Shown: piece by piece, positions 1 to 64,000 of the stretch
Layout of the letters: each line of letters begins with the position of its first letter
Position numbering within the stretch: the stretch's first letter is position 1
NCBI RefSeq assembly: GCF_032118995.1
Contig: NC_092651.1
Span: 26,830,349-26,894,348 of the forward strand
DNA length: 64,000 nucleotides
DNA from: Asterias amurensis
Taxonomy: Eukaryota > Echinodermata > Asteroidea > Forcipulatida > Asteriidae
Direction of reading: 5' to 3'
Program-made: the position numbers and the translations under genes
The notes under the pieces: generated by a model
What the model saw: the letters and a program-made list of their open reading frames with translations, nothing else
The model's database searches: none
What the model was told of the DNA's origin: nothing

Positions 1-265
1 CCCACATTGGGGTCAAAAAGCACCCACACCGGGGTCAAAAAGCACCCACACCAGTGTCAAAAAGCACCCAAACTGGGCTCAAAAAGCACCCACACTGGGA
101 TCAAAAAGCACCCACACTGGGGTCAAAAGGCACCCACACTGGGGTCAAAAAGCACCCACACCAGTGTCAAAAAGCACCCAAACTAGGCTCAAAAAGCACC
201 CACACTGGGATCAAAAAGCACCCACACCGGGTTCAAAAAGCACCCACACTACCTCCATGGGTCAA
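1..265. repeat. 22-bp minisatellite at the window edge
   Basis: About twelve head-to-tail copies of a 22-base unit close to CACCCACACTGGGGTCAAAA+AG, with single-base variants (CCAGTGT, CTGGGCT, CCGGGTT). It runs off the left edge, so its true length is unknown. One frame is open for 74 codons only because 22 bases cycle through all frames without meeting a stop; it is not a gene. Confidence 0.9.
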
Positions 266-1798
266 AGGAGGCAAATGATTGGACGATAGCTGTTCTTAGT
301 GCGTGAAAACGTGCACATCAGTGTAGCATTTCGTTTTATGCAAGGGGTCTATTGATGCATTTACATCAAGAAAATGATTCTCATAAACTTGCTTCTTCAG
401 TGAAGAGACTTTGTTTCAACACATTACATACATACCTACCAAGAGGCTTTATTACAAAAAGTGCTGGCCTTAGGTCTGCAGCCCAGTGTTACACTTTCGA
501 GCCCTGTCATCTTCATACCAAGTAAAGTTACGCGTAAATCTGTAAACTTTAATATTTTCAGTCTTGCACACCCTCTCAGAAAATTAAATCACAAGTTTAC
601 AAAATAGTATCCAGAATTCTCAGTGGAAATTTGTATCCATTATTTACACAGAGTCCTCTAATTACTGGAGAATTGCCAAACCTAGCCGGCTGCCGTGGGC
701 AAGGGTATTGATGGAAGGGAATATGGTTACCAAGGTAATATTTCAGATTTGTTTGATTAGTTCATCCAGCACGAACCGACAAGAAGTCATAGTTCACCCC
801 CAGGCTCTTCATGTTCTTGGTAGTAATCAAATAATAATCAAAGCAAATATTGCTGAAATGAAACCAAAATAAGGACATTTGATATACGAAGTCTGATACT
901 TCTTTTGTTTATACATTTTTGAGACACAGTGTGTTTGTGACGACACCACAGCAGGGGTGGGCTGTTACTGGCTGAAGTAGAACAAAACAAGTGCTGTGAA
1001 ATAAATGGTTACTCCGTAATAAACATTAAATATGATTACATTGTTAAATTTCTTTTGATCGGGCCCACATTCCTGGGTCTGCTTATCATTCTTCGCTACA
1101 GGGCAGGTGCCAACATTTATACGCTAGCTGTGTAAGCGAAAAAGTAACGTGGAACCGTGCTCTAATTTTACACTGGACCACATGCCCGAGGCCAGTGATT
1201 TCAATGTCAGGCCAGTAAACTCAAGACAGGACAAGTCCGGTGGTCTTTGATTTGTTTTTAATTCAACCTTTTTTTCTAAAAAAGAAAGAACTTCAAATGT
1301 TGAGTTTGAGTCTCACATAATATCGTTCAATTCTGTTGAAAATCAACCATAAAACAGTATTCATAAAATACCTCAGACAGTTTCGCTATTCCTATTGGTG
1401 GAGAGCGCATCACGTGGAGGTGTTTAAACGGTTGATAATGACCAGCTGGAGCTGTTTATAAACGGCTGGCTTCCAGTATCAGTAATAAATACTAAACTTG
1501 AGGGTACAACCATGTATAAGAATTTTTTAAAGGAAGTGTTGGCTCTGAAAAGAGCCGAGGTGGTCTTAACGTTTCGAACAGTATACTCTACTTGAAGTTG
1601 ACACCATAACCATGCAAAGCTTCAATCACCATTTACATTATTAAAGTATGTGTTTAAATAGATGTAAAACAGTTTTGATGACAAGGTGTGTTCTCATTGT
1701 GATTCTCATTCCTATTTTGATTCTGGACATTTAAATAAAATCCTGGTCCACTAAAGATTCTGAGCTACAAGTCCTGCGATCCTGAGGGGCCCTGTAAA
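266..1798. other. Non-coding stretch, no gene seen
   Basis: AT-rich sequence with no ORF resembling a known protein. Around 1370-1470 lies a dispersed repeat; a related sequence in reverse orientation is visible near 45890-45950 (shared text around 'CCTATTGGTGGAGA'). A hairpin at 1541-1556 is listed separately. If the PDZ gene continues leftward this may be intron. Confidence 0.5.
1541..1556 (-). other. Histone-type 3' stem-loop sequence without a histone gene
   Basis: Read on the minus strand this is GGCTCTTTTCAGAGCC: a 6-bp stem (GGCTCT/AGAGCC) closing a TTTC loop, identical to the canonical replication-dependent histone mRNA 3' stem-loop. A histone gene on this strand would lie at higher coordinates, but none is present. 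A second hairpin at 6701-6716 has paired substitutions. It is probably part of a dispersed repeat rather than a working histone terminator. Confidence 0.6.
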
Positions 1799-2190
1799 GC
1801 AAACATTCCCTGCTCATTTTTGAAATACGCTTAGCATAGACCTGAAACCCCCTGCTTCTGTAAGCGCAGATTCTTGGCTTTAACAGTGAGCAGTGCAATG
1901 ACATTGGGCACAGATGTTACTTCAATCATACATTACCATTAACTCCCATGAGTGATTTACTAGGATCCGTTCTCACTCTAACCACAATCAAACACCAAAC
2001 ATTCCCTGCTCATTTTTGAAATACGCTTAGCATAGACCTGAAACCCCCTGCTTCTGTAAGCACCGATTCTTACAGTGAGCAGTGCAATGACATTGGGCAC
2101 AGATGTTACTTCAATCATACATTACCTTTAACTCCCATGAGTGATTTACTAGGATCCGTTCTCACTCTAACTACAATCCAACACCATAAC
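1799..2190. repeat. Two-copy tandem duplication, about 197 bp
   Basis: The block beginning 'AAACATTCCCTGCTCATTTT' occurs at about 1799 and again at about 1996, the two copies nearly identical over some 190 bases with a small deletion in the second. Non-coding. Confidence 0.85.
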
Positions 2191-2729
2191 ATGTCACTCA
2201 ACACCTCAACTGTTGAACTCTGATTATGGAGTTAATTGAATCAAATTAATTGTGATACAACTGGTAATCACATTTCAACATTTTTTAACACAGGTTTACT
2301 TAACTGAAAACTGTAAACTGAAAATCAAATCGAACATGTTTATTTTAGTACCAATGAAACTTGTCCACAACTTCAAAACTTCCTTCCCCCAGGGACCTGA
2401 TTGAAAAATGTAACCGGAATAAACATTCTAAAACACAAAGGTGACTTTCCTGCAATGGATGTTTCCATGTCCAACCAGTAACCATTTTAGTATTTAGAAA
2501 GATACCAATATCAAAATTTGTTTTTCAGAAACCAATTCAAGACAGTGTTCACACTATGAGCACAATTTCATAAAGCTGCTGAGTAGAAAATTGTGCTTAC
2601 TTAATTATTCAGCTTAGCTTCACTTGCAGGAAACCAGTCCTAAACTAGAACATAAATTTTCGACTGGTAACTGTTACTTTTAAGCAAGATTTGTAAAATA
2701 TGCTAGGCAATTTGACATGCCATCACACT

Positions 2730-2900
2730 GGGCCCAATTTTGTAGAGCTGACTAAGCACAAAGAAGCTAACAAATGGTAACCAGAACAAAGTTACCAGCC
2801 AAAATATCATGCCACATAATAAATATGTGACTGGTATTCTACCCAATTTTGCCTAGAAGAAAATTGCTAAGCATCCTTTCCTATGAAATTAGGCCAAGCA
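2730..2900. mobile_element. Foldback MITE, 'GGGCCCAATTTCAT' family
   Basis: Starts TGGGCCCAATTTTGTAGAGC and ends with its approximate inverse near 2897 (ATGAAATTAGGCC). The same family recurs at 3622-3867, 29500-29683 and 45489-45706, each with inverted ends and an interior of short TTAAGCA/TGCTTAA repeats. Confidence 0.6.
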
Positions 2901-3340
2901 TTTTATCACCCAACCTAATAATGGATTTGAGTCAGCTACTTTGTTTTGTTATTTGCAATTATTAGCACCTTACTGTTTGACCATCCAAAATAACATGTCA
3001 CATTACATGTAGAATCTGTTACCAGTACCCTGCCCAATTTTGCTTACAAGAAAAATGTCAAGCATCCTTTCCTTTGAAATTAGGCACAGCATTTTATTAA
3101 CCATAAAATCTAAAAATGGTCATGAGCAATACTTTGTTTTGTTATTTGCAATTAGCACCTTACTGTTTGACCATCCAAAATACCATGTCGCATGTACAAA
3201 ATGTGACTCGTATCCTGCCAAACTTTGCTGAGAAGGAAAATGTCAAGCATCCTTTCCTTCCAAATTAGGCCCAGCATCAAACCTAATAATGGTCATCATC
3301 AGCTACTGCTACTTTGTTTTGTTAAAGCAATTAGCACCTC
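2821..3340. repeat. Three degenerate tandem copies, about 188 bp
   Basis: The phrase 'CCCAATTTTGC...AAATTAGGC...GCATTTTAT' recurs at about 2831, 3021 and 3206, so an MITE edge and its flank have been triplicated. No coding potential. Confidence 0.65.
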
Positions 3341-3534
3341 CCTGTTTGACAAGGTAGGCTAGCCAGCCAGATCAGCACATGGATTTGTTGACATGACCTC
3401 AATATCAGGGTTAAGCGTAAATGGAGTCACATTTTCTATTTTGATTTTTCTGAGAGCCCCCAAGTGATATTTCCTTCTGGTAAATTAGCAGCTGTGATAC
3501 TCATTAGTGTTTCTCTTGAATCCCTAGAAGATAC

Positions 3535-4025
3535 TTAAAGGCACTAGACACATATTTGTAATTACTCAAAATAATTTTAGCTTAAATATAAAAGCCTACT
3601 TGGTATGAGCAATGGGGAGCTGGGCCCAATTTCATAGAGCTGCTTAAGCAAAAAATTTTGCTTAAGCAAAAAATTCATAGCTTAGTAAAATCCGATTACC
3701 GGCCAAGACTCCACTCAATTGTTATGCTAAGTAAACAACAGCTAAATACTAGTCATAAGCAATGCATATGGCATGAAATTTTGGCCAGTAACATGTGTAA
3801 AATAAGCGAGCTATTTTCGTGCTTAAGCAATTTTTTTGCTTTAAAGCAGCTCTATGAAATTAGCCCCAGCTGGTGATACTATAAAACATTGTGAGAAACG
3901 GCTCCCTCAAAGCCTTTTATTAGGCATCTGAAGCACACATATTTGGGCAACAAGGGTGTTTTTTCTTTCATTATTCTCTTGCAACTTCAATGACCAATTC
4001 AAAACCTTTCACCGATTTTATATTA
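3535..4025. mobile_element. MITE of the 'GGACACTATTGGTAATTAC' family, split by a nested insert
   Basis: Begins TTAAAGGCACTAGACAC... and continues through GTGAGAAACGGCTCCCTC, as in the complete copies at 7111-7595, 17037-17408 and 27022-27406. It is interrupted at 3622-3867 by another element, so it was inserted earlier. Confidence 0.75.
3622..3867. mobile_element. Nested foldback MITE with short target duplication
   Basis: Left end GGGCCCAATTTCATAGAGC, right end its inverse GCTCTATGAAATTAGCCCC. The bases AGCTG flank both sides, consistent with a 5-bp target duplication. It sits inside the MITE at 3535-4025. Confidence 0.7.
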
Positions 4026-5506
4026 GTACGCAGGATGCAAATATTTTATACATAGACTTTTTAGGCTATTGAATCACAATTTTTAAGATTTTTCTACAGG
4101 GCAAAAAAAAATCGGAAAGCAGACTTAAGTTAGGAAGAATATCATGTCTGTCCTAAACAAAGATAAATACAAGCAACACTTTGTGAGGGGCTACAAGGAG
4201 AAATTAGACAGGAATCAAAGGAAAAGGGGAAACAGGAAGCACTTGGCAAAGTCCAGAAACAAGTTAGAAACTCTTCACTTTACGGGGGGCAACAACACCA
4301 GGCATGAGGAAAGAAAGAGTTTGAACAGACGACTGCATATATGGGTTAACAACTTTACAACATCATTTGTTTAGTACACAGAAACATACTATATTTCCAC
4401 AGGAAGCTATAAAAACAAGAAAACAAACAATGAAACAATGCAATCCCTTCAGCACAATGCCTGCAGTGAACTGGAAATGAAATGCGGAAATTTAAGAAAT
4501 GTCATTAGCGGTTTAGCCTTGCTGCTAAATTAACGACGGTGTAATTAAACAAGCTAAACACGCAGCTCGTTAGTGAATGTCAAAGTCGGTTAGTGTTTCA
4601 ACTTAGGCAGGATACGAATACAAACTAGCACTCATTAGAGACTCAATGGCTTTTAAATTAATGACAAGACATCAACAACAACGCCTGGAATTCAAACTTA
4701 ACCTCAGATTAATGACGCATCCGCATTGGATTAATACTTAACCCAAACCATAGGTAACAACATTCCAAGGGGTAAATAATTGGGTGTCAGGTGATCATGG
4801 TTATGCAGCGAACCAGACATGATACTTTACAAGTCAGTTTTACCGAGACGAGTCGATGCGGGACTTTTTGAAATATTTTTGAATCTCTCTTTCTAAAACT
4901 ACATTCCTTCGAATTGAAGGGAAATGTTTCTTAAAAATGTATTCATTATCAACAGCTGCAGTGCTTCTTACAAAGTAACTTTTCATGGTCACTAATTGTT
5001 GAAGTAATTACCAGAGGTTTGTCCTTCCTTATTTATAGTATTTAAAAAATGTCTATAGCAGGTCAGCAGAACATTTACATATATATATACCCGAACATTA
5101 CTTCTGGTATTTCATGGATGTAAAATACAAAGAAAACTGGGTTACCAGTAATTTAAATCAATACATTTTAAGACAGTACATTCCAATAACGCATTTTGTT
5201 TTATAATTTTTTTTATGATCATGGACAATGGTTGAATGCTTATCAAGAAAGAGTATACTAAGTTCATTGTTCAACTTCTACGTGTGTGTTCCTGAAAATT
5301 CCACAAAATAGCCTACCGGTTAACATCTGTGCAACGATTGCAATGCATGCTTTCCACATACTGTTGAATGTTCTTCTAGGGTGCACAATAACTGCAAAGT
5401 TTCACTGTGAACTAAACTATTATGGTCCCATAAACTGTCAAATGTACTCTCTCCAGAATATATTGTTTGTTTTCCAGAGGTTACAGCACAACATTAGACC
5501 TACTGG
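4026..5506. other. Non-coding stretch, no supported gene
   Basis: Low-complexity AT-rich DNA. A 76-codon lysine/arginine-rich frame at 4144-4374 is the only open frame of note; it has no recognisable domain and no convincing splice context, so I do not call it. Confidence 0.5.
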
Positions 5507-5640
5507 GGTCGATTTCACAAAGAGTTAGGACTAGTCCTAGGAGATATACAAACTGCATGGATAGTCCTAAATTAGGACGAGTGACTGGTCCTAACTTAAG
5601 ATAAAGCTAGTCCTAACGCTTTGTGAAATCTACCCCTGGG
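5507..5640. mobile_element. Short palindromic MITE ('GATTTCACAAAGAGTTAGGA')
   Basis: Left arm GGGTCGATTTCACAAAGAGT, right arm the near inverse CTTTGTGAAATCTACCCC. Interior repeats AGGACTAGTCCTAGGAG-like segments. Related pieces occur at 9551-9692 and 34250-34362. Confidence 0.75.
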
Positions 5641-6095
5641 TATTTATATCTTGTGTTTTTTATCAAATGCCACAAGGAACACAATATGTTCTTTTAAGTT
5701 CCAGTAGTTGGTAGTCTTTTCTCTACCTCCAACACAATTTCTTCAAAATCCTGTTATCTGCTGTGGAATAGGGTGAATGTATTAACACTATCTGCTGTGG
5801 AATTGGGTGGAAGTACATGACATTGATAAAGTCATCAATAAACCAAAAGGGAAACTGACTGGGTACATTTTAACTAATTTTAGGTTGAGCGAAGAATAGT
5901 TTACTAGCTCCATGACTAGACCAACTGGACTTGAACCAACTGGATTTGAATCGTTATAAAGCAGTCATGACATTTGATCGTTGGATAAAAGCAGGAAAAT
6001 GGTCACCTTCAGGGGTTTCATATACTTTTCCTGCTATTTAATCACAGTTTTTCTGATTTTCCCCGAGGGCAAAAACATCAGGAATCTGACTTCAA

Positions 6096-6411
6096 GGGAA
6101 GGTACACGTTTGGTAATTGTCAAAGACCAGTCTTCTCACTTGGTGTATCCCATCATAACCATAACATAACAAGCCTGTGAAAATTTGGGCTCAATCGTTC
6201 ATCAAAGTTGCGAGAAAATAATAAAAGAAAAAACACCCTTGTTGGACGAAAATAATAAAAGAAAAAACACCCTTGTTGGACAAATTTGTGTGCTTTCAGA
6301 ATAGCAATAAAAGACTTCTAGCTAGAAGTCTTTTATTATTTTATGTTACCAAGTCAGTTTTTAAGTTAATATTTGTTTTTAGTAATTACCAAACGTGTAC
6401 CTTCCCTTTAA
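6096..6411. mobile_element. Diverged MITE copy with inverted ends
   Basis: Ends AAGGGAAGGTACACGTTTGG and the inverse CCAAACGTGTACCTTCCCTT. Inside is a perfect direct duplication of about 31 bases ('AATAATAAAAGAAAAAACAC' onward) at roughly 6217-6280 and a hairpin around AAGACTTCTAGCTAGAAGTC. It belongs to the same family as 7111-7595. Confidence 0.65.
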
Positions 6412-6520
6412 GTAGGAAGAGTATCATATCTGTGTTCATGTATTATGATACACCCCCAAAATGAAAACTTTGTGGAATTCAGTGGAATGTAGGAGGGTGA
6501 GCAATACAGTATGTGTGTGT

Positions 6521-6561
6521 CGTACCATGGAGGTAGGATTAGATACCTCCATGGTCGTACC
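6521..6561. repeat. Short perfect-armed palindrome
   Basis: TACCATGGAGGTA and TACCTCCATGGT face each other across about 8 bases. Non-coding. Confidence 0.7.
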
Positions 6562-6700
6562 ATTTCACAACTAAAAACCTACATCACAGCCATAAAAAAA
6601 AAAAATGGAATAAGTAGGATTTGAAAACTTTGCATGGTGGAAATATGATATGGAAAGGTTTGCGTAATCATGTAATGACTATCTCTAAATGAGTTGGGGT

Positions 6701-6716
6701 GGTTCTGAAAAGAACC
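6701..6716 (-). other. Second histone-type stem-loop, compensated variant
   Basis: Minus-strand reading is GGTTCTTTTCAGAACC. Relative to 1541-1556 one base pair has changed on both arms (C to T on one side, G to A on the other), so the 6-bp stem and TTTC loop are kept. There is no histone coding sequence nearby. Confidence 0.6.
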
Positions 6717-7110
6717 GTTAGTTTCAACTCAATGTTTCCATCATGCTCTGATCGTCTTCTGAAGAAAAAAAATTGAAATTCCCCCAACTGACTCACAAAT
6801 ACAACAAATTTTGCAAATAATCTAAGTCCGGAAATCCTCACGATTATTTGCAAGTCACGCACATTCCAAGTTTCTTCCTCATGTATGTTGTCTTTTTTAT
6901 ATAACGTGCCACAACTGATCATCCAGTGAGAGAAGACACACAGATTCTGACCATATGTTCTTGACATTGGTGTCAATTATTAGTTCCTGTGGAAATGATC
7001 TGTTACGATAGGGACAGGGGACACTGAATTCAATTCAATAATAAAAGTCTTTGGGTGACTGTACGGACGACGTGTGTGCAACGGACGACGTGTGTGCAGC
7101 GGACTCGGCA

Positions 7111-7595
7111 TTTAAAGGCACTGGACACCTTTGGTAATGGGGGACTTTTGGAAGGTCCTTGTTCACAGTTCACACTAGTAGTGCGCATGTCTGTACTGCG
7201 GGCACAATACTGAGCATGTGCGAGCATGCCCAGAGCTAGGAAAAAGGACTGTAATGTCTGCTGCCACCAGTGTCTGAAAAGTCTCCCAATGTCAAAGGCT
7301 AGTATCCACCCTTGGTGTATCAAAACATAATGCATACAATAACATTTGTGAAATTTTTTAATCAATTCGTCATCGAGGTTGCAATGAAAGAAAAAAACAC
7401 CCTCGTTGCACAAATTTGTATGCTTTCAGATGCATGAAAGATGCTTCAGGCTTCTTTCTGCGATTCAATTATTTTAGTGAGACATTACCTCTTCTCACAA
7501 TGTTTTAAACTACCAACAGCTCCCCGTTGCTTGTTAACAAGTACGTTTTTAGCTAATACTTTATCTAAAATACCAATCAAGTCCGGTGCCTTTAA
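7111..7595. mobile_element. MITE, 'TTTAAAGGCACTGGACAC' family
   Basis: Left end TTTAAAGGCACTGGACACC, right end GGTGCCTTTAA. It has the family interior: TGAAAGAAAAAAACACCC, GTATGCTTTCAGATGC, CTCACAATGTTTTAAACTACC. The 127-codon minus frame across it is an accident of the repeat. Confidence 0.8.
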
Positions 7596-8202
7596 GTTTC
7601 TCATGAAGTAAGAGTAGAACAGGTGATGATAAGTAGGTCAGTCATTACAATAATAACAAGCATCACCCCCCCTCCCAGTATTTGTAAAGTTATTTACCAC
7701 ATTAAGACCCACCGATGCAAATTTTTAGCGTTACATAAAACCAGGGGTGTAGTGACCGGAGTCCAATTTCTGAGAGCTGCTTAAAGTTGCATGGCCCTGA
7801 TAAAAAAAAAATCTTTTTTTCTTCTCTGAATGATTTTTGACAGATGAAACTGATGGCCTAGAGAATTCACTGGGCTGCGATAACCCTGCAATACCTTTTT
7901 TTTTATAAACAGGTTACTGTTTTACAGCTCTTAAACAATTTTGTTTTGTAAATATTTTCTATCCTTAAACAACTATGTCTTAAATTTGTAAATCAGTGTA
8001 ATGTTTTTTTCTCCATTTTTTAATCGCTGTATATTTTCTTGTATGAATTCGACCTCTGGTCACCTTGGGAATTTTTGTTTTTACAGATGAAACCAATAAT
8101 GATAATTATTTAGTAAGACACTCCTGAGGATATCAAAAGGCTCCAATAATACGCGCCTAGACATAGATATTGGATACAAATGTCAGCAAAGAAAACAACA
8201 GG

Positions 8203-8205
<3 letters not shown>
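7596..8205. other. Non-coding, presumed intron or 3' flank
   Basis: AT-rich with poly(T) runs. No exon of the PDZ gene could be recognised here although it lies downstream of exon 2 on the minus strand. Confidence 0.4.

Positions 8206-8233
<28 letters not shown>
8206..8233. repeat. (GACA)n microsatellite
   Basis: Seven uninterrupted GACA units, 22 bases beyond the donor site of the PDZ exon on the minus strand. Confidence 0.95.
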
Positions 8234-8234
<1 letters not shown>

Positions 8235-8254
8235 AAACAAACAATGTGACCTAC

Positions 8255-8403
8255 CTTTGGATGATGAGTTTCAAGTTGCTAGGGGAACCCTTGACAAGTT
8301 GGATGGCCTCTGTGTGCGATTCACATTCCTCATTGTTAATGCTCAAGATGATGTCATCGACTTGGAGGACTCCTGATTGGCTGGCCTTCCCTTCTGGCTC
8401 AAT
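8255..8403 (-). CDS. PDZ gene coding exon 2
   Basis: 149 bases, acceptor CAG|ATTGAG, donor CAAAG|GTAGGT, phase 0 in and phase 2 out. Supplies the second half of the PDZ domain (IEPEGKASQSGVLQVDDIIL... to IIQR). Confidence 0.85.
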
Positions 8404-11400
8404 CTGATTGGATAACCCAAAAATTTAAAAATTCAATTGGACATTGTTTTGCACTTATATACCGCATGCACAACGAAGAATGCACCTCTGAACAATCACA
8501 TTTCCGTAATTTCAGTAGTCAATTCCATAATTTTACTTACGAAATGACAGACAAGATGGGTGTGTGTAGGGGCATTGTACAACACGTACATATCCAGTGA
8601 AGAGTGCAAACACGCAAAACTACTTAAGTCAGGATGTGAACCTGCTACCTCCCTTACATACCAGTGTCCAGTGTAGCAATGCCATGCCTAGCCAGGGCAG
8701 TCACAACAGTAGTTTCTCAAATAGACAACCAACCCAGTGTTAACATTCCACATATAGTGATGAGAATACACATGGAAATCACCTAAACTACTAATTACTC
8801 GAATGAATCAGATGTCTTGACTTAACGTTTTTATGCTACAAATTTCAAGGAAAGAATACCTCAGGGGTAATGAGGAAATCTGCAATTAAGAAGGAAATGT
8901 GTAATTTACAACATTAACCTAAAACATTAACTTTTTTTGTAGTTTTACAGGCAAGAGTGCAGGGTACACTTTAAAAGCAAGTTTGGGTGTGGCAGACAAA
9001 GTGTTTGGATTGTAGATGACAGATCACTGATCAGCAAAGGTGTTACTAGAGCCCTTTCCACTTTATCTACCTTTGATCTGTGTAATTGTCGATCAGTGTA
9101 AACAAAACTTCTACATGATTGTGTATCCGCACCCACACTCTGGAACTCTCTTCCTTTACATATCCGAGCTACATCATCTCTGGACATTTTCAAAACACTG
9201 CTAAAAACCCACCTATTCAAAATTTCTTATGATTGACTTTCTGTCTGGTTTTTTTACCATTTATTTTTTGCCAATACGTTCATGTAATTCAACTGTTTTA
9301 TTCAACGTACTCTTATTTCTTTCCAAGCTACGTAATTTGTACTCTTTTTTGTTACTCTCTCTGTTTTTTGTTTGTCTTATGCGCCTCGGAATAAGTTAAG
9401 TCTTAGATAGATGGCGCTTTATAAGTTTTAATAATTATTATTATTGTAACACTGACCTGGAGATTCCTTTCTCACTACACTACATCTAACACTGACAAAA
9501 GTTAAACCAGCGCCAAACTAACACTAAGATGGGTAACCCGAAGTCCTGGCGTCAATTTCACTAGTTTAAAACTAGGACTTGTCCTAGGAGTTATTAAAAA
9601 CTAAAGGCTTCTCCTCTAAGTTAGGACGAGTAACTTGTATTAACTTGAGATAAGACTAGTCTTCACTCATTATAAAATCAACCACTGGACGGGGTTAAAT
9701 AATTACTTGGATTAAGCCAGTTTTGGGTTTTTTAATTCTGAGAATTTTTAGCTAGTCCTAGAGCAAGGCATTCTAGATAATCTGTGTGTTAGATTTGTCC
9801 TTAACACAGAGATTCTCCAGATTAAAGTGTAGTGTGAAAGGGGCTTATGTAATCAGCACCAGACTACAATGGATATGTATGTATTCAACCTTTCTTAATG
9901 TAATTTGAATCCTAGACAAGCTTTACAAGCTGCAAGTGTGTCCTTCATACAAGACAAAATGCTTTGAATGCCTTGCCCAAATATAAAGTATTACGTAATT
10001 GGAAACAATGCGTTAAATAAAAGAAGCAGTCTGCTAAAAATGTTTTACAGCTACATTTATTACGTAACCTCAACAGTCCAGTCAATCATAGAGTAGTCTC
10101 CATGGTCAAACAAAGAATTGTGAAATCTGCACACACATTAGAGCAAAGAACACTCACAAAGTATTACGTAATTCGAAACCACATGTTAAAAAAAAAAAAA
10201 AAAACAGTCTGCAACCAAAATGTATTGGTTCCATGGTCAAATGGTTGTGAAATTTGTACACACATAACGCAAGAAAAATCATGTTTAGCGTCATGCTTTT
10301 TTTTTAAATGAAGGAGGAGGGCCTGTTTTTTTTGGGTTTTTTTAAATGGACGCTCAATACACTTTAAAAGACAACCGGCTGGGTTAATTAAAAGATTTAA
10401 AAAAATGTCTGAGATCATTATAAAATATCTATCTTTTTTTTCATAAAAAAAAAAATAAAAAAAAAAAAAAACAGGAGGCTGCCTCTAAAAAGTAAGGGGG
10501 AGGGGACACTAACATGTTTTTGTTTTATTTGGCCTTATATAAGAACATGGACACTTCTTCATATCATCACCAAGGACATGTAAAGTCTATTATCATGGTA
10601 TCCATAACACATTGTTCCAATACTATTTCACTGATTGCTACTATGAGCCTAAGTGATTAGTTGTTATTTACATGAGTCTAGATATTAAAAACCTCTCATC
10701 TTGACACCTGTGGTCCTAGAGAGGGTGGACACAGGAACCTGTTTACTCAGACCATGGAGGAAGGAATAGAGATTGGTTGGACTGGATGGGGGCGGGTGTG
10801 TGTCGGGATCCTAGCAACTTCAGGGGTGAGCCATGGAGGAAGGAAAGAGACATGTTTACATTACCACTTATCTGGATTATAACAATATATATTTATACTA
10901 GTCTAGATATTCAGAACCGCTCATCTTGACACCTGTGGGTGCTAGAGGGTGGACACAGGAACCCGTTTGCTCAGACTGGGTGGACTGGGTGGACAGGGGG
11001 CGGGTGTGTTGCCATCATAAGGAACTTAAGGGCTGAGCCAGTGGGTACAATGGTACAATCATTACAAAAGAGATGTTTACATTACCACTTTTCTGGATTA
11101 TAACAATAGATATTTACTCTAGTCTAGATATTCAAAATCGCTCATCTTGACACCTGTGGGTGCTAGAGGGTGGACACAGGAACCCGTTTGCTACTAAGAC
11201 TGGGTGGACTGGGTGCTGGGTGTGTGTTGCAATCCTAGCAACTTTACGGGCGAGCCAGTGGGTACAATCATTACAAGAGATGATTTCACATTACCACTTT
11301 TCTTGATTAGAACAATAGATAACTACAGTAGTCTAGAAATTCAAAACCGGTCAGGAACCTATTTACTCTCAGACTGGGTGGACTATGGGGTGAGCCAGTG

Positions 11401-14400
11401 GGTACAATCATTACAAGAGAGGTGTTAACATGACCGCTTATCTGGATTATTACAATAGATACTGGGTGTGTATTGATACAGGATTAGGTATATTCATCAA
11501 TTAACGCCTTAATCCTTGGCTTTAGTATGGGTGCATAAAGGTTCCTCTGACCTATAGGGGAGGGACTGTCACCAAATATTGGTTCTCTGGGTGAAGTTGC
11601 CCAATAGGGGAGGTACTGTCCCCAAATTTTTTTTTTTCTTTGGTGTAGATTTTTTTTATAGCTGTGTTCCCATCTGACTTTTTTTTGTAAGTACCACAAC
11701 TTTTTTGCAGAATGAAAAAGTTAAATCAACCCTGTCAACTTAACGCGATGTAAAACTAATGTACCGAAAGGAGTCACGAAAGCTTTCCGTGAAGCCATAG
11801 TAACTTATCAGAGGCGCTAAAAAGTCCAATGGGAATGACTCTGTGCTGTTAACCTACTGCAACCATGTTGTAAAAAGCACGGTAGAATTAATAAATAACA
11901 ATAATAATCATAAGGAAAATAAATATTGCGCATATATCCACCTAACAAGGTGCTCAAAGCGCCTGAAAAGAAGAACACAGAAACAAATCAACAGAAGGAA
12001 GAGGGAACATTGGGAAAACAAAAGAAATAAACTACTGAAAAGCTGTTTGAAACAAATGAAACTTCAATTTGTCTTTAAAAGTGTCCACGGTGCCACTATC
12101 CCGAATGTGTTTTGGCAACTGATTCCATAGGAATGGTCCACAGCGTGCACAAAGGAATTACACCAACGCCAGTCACTGTAACTTTCCACATGGCAGCAAA
12201 AGTTGCCCAATAAGGGAGGTGGAGGTACTCTCCCAAACGATTCCTGGGTGTGCGTGTGTATGTGGGGGGGGGGGGGGGAGCTTGCCATCTTGATTGTTCA
12301 ATAAGGGTGGGATCGTACAAAACTATTGATTATCTTGGTGTATAAGATCTAGATTGCCTAATTGGAAGGGACCGTACCTAATCATGGGGTTTTCCATTAA
12401 TGGGAGATCTCAGTTACACAATAGCAGAGGGGTCATCCTGAAACATTGGGTTTTTCCTGGGAGTTTATGAGATAATGTCAAAATGATGACATTTGAGATA
12501 AAACTGGATGGTTCAATCAGTTTTAAAAGTGCCCGTTTTTGTTGTTGTAATATACAAACATGGGTTTTTACCTCATGTTTCACATGCTTGTTTGTTTGTT
12601 TTATCAATGATTAAGTGCTGCTTAAAAAATGAGGCAGTGTATAAAAACTATATTTCTATGAAAATTTTAAGCTGGTTTTCCCCCTTTTTTTCCAGAAGTT
12701 TGTTTTCATTTGTTTTAAGTGTATGACTAGAAATCCTTGATCAAGTAGCTTTTATTGAAAGAAGACCTTGATTCGACAAATCAAGCGTGCTTTGAGCTCA
12801 CATGTTGTTGCATTTTTTCTCCTGCTTAGTCAGTAAGTATTGTCTGCCAAATATGCAGCTTGCTATTGTCATGCAGTAAATGCATCACACTTTTTTCAAA
12901 AAAACAGATGCATTGGCTTGTTTTGATTTCAATTTGAAAAGAAAAATTGACTTTTTATTATCATGACCTTATACTGGAATGAATGACATTGGAGATTCCA
13001 ATAGAGAATAATACGGATATGATACAATACAGTTTGTTTGCAGTGCTGCACACAATGCGCATTCCAGGATAACAGCACACGTAAACAAGATCAATTCATA
13101 ATGCATTTTAGTAAATTATGCAGTGATCTTCATGAAGAGAATTGTGCATTAGTTCGCCAAAAGAGGGGGCTGTTCATAAATACTTGTTTCCAAATAACCC
13201 AGTACTATTGGTGATGAATTAAAAGAGAGGTGCATATAGTACATTAATAAATAGTACAAAGTCTAATAATGTTTGCAGTTAAAGGAACACGTTGCCTTGG
13301 ATCGGTCGAGTTGGTCTTTGAAAAGCGTTTGTAACCGTTTTTTATAAAATGCATATGGGTAGAAAGATGTTGTAAAAGTAGAATACAATGATCCACACAA
13401 ACATGCCTCGAAATTACGTGGTTTTCCTTTTACCTCGTCGACTAACATGTCGGCCATTTATGGGGGTCAAAATTTTGACTCCCATAAATGGCCGACCATG
13501 TTAGTTCGCACAGTAGAAGGAAAACCACGCAATTTCTAGGCAAACTTGTGTGGATCATTGTATTCTACTTTTAAAACATCTTTCCAACCATATGCATTTT
13601 ATAAAAAACGGTTACAAACGCTTTTGTTTTGACCAACTCGTCCGATCCAAGGCAACGTGTTCCTTTAATGTACTTGCAGGAAATAAATACTTAAAGGGGT
13701 CTCATTACATAAATAATCGAGAGAGAGTGTATCCATTTTGATTGGTCGGGAGGAGATCACGTGCCATGTTTAAAATATAAACATGGTGAGAAATGTTTAA
13801 AACAAATCCATGGCTTTTGCAACCTTACGCTTGGTGTAAATTTACGCGCAACAAAATCAATACATACCAGTACTCAATGTACAGTACAATCCATTAGTGC
13901 GTGCGATACGCACAACCATCAAGCGTTTTTTTAACTTTTGCGAAATGAAGCCTTAGGACATGAGAGGAACTGAAAATTTACAGAAATGTTTTACAGATTT
14001 TCCAACACTAATTATTACTTTCATTATTTTGAAAAGATATTTGGGAATAAATGAGGGGTAATTCAGTCTTGAACGCTCTTCTAAAACCTTGCAGGGTCGT
14101 TGCTGTGCAAAAATGTGCAGATCCTATTTTTATCAAGATGATGTCATTGGATGTTTTGGATGTTGACCAATTTGCCTGTAAGGTTATTGAATACAAAGGC
14201 AATTGATAAAATTTGTGGATGTAAGAACTTTTCGCAATTTAATCTCTGTCACGTTTTGGGTGTTTTTAACATTGCAAGCGCCAATTACGGAATGAATTAT
14301 AATATTAAATTACATAAAATAAGCACACTAAAATGACTGTCCTGTTATTGGTGCTTGCGCTGTTGGATGTGGCTAAATTCAGTATTTAATGTGAGGTTAA

Positions 14401-17400
14401 TAATAGTTGGACACTTGAAATTGTCTCCCTTATTCACATGAAGAATGTTAGTACATCTTAATATTGAATTTTACAAATTTCCTTTCCTCTTTAAGGATTT
14501 TTGAAGAAAGAATGCTTGACAAGAACAAGGGATTCTTTGATCTAAATTGAGAAGTAACTTGATCAAGCTATTAGGACATGTGCGTGATTTCAAAAACCTA
14601 CGTTTAAATTAAGTGCTAACAAAAAGCCTAAAAGTCATTACAAGACAAATTTACACACAAAATTTATCCCGTTACATGTGTGTCTGAAAGCAACGAAAAC
14701 AATTTAGCCCTTTTACATCTGCAGCTGGGTTTATTTTGTAAGCCATTAACTGCATTAGTGAAAGATTGAAGTGGTTGCAACACTAGTGAGTAACATTCCT
14801 TCATGATTCAAAACCAAGTCCGAAACAATCATCCATACCAAAGCTCACACTTAAAGGGAAACTGACATCCAAACTTGTAGGTAAAGAAACAATTTATCCA
14901 AACAATCTGGACTTCATGAATGTTTGGGGTACAGGTTGGATCATTTGTTTATTCCAGCTGCCTCTGATTCAAATGCAGGACCAAAGCCAAAGCCCGTTTA
15001 AAACTTGTTCCGAGTACAAATTTGCTCCAAACAAAACTAAAAGCAACTCTTGGTAAGGGCCTACAATAAGAAACCATTTATAGATGAAAATAATTCATGG
15101 GAGCTGAAGGTAGTCCTCTTAAAACCATTATACACTTTCGGAACAAAAAAAAACAAAAAAAGTTCACAGACTTACATATAACTTACAGGGTTTACAGAAG
15201 GTAGTGGTGAAAGACTTCTCTTGAAATATTATTCCATGAAATGCTTTACTTTTTGAGAAAACACTAAAACAATTATTAATTCTACAGATTTATTTTAAAC
15301 ACATGTCATGACACGGCAAAATGTGCAGAAACAAGGGTGGGTTTTTCCGTTATTTTCTCCCGACTCTGATGACCGATTGAGCCTAAATTTTCACAGGTTT
15401 GCTATTTTATATATAAGTTGTGATACACGAAGTGTGGGCCTTTGGACAATACTGTTTACCGAAAGTGTCCAATGGCTTAAAAAAAGTCTAGATTTTTAGG
15501 ATTGGAGGGAAACATACAAGGAGTTGCAAAAAAGCTGTTTGATTAGCAGCTCTTTCTCAGCAAAGCAAGAGACACAGTATATGGGTGAGAAGAAGTGAAA
15601 AGCCTTTTTTCTTGCTCAAACCTCCTGACAGGAGGGACAAGGTCAGACACACTGGTGGTAGATTTACCATGACAATATCCATAAAAAAGACCTATAGGCT
15701 TGTTACAGAAAGTATAGACGTACTTTGGAAAAAAAAGCAATAGTCAAAGTCATGGTTTTGATAAAGAGCATTTAACTAAACTGAGGTTTTTTTAAGCCAA
15801 AATAAGTCTAGTATTGGTACCCTTTGTTTGTGTTTTGAATTTCAGTTTCCATCCCGACAAGACAAAGGGAATTAACATCTTTACTGTAGTGTAGTACATA
15901 AATTTGCAACAGAAACAGATTTTCCGCAAAATTGTAATTTTGCATACAAAATTCTGTTAACTGAATTTCTCCACTAACATTCTTTCCTCGTGACAATCGA
16001 ATCTAAAGTTGGCCCTGATCTTTTCTTTTTAATAGAGATACACATAATCGTGCGAATTGTTTATATTTCACAGTTTGCAATGTTTTGCTGTTCAGGTCTA
16101 GTTTGGAATGTCAAGCATGTCTTTTGTGCGACACATTCTGGATTTTATTCCTTCCTGCTTTTTAGTTTCATTGTTGTTATTGATTGTTGTTTTCTCAATT
16201 ATGTGGCAATTGTTGCTGCTTTTGCTAATAGTAAAGGAAGATCCCATCAATAAGCCAAGAAGTAGGCCTACATACCATGGAGGAATTTGATCCTTGTGTA
16301 TTGCACAATGAGGGGTGCAACAAGGGGGGCCAACATGTTGAGACATGTATTGTAGATTTCTATGCAACTCCAGATGGGGTATCAAAAATGTCACTCATAC
16401 AATGTGCAGCTAGTTGTCTGCCATTTGAAAATAAATGGCCAGAGCATAGAATCCTTTGCTCTATTGTAACAAGCTAAACAATGCAATAAAACTTCCCACT
16501 ATTTTCAGCTGTGGTTTTCAATGTGGCTCAAACCTCAAAGAATAGGTAACCCATAATCACAATCTTGGGTTGGGTTAATTGTTGTTTGGAGGCTTAAAAT
16601 ATTATTATCAGACTGATTATTATTCTCTTAACTATCACACCATGCTGTGAATTTTTTTATAGATTATTTCTTTTTTATAATTAATACAGGATTTGTAGAT
16701 CTGTCCAAATAATTGCAGATAGTGTTTTGCCAAATTGGGCATATATATAAATCAGTTCAGTGAGTCAGGAGAAAATAATGAAACAAAACTATGTCCAAAT
16801 TTCAGCATGTAAACACATCCTTTTTAGCGGAATCCGTTTTTTGTTTTTTTTTAGGCTTTCAGACTCAGTTTTCTTGATTAAAACTTCGCAGATTTTTTTT
16901 CCACAATGAACTTAGTAATCAGTTTGTATTCAGACTTAAATAAACTTGATGTTTTTTGTCCTTGCCATCTTTACCAGTCATCTACATCACATACCATTGA
17001 GCATAAATGTTTGCTTACAATTTTTCTGCTTTCTGTTTTAAAGACACTGGACACTATTGGTCTTCTCGCTTGCTGTATCTCAACATATATACATAAAATA
17101 ACAAATCTGTGAAAATTTGAGCTCAATCGGTCGTCGAAGTTGCCAGATAATAATGGAAGAAAAGACACCCTTTTCACACGGAGTTGTTTGCGCTGAGATG
17201 GTTGATTTCGAGACCTCAAATTCTAAATCCGAGGTCTCCAAATAAAATTCGTGGAAAATTACTTCATTCTCGAAAACTACTCCACTTCAGTGGCAGCCGT
17301 TTCTCACAATGTTTTATACTACCAACCTCTCGCCATTAATCATTACCAAGAAAGGTTTTATGCTAACAATTATTTTGAGTAATTACCAATAGTGTCCACT

Positions 17401-20400
17401 GCCTTAAAAAGCAAAGCTATGCAGAAAACCAGTCACAGACAGTACGCGCAAGATGCAAAAATATTTTTGGCACAGCTTCTGTTTATGCTAAAAAAATTCT
17501 ATGGAATTGGGCCCAGGGTAGAATCAACATGAAAGAAGGATAAGAGATTTGTGAATATTGCGGTTAAGGGTCAATTATGAACATAGCGCATTAGCTGAAC
17601 AATTTCACATTTGACCCGTCACACTGGGAATGTCAACAAAATCATGTTAATAAATGCCAACTGAACAATGCAGAATGTTTGCATGAATGAGAGAGTTAAG
17701 TTAGCTGCCTGCCTGCCTGACGCCAACTCTATGTATACTTAGACCACAGAATTAAACTCAATAATTACATGGCGTTAAAGTTGCCGGCACGTTTTTTTGG
17801 CACAAAACATTGGGGGGTTTCCCAAGAATTTTTCCCTACTAAAATTAAAACTGTTGAACTTCTTAACGCAAATAACACAATCACTTTCTCAAATGCCACA
17901 GACAATCCATAAAAAACATGTAAACATGCAAAATTGTTGGTAAATTGCCAAAGGACAAATGTCTGGATCACAACAATAGTTCATTTTTAGTCTTGATTTA
18001 ACTACCACTCATAATCATTTATAATTTTTCAGTCGCAGCCAAGAACCTGCCCACAACGTCATGCCAGAAGTGTCTATCCCTCAATCTACCACTTGGCCCT
18101 TTAAAATAGAATCATTGGGAAGATTTTGTTGTGCACTACCTTAAATGATGACTGTAACTTTCTTCAATCCATAAATATTGCTATTTCAAAATTTTAATCC
18201 AGATTTTGGGGTTAAATCAACCAAAAACCAAACCTACCATCTTAAAACTCCTATCCAATAAAAATATACGTAGAGCAATTGTAGGTTCAACAAATAAACT
18301 ATCAGACTTATATGATTTTTTGTCAACAAACTAAATGCCCCTCTATTAAAATCTAGTTACTGCACTGTGACGGTAAACAGAATGTTGTAAATGATTGAAA
18401 AGTTTGAGCAAAAATTCAACAGGGTTTTTCTTTATGGTCTTCAATGATTCGTCATGGATAGTTATGTTTTTTAGTCAACCATGCTCAGACCTAGGTCTAG
18501 TCACTGCACTGTGATGGTAAACAGAATGTTGTAAATGATTAAGTTTTGAACAAGAAATAACAAGGTTTTTCTGTACGGTCGTCATTGGTTCAAATTCCAA
18601 AAGGTGCTTATCCACATTGAAGGAAGATGCACAATGTACGGAAAAACCTCTTTTCACAACCCATGTTATAATGTATCATCCTTTAAAAAAATAATAATAA
18701 TAATGATTTAAATATGATGATTATTTGTACAATGAGTAGCACTAAAACAATAGATATTATATGACATTGTCTAGGAAAAAAACTGCAGGCTATTAATTAT
18801 CACCTCTCAACTTACCCTGTGAGCTACCAAAAACTATCCAACCTTTTCAAATAATGCTCAATTGCCTTATTTTCAGATGTGGATAATATTCTTTCTTAAA
18901 TATATGTTAATTTGTTTTTGAGTGTGTGAATGTTCTTTTGACCATTTAACTGCTTGTGATTGCTCCCATTAATACATCAGAAAGATTCAACCGAACGTGA
19001 CACTTAAAGCCATTATACACTTTCGGTAAACAGTATTGTCCAAGTCCCACACTTCGTGTATCACAACTTATATATAAAATAACAATCCTGTGGAAATTTA
19101 GGCTCAATCGGACATCGGAGTCGGGAGAAAATAACGGGAAAACCCACTCCTGTTTTCGCGCGTTTCGCCGTGTCATGACATGTGTTTATAACAAATCCGT
19201 AATTCCCGTTAACGAGAATTTATATTGTTTTACCGCTTTCTCAAAAAGTAAAGCATTTCATGGACTAATATTTCAAGAGAAGTCTTTCACCATTACCTTC
19301 TGTAAACCCTGTAAATTACTTGTAAATCTGTGAACTTTTTTTATTTCTTCTGTACCGAAAGGGTCCAATGGCTTTAAAATGTGTGCAACCTAAACTTCCT
19401 GATGGCAAATAAAATGTAGTTTTATTAGCATGGATGGCTAACATTACTTTCGGATTGGGCGATTTGGGCTTTAAAAACTATTTGTCATTAAACTAATATG
19501 GTTGGATTGCTAGACAGATGTTGTAAAAAAAGAGTTGGTAGAATGATTAAAATACATTCCTTGACATTGAGTGGTTTTCCCTGTTAATTTTTATGTCAAC
19601 ATTTGACATTTGGTAAGAACTACAAAATGGTGGACCACCTGTTGGTTCAATGTGTCCATTTAAGCACAAGGCCAGCTTGTGGTGTATGGGGTACTTTGTT
19701 GAAAATACCCTAAAGTACTTCAGAATATAAATTCTAAAACCTTAACATTTAACATTTTCTTTTCAAAGGTGTACAAAGATCAAGCCAAGTACTTAAACAT
19801 GAAAGTAAACTAAACCTGAAAAAAAATTAAAATGCAAGCAGAAAACAAACTGAAACCATAAAATAAACTAAGTTCAACAAATAATCAGGAACAGAACAGT
19901 CTTTCCTGTACAAACATTACAAATAAAAATATACCCCAAATATTTACTTTTAGTTTGTAAGATGCAAGAAAATACACAGCCATGTCTTCAACCATACATG
20001 ACAATAATGACTGCAGTGCCAAAACAAGAAAAGTTAAACAAACAAAAAAGAAATAAATTAAATAAATATTTAAAAATATACGATACAAACAATTTTGAAT
20101 AACCTCAGAAAACACAGCATTTTTCTCTGCCTCGTTAAATTTAATTGTTTAGGCCTGTTGATTACTCCTTTAAGTCTAAAATTTGTTCGTACTGTTTTTA
20201 TGAGGTATGGAAATGAATTTAAGTTTGAATGAATGAATGAAATCCTGCAATTCAAAGCTTAGGTAAACACTGAAAGCAAGCCTTCACACCTTGCTAAATA
20301 AGTGGGCACCATAGAACAGCTGCATGTCAGACGACACAGCTTGTTTAATTTGTTAAATTGCTTCATCAAAAAAACTCAGTGTTAACCTAAAAATATTTAA

Positions 20401-23400
20401 AATCAAAAACACTGAATCTATAAATCTTGTAAACAGGAAGTGCTGTATACATCGTTGTTAAAAAAACAATGTGGCATATTTCATTTTGCCTACCCCTTAA
20501 AAAAAAATTCAGTAATTTGTTGGGTCTCTGCAACAAGGCCTTATCCAGCGAGGTAGAAACACGTACAATAGGACCGAATCAGACTCCTAAATGAAATGTT
20601 TACATGCACGAAACCATCCGAAAAGATCCTTTGTGCGCTGCCTTGCGTGTGAAGTTGCTTCCGTAGCTTATTCTTTTGTGATTATAAATTGAAGTAAAGT
20701 GCCCAGACATTATCAAAGAAAATAACCATTCCTAAATGCTGTATTTAAGCCCTACCCAGTTTGGGAATTTAATTTGAATGCATGTCACATGTTCAAGTTG
20801 GAGCTGCTGCACACAAGGATGCATGCACAGCTGATACTCTGAAATGGCTGGTGGTGCATTGATTTCATTGAATTTCTTGCATGGTTCATGGGAAAATAAT
20901 TGACTGGGCTGGGATTTACGAAAATGGCCCTCATTGTTGTCTTTTTAATAATATACACCAACAAATGCATTGTTATTATGGTGAACTTGTTGAGGGATCA
21001 GAAGTGTGTACAGTAACTAAATACCACCCCGACCAATCAAAATCCAACAGGTTTTGTTTGAATCTGTTGGACTGAGGACTGAGGAGTGTAGGCCTACATT
21101 CCGTTTTTATGCTTTACATTAACTTTCCATGGGATCAGGCATACCACGAATCAGAGTCCAACAGAGGCGTTGAGTTACTGATTCCGAATGGTGTTGGACC
21201 AATGATTGTTGTAAACTTTACATGGTGTCAGGCATTCCACCATAATCAGATTCCAACGAATGGATGTTGAGTTTTGATAGAGTGTGGAAAGTATTAAACC
21301 ACTTTGGAAAACGTTGCTTTGGATTGGTCGAGTTGGTCTTTGAAAAGCGTTTGTAACCGTTTGCTATAAAATGCATATGATTAGAAAGATATTTTAAAAG
21401 TAGAATATAATGATCCATACAAGTATCACTCGAAATTTCATGGTTTTCCTCTTACCTCGTCGACAAACACGGTCGGCCATTTATGGGAGTCAAATTTTTG
21501 ACTCCCATAAATGGCCAACCATGTTAGTTCGCAAATTTAAAGGAAAACCACGCGATTTTGAGGCAAATATGTGTGGATCATTGTATTCTACTTTTAAAAC
21601 ATCTTTCCAACCATATGCATTTTATAACAAATGGTTACAAACGCTTTTTTATAGACCAAGTCGTCCGATCCAAGGCAACGTGTTCCTTTAAATATGATTC
21701 AAAAACGAAACATTTTACAAATTAATTATTTTCCTCCTAAAATCTGTGTCCCAAACAAATTAACTACAAAAAGAATGCTTTCTGAAAATGCTTCTGTTGT
21801 GAGTTAAAAATCAAACATGAAATCATAGTTGTTATGTGAACATTTGTGCTTAGTGTTCAACAAATTTATAATTAAACAAAAAATTGATAAAATATTCATC
21901 ATAAATAAGGAAGAGTCAATTGATTTGAATTAGTGATTTTTTTTTAATGAAAACATTTCAGTATTTATTTCAGTACTTTTTTGTTGTGACAAAACTAATT
22001 GTGAACAAAATCAGTTAAGATAGAGATTTTTCAATGGCACTTTTCATGTGCAACTTCTTAAAAAGGAAACTTTGACCTTCATTTTGTTTCCTTTGACTGA
22101 GACTATTAAACAGTGATTCAGGAAGTGATTGCATTAGGGAAATGCCCCATACAGGATGTTGTGTGTTGCTTGAATTACTCCAAACTTACACAAAGGAAAT
22201 CAAACACATTGTATTTAGATCCCTGGGAAATGTGGCGAATCTGACTTTCACTCAATTCATATCCAGATAAATAAGATATCATTTTTGGACTTAAAGGAAC
22301 ACGTTGCCTTGGATCAGACGACTTGGTCTATAAAAAAGCGTTTGTAACCGTTTGTTATAAAATGCATATGGTTGGAAAGATGTTTTAAAAGTAGAATACA
22401 ACGATCAACACAAGTTTGCCTCGAAATTGTGTGGTTTTCCTTTTACTTTGTGAACTAACACGGTCGGCCATTTATGGGAGTCAAAAATTTGACTCCCATA
22501 AATGGCCGACCGTGTTAGTCGACGAGGTAAAAGGAAAACCGTGCAATTTCGAGGCATGTTTGTGTGGATCATTGTATTCTACTTTTACAGCATCTTTCTA
22601 CCCATATGCATTTTACAACAAACGCTTTTCAAAGACCAACTCGACCGATCCAAGGCAACGTGTTCCTTTAATAAATGATAAAGTGGCATGTCTGATGAGG
22701 AAATTAATCATTAAAAAACTCAACACACATCTATATGCAGGGTTTACATGCCAGTAGGACCCAGTTAGATTACCAGATTAGTTTTATATTATATTATTCA
22801 AAATAATTCAAACTTCATCGCAGCCAAAGGCTGTAATGTGTTTAAAATACAGAGTTTTCACTGACGCACAGCGCACACCAATGGTAATGGCATGTTAAAA
22901 ATGTACCCCCCCCCCCCCCTTCCAAACATTGACTTAGTCTGGAAGTCTTGAAAAAAAAAACTTAATTATTATTAAAAATATAAACCAAACATTATTCTCT
23001 CTCGAGGTTTCGGATTAATAATATTAATAATAATAACAGCGCATAATATCACATTTCACAATATCAATCTCAATGCGCTTTACATGACATAGGCTTAGAC
23101 CCAGTAACTGGGGCGCTGTACTCCTTTTTTAGAAATTTTGACATTCTCAGTCGAACTAGCTAGGAGTACAGCGCCCAAGTTACTGGGTCTAGGCTACAGA
23201 TTGAAAACCAAGTTGTTTTTTACACAAACCATTCAAATACATGTAGCAGGTTATTCCTGCATTGAGTTGGAGTTTGCAAACTACGCGCCTGCACCATGGA
23301 TATCCCGATAGTGGAGTTTGTGTGCAGTACCGAACAGATAGAGATAATCTTCTCATGCAAAAAAAGACAACCTAATATAAGTCGTCCTAAGTAAGTGAAC

Positions 23401-24302
23401 ATGAGTTTACCTGTATAAAAACAATACTTTAATGTAGGCATTTGGCATGCCTGCTGTATCACTTCACTTGTCATAAAATATAAATGTCATGAATGTCAAC
23501 AAAACACAACACAAATGTAAACAATCTTAACTGTTTAATTAAACTTTTATCAAAAGCGAAAGCTCACATAACTTTCTTTAGGCAGACAACTTCCCCAACT
23601 GATGACCTTTCGTTATGTTGGCTCGAAAATTATGGGTGGATGGTGTGCTGAGATAGGATTCTGTATGGCGCCACCACTTTTTCACTCATTTTTACAAAAA
23701 GAGATATACATTTATATTATGGATACTATCTATATTAATGGAAAAGTGGTGGCGCCATACAGAACCATTTCCCTGAGATAAACCTCAGTCTTTAATTTAT
23801 TTCAGAGAAACCAGCTTTCTTTATCAAACAAAAACATTACACATTTTAGGCCCCTACAAATACAATACAAGAAAAAATAAAAAATAATTTATTACAAGAA
23901 ATAATTTATCATAAAAACAAGAGCTTCATCACAAAGCAGAACATTTTTTTTGAAATTCGTGATTGTAAACAAACCTCTGTGACTCTTTTCTACTTTCTGA
24001 GTCAATTCAGAGTGTTTGTTTACTATTTTATAAAATTAAATGTGAACTCAAAAACTCGAATGGCCTTTTGTTAGGGCTCCTGTACTATTAGTAATGGTGT
24101 TTTAACATCATTACTAATTTCACAAGATCTAGACAAATTGCAAAGCATCACCAGCAATTAGCAGAATCCTTACCCTAGCAATAGTGAGCGGACACCGGTG
24201 TTCCGAACCACCTTTCACGGAGAATCCCCACGGTGCTCCACCCTGCAGTGTCACATCCAATGTTCTCGTTCTCAAATCGCACTCGCTCTCAACTTCTTCC
24301 AT
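8255..24302 (-). CDS. PDZ-domain gene, first two coding exons (Shroom-like), partial
   Basis: Join of 24302-24174 and 8403-8255. The ATG at 24302-24300 is preceded by an in-frame TGA eight codons upstream. The 43 codons of exon 1 end with R and a GTAAGG donor; exon 2 begins after CAG. Joined in phase 0 they form one PDZ domain: a GGAPWGFSVKGGSEH carboxylate-binding region (residues about 20-34), PLTIARIEPEGKASQSGVL, GDxI-like VDDIILSINN, and EAIQLVKGSPSNLKLIIQR. The PWGF loop, the 'EAI-LVKGS--LKL' end and the N-terminal position of the PDZ are as in Shroom family actin regulators, whose PDZ is also split over the first two exons. Synaptopodin-2/PDLIM-type PDZ proteins are the alternative. Exon 2 ends in phase 2; I could not find a third exon in 1-8254, so the rest of the gene probably lies left of the window. 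Confidence 0.75.
8450..9100. other. Intron DNA, no gene seen
   Basis: Lies inside the 15.8-kb PDZ-gene intron (8404-24173). No recognisable coding or RNA gene. Confidence 0.4.
9100..9445 (+). mobile_element. 3' remnant of a non-LTR retrotransposon (CR1/L2-like)
   Basis: From about 9133 one plus frame reads APTLWNSLPLHIRATSSLD, then IFKTLLKTHLFKISYD and stop, the standard C-terminus of CR1/L2-type reverse transcriptases. A stop lies close upstream, so this is a dead 5'-truncated copy. It ends with a GATGGCGCTTTATAAG-type 3' UTR and an (ATT)n tail at about 9430-9445, also typical of L2-like elements. Confidence 0.8.
9551..9692. mobile_element. Palindromic MITE, diverged
   Basis: Same family as 5507-5640: AACTAGGACTTGTCCTAGGAG and a facing AGACTAGTC arm. 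Degenerate. Confidence 0.55.
9693..10639. other. Intronic A/T-rich DNA
   Basis: Contains two diverged copies of a short block (around 10101-10170 and 10230-10275, shared 'CCATGGTCAAA') and long A and T homopolymers at 10187-10204 and 10435-10470. No gene. Confidence 0.5.
10640..11470. repeat. Tandem array, four copies of about 210-225 bp
   Basis: The motif CTAGATATTCAAAACCGCTC recurs at about 10678, 10904, 11124 and 11332, followed each time by TTGACACCTGTGG, GGGTGGACACAGGAACC and a GACTGGGTGGACTGGG stretch. Copies differ by small indels; the last lacks the middle. Intronic. Confidence 0.85.
11471..13278. other. Intronic DNA, no gene seen
   Basis: Includes a repeated TTGCCCAATA(A/G)GGGAGGT phrase (11598, 12201), a G-run at about 12266-12279 and nothing recognisable as coding. 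Confidence 0.5.
13279..13668. mobile_element. 390-bp near-perfect foldback MITE, TTAA-flanked (copy 1)
   Basis: Left end TTAAAGGAACACGTTGCC and right end its inverse; the two arms stay complementary almost to the centre at about 13475 (GACTCCCATAAATGG). TTAA at both edges suggests a TTAA target duplication as in piggyBac-type elements. Other copies: 21304-21691, 22291-22671, 47332-47692. Open frames across it on both strands are inverted-repeat artefacts. Confidence 0.9.
13669..15116. other. Intronic DNA, no gene seen
   Basis: AT-rich. No RNA gene, exon or clear repeat structure recognised. Confidence 0.4.
15117..15484. mobile_element. MITE, 'CATT(A/G)NACACTTTCGG' family (copy 1, inverted)
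   Basis: Ends AAAACCATTATACACTTTCGG and CGAAAGTGTCCAATGGCTTAA. The interior (CATGACACGGC, CTCCCGACTCTGATG) is the reverse complement of the copies at 19006-19377 and 33617-33993. Confidence 0.8.
15485..17036. other. Intronic DNA, no gene seen
   Basis: No coding evidence. A few hydrophobic short frames near 15990-16290 are AT-rich chance frames without start context or splice signals. Confidence 0.4.
17037..17408. mobile_element. MITE, 'GACACTGGACACTATTGGT' family, full copy
   Basis: TTTTAAAGACACTGGACAC to AGTGTCCACTGCCTTAAAA, about 370 bp. It has a central palindrome CTCAAATTCTAAATCCGAGG and the family's CTCACAATGTTTTATACTACC. Confidence 0.85.
17409..19005. other. Intronic DNA, no gene seen
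   Basis: Contains a diverged direct repeat (TCACTGCACTGTGA(C/T)GGTAAACAG at 18357 and 18500, about 143 bp apart). Otherwise featureless. Confidence 0.45.
19006..19377. mobile_element. MITE, 'AAAGCCATTATACACTTTCGG' family (copy 2)
   Basis: Complete with both inverted ends and the interior GTTTCGCCGTGTCATGACAT. Confidence 0.85.
19378..21303. other. Intronic DNA, no gene seen
   Basis: AT-rich. Two weakly similar blocks at 21000-21080 and 21140-21260 mention 'TCAGA(T/G)TCCAAC'. No gene. Confidence 0.4.
21304..21691. mobile_element. Foldback MITE (copy 2 of the TTAAAGGAACACG family)
   Basis: Left end decayed (GGAAAACGTTGCTTTGG), right end intact (CAACGTGTTCCTTTAA). Centre at about 21493, where GGGAGTCAAATTTTTGACTCCC folds back. 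Confidence 0.85.
22291..22671. mobile_element. Foldback MITE (copy 3)
   Basis: TTAAAGGAACACG at the left, CGTGTTCCTTTAA at the right, centre around 22488. It lies only 600 bp from copy 2. Confidence 0.9.
23090..23196. mobile_element. 107-bp palindromic element
   Basis: TAGGCTTAGACCCAGTAACT... faces its inverse AGTTACTGGGTCTAGGCTA; the arms are about 34 bases with few mismatches (GGCGCTGTACTCC / GGAGTACAGCGCC). Confidence 0.85.
23657..23766. mobile_element. 110-bp palindromic element
   Basis: GGATTCTGTATGGCGCCACC and the facing GGTGGCGCCATACAGAACC; arms about 27 bases around an AT-rich spacer. Confidence 0.85.
24174..24302 (-). CDS. PDZ gene coding exon 1
   Basis: Encodes 43 residues starting MEEVESECDL and ending PLTIAR. 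It supplies the first half of the PDZ fold, with the PWGF ligand loop. Donor is AGG|GTAAGG. The presumed promoter and 5' UTR lie just to the right (24303-24700). Confidence 0.8.
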
Positions 24303-24949
24303 GTTGGGATATCCACACAAGTGTCACTGCTGAGACAGTAACACAGTCATGGGCGAGCAAGAGGCAGTTGCAACTCAACGAGTTTGTAAAGTGGAAGTTA
24401 AAACTTACATAAATAAAAGGTGTTTTCTTACTTCAAACCGGTAGACAATTTTCAGAATTTGGGATTCAGTCTGGTACCCAGGCGTATAATATTTTGAGGT
24501 GGCACCAGTCTAAATAATGCGGAAGAAAGATATTCACTGGTTCGCTGGTGATTATCTGTGAAAATGAAGGTACTTGAACATTGAAATGTACGGTTACCAA
24601 CTATAACGCCTACGATGTCTCCAAGATGACAAAGCAAAATATTCATTTTTTTATCTTTTTGATAGAAAACTAGTGGAGTATATCAATAGAGGGCGGGCAA
24701 TACATTTTGTTTGATCATGCAGCAAGCAGCAATGAACAAAACCATAACAATTCAAAGTAGAACAATGATCTGAAGCCTTGTTAACATTGTACATGGAGAT
24801 AAATTTTCGCTAACATTTGAAAGTCACACAATTTTATTTAGTTAGGAGTTGCATTTTTTAATAACTTTTTGCACCTTCAATTGTTGACTATGTGTTTGAT
24901 GGCTTCCATTCGCCATTTTGAGATAATGGTGAACACATTCATATTATAA
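24303..24949. other. Upstream region of the PDZ gene
   Basis: Probable promoter/5' UTR of the minus-strand PDZ gene. No TATA box stands out at a convincing distance. No other gene seen. Confidence 0.35.
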
Positions 24950-25080
24950 GTTATCACACAAGCGCAAGTGGAATACGAACAAATATAGCGCTTCTGCGTC
25001 CCATATCCAACGAGGCCGAATGGATATTGGACGCAGACGCGCTATATTTTCCGTATTTCCACGAGTGCGCGTGTGATAAC
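24950..25080. mobile_element. 131-bp palindromic element
   Basis: GTTATCACACAAGCGCAAGTGGA-type left arm and GTGCGCGTGTGATAAC right arm. The inner arms AATATAGCGC and GCGCTATATT are also complementary. Confidence 0.85.
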
Positions 25081-25561
25081 GTATTTATCTTCAAGCAAAC
25101 TTGGCGCGTGACATAGAACACACACGACACATGGTAGTGATATTAGCCGTGCAATATAGGTTTTTATCACCACTCCATTCTTCCAATCTGATTGGAGGAT
25201 TAGCGCGTACTTGAAGATAAGACACGTTATCGGGTTTGGGTAAATTTGTCTGTTACACCCAAACCAACCAGTGCACTCCTATGTGTCTGCCATACCTCGA
25301 AAAGGCTAACGGCATGCAGCGGCTATTAAACAGAAAGCTGTTCATAGCCATACATAGCTAATTAAAGTCACTCAGGATGTGTCTGAATTAGCAGCTACAG
25401 CTATTGCTGTGGCTAGATATCCACATAATCATGCATTGAAGTACAAGTCCCTTAAAACCCTTGGCAACAGATAGCTATCAATTTGAAAAATGGCCACAGA
25501 CAGCCTTTATCTTTCTAGGCATTGACCTTAGGAGACATTATAAAAGTGAAATATAAACCTA

Positions 25562-25775
25562 TGGGCCATGTCACACGAGGCATTTTACAGGCAACCAGTT
25601 CCAGGCAATCTCCAAGAAGAAAAGCCATTCATATTTTAATGTTCCTTTATTCATTCTTGGGGATCGTAAGACATTGTTTGAAAAATTACTGCCAAAGTGG
25701 TCCTGTAGCATGCACTGCAGTTGTTTGCCTCCTAGTTGCCTACAAAAGGTGCCTTACGTGACAAGTCTGGCCCTT
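25562..25775. mobile_element. About 214-bp inverted-repeat MITE
   Basis: GGGCCATGTCACACGAGGC at the left and GCCTTACGTGACAAGTCTGG+CCC at the right, imperfect inverted ends. The 79-codon frame inside is not a gene. Confidence 0.7.
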
Positions 25776-27021
25776 AGTCCGCTACTTTGTACCACAAAGT
25801 CTCCAAAAGGTGTCATGGAATTTGACACACACACTTATTGTTGAATATTGCTGGAGGACAAGTTAAAAATAAGCTACTCCAATTTATGCATACAAAATAA
25901 AATGAAACTTGAAAGTAATCAACATTAACTTTAAAAATAAAAATAAACAATTTAATTTTAAATTGCTGAATACAAAACAACCATCAAATGCTTTAATTAA
26001 TACTCCACCAAACTTCACATAAAAAAGTGTTTGTCTGTTTGGAAACTTCTTAACCCACACATGTTTACTTTTTTTTTAAATTAACATTGCACAATGTGTA
26101 TTACTGTAACAAACCAAACCCCTCCCCCCCCCCCCACAAAAAAAAAACAAAAACAGAAAAAAACCACACTTCTCTTTGTTCACAATCATGCAATTTTGCA
26201 ATTTTGAAAAAAAAACCTAAAAAGGCAAATCACAAAAACAATCGTACATTTTTTCTTTCAGTTTTCAATGCCAGTATATTATTTTGTTTTGATGATAAAA
26301 TCAGCTGTTCAGCTGAAATGATGCAGGCATGTCTCCTTCAAGCATGATATTTGGTCTTTTTGAAATTTTAGGAATTTGGGGGAAGATTTGTACATACACA
26401 TTTCTGGCTACTTTTCTGATGTTTCCAAAGGCACTCAACTCTGACACACAAGCAAATATCCTTTGTTTTTGGGGGGGTTTCCCCTCAAAATATAACCCGC
26501 CTGTCAATAAATAATTTATAAAAAATATAGATATTTAGCTTTAAAAATACCCCAAACTAGAAGAAATTCATAGCAAATTCATAGCAAATTTATAAAACAC
26601 CTAGGTAACATATTGACATGAAATTATGGCGCCAAAGTGACATAGATCTGCTATGCAGTATGAACAAAAAACACCTTGCTTTAATGCAAATCGCATAAAA
26701 TTTAGTTATTTTTTTAAATATTTTATTTTACTTTAAAATTGTTGGCAAAGAAATTATTCCCGAGAGTTAGTAAAGGGCAATAATGAACAAAATAGCAAGT
26801 CAGTTTCCCCTGTGGTTTGTTACCTGATATTTGCGTTACATTAGGCTACATTACAATTTGTCATTTGCATACGTGCCACACACATGTTCATACACACACA
26901 ATTTGTGTTGGAAGTTTATTTTTGCATCAAGTTCCATGAAAAGCTTTTTAAAATATTTTTTAAAGTTAGAATGAGAATATCTTCATCACTCAGATTCAGC
27001 CAAGGCATATATTCAGTTTTA
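25776..27021. other. Intergenic DNA, no gene seen
   Basis: C-run at 26123-26137 followed by an A-rich tract; direct CATAGCAAATT repeats near 26568-26592. Nothing coding. Confidence 0.45.
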
Positions 27022-27406
27022 TTAAAGACACTGGACATTATTGGTAAGTGTCAAAGACCAGTCGTCTCATTTGGTGTATTTCAACATATGCATAAAATAA
27101 CAAACCTGTGAAAGTTTGAGCTCAATTGGTCATCAAAGTTGCAAGATAATAATGGGCAAAAAAACACCCTGGTCACAAGAAGTTGTGTGCTTCAGATGCT
27201 TGATTTCGAGACCTCAAATTCTAAAATTTAGGTCTCGAAATCAAATTCGTGAAAACTACTTCTTTCTCGAAAACTACATTACTTCAGAGGGAGCTGTTTC
27301 TCACAATGTTTTATACTATCAACCTCTCCCAATTATTCATTACCAAGTAAGGTTTTATGCTAATAATTATTTTGAGTAATTACCAATAGTGTCCACTGCC
27401 TTTTAA
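27022..27406. mobile_element. MITE, 'GACACTGGACATTATTGGT' family, full copy
   Basis: Same ends and interior as 17037-17408 and about the same length (385 bp), with the central CCTCAAATTCTAAAATTTAG+G palindrome. Confidence 0.85.
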
Positions 27407-27466
27407 CTGGTACTCATACTGGTACACACACTATAAAACAGATTCACAGGCTCCACAACCTCAGGG

Positions 27467-27661
27467 AATAGACCGATCCATAAAGCTCCGCCCCATTGCA
27501 TATTGACCAATCACAAAGCAACAAAGGTCTGACACTAAGGTCCGACATGCATGCGCATATGCTTGGCGCGCGCGGCAGAGTTGTGCAGAAAGGCATTGGA
27601 GAGCCCCACGTGTTCTCGCTTACACGTGCGTCGTGGGCGGAGCCTACTGGATCGGTCTATT
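27467..27661. mobile_element. 195-bp palindromic element with GC-box arms
   Basis: AATAGACCGATCCATAAAGC faces TGGATCGGTCTATT; the arms include CTCCGCCC and GGGCGGAG. Palindromic inner half is degraded. Confidence 0.85.
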
Positions 27662-28270
27662 GTAACCCCAACATCACCACATTTTGTTTATACACTAGCT
27701 GCAATTTTTCTAGGAAAAAACAACAAGCAGTACAATAACTTTGATATTATCTTGCATAACCCTACTCCCAATGTTCTCTTGAAGTAAATATTTCACGGGA
27801 CTTTGCTAAGATGAGATATTAAGTTTGAACAGGTAAAGGGTCACACATGTATATAAATAACTGTTCTCAATCCCAACCTTAAACACTAGTAACTTTGGAT
27901 CCGACACACAACCTGAGTGTTGTGGAATGCACGTAAATTAACCCAGTTACACTTTAGTGGCTACAGCACCTTGTAGACCTTTAGAAGGTGCTGCATAAAT
28001 GGGTCTCAAAATTCAAAACATAGCTGTGCTTATCATTGAAAACCAAATAATGAACGCTTTGATACGCCCCTAGGGTATGATAGAGTGTTATATAAGAACC
28101 CAGCATTGACCAGCACTCAACTGCCTATTCTGACCAATTCAAAATAATCATGAGAATGTACTCAACTTAGTGTGAAGCAAGTATTCTTGCGTCACAAACA
28201 GAAAAACAGTGCATGCCGATTAGTGCGGCAACAAATTTCACTCTGCATTCATAGGAGATATGAATCTGCC
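27662..28270. other. Intergenic DNA downstream of PTGR2
   Basis: 3' side of PTGR2 (minus strand). No gene seen. Nearest AATAAA on the minus strand is at 28276-28271, 19 bases past the PTGR2 stop. Confidence 0.4.
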
Positions 28271-28276
28271 TTTATT
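28271..28276 (-). terminator. Candidate PTGR2 poly(A) signal
   Basis: AATAAA on the minus strand 19 bases downstream of the PTGR2 stop codon. It would give a very short 3' UTR; later signals are possible. Confidence 0.4.
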
Positions 28277-28294
28277 GGTTCATTTATATTAGGG

Positions 28295-36849
<8,555 letters not shown>

Positions 36850-37029
36850 CTACTGTTTTATCCGAGTTGACAAAGTTGGAACGAAACAGGTCAACTCGTA
36901 CCCAAGTCAACTCGTTGGAAAGGACGACGAGACGACACTATTATTCTTGGTTTGTTAATTTACTTCTTCAACAACAAACAAAACTCACAGATTTGAAGGG
37001 CGCCCTCTATCCATTAAACAAAAATCAAA
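36850..37029. promoter_or_regulatory. Bidirectional promoter between PTGR2 and the NKRF gene
   Basis: Only 180 bases separate the two ATGs. The nonamer GTCAACTCG occurs three times: inverted at 36863-36871, forward at about 36890-36898 and 36906-36914. The same word recurs just inside intron 1 of both NKRF-type genes (37301-37309, 48253-48261). No TATA box is evident. GCGCCCTCTA sits 20-30 bases before the NKRF start. Confidence 0.7.
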
Positions 37030-37208
37030 ATGGCGTCCATAACGAAAGAGATGGAAGAATTTTTCGAGAAACATCGTCACCCGTACGAGCCAATTAACCA
37101 TTGGAAAGCACGGAAACAGTTCATGATCAACAACTGGGATCGTTACTCTGGAAACCAACTGGTTTCGTTGGCCATGGTGTGGTCAAATATGGAGTTTGAT
37201 GGAAGCTC
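37030..37208 (+). CDS. NKRF: XTBD exon (NKRF exon 1)
   Basis: 59 codons plus two bases: MASITKEMEEFFEKHRHPYE onward to MEFDGS. Shared by both predicted isoforms. About 70 percent identical by eye to the exon at 48027-48184. Confidence 0.93.
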
Positions 37209-40200
37209 GTAAGTTGGAAATAATTTGATTGCTAAATTTTAATAAACGAGGCGAGGCCATGCGCCACGTGTTGAGCACTGCTGGCTGGGACCATTTGAGA
37301 GTCAACTCGACCATTTGTAAAAAAGCAGTTAGTGGCACTTGTGGATCGAAGGGGGAATCCTCGAAGGGAACGACAACTTCCACTTACTGACAGTAGACAT
37401 CACTTTTAATTCTTTGTTACAAATAAGATAAATCAGTATCAAAATTTACTGAAAAATTACACGTTTGTATTTTGTTAATGTTGGGAGAATATCTTTTTTC
37501 GGAAAAATTGTATTTTTTTTTATAAAAAGATAAGTGAAAAAGTCATCATTTAAGTTTTAAATAATTAAATTCTTTCTATTTTCATAATTTGTTAACAAAT
37601 GAAAGGTGTCGGGGGGGTTTGGCATCTGGATATCAGGTCAAATCTCTCTTTTTTTTAATGAAATTTCGCCAAAATTAGGCTCTACCTGTTCTTTGAACTC
37701 TCATTGACCTAGGAGTTGGTCCAAAAAATCCACTCCGCAATTTCAAAAATTGTTATAAATTAAATTCTTACTGTAATTCAGTCCCCATCTATTCCGTTTT
37801 GCCACTACACTATGAATGCTGATTGGGCACAACTATAGAATGCAGGTACACTTCGAAGCTTCCACTGCGCCTCCGCGGAGACGGAGTCGCGGTGATGTTC
37901 ATACGTACACAGTACACTGGAGTTGAGGTCGCGCTCTGTAATAATAAATATTTGGCAACCTAGGGGGCACTCTGAAAGATGCACAACAGCGCCCTCATTA
38001 GGCTCGAAAATACACAACTGCGCTGTGATGTCAATTTATTTTATACGATAACTCACAAGACCATTAGATGATTATTTAAATAATTATGGGAACTCCGTAC
38101 AAATAATTAATAACTTTTAATATTGCCGTACTACATATTACCCCAAAAGAGGATTATTTCCAAAAGGGAAAAAATTAAAGGCCGAATCCTAATACATTAG
38201 AGGATTATTTAAAAAAGGGAAAGAAAGCCCGAATTCCGTACAATAATTAATATTGCCCTAATACACTTGACCCCAATAGAGGATTATTTAAAAAAGGGAA
38301 AGAAAGCCCGAGTTCCGTACAATAATTAATATTGCCCTAATACACTTGACCCCAATAGAGGATTATTTAAAAAAGGGAAAGAAAGCCCGAATTCCGTACA
38401 ATAATTAATATTGCCCTAATACACTTGACCCCAATAGAGGATTATTTAAGAAAAGGGAAAGAAAGCCCGAATTCCGTACAATAATTAATATTGCCCTAAT
38501 ACACTTGAACCCAATAGAGGATTATTTAAAAACGGGAAAGAAAGCCCGAATTCCGTATAATTATTAACATTGCCCTAATACACTTGACCCCATTAGAGGA
38601 TTATTTAAAAAAGGGAAATGGAAAGCCCAATTACGTACAATAATTAACATTGCCCTAATGCACTTGACCCCAGTAGAGCATTATTTAAAAAAGGGAAAGA
38701 AAGCCCGAATTCCGTACAATTATTAATATTGCCCTCATACACTTGACCCCATTAGAGGATTGTTTAAAAAAGGGAAAGAAATCCCGACCGCGCCTCCGCG
38801 CCTCCACCTTCCCCTTCTTCACGATTGCATCATATGCTCGTCTTCCTAAAGACGCCCTCTATCGGCCATTGTCCACACCGCGTCTCCGCGCCTCCACCTT
38901 CCCCGTCTTCACGATTGCATCAAATGCCCGTCTTCCTAAAAACGCCCTCTATCGGCCATTGCCAACACAGCGACTCCGCGCCTCCACCTTCCCCGTCTTC
39001 ACGATTGCATCATATGCTCGTCTTCCTAAAGACGCCCTCTATCGGCCATTGTCAACACCGCGCCTCCGCGCCTCCACGCTTCCACGCTTCCAGCTTCCCC
39101 GTCTTCACAATTGCATCAAATGCACGTCTTCCTAAAACGCCCTCTATCGGCTGCTTCACCTACCTCACCACTCACGTCACACTTTGACTCTCTACGACCC
39201 TAACATTTTATCTGCTGTTTTCATCAATCGCACTCAATACAATCAAGTAGTAAAAAGCTATTTTCTTCCTCCATGCTACGACCAAGTTACTTAAAACGTA
39301 CGTGACCGCGACTCCGCCTCCGCGGAAGCGCAGATAGAGCTCCGAGTGTACCTGTATTCTATAGTTACTCCGCTGATTGTCCCCGAACTGCCAAACGCAT
39401 TGCTAGGTCACAACACATGACAATCATATTATTTTTTTCCCAAGACGAACAAGAAAATTATCTGCACACGTTTGTCCTGGAAAGAAAAAATACCCGATCC
39501 GTGCTTTGTTTACAAAACATATGTCCACGCGACTGGGAACCACGAAGCAGCTTGCACAGGGTACCACAATGTGTGCACTCTAATCTAAGTAGTAAGTTGT
39601 TCCCGGATGCTTGGGTATGTTTTGTACTCATGACACAAATTCTAAGGGCACAAACTTAATCCTCAATGTCAAATGAACACTCAAAACACCATTTAAAACA
39701 TTATTTTGAAAGAAAAAGGACAAAACCTTGCCAGATCCTGGAGCGAATTCCCAGGTTTATATTTTGAAACTGTTGCATCGCTTTGCAACAATGTATTTTT
39801 TGGTCACCAAGCGCTGAACCGCAGGTACCAGCCTATTGGATTGACAAACTGCCCAACTGCAGCCGAGTTGGACTAAACCATTCTGTTAAAGGGGTGTTAC
39901 AAGGTGCGCGCCTTATTATTTATGAACAGCGGGCAACGTAAACGGACAGCCCACACGCACTGCCTTGTAACACCCCTGTCTCAGAATGGTTTAGTCTAAT
40001 TTTTCCATACATAAACTTGAAGTTGAACTTTAAAGTGCTGTTAATGATTCTTTAATATCATCATTTTCAAAACACAAACATTTAAAGAGGTATAATAAAA
40101 TCAAAATTCAGAAAGTTTAACCCTTTAGCACGCACGTAACATTAAACAAAATGTCACACGCTCCTTAGTGCGCCAGGAAAATTCAATCGATTTCCGGCCC

Positions 40201-43200
40201 TATCCAGAAATCGTCGGATAACTGTCGGTGTGATTATTTTCTTGTGTTACAAGTTGGGTTTATTTTTTAGAGGATGAAATTATCTTTTGGATGATTGTCA
40301 CAGTTGCTTTGTCTGTCTCACAAAATTCAAAATTTCAGGTTGGAAACATAAGAGAGATCAACAAAAAATTGAAAACATTGTTTGCGTATCAAGTGAAGGT
40401 TTGTTTACGTGGAAAGTTGTGCACACAAGTTTTCTCAAGTTTACTGTCGTCCGACAGGAAAACAAAGCTACGAAAAGTGGTTGAAAATAATCACAACATA
40501 CCTTGAGAAATGAAAATGAATGCCTCCATTATCAACAGATACCTTCTGTACCTAAAATCTTTTGTAAAATCCTTTCAAATCGCGGTATTCCGTGTCTAAA
40601 AACACCAGAAAGTTTGACTGTCGTTACTGCGTACATGCGCGAGTAGTACATGGTACATGCCCTATACGGTCCGGCTACACAGAGAAAACGTACGGCTCCA
40701 CACAAAGAAAAAGCACCCACTCATACATGCATTGTTTGATTGTGAAATTACTTTCGACCTTTGAACCTTACGTCATTTTTTCTTATGTGGACCATGTGCT
40801 ATTTTTAGACTGTTGTCATCTTGAGATCGCGCTCTATCTACGGCTGTTTGCTGCGTTATAATCGCATGTGTATAACTCAAATTACACCATGTCAAACTGC
40901 GCGGGCGCGTGCGGGCGATATGCGTGGTCATACGCAGGGCGCCTCCGGGCGTTATGCGGGCTAAAGGGTTAAAGCCATGTATTGAAACACAGTACTTTTA
41001 ACTTCAAATCATTCACCTTAAATTTCAGGTATCCTCCTGAATTAATGGAACGAGTGAAGCTGATGGCAGAAGGGATTGAGGTTCTCTAATCTACCCTAGG
41101 CCCCCCCCCCTCCCCTTTCAGTCATGTAGTCAACAACAACAAAAACACTGAATAGAAATAAACACACAATGTGACCTTTTGGGGGGAAAAAAGTATAAAA
41201 ATCCACACTAGCTAAAATTTCATCTGTGTTGGTTGTTCGTTCCAATGAAATGTTTAACTTTCAAACAAACATTGGAATAATTTCCGTATCTGGGTCAAAA
41301 TGACAGGTACGGAAATATTATTTCCAGTGTTGTGACCAACAGTGTAATATTGAATTATAATGTTAAGTTTTACTTGGTTGAGATACATCCTCCCCATAAG
41401 AAATTCACCTTTTTATTGAAAAGCTTTCATTGTCTATATTCTGAGATAGTTTATGTGTACACTGTCTAAATTAATTGTGGTTAACTCTTTCAGAGTATCT
41501 CTAAAATGAACCCTTACAAAAACTATTTTGCTAGATTTACATAGATCCTATCATTTACTCGTTATCTGAACAACTTAGCCAAAATAAAAACATCAATTTG
41601 ATTTACCAGTAATCCAGCTCAAAAGTGAATTTAATATGGACCCAATATTGTGCATTGTGTGTTTATCCTACATAATAATACCAACCAGCACACACCAAAC
41701 AATATCGCGATAATTTCACAGCCCGATGAACGCACACTTAAACGAAAAATCAAACTTACTTGTGGTGTTCTTTTTGTTGAAGATATCCACCTGAATTGAT
41801 GGAACGAGTAAAGGAAATGGCTAAAGGCATATCTCTAGATGATGACACACCCGTGGACGTTAAAAGCAAACCAAACACCTCTGTGAGTACATCTCAACCT
41901 TTTGTTAAACCCAAATCCAAACCAACACCAGAATTGATCCCAACGACCGGCGCTTCGGAACAAGTTAGGCCCAGACTTAAGGAGGAAAAAGAAGAGAGTA
42001 ACTTCCAGAAAGCTGGAGCCAGCTCCATGGAGACGACCAACCAGGGATGTGACTTTCTTGGTGGGCAAGTTAAGCGGAAACTTGAAGAGACGGAAAGAGC
42101 AGGGAGTAAGTTCCAGAAGACAGAGACGAATCCAAGTGCAAGGGAGCGTGCAGCTTTTGGATATGACAAACGTTTTGGAGGGACAAAACAATCAAACTTC
42201 AATATGATGGTGGCGCACGATAAAGCCGTTTCTTCACTAGCGGACAACTTGCTGAGACAGAGTAATCCGAACAATCACTTGGGCTCTGCACTCCACAGGC
42301 TTCACAATGCTGGGAGCAAATCATCCCTGAGACCAGATGTGGAATTTATTGAGATTCCTCCCGTTGGTGGAAAGTTGCCGAAAGCTGTCAGGAGGAATCT
42401 TGGAATGAGCACCAATGATAACCCAACTTGGCTCTGTAATCTGTACATGGGTGATGTACTTATTGCCAGTGTAGAATCGGCCAACAAACCCAATGCTAAA
42501 ACGGCTGCAGCTGAGAAGGCTGTGTCCATCTTGGAGAGTTCCAACTATGTCGTGAACAATGAGAATAAAGTGAGCAAGCTGGGAAGAAACTACAGCAAAG
42601 AGGTAGTGCCCTTTGACGACAATTTGCAGTCACAGAATTTTAATGTTAAAGCACATAATATTAGTGGAACCCCAAAGCCGACCTACACCTTAGATGGGTT
42701 TGTTCTGACGGATCATGCCGTTTCAATCCCACCAGTTAGCATGTTGATAAACTCTGCACAGAGTAACCATGTTCCCATTTTGTTTAAAACCAGCGATAAT
42801 ATTGGAAGGCTGAACGGTGAAATAGGTTATGTGTGCCACACCATCATCAATGGCGTTACTGTCGCTTCTGGGGTTCACATGAACAAAAGAGAAGTGAGAA
42901 ATATCTCTGCCGCTAAAGCTCTAGCTATACTGAAACAAAGCTGTCCAACCCTGAAGAAGAACCTTAACAAGGCCCAGGGAGTGGCAGTCAATCGCGATGA
43001 ACTCGAACATGTCAAAAATATCAAACAGCCTGATGCAAAAGACACGGCAATTGGTGAATCCAACGTTGGACACAAGTTGCTGAAAATGATGGGCTGGAAA
43101 GGTGGGGCATTAGGGAAGGATGGAATTGTAGAGCCCATCCAAGCTAACGGGAAGATTGGAATGCAAGGGCTTGGGTTCATTCCTGTGCCGAAGGATAGCG

Positions 43201-43484
43201 CAACCCAAAAGCTTGACATGAAAGCAGTTAAAAAGATCCTGGAGAATTTTGTGACCTCGGGGCGACGAGATGATCTTGTGTTCTCTGCAGACCTCTCGAA
43301 CGATGAGAGGAAAGCGATCCATGAAGTCTGCCAAAAATTTCGTCTAAAGAGTAAATCACATGGGAAAGGACAAAAGCGGTTCCTTGTAGTTTGTCAGAGA
43401 CGCAATCTCAATGAACTTGTTCAAGATGTGGCAGAAAGTGGCGGGACTTGTGGACAGTATGAACTTATCTCACCTGGACAGTGA
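37030..43484 (+). CDS. NKRF: NF-kappa-B-repressing factor homolog (XTBD, dsRBD-like x2, G-patch, R3H)
   Basis: Join of 37030-37208 and 41783-43484, 626 codons (human NKRF is 690). ATG in AAAATGG context; donor CTC|GTAAGT, acceptor GAAG|A, phase 2, completing a serine. Domains: XTBD, about residues 7-85, with HWKARKQF, NNWDRY and LVSLAMVWSN; this domain binds the 5'-3' exonuclease XRN2. Basic, low-complexity linker to about 240. dsRNA-binding-like module 1, about 245-320 (WLCNLYMGDVLIAS...AAAEKAVSILE). Module 2, about 364-452 (GYVCHTIINGVTVASG...AAKALAIL). G-patch, about 489-530 (GHKLLKMMGWKGGALGK...GLGF). R3H, about 545-615 (ERKAIHEVCQKFRLKSKSHG). In vertebrates NKRF links XRN2 and the helicase DHX15 in nucleolar pre-rRNA processing; a similar role here is inference. 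An alternative last exon lies at 41029-41089, and a diverged paralog follows 4.5 kb downstream. Confidence 0.93.
38130..38770. repeat. Minisatellite, about 78 bp x 8
   Basis: Unit: GAGGATTATTTAAAAAAGGG, AAAGAAAGCCCGAATTCCGT, ACAATAATTAATATTGCCCT, AATACACTTGACCCCAATA. Central copies are nearly identical; edge copies diverge. Confidence 0.95.
38788..39150. repeat. Minisatellite, about 90 bp x 4
   Basis: Unit contains CGCCTCCGCGCCTCCACCTT, CCCCGTCTTCACGATTGCAT, CGTCTTCCTAAA and CGCCCTCTATCGGCCATTG. Because 90 is a multiple of three, two plus frames stay open for 120-130 codons; these are not genes. Confidence 0.95.
39869..39999. mobile_element. 131-bp palindromic element
   Basis: GACTAAACCATTCTGTTAAA with AGGGGTGTTACAAGG on the left, facing CCTTGTAACACCCCT and CAGAATGGTTTAGTC on the right. 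Confidence 0.85.
40117..40972. mobile_element. piggyBac-like non-autonomous element
   Basis: TTAACCCTTTAGCACGC at the left and GCGGGCTAAAGGGTTAA at the right: TTAA on both sides and CCCTTT ends are the piggyBac hallmark. 856 bp without transposase coding. Its right end is 56 bases from the start of the short NKRF terminal exon. Confidence 0.8.
41029..41089 (+). CDS. Alternative terminal exon giving a 79-aa XTBD-only protein
   Basis: Acceptor TTTCAG ends at 41028. The exon begins with the single base needed to finish the serine codon and encodes YPPELMERVKLMAEGIEVL then TAA. It matches the start of the main NKRF exon (YPPELMERVKEMAKGI) with conservative and silent changes, which shows selection on protein. 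AATAAA lies at 41157-41162, 68 bases past the stop. The product would be XTBD alone, like vertebrate CDKN2AIPNL, whose C-terminal part also reads MA-GIEV. In vertebrates the short and long XTBD proteins are separate genes. No transcript evidence is available here. Confidence 0.75.
41157..41162 (+). terminator. Poly(A) signal for the short isoform
   Basis: AATAAA in GAAATAAACAC, 68 bases after the alternative exon's TAA and about 620 bases before the long-isoform exon. Confidence 0.6.
41163..41782. other. NKRF intron between alternative and main exon
   Basis: AT-rich; contains a small palindrome around ATAATTTCCGTA...TACGGAAATATTAT (41276-41323). No coding evidence. Confidence 0.5.
41783..43484 (+). 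CDS. NKRF: NKRF main exon 2
   Basis: 1702 bases, uninterrupted, ending LISPGQ-TGA. Holds the end of the XTBD, both dsRNA-binding-like modules, the G-patch and R3H. Opposite-strand frames in this exon are shadows. Confidence 0.94.
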
Positions 43485-43648
43485 TTTTCAGATAATTTCA
43501 TGTTTTAAAGGCAAAGTATCTATAGACCTTTCTTTTGTTGATAAACAAACCGCCTTGGTTGGCATGGTCGGCCGAATGTTAGTAAAACACTAAATCTTAA
43601 AAAGAGATGTTTTAACCAAATTCAGCATTTTATGCAAACTTTCAATTA

Positions 43649-43654
43649 AATAAA
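43649..43654 (+). terminator. NKRF poly(A) signal
   Basis: AATAAA 165 bases after the stop, with a second AATAAA at 43690-43695. Confidence 0.65.
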
Positions 43655-43983
43655 ATACCTCTCATCATTATTTGTTTTGTTTTTAACAAAATAAACAAAC
43701 TTGGTTGCATTGTTACAAAAAATAGCGATCTTTTCTTAATTTGCACTTATGGCTTTCTATAGTTTTCCAATCTGGGGTGGCAAAAACTCGGGCTGTGATG
43801 TTGCAAAAGAAAGGTCTATGTAGATGGATTGCAACCGGCGTCATCGACCGCTATATTTGATGAATTGTACACGCATGCACTTTTCCCTTGTTAATACATT
43901 TGTAATGGCATTCGAATGACCTGATCGTAACTCATACTTAAGGTGTTGTTTGGAATCGTTTAATTCATTTAATATTGTGTAGA

Positions 43984-44082
43984 TAAAACTCCTCTAAGAA
44001 CTATGCAAAGGTCTGCTCCGCTATCCTCTACACGAATAGTTCTGGAGACGATAGCGGAACGAACCTTGTAGTTTTAGGAGTA
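43984..44082. mobile_element. About 100-bp imperfect palindrome
   Basis: AAAACTCCTCTAAGAAC and GCTCCGCTATC face GATAGCGGAACG and GTAGTTTTAGGAG. Confidence 0.7.
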
Positions 44083-44896
44083 CAGTAAAAACCAACCTGT
44101 AAATGTTCAATTTCAAAAGGTGGTTACACTTATTTTGCATGTATTTCCATGTGAGGAAGAAAAATCCATAAAAGGAACTACACAATATTGGATAAGTATT
44201 TCATGCATGAATTGTTTCTCAGATTTACAACTTTGTTTAATCACTTAATTTTGTTTAACCACATTCATTAGAAGGGAATTGTTTCACAAAACGTTATATT
44301 ATGATCATTTGTATTTAAATATTACAGTTGCGCACTAGGGCTATTGCTGTCATAAATTTTAGAAATTCACCCACTAAACAAAATTCAAATTAATTTGTTC
44401 TTTAGATTTAATGAATGATTCTATTGTTGCATTTCCTACATCAGAGAAAAATCAAGTTCAAACCAAAATTATAGCTAGACATGTTGTCTCGCCTCAGTCT
44501 ATGTTCTCATGGTTGGCGACAGTTGGCGACTAACTTTACATGAAGGCGTCTAAAGTTAACAAACTATTTCTAAAATTATTTGACCTGTTAACCAACTCAA
44601 TGAACCCACAGCTGACAAAACGGGCATGCCAAACCAAGAAAAAAAGCTTTATTGCATTGAAACAAAATTAGCTTAGCTACAGAAATAATATATCATAAGA
44701 ACTGTGCAAACAATTGATTATACATATAATGCATGCCTGCATGTTGCCACCTGTGGCTTATTGTTACTGTCAAAAGTACATGTAGAAGTCATTGAGTTAA
44801 AATACATGGTGTCTACCGAGTTGTCAGTTAGAAAAAGTGCATTGAATTCAAACCTCTAATGTGTGGTGTATGTACCTCTTGTATGCTAGTCATTGG

Positions 44897-45121
44897 AATG
44901 GACCCTCCCCTTGAAATATGCTAATCACATTCACGCATGCGTACCGACCCTTTTGGTTGGGAAAGGCCATAGAGTTGTGCACTAAGCAGATGCACAATCG
45001 CGTCTGCGTCACGCACCCATTAGCCGTGTACAAAACAGCACGATGTTCCCTCATTTGGCAACCAAAATGTTAGTGCGCACGCGCTAAGTGCAATTTACAT
45101 ATTTCATGGGAAGGGTCTATT
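44897..45121. mobile_element. 225-bp inverted-repeat MITE
   Basis: AATGGACCCTCCCCTTGAAA (left) and TTTCATGGGAAGGGTCTATT (right); interior holds TACGCATGC/GCGCACGCG words. Confidence 0.75.
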
Positions 45122-46232
45122 GTGCCTGCTGCTTGTTTACAAAGTCTCTTAGCCAATGATTGGTCTTCACTGATCTCACTGAGGCACTGTTTGGTCTTGA
45201 ATGAATGCCAGTTTGCAAGGGATATATTTATAATAGAGGGGTTTTGGGTAGCAGTTATTTCTTTAAAGTTATCAAATATAGTTATTGTAAAGCATTTTTC
45301 ATGTACATGTAAGTTTAGACCTGGAACTACCTTTTAATACATTTCGTTGTATAGCATGATGCTTCATTTGCAGCTATCAATTAATTTCACAAAGAGTTAA
45401 GATTGACCCTAACTGTGTATAAATCTTAATTGTTAAGCAATTGTGATGTCACAAGTATTGGGCCTGTTGTTGATTTTAATGGCACCTGGGCCCGATTTCA
45501 TTTTTCATAATGCTGCTTTAAACCAGTTAACACAATAAGTTGTTAAGCATAACAAATTTATGCTTACCAGAATGAGGTTTTCTTACCAGCTTTAAAAACA
45601 CAGTCTCACATGTACTATCTATGGCTGGTATCCTGCTAGACATTTTTTTACACAGAATACATTGTATTTTCTGCTTTTAAGCAGCTTTATGAAATTGGTC
45701 TCAGATCACTATTTAAAATAATTTAATAAAAGTAAAAGTAAGTATTGGTACTACTATCAAGAAAAACATGCTTAGATTTGTTAAGCTGAGTGTCTTATTG
45801 AAATAAATTTGTACAAGCTGTCTAAGACTCATCCGGAGAAAAAATATTTGTCTAAAATGCTGTCACGTATTTGAAAGTTTTGGTTTGTTGATTATCTCCA
45901 CCAATAGGAGTAGCGAAACTGTCTGGGGTATTTATGAATTTAGTATTTTTTGAGATTTGCTGATTCTGGAAAGACCTTTTTTTTTATGCGCATTGTCTGC
46001 ACTGATCTATTTGTGCATCTAATGAGTTGCTTACTGAAATGGCGACAGGTGCGTCGGTACAGGCACTACATATGCTTCATGTTTGGACCCGAGGCCTGCC
46101 TATGGCACTTTTCGATCTTTGGCTGTAAAAATACAAAATGGATGAAGCCTAACCACCTATGCACAGTTGAAAATGAGGTTTCAAAAGTACATTGTATGAA
46201 GTTACAACAACAAATGATGGAAGGGTTAATAT
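45122..46232. other. Intergenic DNA between the two NKRF-type genes
   Basis: Contains a MITE of the GGGCCC-ATTTCAT family at 45489-45706 and a dispersed repeat at 45840-45950 related in reverse to 1370-1470. The 102-codon frame at 45950-46258 has no recognisable domain. Confidence 0.5.
45489..45706. mobile_element. Foldback MITE, 'GGGCCCGATTTCAT' family
   Basis: Ends GGGCCCGATTTCATTTTTCA and GCTTTATGAAATTGG. Confidence 0.65.
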
Positions 46233-46824
46233 ACTGTGCAAGTCTCGCGAGAAATTGAACTTCCGGGACCATTGTGGTCCCAACCTAATGGAGTTTTACG
46301 TTGGGGAAATTTTGTTCTGTCAATAATTTTAGTTTAACATAAGTTATGACTCTAAAAAGTGAATATGTTCTTGGGAATGTAAAAATAAGTGATTAAAAAC
46401 AGAAAAGTAAAATCAATTCAACAAGTTAACGAAGAAAACTAAAGAAAAAAACTTGACCTCCAGTTTCCGGTTTACTCTAAACAATTAAGAATATTACCCA
46501 ATTGACGTTCCCATTATCGCTGAACCTATGTGATGATCGCACCAATTGGACGTGATTCACAACTGGGGTTTATTAGAAAAACCATCCAGGTCGATGTCGA
46601 ACAGCGATCCTCGTCCCGATAAATGTATAATTTTTACGTTAATTTAAACAAAACAATTTTTATGTACACGAATTAAAGTAATAATTATACAAAAAGTACG
46701 TTAAAAATAATAATCTTTAAGAATTTTTTAACAAATAACAATTTCAATAGAATTTGGTTTTGTACAAAAATGTACTTTTTCTCGAACTAAGTCTCGTTTT
46801 CGCTACGTGCGAGACTTGCACAGT
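46233..46824. mobile_element. 592-bp inverted-repeat element
   Basis: ACTGTGCAAGTCTCGCGAG at the left and GCGAGACTTGCACAGT at the right (16 exact bases). AT-rich interior, no ORF. Confidence 0.8.
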
Positions 46825-46839
46825 CTATTGGGGGGTGTC

Positions 46840-47090
46840 TTCAGAATAGAGGTTCGGTTGGTTGGATGGGGGGGGCGGAGGTGTTTCATTTTGGGATGTG
46901 TATTGTGGGTGTGCAGAATGGGGGGGGGGGTTATAGTCGGGATACTGTAGTTTTCTGGGTAGGTCTAAAGGTTGGTTGAGAGGGTTGGGGATTTAATTAT
47001 GGAATATAGAGGTAGCAGTTGAGAAGTTTGGGGCGGGGTGCAGGGGAGGAGTGTTTATTTTTGGGATGCATAATTAGTGTTAGGGTGCAC
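46840..47090 (+). repeat. G-rich tract
   Basis: Runs of 5-10 G at 46850, 46869, 46921 and 47031, spaced by short GT-rich segments. G-quadruplex formation on the plus strand is possible but untested. Confidence 0.6.
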
Positions 47091-47331
47091 ATGTTCACAT
47101 CTTATACATGCCTGAAGTTTCTCAGAGGCCTGGCCTCTGTTGCCCTGTCTTGGCCTTGGTGCCCCTTCGAAAGTTTCCCTTAGGCTTTAAGATTTTCAAA
47201 TCGCCTTGCCCTTTCAAAAGATGAAATTCCAAGCCTGTCATTATCTGGTTGTATTTCCATACTGTGTTTCAATTGTGCTTACAAATACAAGCATTTTGGC
47301 CATTCTCTTCTCAATTCCCTCAGTTAAAGGA

Positions 47332-47692
47332 TTAAGGAACATGTTGCCTTGGACTAGTCGAGATGGTCGTTGAAAAGCGTTTGTAACCATTTGCTGTAAA
47401 ATGCGTAAGGTTGGAAAGATGTTTTAAAAGTAGAACACAATGATCCACACAAATATGCCTCGAAATTGCGAGGTTTTCATTTTACCTCGTTAACTACCAT
47501 GATCGGCCATTTATGGGAGTCAAAAATGGGCGACCGTGTTAGTTCGTAAAGCCAAAGGAAAACCACGCATTTCAAGGCAAATTTGTGTTGATCATTGTAT
47601 TCTACTTTTAAAACACCTTTCCATAACAGTTACAAGTGCATTTTTTACTGCCAACTCAAACTCGTTTGATCCAAGGCAACGTGTCCCTTTAA
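47332..47692. mobile_element. Foldback MITE (copy 4 of the TTAAAGGAACACG family)
   Basis: Diverged copy (ATTAAGGAACATGTTGCC to GGCAACGTGTCCCTTTAAT) with part of the centre deleted. Confidence 0.85.
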
Positions 47693-47929
47693 TTGATTGC
47701 AGGCCTGGTGCCAGTCCCTTCATTTGAAACATGCATAGCTAAATATAAAACGAAACCCGATAAAACAATATCTTCAAAACTGTGCCCAATTTCATAGAGG
47801 TTGATACCAGTCACGAATTGGACATGTGGCATTGAAGTTTGGCTTGCAACCGTTATTCCATGGAGGTGGTTATTCCATTCTGAACCCAAAATTTGGCCCT
47901 GAAAATAAAATAAAATTTTGTTGGGTTAG

Positions 47930-48026
47930 TTAGGGCGCCACCAAGTGATACGAAATTACCGAGCGGCGCCTACGCGTGAGTGACCGACACACAGTCCGTG
48001 CATGTCACGTCCTGTACTGTCAGAAG
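47930..48026 (+). promoter_or_regulatory. Putative promoter/5' UTR of the NKRF paralog
   Basis: A locally GC-richer segment (GAGCGGCGCCTACGCGTGAG) immediately upstream of the ATG at 48027. No TATA box seen. Confidence 0.4.
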
Positions 48027-48184
48027 ATGGAGGAATTTTGTGAAAAACAACGTAACCCAAACGAGCCAGCTAGACACTGGAATGCTCGAAAACAGTTTAT
48101 TGTCAACAACTGGGACCGATACCATGGAAATCAACTGGCTTCATTGGCCATGGTTTGGTTAAACATTGAGTTTTATGGATGCAC
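48027..48184 (+). CDS. XTBD exon of the NKRF paralog
   Basis: 52 codons plus two bases, MEEFCEKQRNPNEPARHW onward. It starts at the ATG that aligns with MEEF of the upstream gene and lacks that gene's seven-residue N-terminal extension. In-frame, intact, correct donor. Confidence 0.88.
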
Positions 48185-51100
48185 GTAAGTTAAAATCTGC
48201 CTTCCTGAAATAAAAACACGGACCAAAATCAGTTCCACTCCTGGTATGTGGAGTCAACTCGACCCACCTATTCTTCATACGTGTGTGTCTTTTATTGTGT
48301 GTAGTACTTAATAGCTAGTGTATTAACTGGTTTTTTAAGTGATGGTGGTACTGCATAGTAGTGCTTGCCTTTGTGGTAAATTTTGGGTACAATTATAGAA
48401 TACAGGGCCACTCCATCCAAGGTTAGGCTAGGGTAAGGGTTTTAAAGTTAAACTGTTTATTTTAAAAATAAATATATATATCGTAGTGTCATACGTTATC
48501 GACCCTCATATGTTTTCGGTCCCCAACTTTGATTCCCATTTCCCGCGAGATTGTGCAAGCTGCACCGGTGACAGCTAAGCTATGCAGTTTACTCAAAGTC
48601 TGTATTTTCATCAGGCATAATCATGCTGAGAAAAAAGTTTCCTGTCGTTGGTTATGCTCAAACATTTATAAAATGATTGATTTTTGGTACTAATCACTAG
48701 TGCATAAATTATGCCAACATTCAATGAGTCAAAGAAACATCATCCAACCTCGAAAGTTCAAAACAAAATTACTATCTGCTAGATTGAGTTTCATTCTGCT
48801 TTAGTCACTAGATGGATCACGTGAGGTGGTTACTATTTGGGATTCTATGGTGTGCCAATATGGGGAAAATATGAAAATATTTTAAGTGAAAATGACATCA
48901 AATTTTTTATTTTATTTACTGCATACTGTAATAAATTCCGATAAGCGTAATAAATATTAAGTCTACGATAAAGAGAAAATATCATAGATTGGTTTCTTAT
49001 CTCCTGAAACCAAACATTACTGGTCTGAAATTGGGGAAAACAGATTTTTATGAAGTGTGTGGGCTTCAAGGGATTTTTTTTTTTACTTTCATGCCTTATG
49101 ATATCTCTGGATTCTAATATAATAGCCAAAATGCCTTAGGACAAAAATGTTATTAAATTTATTAAGTAGTGCCTTAGGACAAAAATGTTATTAAATTTAT
49201 TAAGTAGTAATTGAACAATATTTTTGATTTATTTTGCACGCCATACTAGTTTCTGAATATTCAATAAAATACCAACAAATGAAAGGTGTGAAAACATAAG
49301 ACGTTGCTCCAATGTTGTGCATGCATAAGCACTGTTAATGGCGGACTGTCTCTCGCAACGTAAAACCAAAACTTTAAAAATTTCAACACACCATGCAGTG
49401 TAAGTGTTTTTGTTAAAAAATTGGATAGATGATTTGAAAAAAAAAAATTAGTTTTTGATTGTGAACAATTTTCCTGTTATCCTACTGAAAACACATGACA
49501 CCAGGATAGTTTTCTTCCAGCCCCCCCCCCCCTTAACTAGCAAAATAGCCATTTGTAAGCTCGCATTAGGAAATCTATTAAGAAAATAAAATGGTTGAAT
49601 GCACTTTTTGTGGAGATTATTAAAAATTAAAAAAACACACAAAAGTGGTTGGAAATAATCACAACACTGTTTACCAACAAAAACTGTTTACAAAAAAACT
49701 CACGCGTAGCTGGCCTCTGAACTTGCCATCTCTGTGCATTGTGATGGGACCTTTGAATCTTTGGATGTGGAACAGACATCTTAATTTTTCATGGCTACCA
49801 TGTGCATTTTTAGGATGTTGTCGTTTTGAGACTACGGATTTGCTGGTTATGGGCGGTATGGGAGTAATATGCTGGGTGGCTGTTGGCGGAATGATGTTTT
49901 TTAGGGTTAAACTTGCGACATTAATATTCACATCTTAATAGCAGCAGCGGGCGTAAAGTATCTGAAAGTTTGAGCATCATACTGTACGGTCGAAACCTTT
50001 TTCTTTTCTTTCAAGAGTGTAATATAAAGTGTTATGTGCGCCTTGAGTATCTCATTTTGGTGGATTTTGGCTCCCTATTAACATTCTTTATTATTGTTAT
50101 TGTGACGTGTGTACTCAAATATTTTCACCAATGACAAAATTTACTGATGTCCAACCCTTTATTATGATACCATTTGCTTGTAGCAACGTGTGATGATGGT
50201 TCGATCTGCAATTAATCAAATGAACCCAATACAATATAAACATTTGATTTACAGCAATTACAATAACGAATTAATCCCAATTTTATGTATTTACAACAAT
50301 TGATTAAATCCCTATTTACCCACAAAATTAGGCCTGGGCGAACTATTCGAATATCCGGTTAATGGCGAATAGGTTTTCCTATCCGTAACCGCGAATGCCT
50401 TTTTTTTCTTAACCGGATATCCGCATAGGGCGCGAATAGCTATTTATAAACCGGATTGTTCTGTAATTACAACCAAGTAACCGGATATTCTTTAATATCC
50501 GAATATCCGCGGACGTCGGGCGACAACTGACATGAATGTTTTGTCTGACTCCTAATGAAACTTCTATTAAGACAGCATAAAACAGCATAAATTAAGTATT
50601 TAACTATGCTCACCTCCGTGAAGAGTCAAAACAATGACATTTCTGACGTAATTTGTTCAAAGATTACAAAAGTTTTCCTTCACGTAGAGTCATCCACGAT
50701 CAAAAGAAAAAGCAAATCGCCATCTTTAAATTAGATCCGGTCATTTTTATGAATGAACCGAGTGACACTGTCTAAAACTAATATCAATCCGCCCAGAAGA
50801 TCTCATTCACAAACGAACAGCGCCCTCTAGCGACAAAAAAAAAAAAAAAAAAATATTTTTTTATTTTTATTTTTTTTATAGCGCCCTCTAGCGGCGAAAA
50901 AAAACTATTCGAATATCCGGTTAATTTCGGATAGTTGGTCAGCGGTATCCGAATAACAAAATTTCACTATTCGCCCAGCACTACACAAAATGTGTGCCAA
51001 GTGTGTGTGAGTCCCCTTTGCCTCAACTCAAGTGACTTAACTTAATCTCAAACTTTATCCCAACTGTGACCTTTGACCCGTATCCACACACACCACCGTG

Positions 51101-54100
51101 TACTGTATGCCACAAGACCCCAACGTACACAGTACACGTACATGTACATGCAACCCACGTGAATCTAACTGACGACATGCTTAGAAAATTAACCACTTTA
51201 ATAATCAAAATTTTACACTAATTACCCGCTTATTATCAACAATCCCTGATGCAGAGTATACTTAAACTTATAATCTAAACTTGATTGAACTAATTTTGTA
51301 CTCACAACATTGGGCGCATCCAAAATCAACAAAATATTGGCGAAAGTATGACTGACTAGTGACGAATGTTATGATCGATCCTGGCGAAAGATGCAAAACA
51401 GCGCCCTCATTTGACCAAGAAAATTATACGCTTCTGACGTCACGCATGAATAAATTACGTTGCCTAGCCCGCAACATCCCGGCCCCTTAAATGGGCATAG
51501 TCCTTATGAGCATTTACCTAACACTTAATTTTACAAATCAAATCCCAATTTGGCCCAAACGCAGAAAAATGCAGTACCAGCAAAAAACGCATAACAACAG
51601 GTAACAAGAACTGATAATGCAAACTTCAAAAAACTTGAACTCTATTAAGCTTCAAAACCTTTGGCAAAGTTAGTGTTCTCACAATCCATAAACTGTTCAT
51701 GAAGATGTGTTCATCTGTGAACTCATATCACAAATGCAATGTTTGCCGAGAATGTCCAACGAAAGATGTTCACATCCCGCAACGGTCCAAAGAAGTTGCC
51801 ATGGCAACAAGAGGTCTGGCTAAACTGCTCCATTAAACTAGCACAAGGAGGCGGCGCTTGGCTCACACCTCAAATCATGCCTCAATGCACGATATTTTAC
51901 CAAATATCAAATAAGCTCAAATAATGAGCACTCCTCAGATTGCAGTCCATAGACTTGAGTCACTCCTGTTGTGGTTCACATCCAACTGCTATTTGGTGCT
52001 CTCTAGACCTTCCACTGACTCCAGCAGACACAACTTGTGAATTGGTCTAACAAGTGTTGATGATTTAGTCTTCACCTTAGCAGTCCTGACTAAGTTGTCA
52101 TCACCCGGATAGGTTTCCACGACTCTTCCCATGGTCCACTGGTTCCTGGGGAGGTCTTCAACAATCAACACGATATCTCCTGCTCTGATGTTCCTTGTTG
52201 GCTCATTCCACTTTCGACGTTGCTGCAGGGTGGGTAGATATTCCCTGATCCATCTGCGCCAAAATAGGTCAGCCAAATATTGGACTTGTCTCCATCGTTT
52301 ACGACTATATAGATCACACTTGTCAAACACGTCTGCGGGGAAAACATTGCTCGGACGCAACAGAAGATGATTTGGAGTCAAGGGTTCTGGATCCCTCACA
52401 TCATCTGAAACTACAGTAAGTGGACGACCGTTGATCACAGATTCAACCATACACATCATAGTTGAGAGACTTTCATCATAGAGCACTTGTTGTTTCAAAA
52501 CTGTGTTCAAAATCTTTCTTGTTGTTCTTATCTGTCTCTCCCATGATCCTCCCATGTGTGATGCTGCCGGTGGATTGAATTTCCATCTAATCCTTTTCTG
52601 CAGTAGATATTCCTCAATCTTCTGTTTGTTCCAACGATTGATTCCTTCCCTCAGCTCGCGCTCAGCACCAACAAAATTTGTGCCGTTGTCACTTCTGATA
52701 AGTTCTGGTTGTCCTCGTCTTGCGATAAATCTCTGCAGAGCGTTAATGAAGGAGTCGGTCTCCAGCGAATGGATCACTTCAATGTGAACTGCTCTCAACA
52801 CTAAGCAGGTGAAGATACACCCGTATCTTTTGACTTGACTTCGGCCTTGCTTGACCAAAAATGGGCCAAAACAATCCACTCCCACGTGACTGAACGGCGG
52901 CTTTTCAGGGGTCACCCTGTCCTTTGGTAGATCAGCCATTTTCTGTATGTTAGGAGACGCAGACAGACGCTTGCAAACGAAACAATCGCGCAACACCTGG
53001 CGCACTGCTGTTCTTCCTCCAATCACCCAGTATCGCTCTCTCATCAATGACATAACATGTTCTCTTCCTGAGTGACCTGACATGGCATGGAATTGTCTCA
53101 CCAGCAGTACCACAATGTGATGATTTTGTGGTAGGATTACAGGATGCTTCAGTTGGGCCTGCATTGTAGAATTCCTCAGTCGACCCTCAACACATATTAG
53201 TCCATTTTCATTGATTTTGGGGTCTAGTCAATGGAGAGGGCTTGATTTCTTTACTGTGTTGACTGTGACTTGCAGTGCTTTGTACTCATCTGGGTAGGTT
53301 TGCCCTTGCACATATCTTATTACTGCTTGTTCTGCTTTGTCGAGTTCGTCTACTGTTAGTGGTTTCTTAATGTCGTTTTCCTTATACTTGTCTTTGTTCC
53401 GAAGATAGCTCCTCACACGCAAAACCCATGATACGGCTTTCTTTAGCTTATGCCATGATGAATAATGCTTGATCAGCTTGGCTGTGGCACTATTTTCTTC
53501 CAACTCTACAGCATATGTCTGTGCAATCTCCTTCGGTTTCTTCAGCTCTGGATCACTTTGTTTCAGGGGCTCCATTACTTTTGGTTCTTTAGGCCAATCT
53601 TCTTCAGCCATCAAGATGAACTTTGGCCCTTCCGGCCATCTCGAACTTTTCTTTATCTCACTGGCTGTCATTCCTCTTGATAGTTCATCGGCTGGGTTTG
53701 AACTTGTGTCTATATGGTGCCACTGAGCTGGTTCGGTTACATTGTGGATTTTGGCTACCCTGTTAGCCACAAAGGTATGAAATCTTCCATCTTCATTTCT
53801 TATGTACTGAAGCACAATCGTGCTGTCTGTCCAGAATATTGAATCACTTATGGGCAGATCCAACTCACGCCTCAGCATGACATCTAGTTTAGCTGCTAGT
53901 GTTGCAGCACACAGCTCGAGTCGAGGGATTGTCATCATTTTTACTGGTGCAAGATGTGACTTTGCCATTACAATGCTGCTATGTAATTGACCTTCAGTGT
54001 TTTTCATGACAAGGTATGACACCGCCCCGTAAGCCAGTTTTGAGGCATCTGCGAAGTGGTGCAGCTTGTATTCTGTCACTGTTCCGAAGTTGTGTGGCTT

Positions 54101-57100
54101 TACACATCTATTTACCTCATATTCCTTCATTCGAGGTAACTCCTCTGTCCAATTTTCCCATTCTTGTTTCTGCACTTCTGGTAACGGCTCGTCCCATCCT
54201 AGTTTGAGTCGAGTCAGTTTCTGCAGCAGTAGTCTCGCTCTCAGGATGAATGGATTTGCATATCCCAAGGGGTCGTAGATTGATGACACAATGCTTAGTA
54301 GTCCACGCCTTGTTATTGGCTTGTCTTTGATTGCTAATTTGTATCCTAAACTGTCTCTTTCAACATCCCAGCTGACACCCAGTGCTCGGTCAACTGGTAG
54401 CGCATCATGGTTTAGGTCAAGATCTTTCAGTTGTTTAGCCCTTTCTTCTATGGGGATGGACTTCAGAACGCTTGGTCTGTTACTCAACCACTTGGTCAAC
54501 TTGAACCCTCCCTTTTGCAGTAGAGTTTTGAGCTCGGATGACAATTTCACAGCTTCCTCTTCGGTCTCCACTGAAACTAGGCAATCATCAACATAGAAAT
54601 TGCGCTTCACAATCTCTACAGTTTCAGAGGAGAAGTCATCCCGGTTATCATCGGCTGTCTGACGCATAGCGAAATTGCAGCAACTTGGACTCCAAGTCCC
54701 GCCGAACAGGTGCACACACATCCGATATATCTTGGGCTGTTGTGTCATTTTGCCGTCTGGCCACCATAGAAATCTCATCACATCTCGATCTTCTACAGGC
54801 ACGCGAACTTGATGGAACATGGCCTCCACATCTGCCATGAAGGCAACTGGTTCCCGTCTAAATCTCAATAATACTCCTATCAGTCTGTTTGTTAGGTCTG
54901 GTCCTTGCAGTACTTCACTATTGAGGGACACACCTCCACTTATGGCTGCGCAATCGAACACAATACGCAATTTGTCTGGTTTCATAGGATGAAATACAGG
55001 ATGATGAGGCAGATACCACACAGGCTTGTCATCGGGCTTACATTCTTGCCCTTCCACTTCTTCTGCATATCCCTTCTTAAGTAAGTCCTCGATTCCTTCT
55101 TGGTACTTACGATGCAGCTTATCATCCTTGCCAAGTTTTCTTGCGAGACCTTGCAACCTTTGTTCAGCTAGCCATCGGTTGTCTGGCAAACTGGGTGGAC
55201 ATTTCTTAAACGGCACAGGTAACTGGTAATGTCCTCCTTCCATACATACTCCATCTTTCCAAACCTTCAGCGCTCTTTGGTCATTTACTGACATGCCTCT
55301 TTCATCACTTATGCAATCTGATGCTTCCAGTTTCCAAAACTTATCTAACTGTTCTTCAAGGCAGATGTCTCCTTGGATGAAGCTGGAACTAGCGGTCAAA
55401 TCTTGTCTTTTTCCGCTCACTTGGTTCACTGAACCATGCAATGACCATCCCAGGGCTGTTCTTAGCACGTATGGTCCTTCTTTTCCTGCCCTTATTTCGA
55501 GCAGCATCAGTGCTTTTGGAACATCTTGTCCTATCAGGAGCCCAACTTCCTTCTCTCCAGCAAACGGCAGATCAATACCTTTCAAGTGAGGCAATCCTGA
55601 TATTTCGTCCATTTTTGCCATGTGTGTACCATGAACGTTGATCTTTGGTTTCGTGTACACTTTTGTCATCTCTAGTCTTTCTGTAGTCGGACCAGAGTCT
55701 ACGACTATGCTCACCAAAGTGGTATCGATTGTACTGTCTATCTTGTCAAGCGTTGTCAGGCTGAGTTTTTGCGTGGTCCCTTTCAATCCAAGACTTCGAG
55801 CTAACTGCTCGGTACAGAAAGTGTTTGTAGACCCTGTGTCCAACAATGCGTAAGTCCGCACAAACGTCTTACCTCGTGCGGCTTGAACCCTCACAGGTAC
55901 GATGGGTAGGACGCTTCTGCTACCGGCCCCTGTGATATTATTACAGCTTGTGTCTTCGGCTGAGTCGATATAGCCATTTTGAACTTTGGCCTCTGGTTGG
56001 GTAGTTGACGGATTTGTTTCTTCTTGCGGCTGCAGAATGTGGAGAAATTTTGTGTGCTTTCTTCCACAGCCAGCGACGGAGCATGTTCTATTCAGCCTGC
56101 ATGCCATTGTCATATGGCCCTTGCGGAGACAATTAAAGCATAATCTCTCCTGCTTTGCATAGTTCATTCTGTCTTGAGGTTTCATACCTTTAAACTGTTG
56201 ACAACCAAACAGTGTGTGCTCCTCCTTGCACAGAGGACACTTTCTTGTGACGAATTCATTCTTCTTGGTGTCAAACTCATTGGTTTCCATGGTAACCGCA
56301 AAAGTGCCTTTGGACCTCTGCTTATCACTTTTGTTCTGCGGCACATCTCGGTTGCTCTTCGAGCTGATTGATCCATAAACTGGGTTATTCTCTTCTTCGG
56401 CCACATCTTCTATGAAGGAGACTAGGTCTTTCATGTCTGGTATTCTATCGTTCCTCTTCTGAATTTCTCTTACTATCCGGATCCACCTGTACCGAAGGTA
56501 GTTCGGCAGTCGTTCTACGATGCTCTTGAAGAAACTCTGAGGTGCCATCTCACCTTCAAACCCCACAGCGAGTAGGGTTTCATAGCAAACTCTCATTTCG
56601 TCTGCCATTTCTCTGAGAGCAGTGCCGTTGTGAGCCGAGATGGTTACGCCTTTAGTCACCCTCTGAATCCAGGCATCTGCAACCTTATGCTTGTTTCCAA
56701 AACGCTCCTTCAGCAGCGTCTTAGCTCTCTTGTAGCCCTGAGTGGAATCCATCACTGAGCATGCTTGAATAACTTTACGTGCATCTCCCTTGCAGTAGTG
56801 CAACAGCCGGGTTAACTTTGCAGCATCAGCTATTGACGTGCTGTCCACATTTATCTCAAAGGCTCTCCAAAATTCCCAAAACTTCAGGGGTTCTCCATCG
56901 TAGAACATCAACTCTGCCTTTGGTAGTTGCAATGTCTCTATCAGACTTCTCTGCTGTCTTTCTGCTTGACGTAACAATTCAATGACGGGCTCAGAGGTGG
57001 ATTGCTTCTCTTGTGATTCTTGAGAATGTTCGGTAGGGCATGTTGTTGATTCTTCATAAGAATGTTCAGCTTGCAGTGGCTGGCTAGCTTGCAGTGAGGG

Positions 57101-60100
57101 ACTATTGCTAATAGTTGACTTCTGATCTTCAAATTGAGCGTATACCTTTTCTTCTGCTTCATAACAACAGATTCTGGTGCTGAGTCGGAGCTCCGCCTTC
57201 TTCTGCTTGAGCTTTAACTCTTGTAGCTCCAACTCTCGTTGCTCACTCAGAGCTGCGTACTCTGCAGCAAGTGCAGCCTTTTTTGCCATGACTTTTATTC
57301 TGGCCTTTCTACTTGCAGACGTGCCGGTGGTACTTACGCTGCACTGACTCACCGAGTCTTCTGGATTGATATCATTTTCTTGATTTTCCATTGCAGATCT
57401 CTTTATAGCGTTGTTATCGAACTTAATGTGACGTGTGTACTCAAATATTTTCACCAATGACAAAATTTACTGATGTCCAACCCTTTATTATGATACCATT
57501 TGCTATTTGCTTGTAGCAACGTGTGATGATGGTTCGATCTGCAATTAATCAAATGAACCCAATACAATATAAACATTTGATTTACAGCAATTACAATAAC
57601 GAATTAATCCCAATTTTATGTATTTACAACAATTGATTAAATCCCTATTTACCCACAAAATGTGTGCCAAGTGTGTGTGATTCCCCTTTGCCTCAACTCA
57701 AGTGACTTAACTTAATCTCAAACTTTATCCCAACTGTGACCTTTGACCCGTATCCACACACACCACCGTGTACTGTATGCCACAATACCCCAACGTACAC
57801 AGTACACGTACATGTACATGCAACCCACGTGAATCTAACTGACGACATGCTTAGAAAATTAACCACTTTAACAATCAAAATTTTACACTAATTACCCGCT
57901 TATTATCAACAATCCCTGATGCAGAGTATACTTAAACTTATAATCTAAACTTGATTGAACTAATTTTGTACTCACAACATTGGGCGCATCCAAAATCAAC
58001 AAAATATTGGCGAAAGTATGACTGACTAGTGACGAATGTTATGATCGATCCTGGCGAAAGATGCAAAACAGCGCCCTCATTTGACCAAGAAAATTATACG
58101 CTTCTGACGTCACGCATGAATAAATTACGTTGCCTAGCCCGCAACAGTTATTATAATGTTACTTTGAGGGATAAAATTACAAAACAAAGTCTTTTTTTAC
58201 AACTTGATACGCTGAATATTTTGTTTTCAATAAAATTACTGTACCGTCCCAAATGTTTCAGAGCATTTGTCCGGCCAGAAACAAACAATTATTTTTATTA
58301 GGCCTCATGAGCCTGAACCTTAGGGTTGGGGGGGGGTGTCTTATATAGTCCTCAACCATTCATACCAAGTCCTTATTAGTAGTGCTGGGCGAATAGTGAA
58401 ATTTTGTTATTCGGATACCGCTGGCCAGTTATCCGAAATTAACCGGATATTCGAATAGTCTTTTCGCCGCTAGAGGGCGCTATTTAAAAAAAAAATTAAA
58501 AATATTTTTTTTAAATATTTTTTTTTTGCCGCTAGAGGGCGCTGTTTGTTTGTGAATGAGATCTTATGGGCGGATTGATATTAGTTTTAGACAGTGTCAC
58601 TCGGTTCATTCATAAAAATGACCAGATCTAATTTAAAGATAGCGATTTGCTTTTTCTTTTGATCGTGATTGACTCTACGTGAAGGAAAACTTTTGTAATC
58701 TTTGAACAAATTACGTTAGAAATGTCATTGTTTTAACTCTTCACGGAGGTGAGCATAGTTAAATACTTAATATATGCTGTTTTATGCTGTCTTAATAGAA
58801 GTTTCATAAGGATTCAGACAAAACATTCATATCAGTTGTCGCCCGACGTCCGCGGATATTCGGATATTAAAGAATATCCGGTTACTCGGTTTTAATTACA
58901 GAATTATCCTGTTTGTTTGTGAATGAGATCTTATGGGCGGATTGATATTAGTTTTAGACAGTGTCACTCGGTTCATTCATAAAAATGACCAGATCTAATT
59001 TAAAGATAGCGATTTGCTTTTTCTTTTGATCGTGATTGACTCTACGTGAAGGAAAACTTTTGTAATCTTTGAACAAATTACGTTAGAAATGTCATTGTTT
59101 TAACTCTTCACGGAGGTGAGCATAGTTAAATACTTAATATATGCTGTTTTATGCTGTCTTAATAGAAGTTTCATAAGGATTCAGACAAAACATTCATATC
59201 AGTTGTCGCCCGACGTCCGCGGATATTCGGATATTAAAGAATATCCGGTTACTCGGTTTTAATTACAGAATTATCCGGTTTGTAAATAGGTATTCGCGCC
59301 CTATGCGGATATCCGGTTAAGAAAAAAAAGGCATTCGCGGTTACGGATAGGAAAACCTATTCGCCATTAACCGGATATTCAAATAATTCGCCCAGGCCTA
59401 CTTATTAGGACCATGATGATAGACATAGTGTAAAGGCTTTCTATTACTTTATATTTTTATAAGTTAAATTTGCATGTTTTTCATGCTAAAATAATTTTCG
59501 CCTTTAGAGACAACAATTTTTTTCGTGACTTGTTTCACTCATTTCTCAAAAACAACAGCACCCCAGTAAGTTATATTTTAAGGGAAGCTTTCTACCATTA
59601 TTATTTTCAAACTGTTTGAGTTTAATGTAAGTAAGTCTGTGGATATTGTGTTTTGTGTCCTACAAAAAGTATCCAGACTCTGTAAAGTTGTTAATAACAA
59701 TAAAACTTATGTGTGATATCGTTTTTATTGCAGATATCCACCTGAATTGATGCAACGAGTGCAGGAAATGGCCAAAGGCATAACTATAGATGTCACACCC
59801 TTGGACGTTGAAAGCAAACCAACTATCCCTGTGCGTACATCTCAGCTGTTTGATAAATCCAAACCCACACCAACACCAGAAGTGATCTCAACGACCTCGG
59901 AACCAGTTGTGTGTAGACTAACAGCAAAAAGAGAAGGGAATAGGTTCCAGAAAGCAGGAAAAAGATGGATTGTACAGGAGACGGCAAATACGGAATGTGT
60001 CAGACTTGATGAGAAAAGACGCAAGGAGATGCCATGCAGAGGATGGTACACTGCTCTTGCCGACGGGGGTACCGCGGAATTAGAACAGTCAAACTGCAAT

Positions 60101-63100
60101 GATATAGCGTGCCAATCAAGAAATATCAGCACACATGACCCAGTTATCTCAGCTTTAGCAGAAAACTTAATTTGGGAACCCTATACTACTAAGAAAAATC
60201 GTCGTGCCTCCTCACTAAGAAGACTCAACCCTGCCGCTATGAAAGTGCCACTCAAGAGACACATAGAATATATAAGTGTTCCCCCTCCTCTTGGAAAGAT
60301 TAAAACAAGATGGCTTTGTAATATGTACTACGACGAAATTCTTGTGGGTAGTGCAGAAGGTGAAAACAAGCACCGATCTAGGATAGGTGCAGCCGACAGG
60401 GCTGTATCCATGTTGGAGAATTTGAACTATGCGGTGGTGAACGCAAACAAAGTGAGTGTGATGGGAAGAAATTACAGTAAAGAGCTAGTGCCCTTAGATG
60501 AGGTCCAAGATGGGATTTCTAATAATAATATGACAGTCAGTGCCTTGGTCGACTCGACCTTCAAAAAAAAACATGTACCCATTGTGTTTGAAACCAGTGA
60601 CGATGTCCGAACTGTTGATAGAGAAACTGGCTATGTGTGCACCACGACTATCGGTGGTAACACTGTTGCTACGGGTATTCACATGGACAAGAGTAAAGCA
60701 AGGCGTGCGTCTGCCGATATCGCCCTGGCCTTTTTGAGAGACAAAAGCTCCAAGATGAAGACAAACCTTGACAAGTTTAAGAATGTTGTTAATGAATGCG
60801 ACATCAAGGCATCTGACTTGGGTATCAGACGTAAAAATGAGGTGTCTGATTCAATCAAACCCATTAGGGCAACTAATTCTGTTACCAAACCCAGTGAGGC
60901 GTCTCATTCTGTAATCAAATCTAGTAAGGGGCCCCATAATGTTATTGAACCCAGTAAGGCGTGTCATTCTGTTCCAGTAAACCCACCCAAGGAGGCACTA
61001 CATGAGAATTTGATGCAAAAGACATCTCCCATCAATGTTCAAGTCGGGAACTTGGATAATTTTATCTTGACGGAACCGTCTAGCCCAGCCCGTGCAGTCA
61101 GCATCTTGATCGACTCTGCATTCAGTAACAATGTCCCCATTGAGTTTAAAATTGACAGCGCCAAAATGATCAATGGTGTAAAAGGCTTTATGTGCAGCAC
61201 CATCGTCAATGGTGTAATCGTTGCTACTGGTACTTCCAGGTTTACGGCACAAGCAAGGAATGTGTCTGCCAATAATGCCCTGGCCGTTTTGAGAAACCAA
61301 AGCTCCAACATAAAGGAAGGCCATGACAACACACGGAATGTTGGTATTGAACCCGATTCCAAGGCGTCTGATTTTGTTGTTGCGGAGAACATTGTCAATG
61401 AACCTGATTCCAAGGTGTCAGATTTAGTTATCAAACTTGAGAATACGGCGTCTGATTCTGTTGTTGCAGAGAATGCTGTCAATGCACCCGATGATATCAA
61501 GGCGTCTGATTTTGTCTTCAAACTTGAAAATACATCCTCTGATACCGCAGCGTTTATGGAGTCTGATTCTGTTGTTCCAGAGAATGTTGGTATTGAAACT
61601 GAAAGCAAGGCATCTGATGTTGTTGTCAAACTTGAAAACACAGCATCTGATTCAATTGTCACAGAGAATGTTGTCAATAAACCAGATATCAAGGCGTCTG
61701 ATTTTGTCATCAAACTTGAAAACATGGTGTCTGATTCTGTTGTTGCAGAGAGTGCTGGTATTGAATCCGAAGGCAAGGCATCTGATGTTGTGATCAAACT
61801 CGAAAATACAGCGTCTCATTTTGTTACTGCAGAGAATGCTGTCATTGAACCCGATTCCAAGGCATCTGATGTTGTTATCAAACTTGAAAACACAGCATCT
61901 GATTTTGTTATCAAAGAGAATGCTGTCTATGAACCCAATTCCAAGGCACCGGATTTAGTTAACAAACTTGAGGATATGGGGTCTGATTCTATTGTTGCGG
62001 AGAATACTGGAAGCAAGGTATCTGATGTTGTGATCAAACTTGAAAATACAGCGTCTGATTCTGTTACCGCAGAGCATGTTGTCACTGAACCTGATATCAA
62101 GGCATTTGATGTTGTTATCAAACTTGAAAACACAGCATCTGATTCTGTTATCAAAGAGAACGTTGTTGCAGAACCTGATTTCAAGGCATTCGATGCTGTT
62201 ATCAAACTTGAGAATACGGCCTCTGATTCTATTGTTGCAGAGAATGCTGTCAATGAAACCGATATCAAGGCATTTGATGTTGTTATCCAGCCTGAAAACA
62301 CAGCGTCTGATTCTGTTATAAAAGAGAATGTCGTTGCAGAGAATACTGTCAATGAACCCGATATCAAAGCGTCTGATTTTATTTTCAAACTTGAAAATAC
62401 GACATCTGATCATGTTACTACACCTGATATAGCATTTAATGTTGTTGATGTAGAGAATACTGTTGATTCAAATTCCAAGGCGTCTGATGTTATCAAACTT
62501 GAAAAGATGGTGTCTGATTCTGTTGTCACAGTAGAGACTGTTGTCATTAAACCCGATTCCAAGGCATCTGATTTTGTTGTCGCAGAGAATGCTTTTAATG
62601 AACCTGATACCAAAGTAACTGATGTTGTTATCAAGCTTGAAAATATGGCATCTGATCTTGTTATCGCACCGGATATTGGGTCTGATTCTGTTGTCGGAGA
62701 GAATGTTGTCATTGCTCCCGATTCCAAGGCATCTGATTTTGTTGTCGCAGAGAATGATGTTAATGATTCTGATTTGGAGGTGTCTGACTTTGTTATCGAA
62801 CTTGAAAATATGGCATCTGATCCTGTTATCGCATCGGAAATGGCATCTGATTTTGTTGTTGCAGAGAATGCTGTTGATTCCAATTCTGAGGCGTCTGATG
62901 TTGTTATCAAACTTGAAAACACGGCGACTGACTCTGTTGTCACAGAGAATGCTGTAATTGAACCTGATTCCAAGGCTTCTGATTTTGTTGTCGGAGAGGA
63001 TGCTGTTAATGATTCTGATTTTGAGGTGTCTGACTTTGTTATCGGATTTGAAAATACAGCGTCTGATTCGCTTATGACATCTCATTTTGTCCCAGTGATT

Positions 63101-64000
63101 TCACCCGAGAAAATAGACGAGCCTTTGAAGCAAAAAACATCTCCCATCACTGTTCAAAACCATTCAGTTGTCGTACCCAGTAAGGCTTCTGATTCTGATA
63201 TCGAACCCAGTGAGGTGTCTCATTCTGATATCGAACCCAGTAAGGCGTCTCATTCTGAAATCGAACCCAGTAAGGTGTCTCATTCTGATATCGAACCCAG
63301 TAAGGCGTCTCATTCTGAAATCGAACCCAGTAAGGTGTCTCATTCTGATATCGAACCCAGTAAGGCGTCTCATTCTGAAATCGAACCCAGTAAGGTGTCT
63401 CATTTTGATATTGAACCCAGTAAAGCGTCTCATTCTGGTATCGAACCCAGTAAGGCTTCTCATTTTGCTGCCGTACCCAGTAAGGCGTCTCATTCTGATA
63501 TTGAACCCAGTAGAGCGCCTCATTCTGATATCGAACCCAGTAATGCGTCTCATTCTGATATCAAACCCAGTAAGGTGTCTCAGTCTGATATCGAACCCAG
63601 TAAGGCGTCTGATTGTGACATCGTACCTAGAAAGGCGTCTCATTCTGTTATCGTACCCAGTAAGGTGTCTCATTCTGATATTGAACCGAGTAAGGCATCT
63701 TATTCTGATATCGAACCCAGTAAGGCATCTCATTCTGTTATCGTACCCAGTAAGGTGTCTATTTCTGATATCGAACCCAGTAAGGCATCTCATTCTGTTA
63801 TCGTACCCAGTAAGGTGTCTCATTCTGATATTGAACCCAGTAAGGCGTCTCATTCTGTTGTTGAAACCATACAGGCATTTGAGTCTGTTCCAGTTAACCC
63901 ATCCATAGATGCATTACATGAGAATTTGAAGCAAAAAAAGTCATCTCCCATCAATATCCAAAACCAGGTCTTAGATGATTTTACCTTGTTTGAACCTTCT
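48027..64000 (+). CDS. Tandem NKRF paralog with giant modular repeat exon, partial (runs off window)
   Basis: Join of 48027-48184 and 59734-64000 and onward; at least 1,475 codons, no stop before the edge. Donor CAC|GTAAGT, acceptor TTGCAG, phase 2 as in the upstream gene. XTBD, about residues 1-75 (HWNARKQF, NNWDRYHGNQL, LAMVW, then YPPELMQRVQEMAKGI). dsRNA-binding-like module 1, about 229-289 (WLCNMYYDEILVGS); module 2, about 319-399 (GYVCTTTIGGNTVATG); module 3, about 493-582 (AVSILIDSAF, GFMCSTIVNGVIVATG). Acidic 28-residue repeats, about 587-1169. Decapeptide EPSKASHSDI array, about 1199-1430. Then NPSIDALHENLKQ and DDFTLFEPS, echoing the lead-in to module 3, so another module probably follows. 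Whether the G-patch and R3H survive is not visible. XRN2 binding is inferred from the XTBD; the role of the repeats is unknown. Confidence 0.85.
48185..50100. other. Left part of the paralog's 11.5-kb intron
   Basis: GTCAACTCGACC at 48253. A perfect 43-44-bp direct repeat ('GTGCCTTAGGACAAAAATGT' type) at about 49132-49210. At 49630-49930 a diverged sequence resembles the interior of the piggyBac-like element at 40460-40830 (AAAAGTGGTTG-AAATAATCACAACA; TTTTTAG-(A/C)TGTTGTC). No gene. Confidence 0.55.
50101..51476 (-). repeat. 3' LTR, interrupted by a nested hAT-type element
   Basis: LTR pieces 50101-50328 and 50984-51476 surround the insert at 50329-50983. The 8 bases CACAAAAT are present on both sides of the insert and once in the intact LTR. 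Confidence 0.92.
50329..50983. mobile_element. hAT-type non-autonomous element (copy 1) inside the 3' LTR
   Basis: 655 bp, TAGGCCTGGGCGAA at one end and TTCGCCCAGCACTA at the other, 8-bp target duplication CACAAAAT. Ends and duplication length fit hAT. The interior holds many CCGGATAT/ATATCCGG words. GCGCCCTCTAGCGG at 50881-50894 and a variant at 50820-50833 resemble CTCF sites. Confidence 0.88.
51989..53227 (-). CDS. BEL/Pao integrase segment, downstream of the in-frame TGA
   Basis: The same frame continues after the TGA. It shows a zinc-binding HHCC region (HAMSGHSGREHV...CFVCKRL), an integrase core with catalytic positions in GVDCFGPF, IRSDNGTNF and GGSWERQ (D,D,E), and a C-terminal DUF5641-like domain (RAGDIVLIVEDLPRNQW). 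Ends SVEGLESTK-stop. No ATG lies directly at its start (the first is at 53164), so its expression depends on read-through or a changed copy. Confidence 0.9.
   Translation of the reverse strand, partial: LDPKINENGLICVEGRLRNSTMQAQLKHPVILPQNHHIVVLLVRQFHAMSGHSGREHVMSLMRERYWVIGGRTAVRQVLRDCFVCKRLSASPNIQKMADLPKDRVTPEKPPFSHVGVDCFGPFLVKQGRSQVKRYGCIFTCLVLRAVHIEVIHSLETDSFINALQRFIARRGQPELIRSDNGTNFVGAERELREGINRWNKQKIEEYLLQKRIRWKFNPPAASHMGGSWERQIRTTRKILNTVLKQQVLYDESLSTMMCMVESVINGRPLTVVSDDVRDPEPLTPNHLLLRPSNVFPADVFDKCDLYSRKRWRQVQYLADLFWRRWIREYLPTLQQRRKWNEPTRNIRAGDIVLIVEDLPRNQWTMGRVVETYPGDDNLVRTAKVKTKSSTLVRPIHKLCLLESVEGLESTK
53228..57391 (-). CDS. BEL/Pao gag-protease-RT-RNase H polyprotein segment
   Basis: 1,387 codons from the ATG at 57391; the frame is open further back into the LTR, so an earlier start is possible. 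Order: coiled-coil-like KKAALAAEYAALSEQRELEL; gag-like DUF1759 region (FWEFWRAFEINVDS...LLKERFGN); zinc knuckle CFNCLRKGHMTMAC near 56098-56141; aspartic protease ALLDTGSTNTF near 55833-55855; reverse transcriptase with ADVEAMFHQV and catalytic YVDD near 54585-54596; RNase H with HFADAS and WTDST. A TGA at 53228-53230 ends it just before the integrase, in the same frame. The break may be a mutation or a read-through site. Confidence 0.92.
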   Translation of the reverse strand: MENQENDINPEDSVSQCSVSTTGTSASRKARIKVMAKKAALAAEYAALSEQRELELQELKLKQKKAELRLSTRICCYEAEEKVYAQFEDQKSTISNSPSLQASQPLQAEHSYEESTTCPTEHSQESQEKQSTSEPVIELLRQAERQQRSLIETLQLPKAELMFYDGEPLKFWEFWRAFEINVDSTSIADAAKLTRLLHYCKGDARKVIQACSVMDSTQGYKRAKTLLKERFGNKHKVADAWIQRVTKGVTISAHNGTALREMADEMRVCYETLLAVGFEGEMAPQSFFKSIVERLPNYLRYRWIRIVREIQKRNDRIPDMKDLVSFIEDVAEEENNPVYGSISSKSNRDVPQNKSDKQRSKGTFAVTMETNEFDTKKNEFVTRKCPLCKEEHTLFGCQQFKGMKPQDRMNYAKQERLCFNCLRKGHMTMACRLNRTCSVAGCGRKHTKFLHILQPQEETNPSTTQPEAKVQNGYIDSAEDTSCNNITGAGSRSVLPIVPVRVQAARGKTFVRTYALLDTGSTNTFCTEQLARSLGLKGTTQKLSLTTLDKIDSTIDTTLVSIVVDSGPTTERLEMTKVYTKPKINVHGTHMAKMDEISGLPHLKGIDLPFAGEKEVGLLIGQDVPKALMLLEIRAGKEGPYVLRTALGWSLHGSVNQVSGKRQDLTASSSFIQGDICLEEQLDKFWKLEASDCISDERGMSVNDQRALKVWKDGVCMEGGHYQLPVPFKKCPPSLPDNRWLAEQRLQGLARKLGKDDKLHRKYQEGIEDLLKKGYAEEVEGQECKPDDKPVWYLPHHPVFHPMKPDKLRIVFDCAAISGGVSLNSEVLQGPDLTNRLIGVLLRFRREPVAFMADVEAMFHQVRVPVEDRDVMRFLWWPDGKMTQQPKIYRMCVHLFGGTWSPSCCNFAMRQTADDNRDDFSSETVEIVKRNFYVDDCLVSVETEEEAVKLSSELKTLLQKGGFKLTKWLSNRPSVLKSIPIEERAKQLKDLDLNHDALPVDRALGVSWDVERDSLGYKLAIKDKPITRRGLLSIVSSIYDPLGYANPFILRARLLLQKLTRLKLGWDEPLPEVQKQEWENWTEELPRMKEYEVNRCVKPHNFGTVTEYKLHHFADASKLAYGAVSYLVMKNTEGQLHSSIVMAKSHLAPVKMMTIPRLELCAATLAAKLDVMLRRELDLPISDSIFWTDSTIVLQYIRNEDGRFHTFVANRVAKIHNVTEPAQWHHIDTSSNPADELSRGMTASEIKKSSRWPEGPKFILMAEEDWPKEPKVMEPLKQSDPELKKPKEIAQTYAVELEENSATAKLIKHYSSWHKLKKAVSWVLRVRSYLRNKDKYKENDIKKPLTVDELDKAEQAVIRYVQGQTYPDEYKALQVTVNTVKKSSPLH
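57427..58146 (-). repeat. 5' LTR of the BEL/Pao element
   Basis: Starts (minus) TGTTGCGGGCTAGGCAACG and ends GAGTACACACGTCACA. No insertion. Confidence 0.92.
58380..59400. mobile_element. hAT-type non-autonomous element (copy 2), internally duplicated
   Basis: 1,021 bp in opposite orientation to copy 1: TAGTGCTGGGCGAATAG to TTCGCCCAGGCCTA, flanked by CTTATTAG at 58372-58379 and 59401-59408. A 367-bp segment (58542-58908) is repeated immediately (58909-59275), apparently without a mismatch; removing one copy gives 654 bp, matching copy 1. CTCF-like CCGCTAGAGGGCGC at 58467-58480 and 58529-58542. Confidence 0.92.
59409..59733. other. Right end of the paralog's intron
   Basis: AT-rich, ending in TTTTTATTGCAG. 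Nothing else seen. Confidence 0.6.
59734..64000 (+). CDS. Giant exon of the NKRF paralog (open to window end)
   Basis: 4,267 bases read in one frame with no stop; the last complete codon ends at base 64000. The first 500 codons align by eye with NKRF exon 2 up to its second dsRNA-binding-like module; beyond that the gene has expanded by module duplication and repeats. Confidence 0.9.
61333..63080 (+). repeat. Coding 84-bp repeat (28-residue acidic unit), about 20 degenerate copies
   Basis: Unit is close to KASDVVIKLENTASDSVV + AENAVNEPDS. Exact 84-bp spacing holds at 61707, 61791, 61875 and at 62031, 62115, 62199. Thirteen units keep a psi-K-L-E tetrapeptide (I/V/F-K-L-E), the SUMO-acceptor consensus, next to SDVV/SDSVV stretches that look like SUMO-interacting cores. 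The frame is kept throughout. Confidence 0.85.
63171..63860 (+). repeat. Coding 30-bp minisatellite, about 23 perfectly phased units
   Basis: Unit GAACCCAGTAAGGCGTCTCA + TTCTGATATC encodes EPSKASHSDI. Every unit is exactly 30 bases. Between about 63230 and 63410 two versions alternate (HSDIEPSKAS / HSEIEPSKVS), a 60-bp higher-order repeat indicating recent expansion. Confidence 0.95.

Follow-up and report, generated by a model that had tools for sequence, protein, structure and literature searches.

A giant, repeat-filled second copy of NKRF adjoins the ordinary copy in Asterias amurensis

Results

Gene structure of the giant paralog

In Asterias amurensis, a second copy of NKRF, giant and filled with repeats, adjoins the ordinary (canonical) NKRF-like copy, which lies upstream in the same window (the whole stretch of 64,000 nucleotides analyzed here; Table 1). 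A preliminary description had proposed a tandem NKRF paralog grown into a giant repeat protein; this was supported, and the expansion proved larger than the window showed, with eight dsRBD2-type modules in addition to dsRBD1. The giant gene begins with an ATG at 48027, its first exon is followed by a GT donor at 48185, and its second exon, preceded by TTTTTATTGCAG, starts at 59734 and shows no stop up to 64000. The two exons are predicted to splice in frame, and the spliced translation of 1475 aa is identical, in every letter, to residues 1-1475 of a database protein of 2484 aa (P0001). Junction position and phase are those of the canonical copy and the NKRF domain order is kept, both as proposed, and agreeing gene models in two assemblies speak against non-splicing of the first exon. 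The shared junction and phase, together with the canonical dsRBD2 being the closest homolog, argue for common descent of the giant with NKRF. By the gene model, no stop follows soon after 64000; the protein extends 1009 residues further, through dsRBD2-type modules 3-8, a G-patch, and a basic-acidic tail. Past 64000, where the window DNA ends, the giant is known from protein alone.

Table 1. Features of the canonical NKRF-like gene and the giant paralog in the window.
Feature	Position	Strand	Evidence
Canonical NKRF-like exon 1, most of XTBD	37030..37208	+	Pfam XTBD 52.3 bits; donor gtaagt at 37209
Canonical NKRF-like exon 2: XTBD end, dsRBD1, dsRBD2, G-patch, R3H, stop	41783..43484	+	Pfam
Giant exon 1: start codon, most of XTBD with XRN2-contact Cys	48027..48184	+	Pfam XTBD 57.0 bits
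Giant exon 2, runs past window end	59734..64000	+	Open frame, P0001 identity
XTBD end, XRN2-contact Tyr codon right behind junction	59734..59794	+	Translation, 5fir alignment
dsRBD1, one copy	60296..60475	+	Aligned to canonical dsRBD1
dsRBD2-type module 1 (P0001 315-391)	60518..60748	+	Module HMM 121.1 bits; seed of that HMM
Four degenerate 30-bp units, linker ahead of module 2	60854..60973	+	TRF, 68% matches
dsRBD2-type module 2 (P0001 498-576)	61067..61303	+	Module HMM 125.7 bits; seed of that HMM
Acidic repeat region, main unit 84 bp/about 28 aa (KASDVVIKLENTASDSVVAENAVNEPD type)	61304..63070	+	TRF
EPSKASHSDI decapeptide array, 22.8 units	63173..63856	+	TRF 30 bp x 22.9
dsRBD2-type module 3, start only, rest cut by window end (P0001 1471-1540)	63986..64000	+	

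In the canonical copy, dsrm, DSRM_2, G-patch, and R3H of exon 2 all exceed their Pfam cut-offs, and the product shares 95.7% identity with isoform X3 of A. rubens LOC117305671 across 624 aligned aa. Dating the duplication by flanking DNA was dropped, since blastn of 36000-46000 against 46001-64000 gave five matches, one of 167 bp over exon 1, one of 273 bp over the beginning of exon 2, and three more with lengths of 26 bp, and hence no flanking homology to date it by.

Domains and repeats

P0001 holds nine dsRBDs, namely dsRBD1 and, as located with the module HMM, eight dsRBD2-type modules; the third dsRBD-like module and the further one at the window edge, both anticipated from the window's letters, correspond to modules 2 and 3. 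The whole protein scored 112.6 bits against Pfam dsrm (PF00035; cut-off 23) and 85.4 bits against DSRM_2, also past its cut-off. The best dsrm stretch in dsRBD1 is the profile's second half (27-64 of 66), and the best DSRM_2 stretch overlaps module 2 but, at 18.1 bits, does not reach the cut-off of 27. The HMM built from the giant's modules gave 102.6 bits to the canonical dsRBD2 and 5.6 bits to dsRBD1, and the module profile drew 18 weak matches among solved chains up to E = 1, some of them unrelated proteins, with RNase III (0.0044) and PKR (0.021) as the best. A module tree was built from 24 rows (23 different) of nine proteins, with matches weaker than 1e-5 excluded (dsRBD1-type, a short P0004 match, and both P0008 matches); a 13-row module alignment omitted 11 of these rows, eight from P0009, one from P0003, and two from P0002. 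The tree split canonical from giant modules with support of 95/92 and, with strong support, grouped seven of the eight modules as ortholog pairs with A. rubens; therefore, the amplification predates the split of A. amurensis and A. rubens.

The two classes of in-frame repeat noted earlier are both present. TRF rows in the acidic region have periods of 30-240, the longest being 84 bp x 9.3, and its 589 aa contain 126 D+E vs. 40 K+R. The decapeptide array has 22 whole EPSKASHSDI units.

The XTBD (PF11952) of P0001 scored 82.2 bits against a curated cut-off of 27.6. Alignment of the XTBD, including the part encoded by exon 1, to PAXT-1 (5fir) showed that the Cys and Tyr contacting XRN2 are kept, as GCTY vs. 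the GCEY of PAXT-1; an excerpt of PMC7054742 names these residues (Cys54, Tyr56) as essential for XRN2 binding, and the 5fir chain index, three above these numbers, was read as construct numbering. When the whole giant was compared with solved structures, three matched at E up to 0.01: the best two were PAXT-1 (5fir, from its complex with XRN2) and the G-patch of NKRF (6sh6), and the third was a fission-yeast G-patch protein (E 0.0078). Of the C-terminal domains predicted beforehand, the G-patch (PF01585) was found at 27.7 bits vs. a cut-off of 22, while profile searches of P0001 and its A. rubens ortholog (P0009) returned no R3H match up to E = 1, compared with 2.2e-13 in the canonical protein (P0003). 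In the alignment to 6sh6, GWEGG and GLG of the giant's G-patch fall on the brace-helix signature, G(WY)KxG, and the brace-loop signature, G(LI)G, respectively (PMC11584650, excerpt). The Lys of the former is absent from the giant and likewise from human NKRF (GWTGG), and in GGxLG a Gly of the human and canonical copies is Gln in the giant. A basic segment and an acidic end take the position of R3H.

Conservation and selection

The A. rubens ortholog, LOC117305677 (2892 aa), labelled just 'uncharacterized protein' by its source, is collinear with P0001, with the same domain order and 93-94% identity; its XTBD, eight modules, G-patch, and tail are all intact, and R3H is absent. Since this close relative has the same giant, it looks like a real, unstudied protein; open-licence PMC literature yielded no paper on this locus, on starfish or Asterias NKRF, or on an echinoderm XTBD. 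Protein database searches scored the 7998 and 8000 candidates with the most shared words. Between species, the conservation of domains (95.9%) did not significantly exceed that of non-repeat linkers (94.2%; P = 0.11). Over 376 codons, dN/dS between the canonical copy and the paralog was 0.44 (NG86) or 0.28 (YN00), an average over both branches in which the constraint may partly belong to the canonical copy; for the XTBD it was 0.24-0.28, and for canonical dsRBD2 vs. modules 1 and 2 it was 0.22 and 0.39 (NG86), respectively.

Discussion

Comparison with known systems

The giant resembles NKRF in having XTBD, dsRBD1, dsRBD2, and G-patch in NKRF order and the intron position and phase of the neighboring NKRF-like gene, but differs in having eight copies of dsRBD2 instead of one, two long spacer arrays, a new basic-acidic tail, and no R3H; the giants of the two species measure 2484 and 2892 aa, and their canonical neighbors 626 and 632 aa. 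Unlike the giant, PAXT-1 and CDKN2AIP have, to our knowledge, neither a dsRBD array nor a G-patch, and CDKN2AIP is not known to have more than one dsRBD. What the giant has in common with them is an XTBD whose XRN2 interface includes the Cys and Tyr (5fir; for CDKN2AIP, an excerpt of PMC7054742). Like Staufen and other multi-dsRBD proteins, the giant has multiple dsRBDs, some degenerate, on flexible linkers; type-1 dsRBDs number one to five per protein according to an excerpt of PMC4551942. The giant differs from Staufen-type proteins in totaling nine and in carrying XRN2- and DHX15-type modules at its ends. In Pxr1, a lysine-rich region follows the G-patch, and the giant resembles Pxr1/PINX1-type proteins in this layout; those proteins are not known to have an XTBD or dsRBDs.

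Proposed function and alternatives

We favor, with middling confidence, a neofunctionalized NKRF paralog whose multivalent array of dsRBDs, set on long disordered spacers, would tether XRN2 and DHX15 to structured RNA. By analogy with NKRF, the partner of the XTBD is most likely XRN2, the nuclear 5'-3' exonuclease, and the G-patch most likely binds DHX15, a helicase, and stimulates it. Eight modules would have arisen from the once-single dsRBD2, on long spacers that are acidic, rich in serine, and probably disordered, giving a multivalent tether that may keep both enzymes on nuclear RNA that is long or has multiple structures, for example spacers of the pre-rRNA or duplexes derived from repeats. 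R3H, a presumed single-strand contact, would have given way to a basic segment, likely for nuclear or nucleolar targeting, and an acidic end. We observed the gene structure in the window, the order of the domains, the conserved counterpart in A. rubens, and the kept XTBD residues and core G-patch signatures; expression, partner and RNA binding, disorder, and localization are what we infer for the giant. The gene would be a natural experiment in multivalency, in which a conserved cofactor of ribosome biogenesis had one of its dsRBDs multiplied to eight while the predicted XRN2- and DHX15-binding ends were retained and R3H was lost; it would allow the contribution of each NKRF domain to be tested, as well as the effect of many dsRBDs on XRN2 targeting and condensation.

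The expansion is limited to the recognition domain, dN/dS between modules 1 and 2 is about 1, and the spacer arrays differ between species (24 vs. 52 decapeptides by a single regular expression), all of which would suit an antiviral or transposon-directed protein, expanded in an arms race, whose dsRBDs catch long foreign or repeat-derived nuclear dsRNA for DHX15 and XRN2. XRN2 is listed among restrictors of viral replication in an excerpt of PMC10511037. However, modules 6-8 and the XTBD are very stable between species (97-99%), unlike typical arms-race domains, and we consider this role unlikely.

The modules might also be mainly type B (protein-binding) dsRBDs, serving the assembly of a large particle instead of RNA binding. 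KKxAK is the helix-2 motif of dsRNA-binding dsRBDs, and the similar KREA[RK] occurs in four of the eight P0001 modules (3, 5, 6, and 7) and three of the eight in P0009; the first Lys is gone from modules 2 and 8, and modules 3 and 4 are shortened by 10-11 residues in the beta1-beta2 region. Given these changes, not every module need bind RNA, and type B dsRBDs do exist (PMC5716075, excerpt). Nevertheless, KREA[RK] is kept by both species in modules 3, 6, and 7, and by A. amurensis in module 5, altered in A. rubens. We consider a mainly protein-binding array improbable.

Equally doubtful is a duplicate that has no function or is scarcely expressed, and whose frame stays open as stop-free repeat units multiply. 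The 30-bp array would fit such a history: synonymous and non-synonymous changes stand at 13:40 vs. 19:69 expected, i.e., near-neutral, with no purifying selection seen within the array from these counts, and two further frames, one forward and one reverse, are free of stops, so that openness there is poor proof and no independent evidence of translation. Moreover, none of the protein matches listed for the giant came from a transcript source, and that of P0001 is unstated. In contrast, the unique part of exon 2 comprises 523 codons with zero stops (P about 1.5e-13 for one frame, with stop frequency taken from the spacer 44000-47900), and there and in the acidic array the coding frame alone is open among six. 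The earlier argument from openness to translation is corrected here for the 30-bp array. The full-length, collinear A. rubens ortholog with its intact domains also speaks against a dead duplicate. That no nonsense changes separate the orthologs (about 3-6 expected) was rejected as an argument for constraint, being too weak (P 0.002-0.08).

Returning to the tether of XRN2 and DHX15, a more speculative version, which we would hold only as a long shot, is that starfish close to Asterias have a lineage-specific nuclear dsRNA-capture machine for clearance or defence, in which an expandable disordered chain would carry nine dsRBDs, with a recruiter of a 5'-3' exonuclease and a helicase activator at opposite ends. 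A gene-model artefact fusing separate genes, for which the evidence beyond 64000, being protein and not DNA, leaves room, is very improbable, since the window DNA forms a single contiguous exon with modules and arrays sharing one frame and the order is identical in two assemblies.

Gene structure and full-length product

Two tandem NKRF-type genes, both on the plus strand, lie in the window, and their introns share an identical phase and an identical place within XTBD. The canonical gene encodes 626 aa; against Asterias rubens LOC117305671 isoform X3, 624 residues align with 95.7% identity. For the second gene, the giant, region 1-560 of the exon-2 frame, used as a protein query, matched one protein, P0001 (2484 aa). 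Since residues 1-1475 of P0001 exactly match the spliced window translation, it shows the sequence content beyond 64000, where the preliminary description had suggested looking for a G-patch and R3H. Modules 3-8, of dsRBD2 type, and a G-patch (2322-2360) are present there, but the following 124 residues hold no R3H; this tail is basic at 2366-2425 (20/60 K+R) and acidic at 2426-2484 (18/59 D+E). Together with dsRBD1, the eight modules make nine dsRBDs. The module HMM was seeded with P0001's eight modules, whose own scores are not independent; on the canonical window copy it gave 102.6 bits for dsRBD2 and 5.6 bits for dsRBD1. On sequence grounds, dsRBD2, not dsRBD1, is the domain multiplied in the giant.

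Features of the window and modules of the giant protein P0001
Feature	Position	Strand	Remarks
Minisatellite-like repeat, HWGQKAPTPGSKSTHT type	1-289		left window edge; two forward frames open
LINE reverse transcriptase-like fragments	35431-36683	-	upstream of canonical gene
Canonical exon 1	37030-37208	+	most of XTBD
Canonical exon 2	41783-43484	+	rest of XTBD, dsRBD1, dsRBD2, G-patch, R3H, stop
Giant exon 1	48027-48184	+	donor at 48185
Inverted repeat arms	50500-50876 and 58486-58862		93% complementary; on both sides of BEL/Pao-type retrotransposon
BEL/Pao-type retrotransposon reading frames	51989-57466	-	within giant gene's intron
367-bp unit, tandemly duplicated	58542-59283		99% matches; ends about 450 bp before giant exon 2
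Giant exon 2	from 59734	+	acceptor just before 59734
Module 1	P0001 315-391		module HMM
Module 2	P0001 498-576		module HMM
Module 3	P0001 1471-1540		module HMM
Module 4	P0001 1594-1662		module HMM
Module 5	P0001 1716-1795		module HMM
Module 6	P0001 1880-1959		module HMM
Module 7	P0001 2055-2134		module HMM
Module 8	P0001 2193-2272		module HMM

Ortholog and module amplification

A protein search with P0001 region 1-600 matched P0001 itself and its A. rubens ortholog P0009 (LOC117305677, 2892 aa), which carries XTBD, all eight modules and the G-patch as in P0001, and in which R3H was not found. The contig bearing P0009 measures 327,208 bases, exactly as long as the one with LOC117305671. The two are 94.0% identical over 2471 aligned residues (domains 95.9%, linkers 94.2%, repeats 92.0%); conservation differed significantly between domains and repeats (P = 0.001) but not between domains and linkers (P = 0.11). 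Gap columns numbered 0 in domains, 13 in linkers and 421 in repeats, and EPSKASHSDI-like units, counted with one regular expression, 24 in P0001 and 52 in P0009; thus, array length turns over rapidly, whereas the domains are stable. No giant-type protein from Patiria or Acanthaster was among the matches of two protein searches covering candidate lengths of about 781-2487 and 1366-4347 aa, in a collection that included the NKRF-like proteins of both, weakly suggesting that the giant is absent from them.

A tree built on 24 modules of nine proteins placed a branch (95/92) between all 16 giant modules and the eight canonical ones, and seven of the eight P0001 modules paired with their A. rubens counterparts at starred support, the module 5 pair being weakly supported (54/84). 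These groupings argue that dsRBD2 multiplication predates the split of the two species; seven branches in the amplification order are open. The canonical-type protein P0002 (ENA source), identical to A. rubens P0003 across 567 aligned residues, carries its own in-frame dsRBD2 duplication (residues about 309-388 and 411-490, differing at two residues), the same module as that amplified in the giant. A tendency toward dsRBD2 duplication may be ongoing.

Relationships and possible role

Judged from its sequence, the giant belongs by descent with the XTBD proteins and is a paralog of NKRF. However, NKRF has an R3H and the giant does not, and because of this we class it as a derived relative of NKRF rather than as NKRF. 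Type-1 dsRBDs are reported at one to five per protein (PMC4551942); a search of open-access literature for proteins with six to nine found none, the one matching paper dealing with binding stoichiometry. No paper was found in the open-access literature searched on NKRF in starfish, the full name of NKRF with Asterias, XTBD in echinoderms or LOC117305677.

Among solved structures the whole giant had three matches, the best two being 5fir (PAXT-1 from the XRN2 complex) and 6sh6 (G-patch of NKRF), and the third a fission-yeast G-patch protein. Cys54 and Tyr56 are described as essential for XRN2 binding by XTBD (PMC7054742); the contact site reads GCTY in the giant and GSSY in the canonical window copy. 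The giant's Tyr codon directly follows the splice junction, and therefore the site is built only by splicing. Of the G-patch signatures described, brace-helix G(WY)KxG and brace-loop G(LI)G (PMC11584650), the giant has GWEGG and GLG at the respective places, lacking the Lys as does human NKRF (GWTGG), with one Gly replaced by Gln. NKRF is described as acting on pre-rRNA by bringing in XRN2 and stimulating DHX15 (PMC10511037); the giant most likely tethers XRN2 and DHX15 to structured nuclear RNA in a multivalent manner. Rival explanations are that it acts in dsRNA defence, or that its modules form a protein-binding array. Helix-2 KREA[RK] is kept in four of eight P0001 modules, being altered in modules 1 and 4 and without its first Lys in modules 2 and 8; in P0009 it is altered in module 5 as well (3/8 kept). 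Modules 3 and 4 of P0001 are shorter between beta1 and beta2 (strand names inferred).

Constraint and open frame

The giant might instead be a non-functional duplicate. Canonical versus giant dN/dS over 376 codons was 0.44 (NG86) and 0.28 (YN00), with 0.24-0.28 for XTBD and 0.33-0.47 for dsRBD1; by NG86 only, canonical dsRBD2 gave 0.22 against module 1 and 0.39 against module 2. For modules 1 and 2 against each other, dN/dS was about 1. The lack of nonsense changes between the orthologs (P 0.002-0.08) only weakly supports constraint. Across 22 units of the 30-bp array (63173-63856), 13 synonymous and 40 non-synonymous changes (expected 19:69) look near neutral. The preliminary description had argued for translation from stop-free length. 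This argument is weak in the 30-bp array because two further frames, one forward and one reverse, also lack stops there. The acidic array (61304-63070) and the 523 codons of unique sequence, for which P is about 1.5e-13 for one frame, contain stops in every frame but the coding one.

Mobile elements

Two pieces of the BEL/Pao-type frames were scanned, with Peptidase_A17 and RVT_1 above cut-off and rve slightly under. Direct repeats at 50984 and 57654 enclose these frames and are 99% alike; therefore, the insertion is probably young. From the inverted repeat arms on its two sides, the retrotransposon seems to be nested inside another mobile element. The LINE-like fragments gave a sub-threshold RVT_1 match in one of two pieces scanned.
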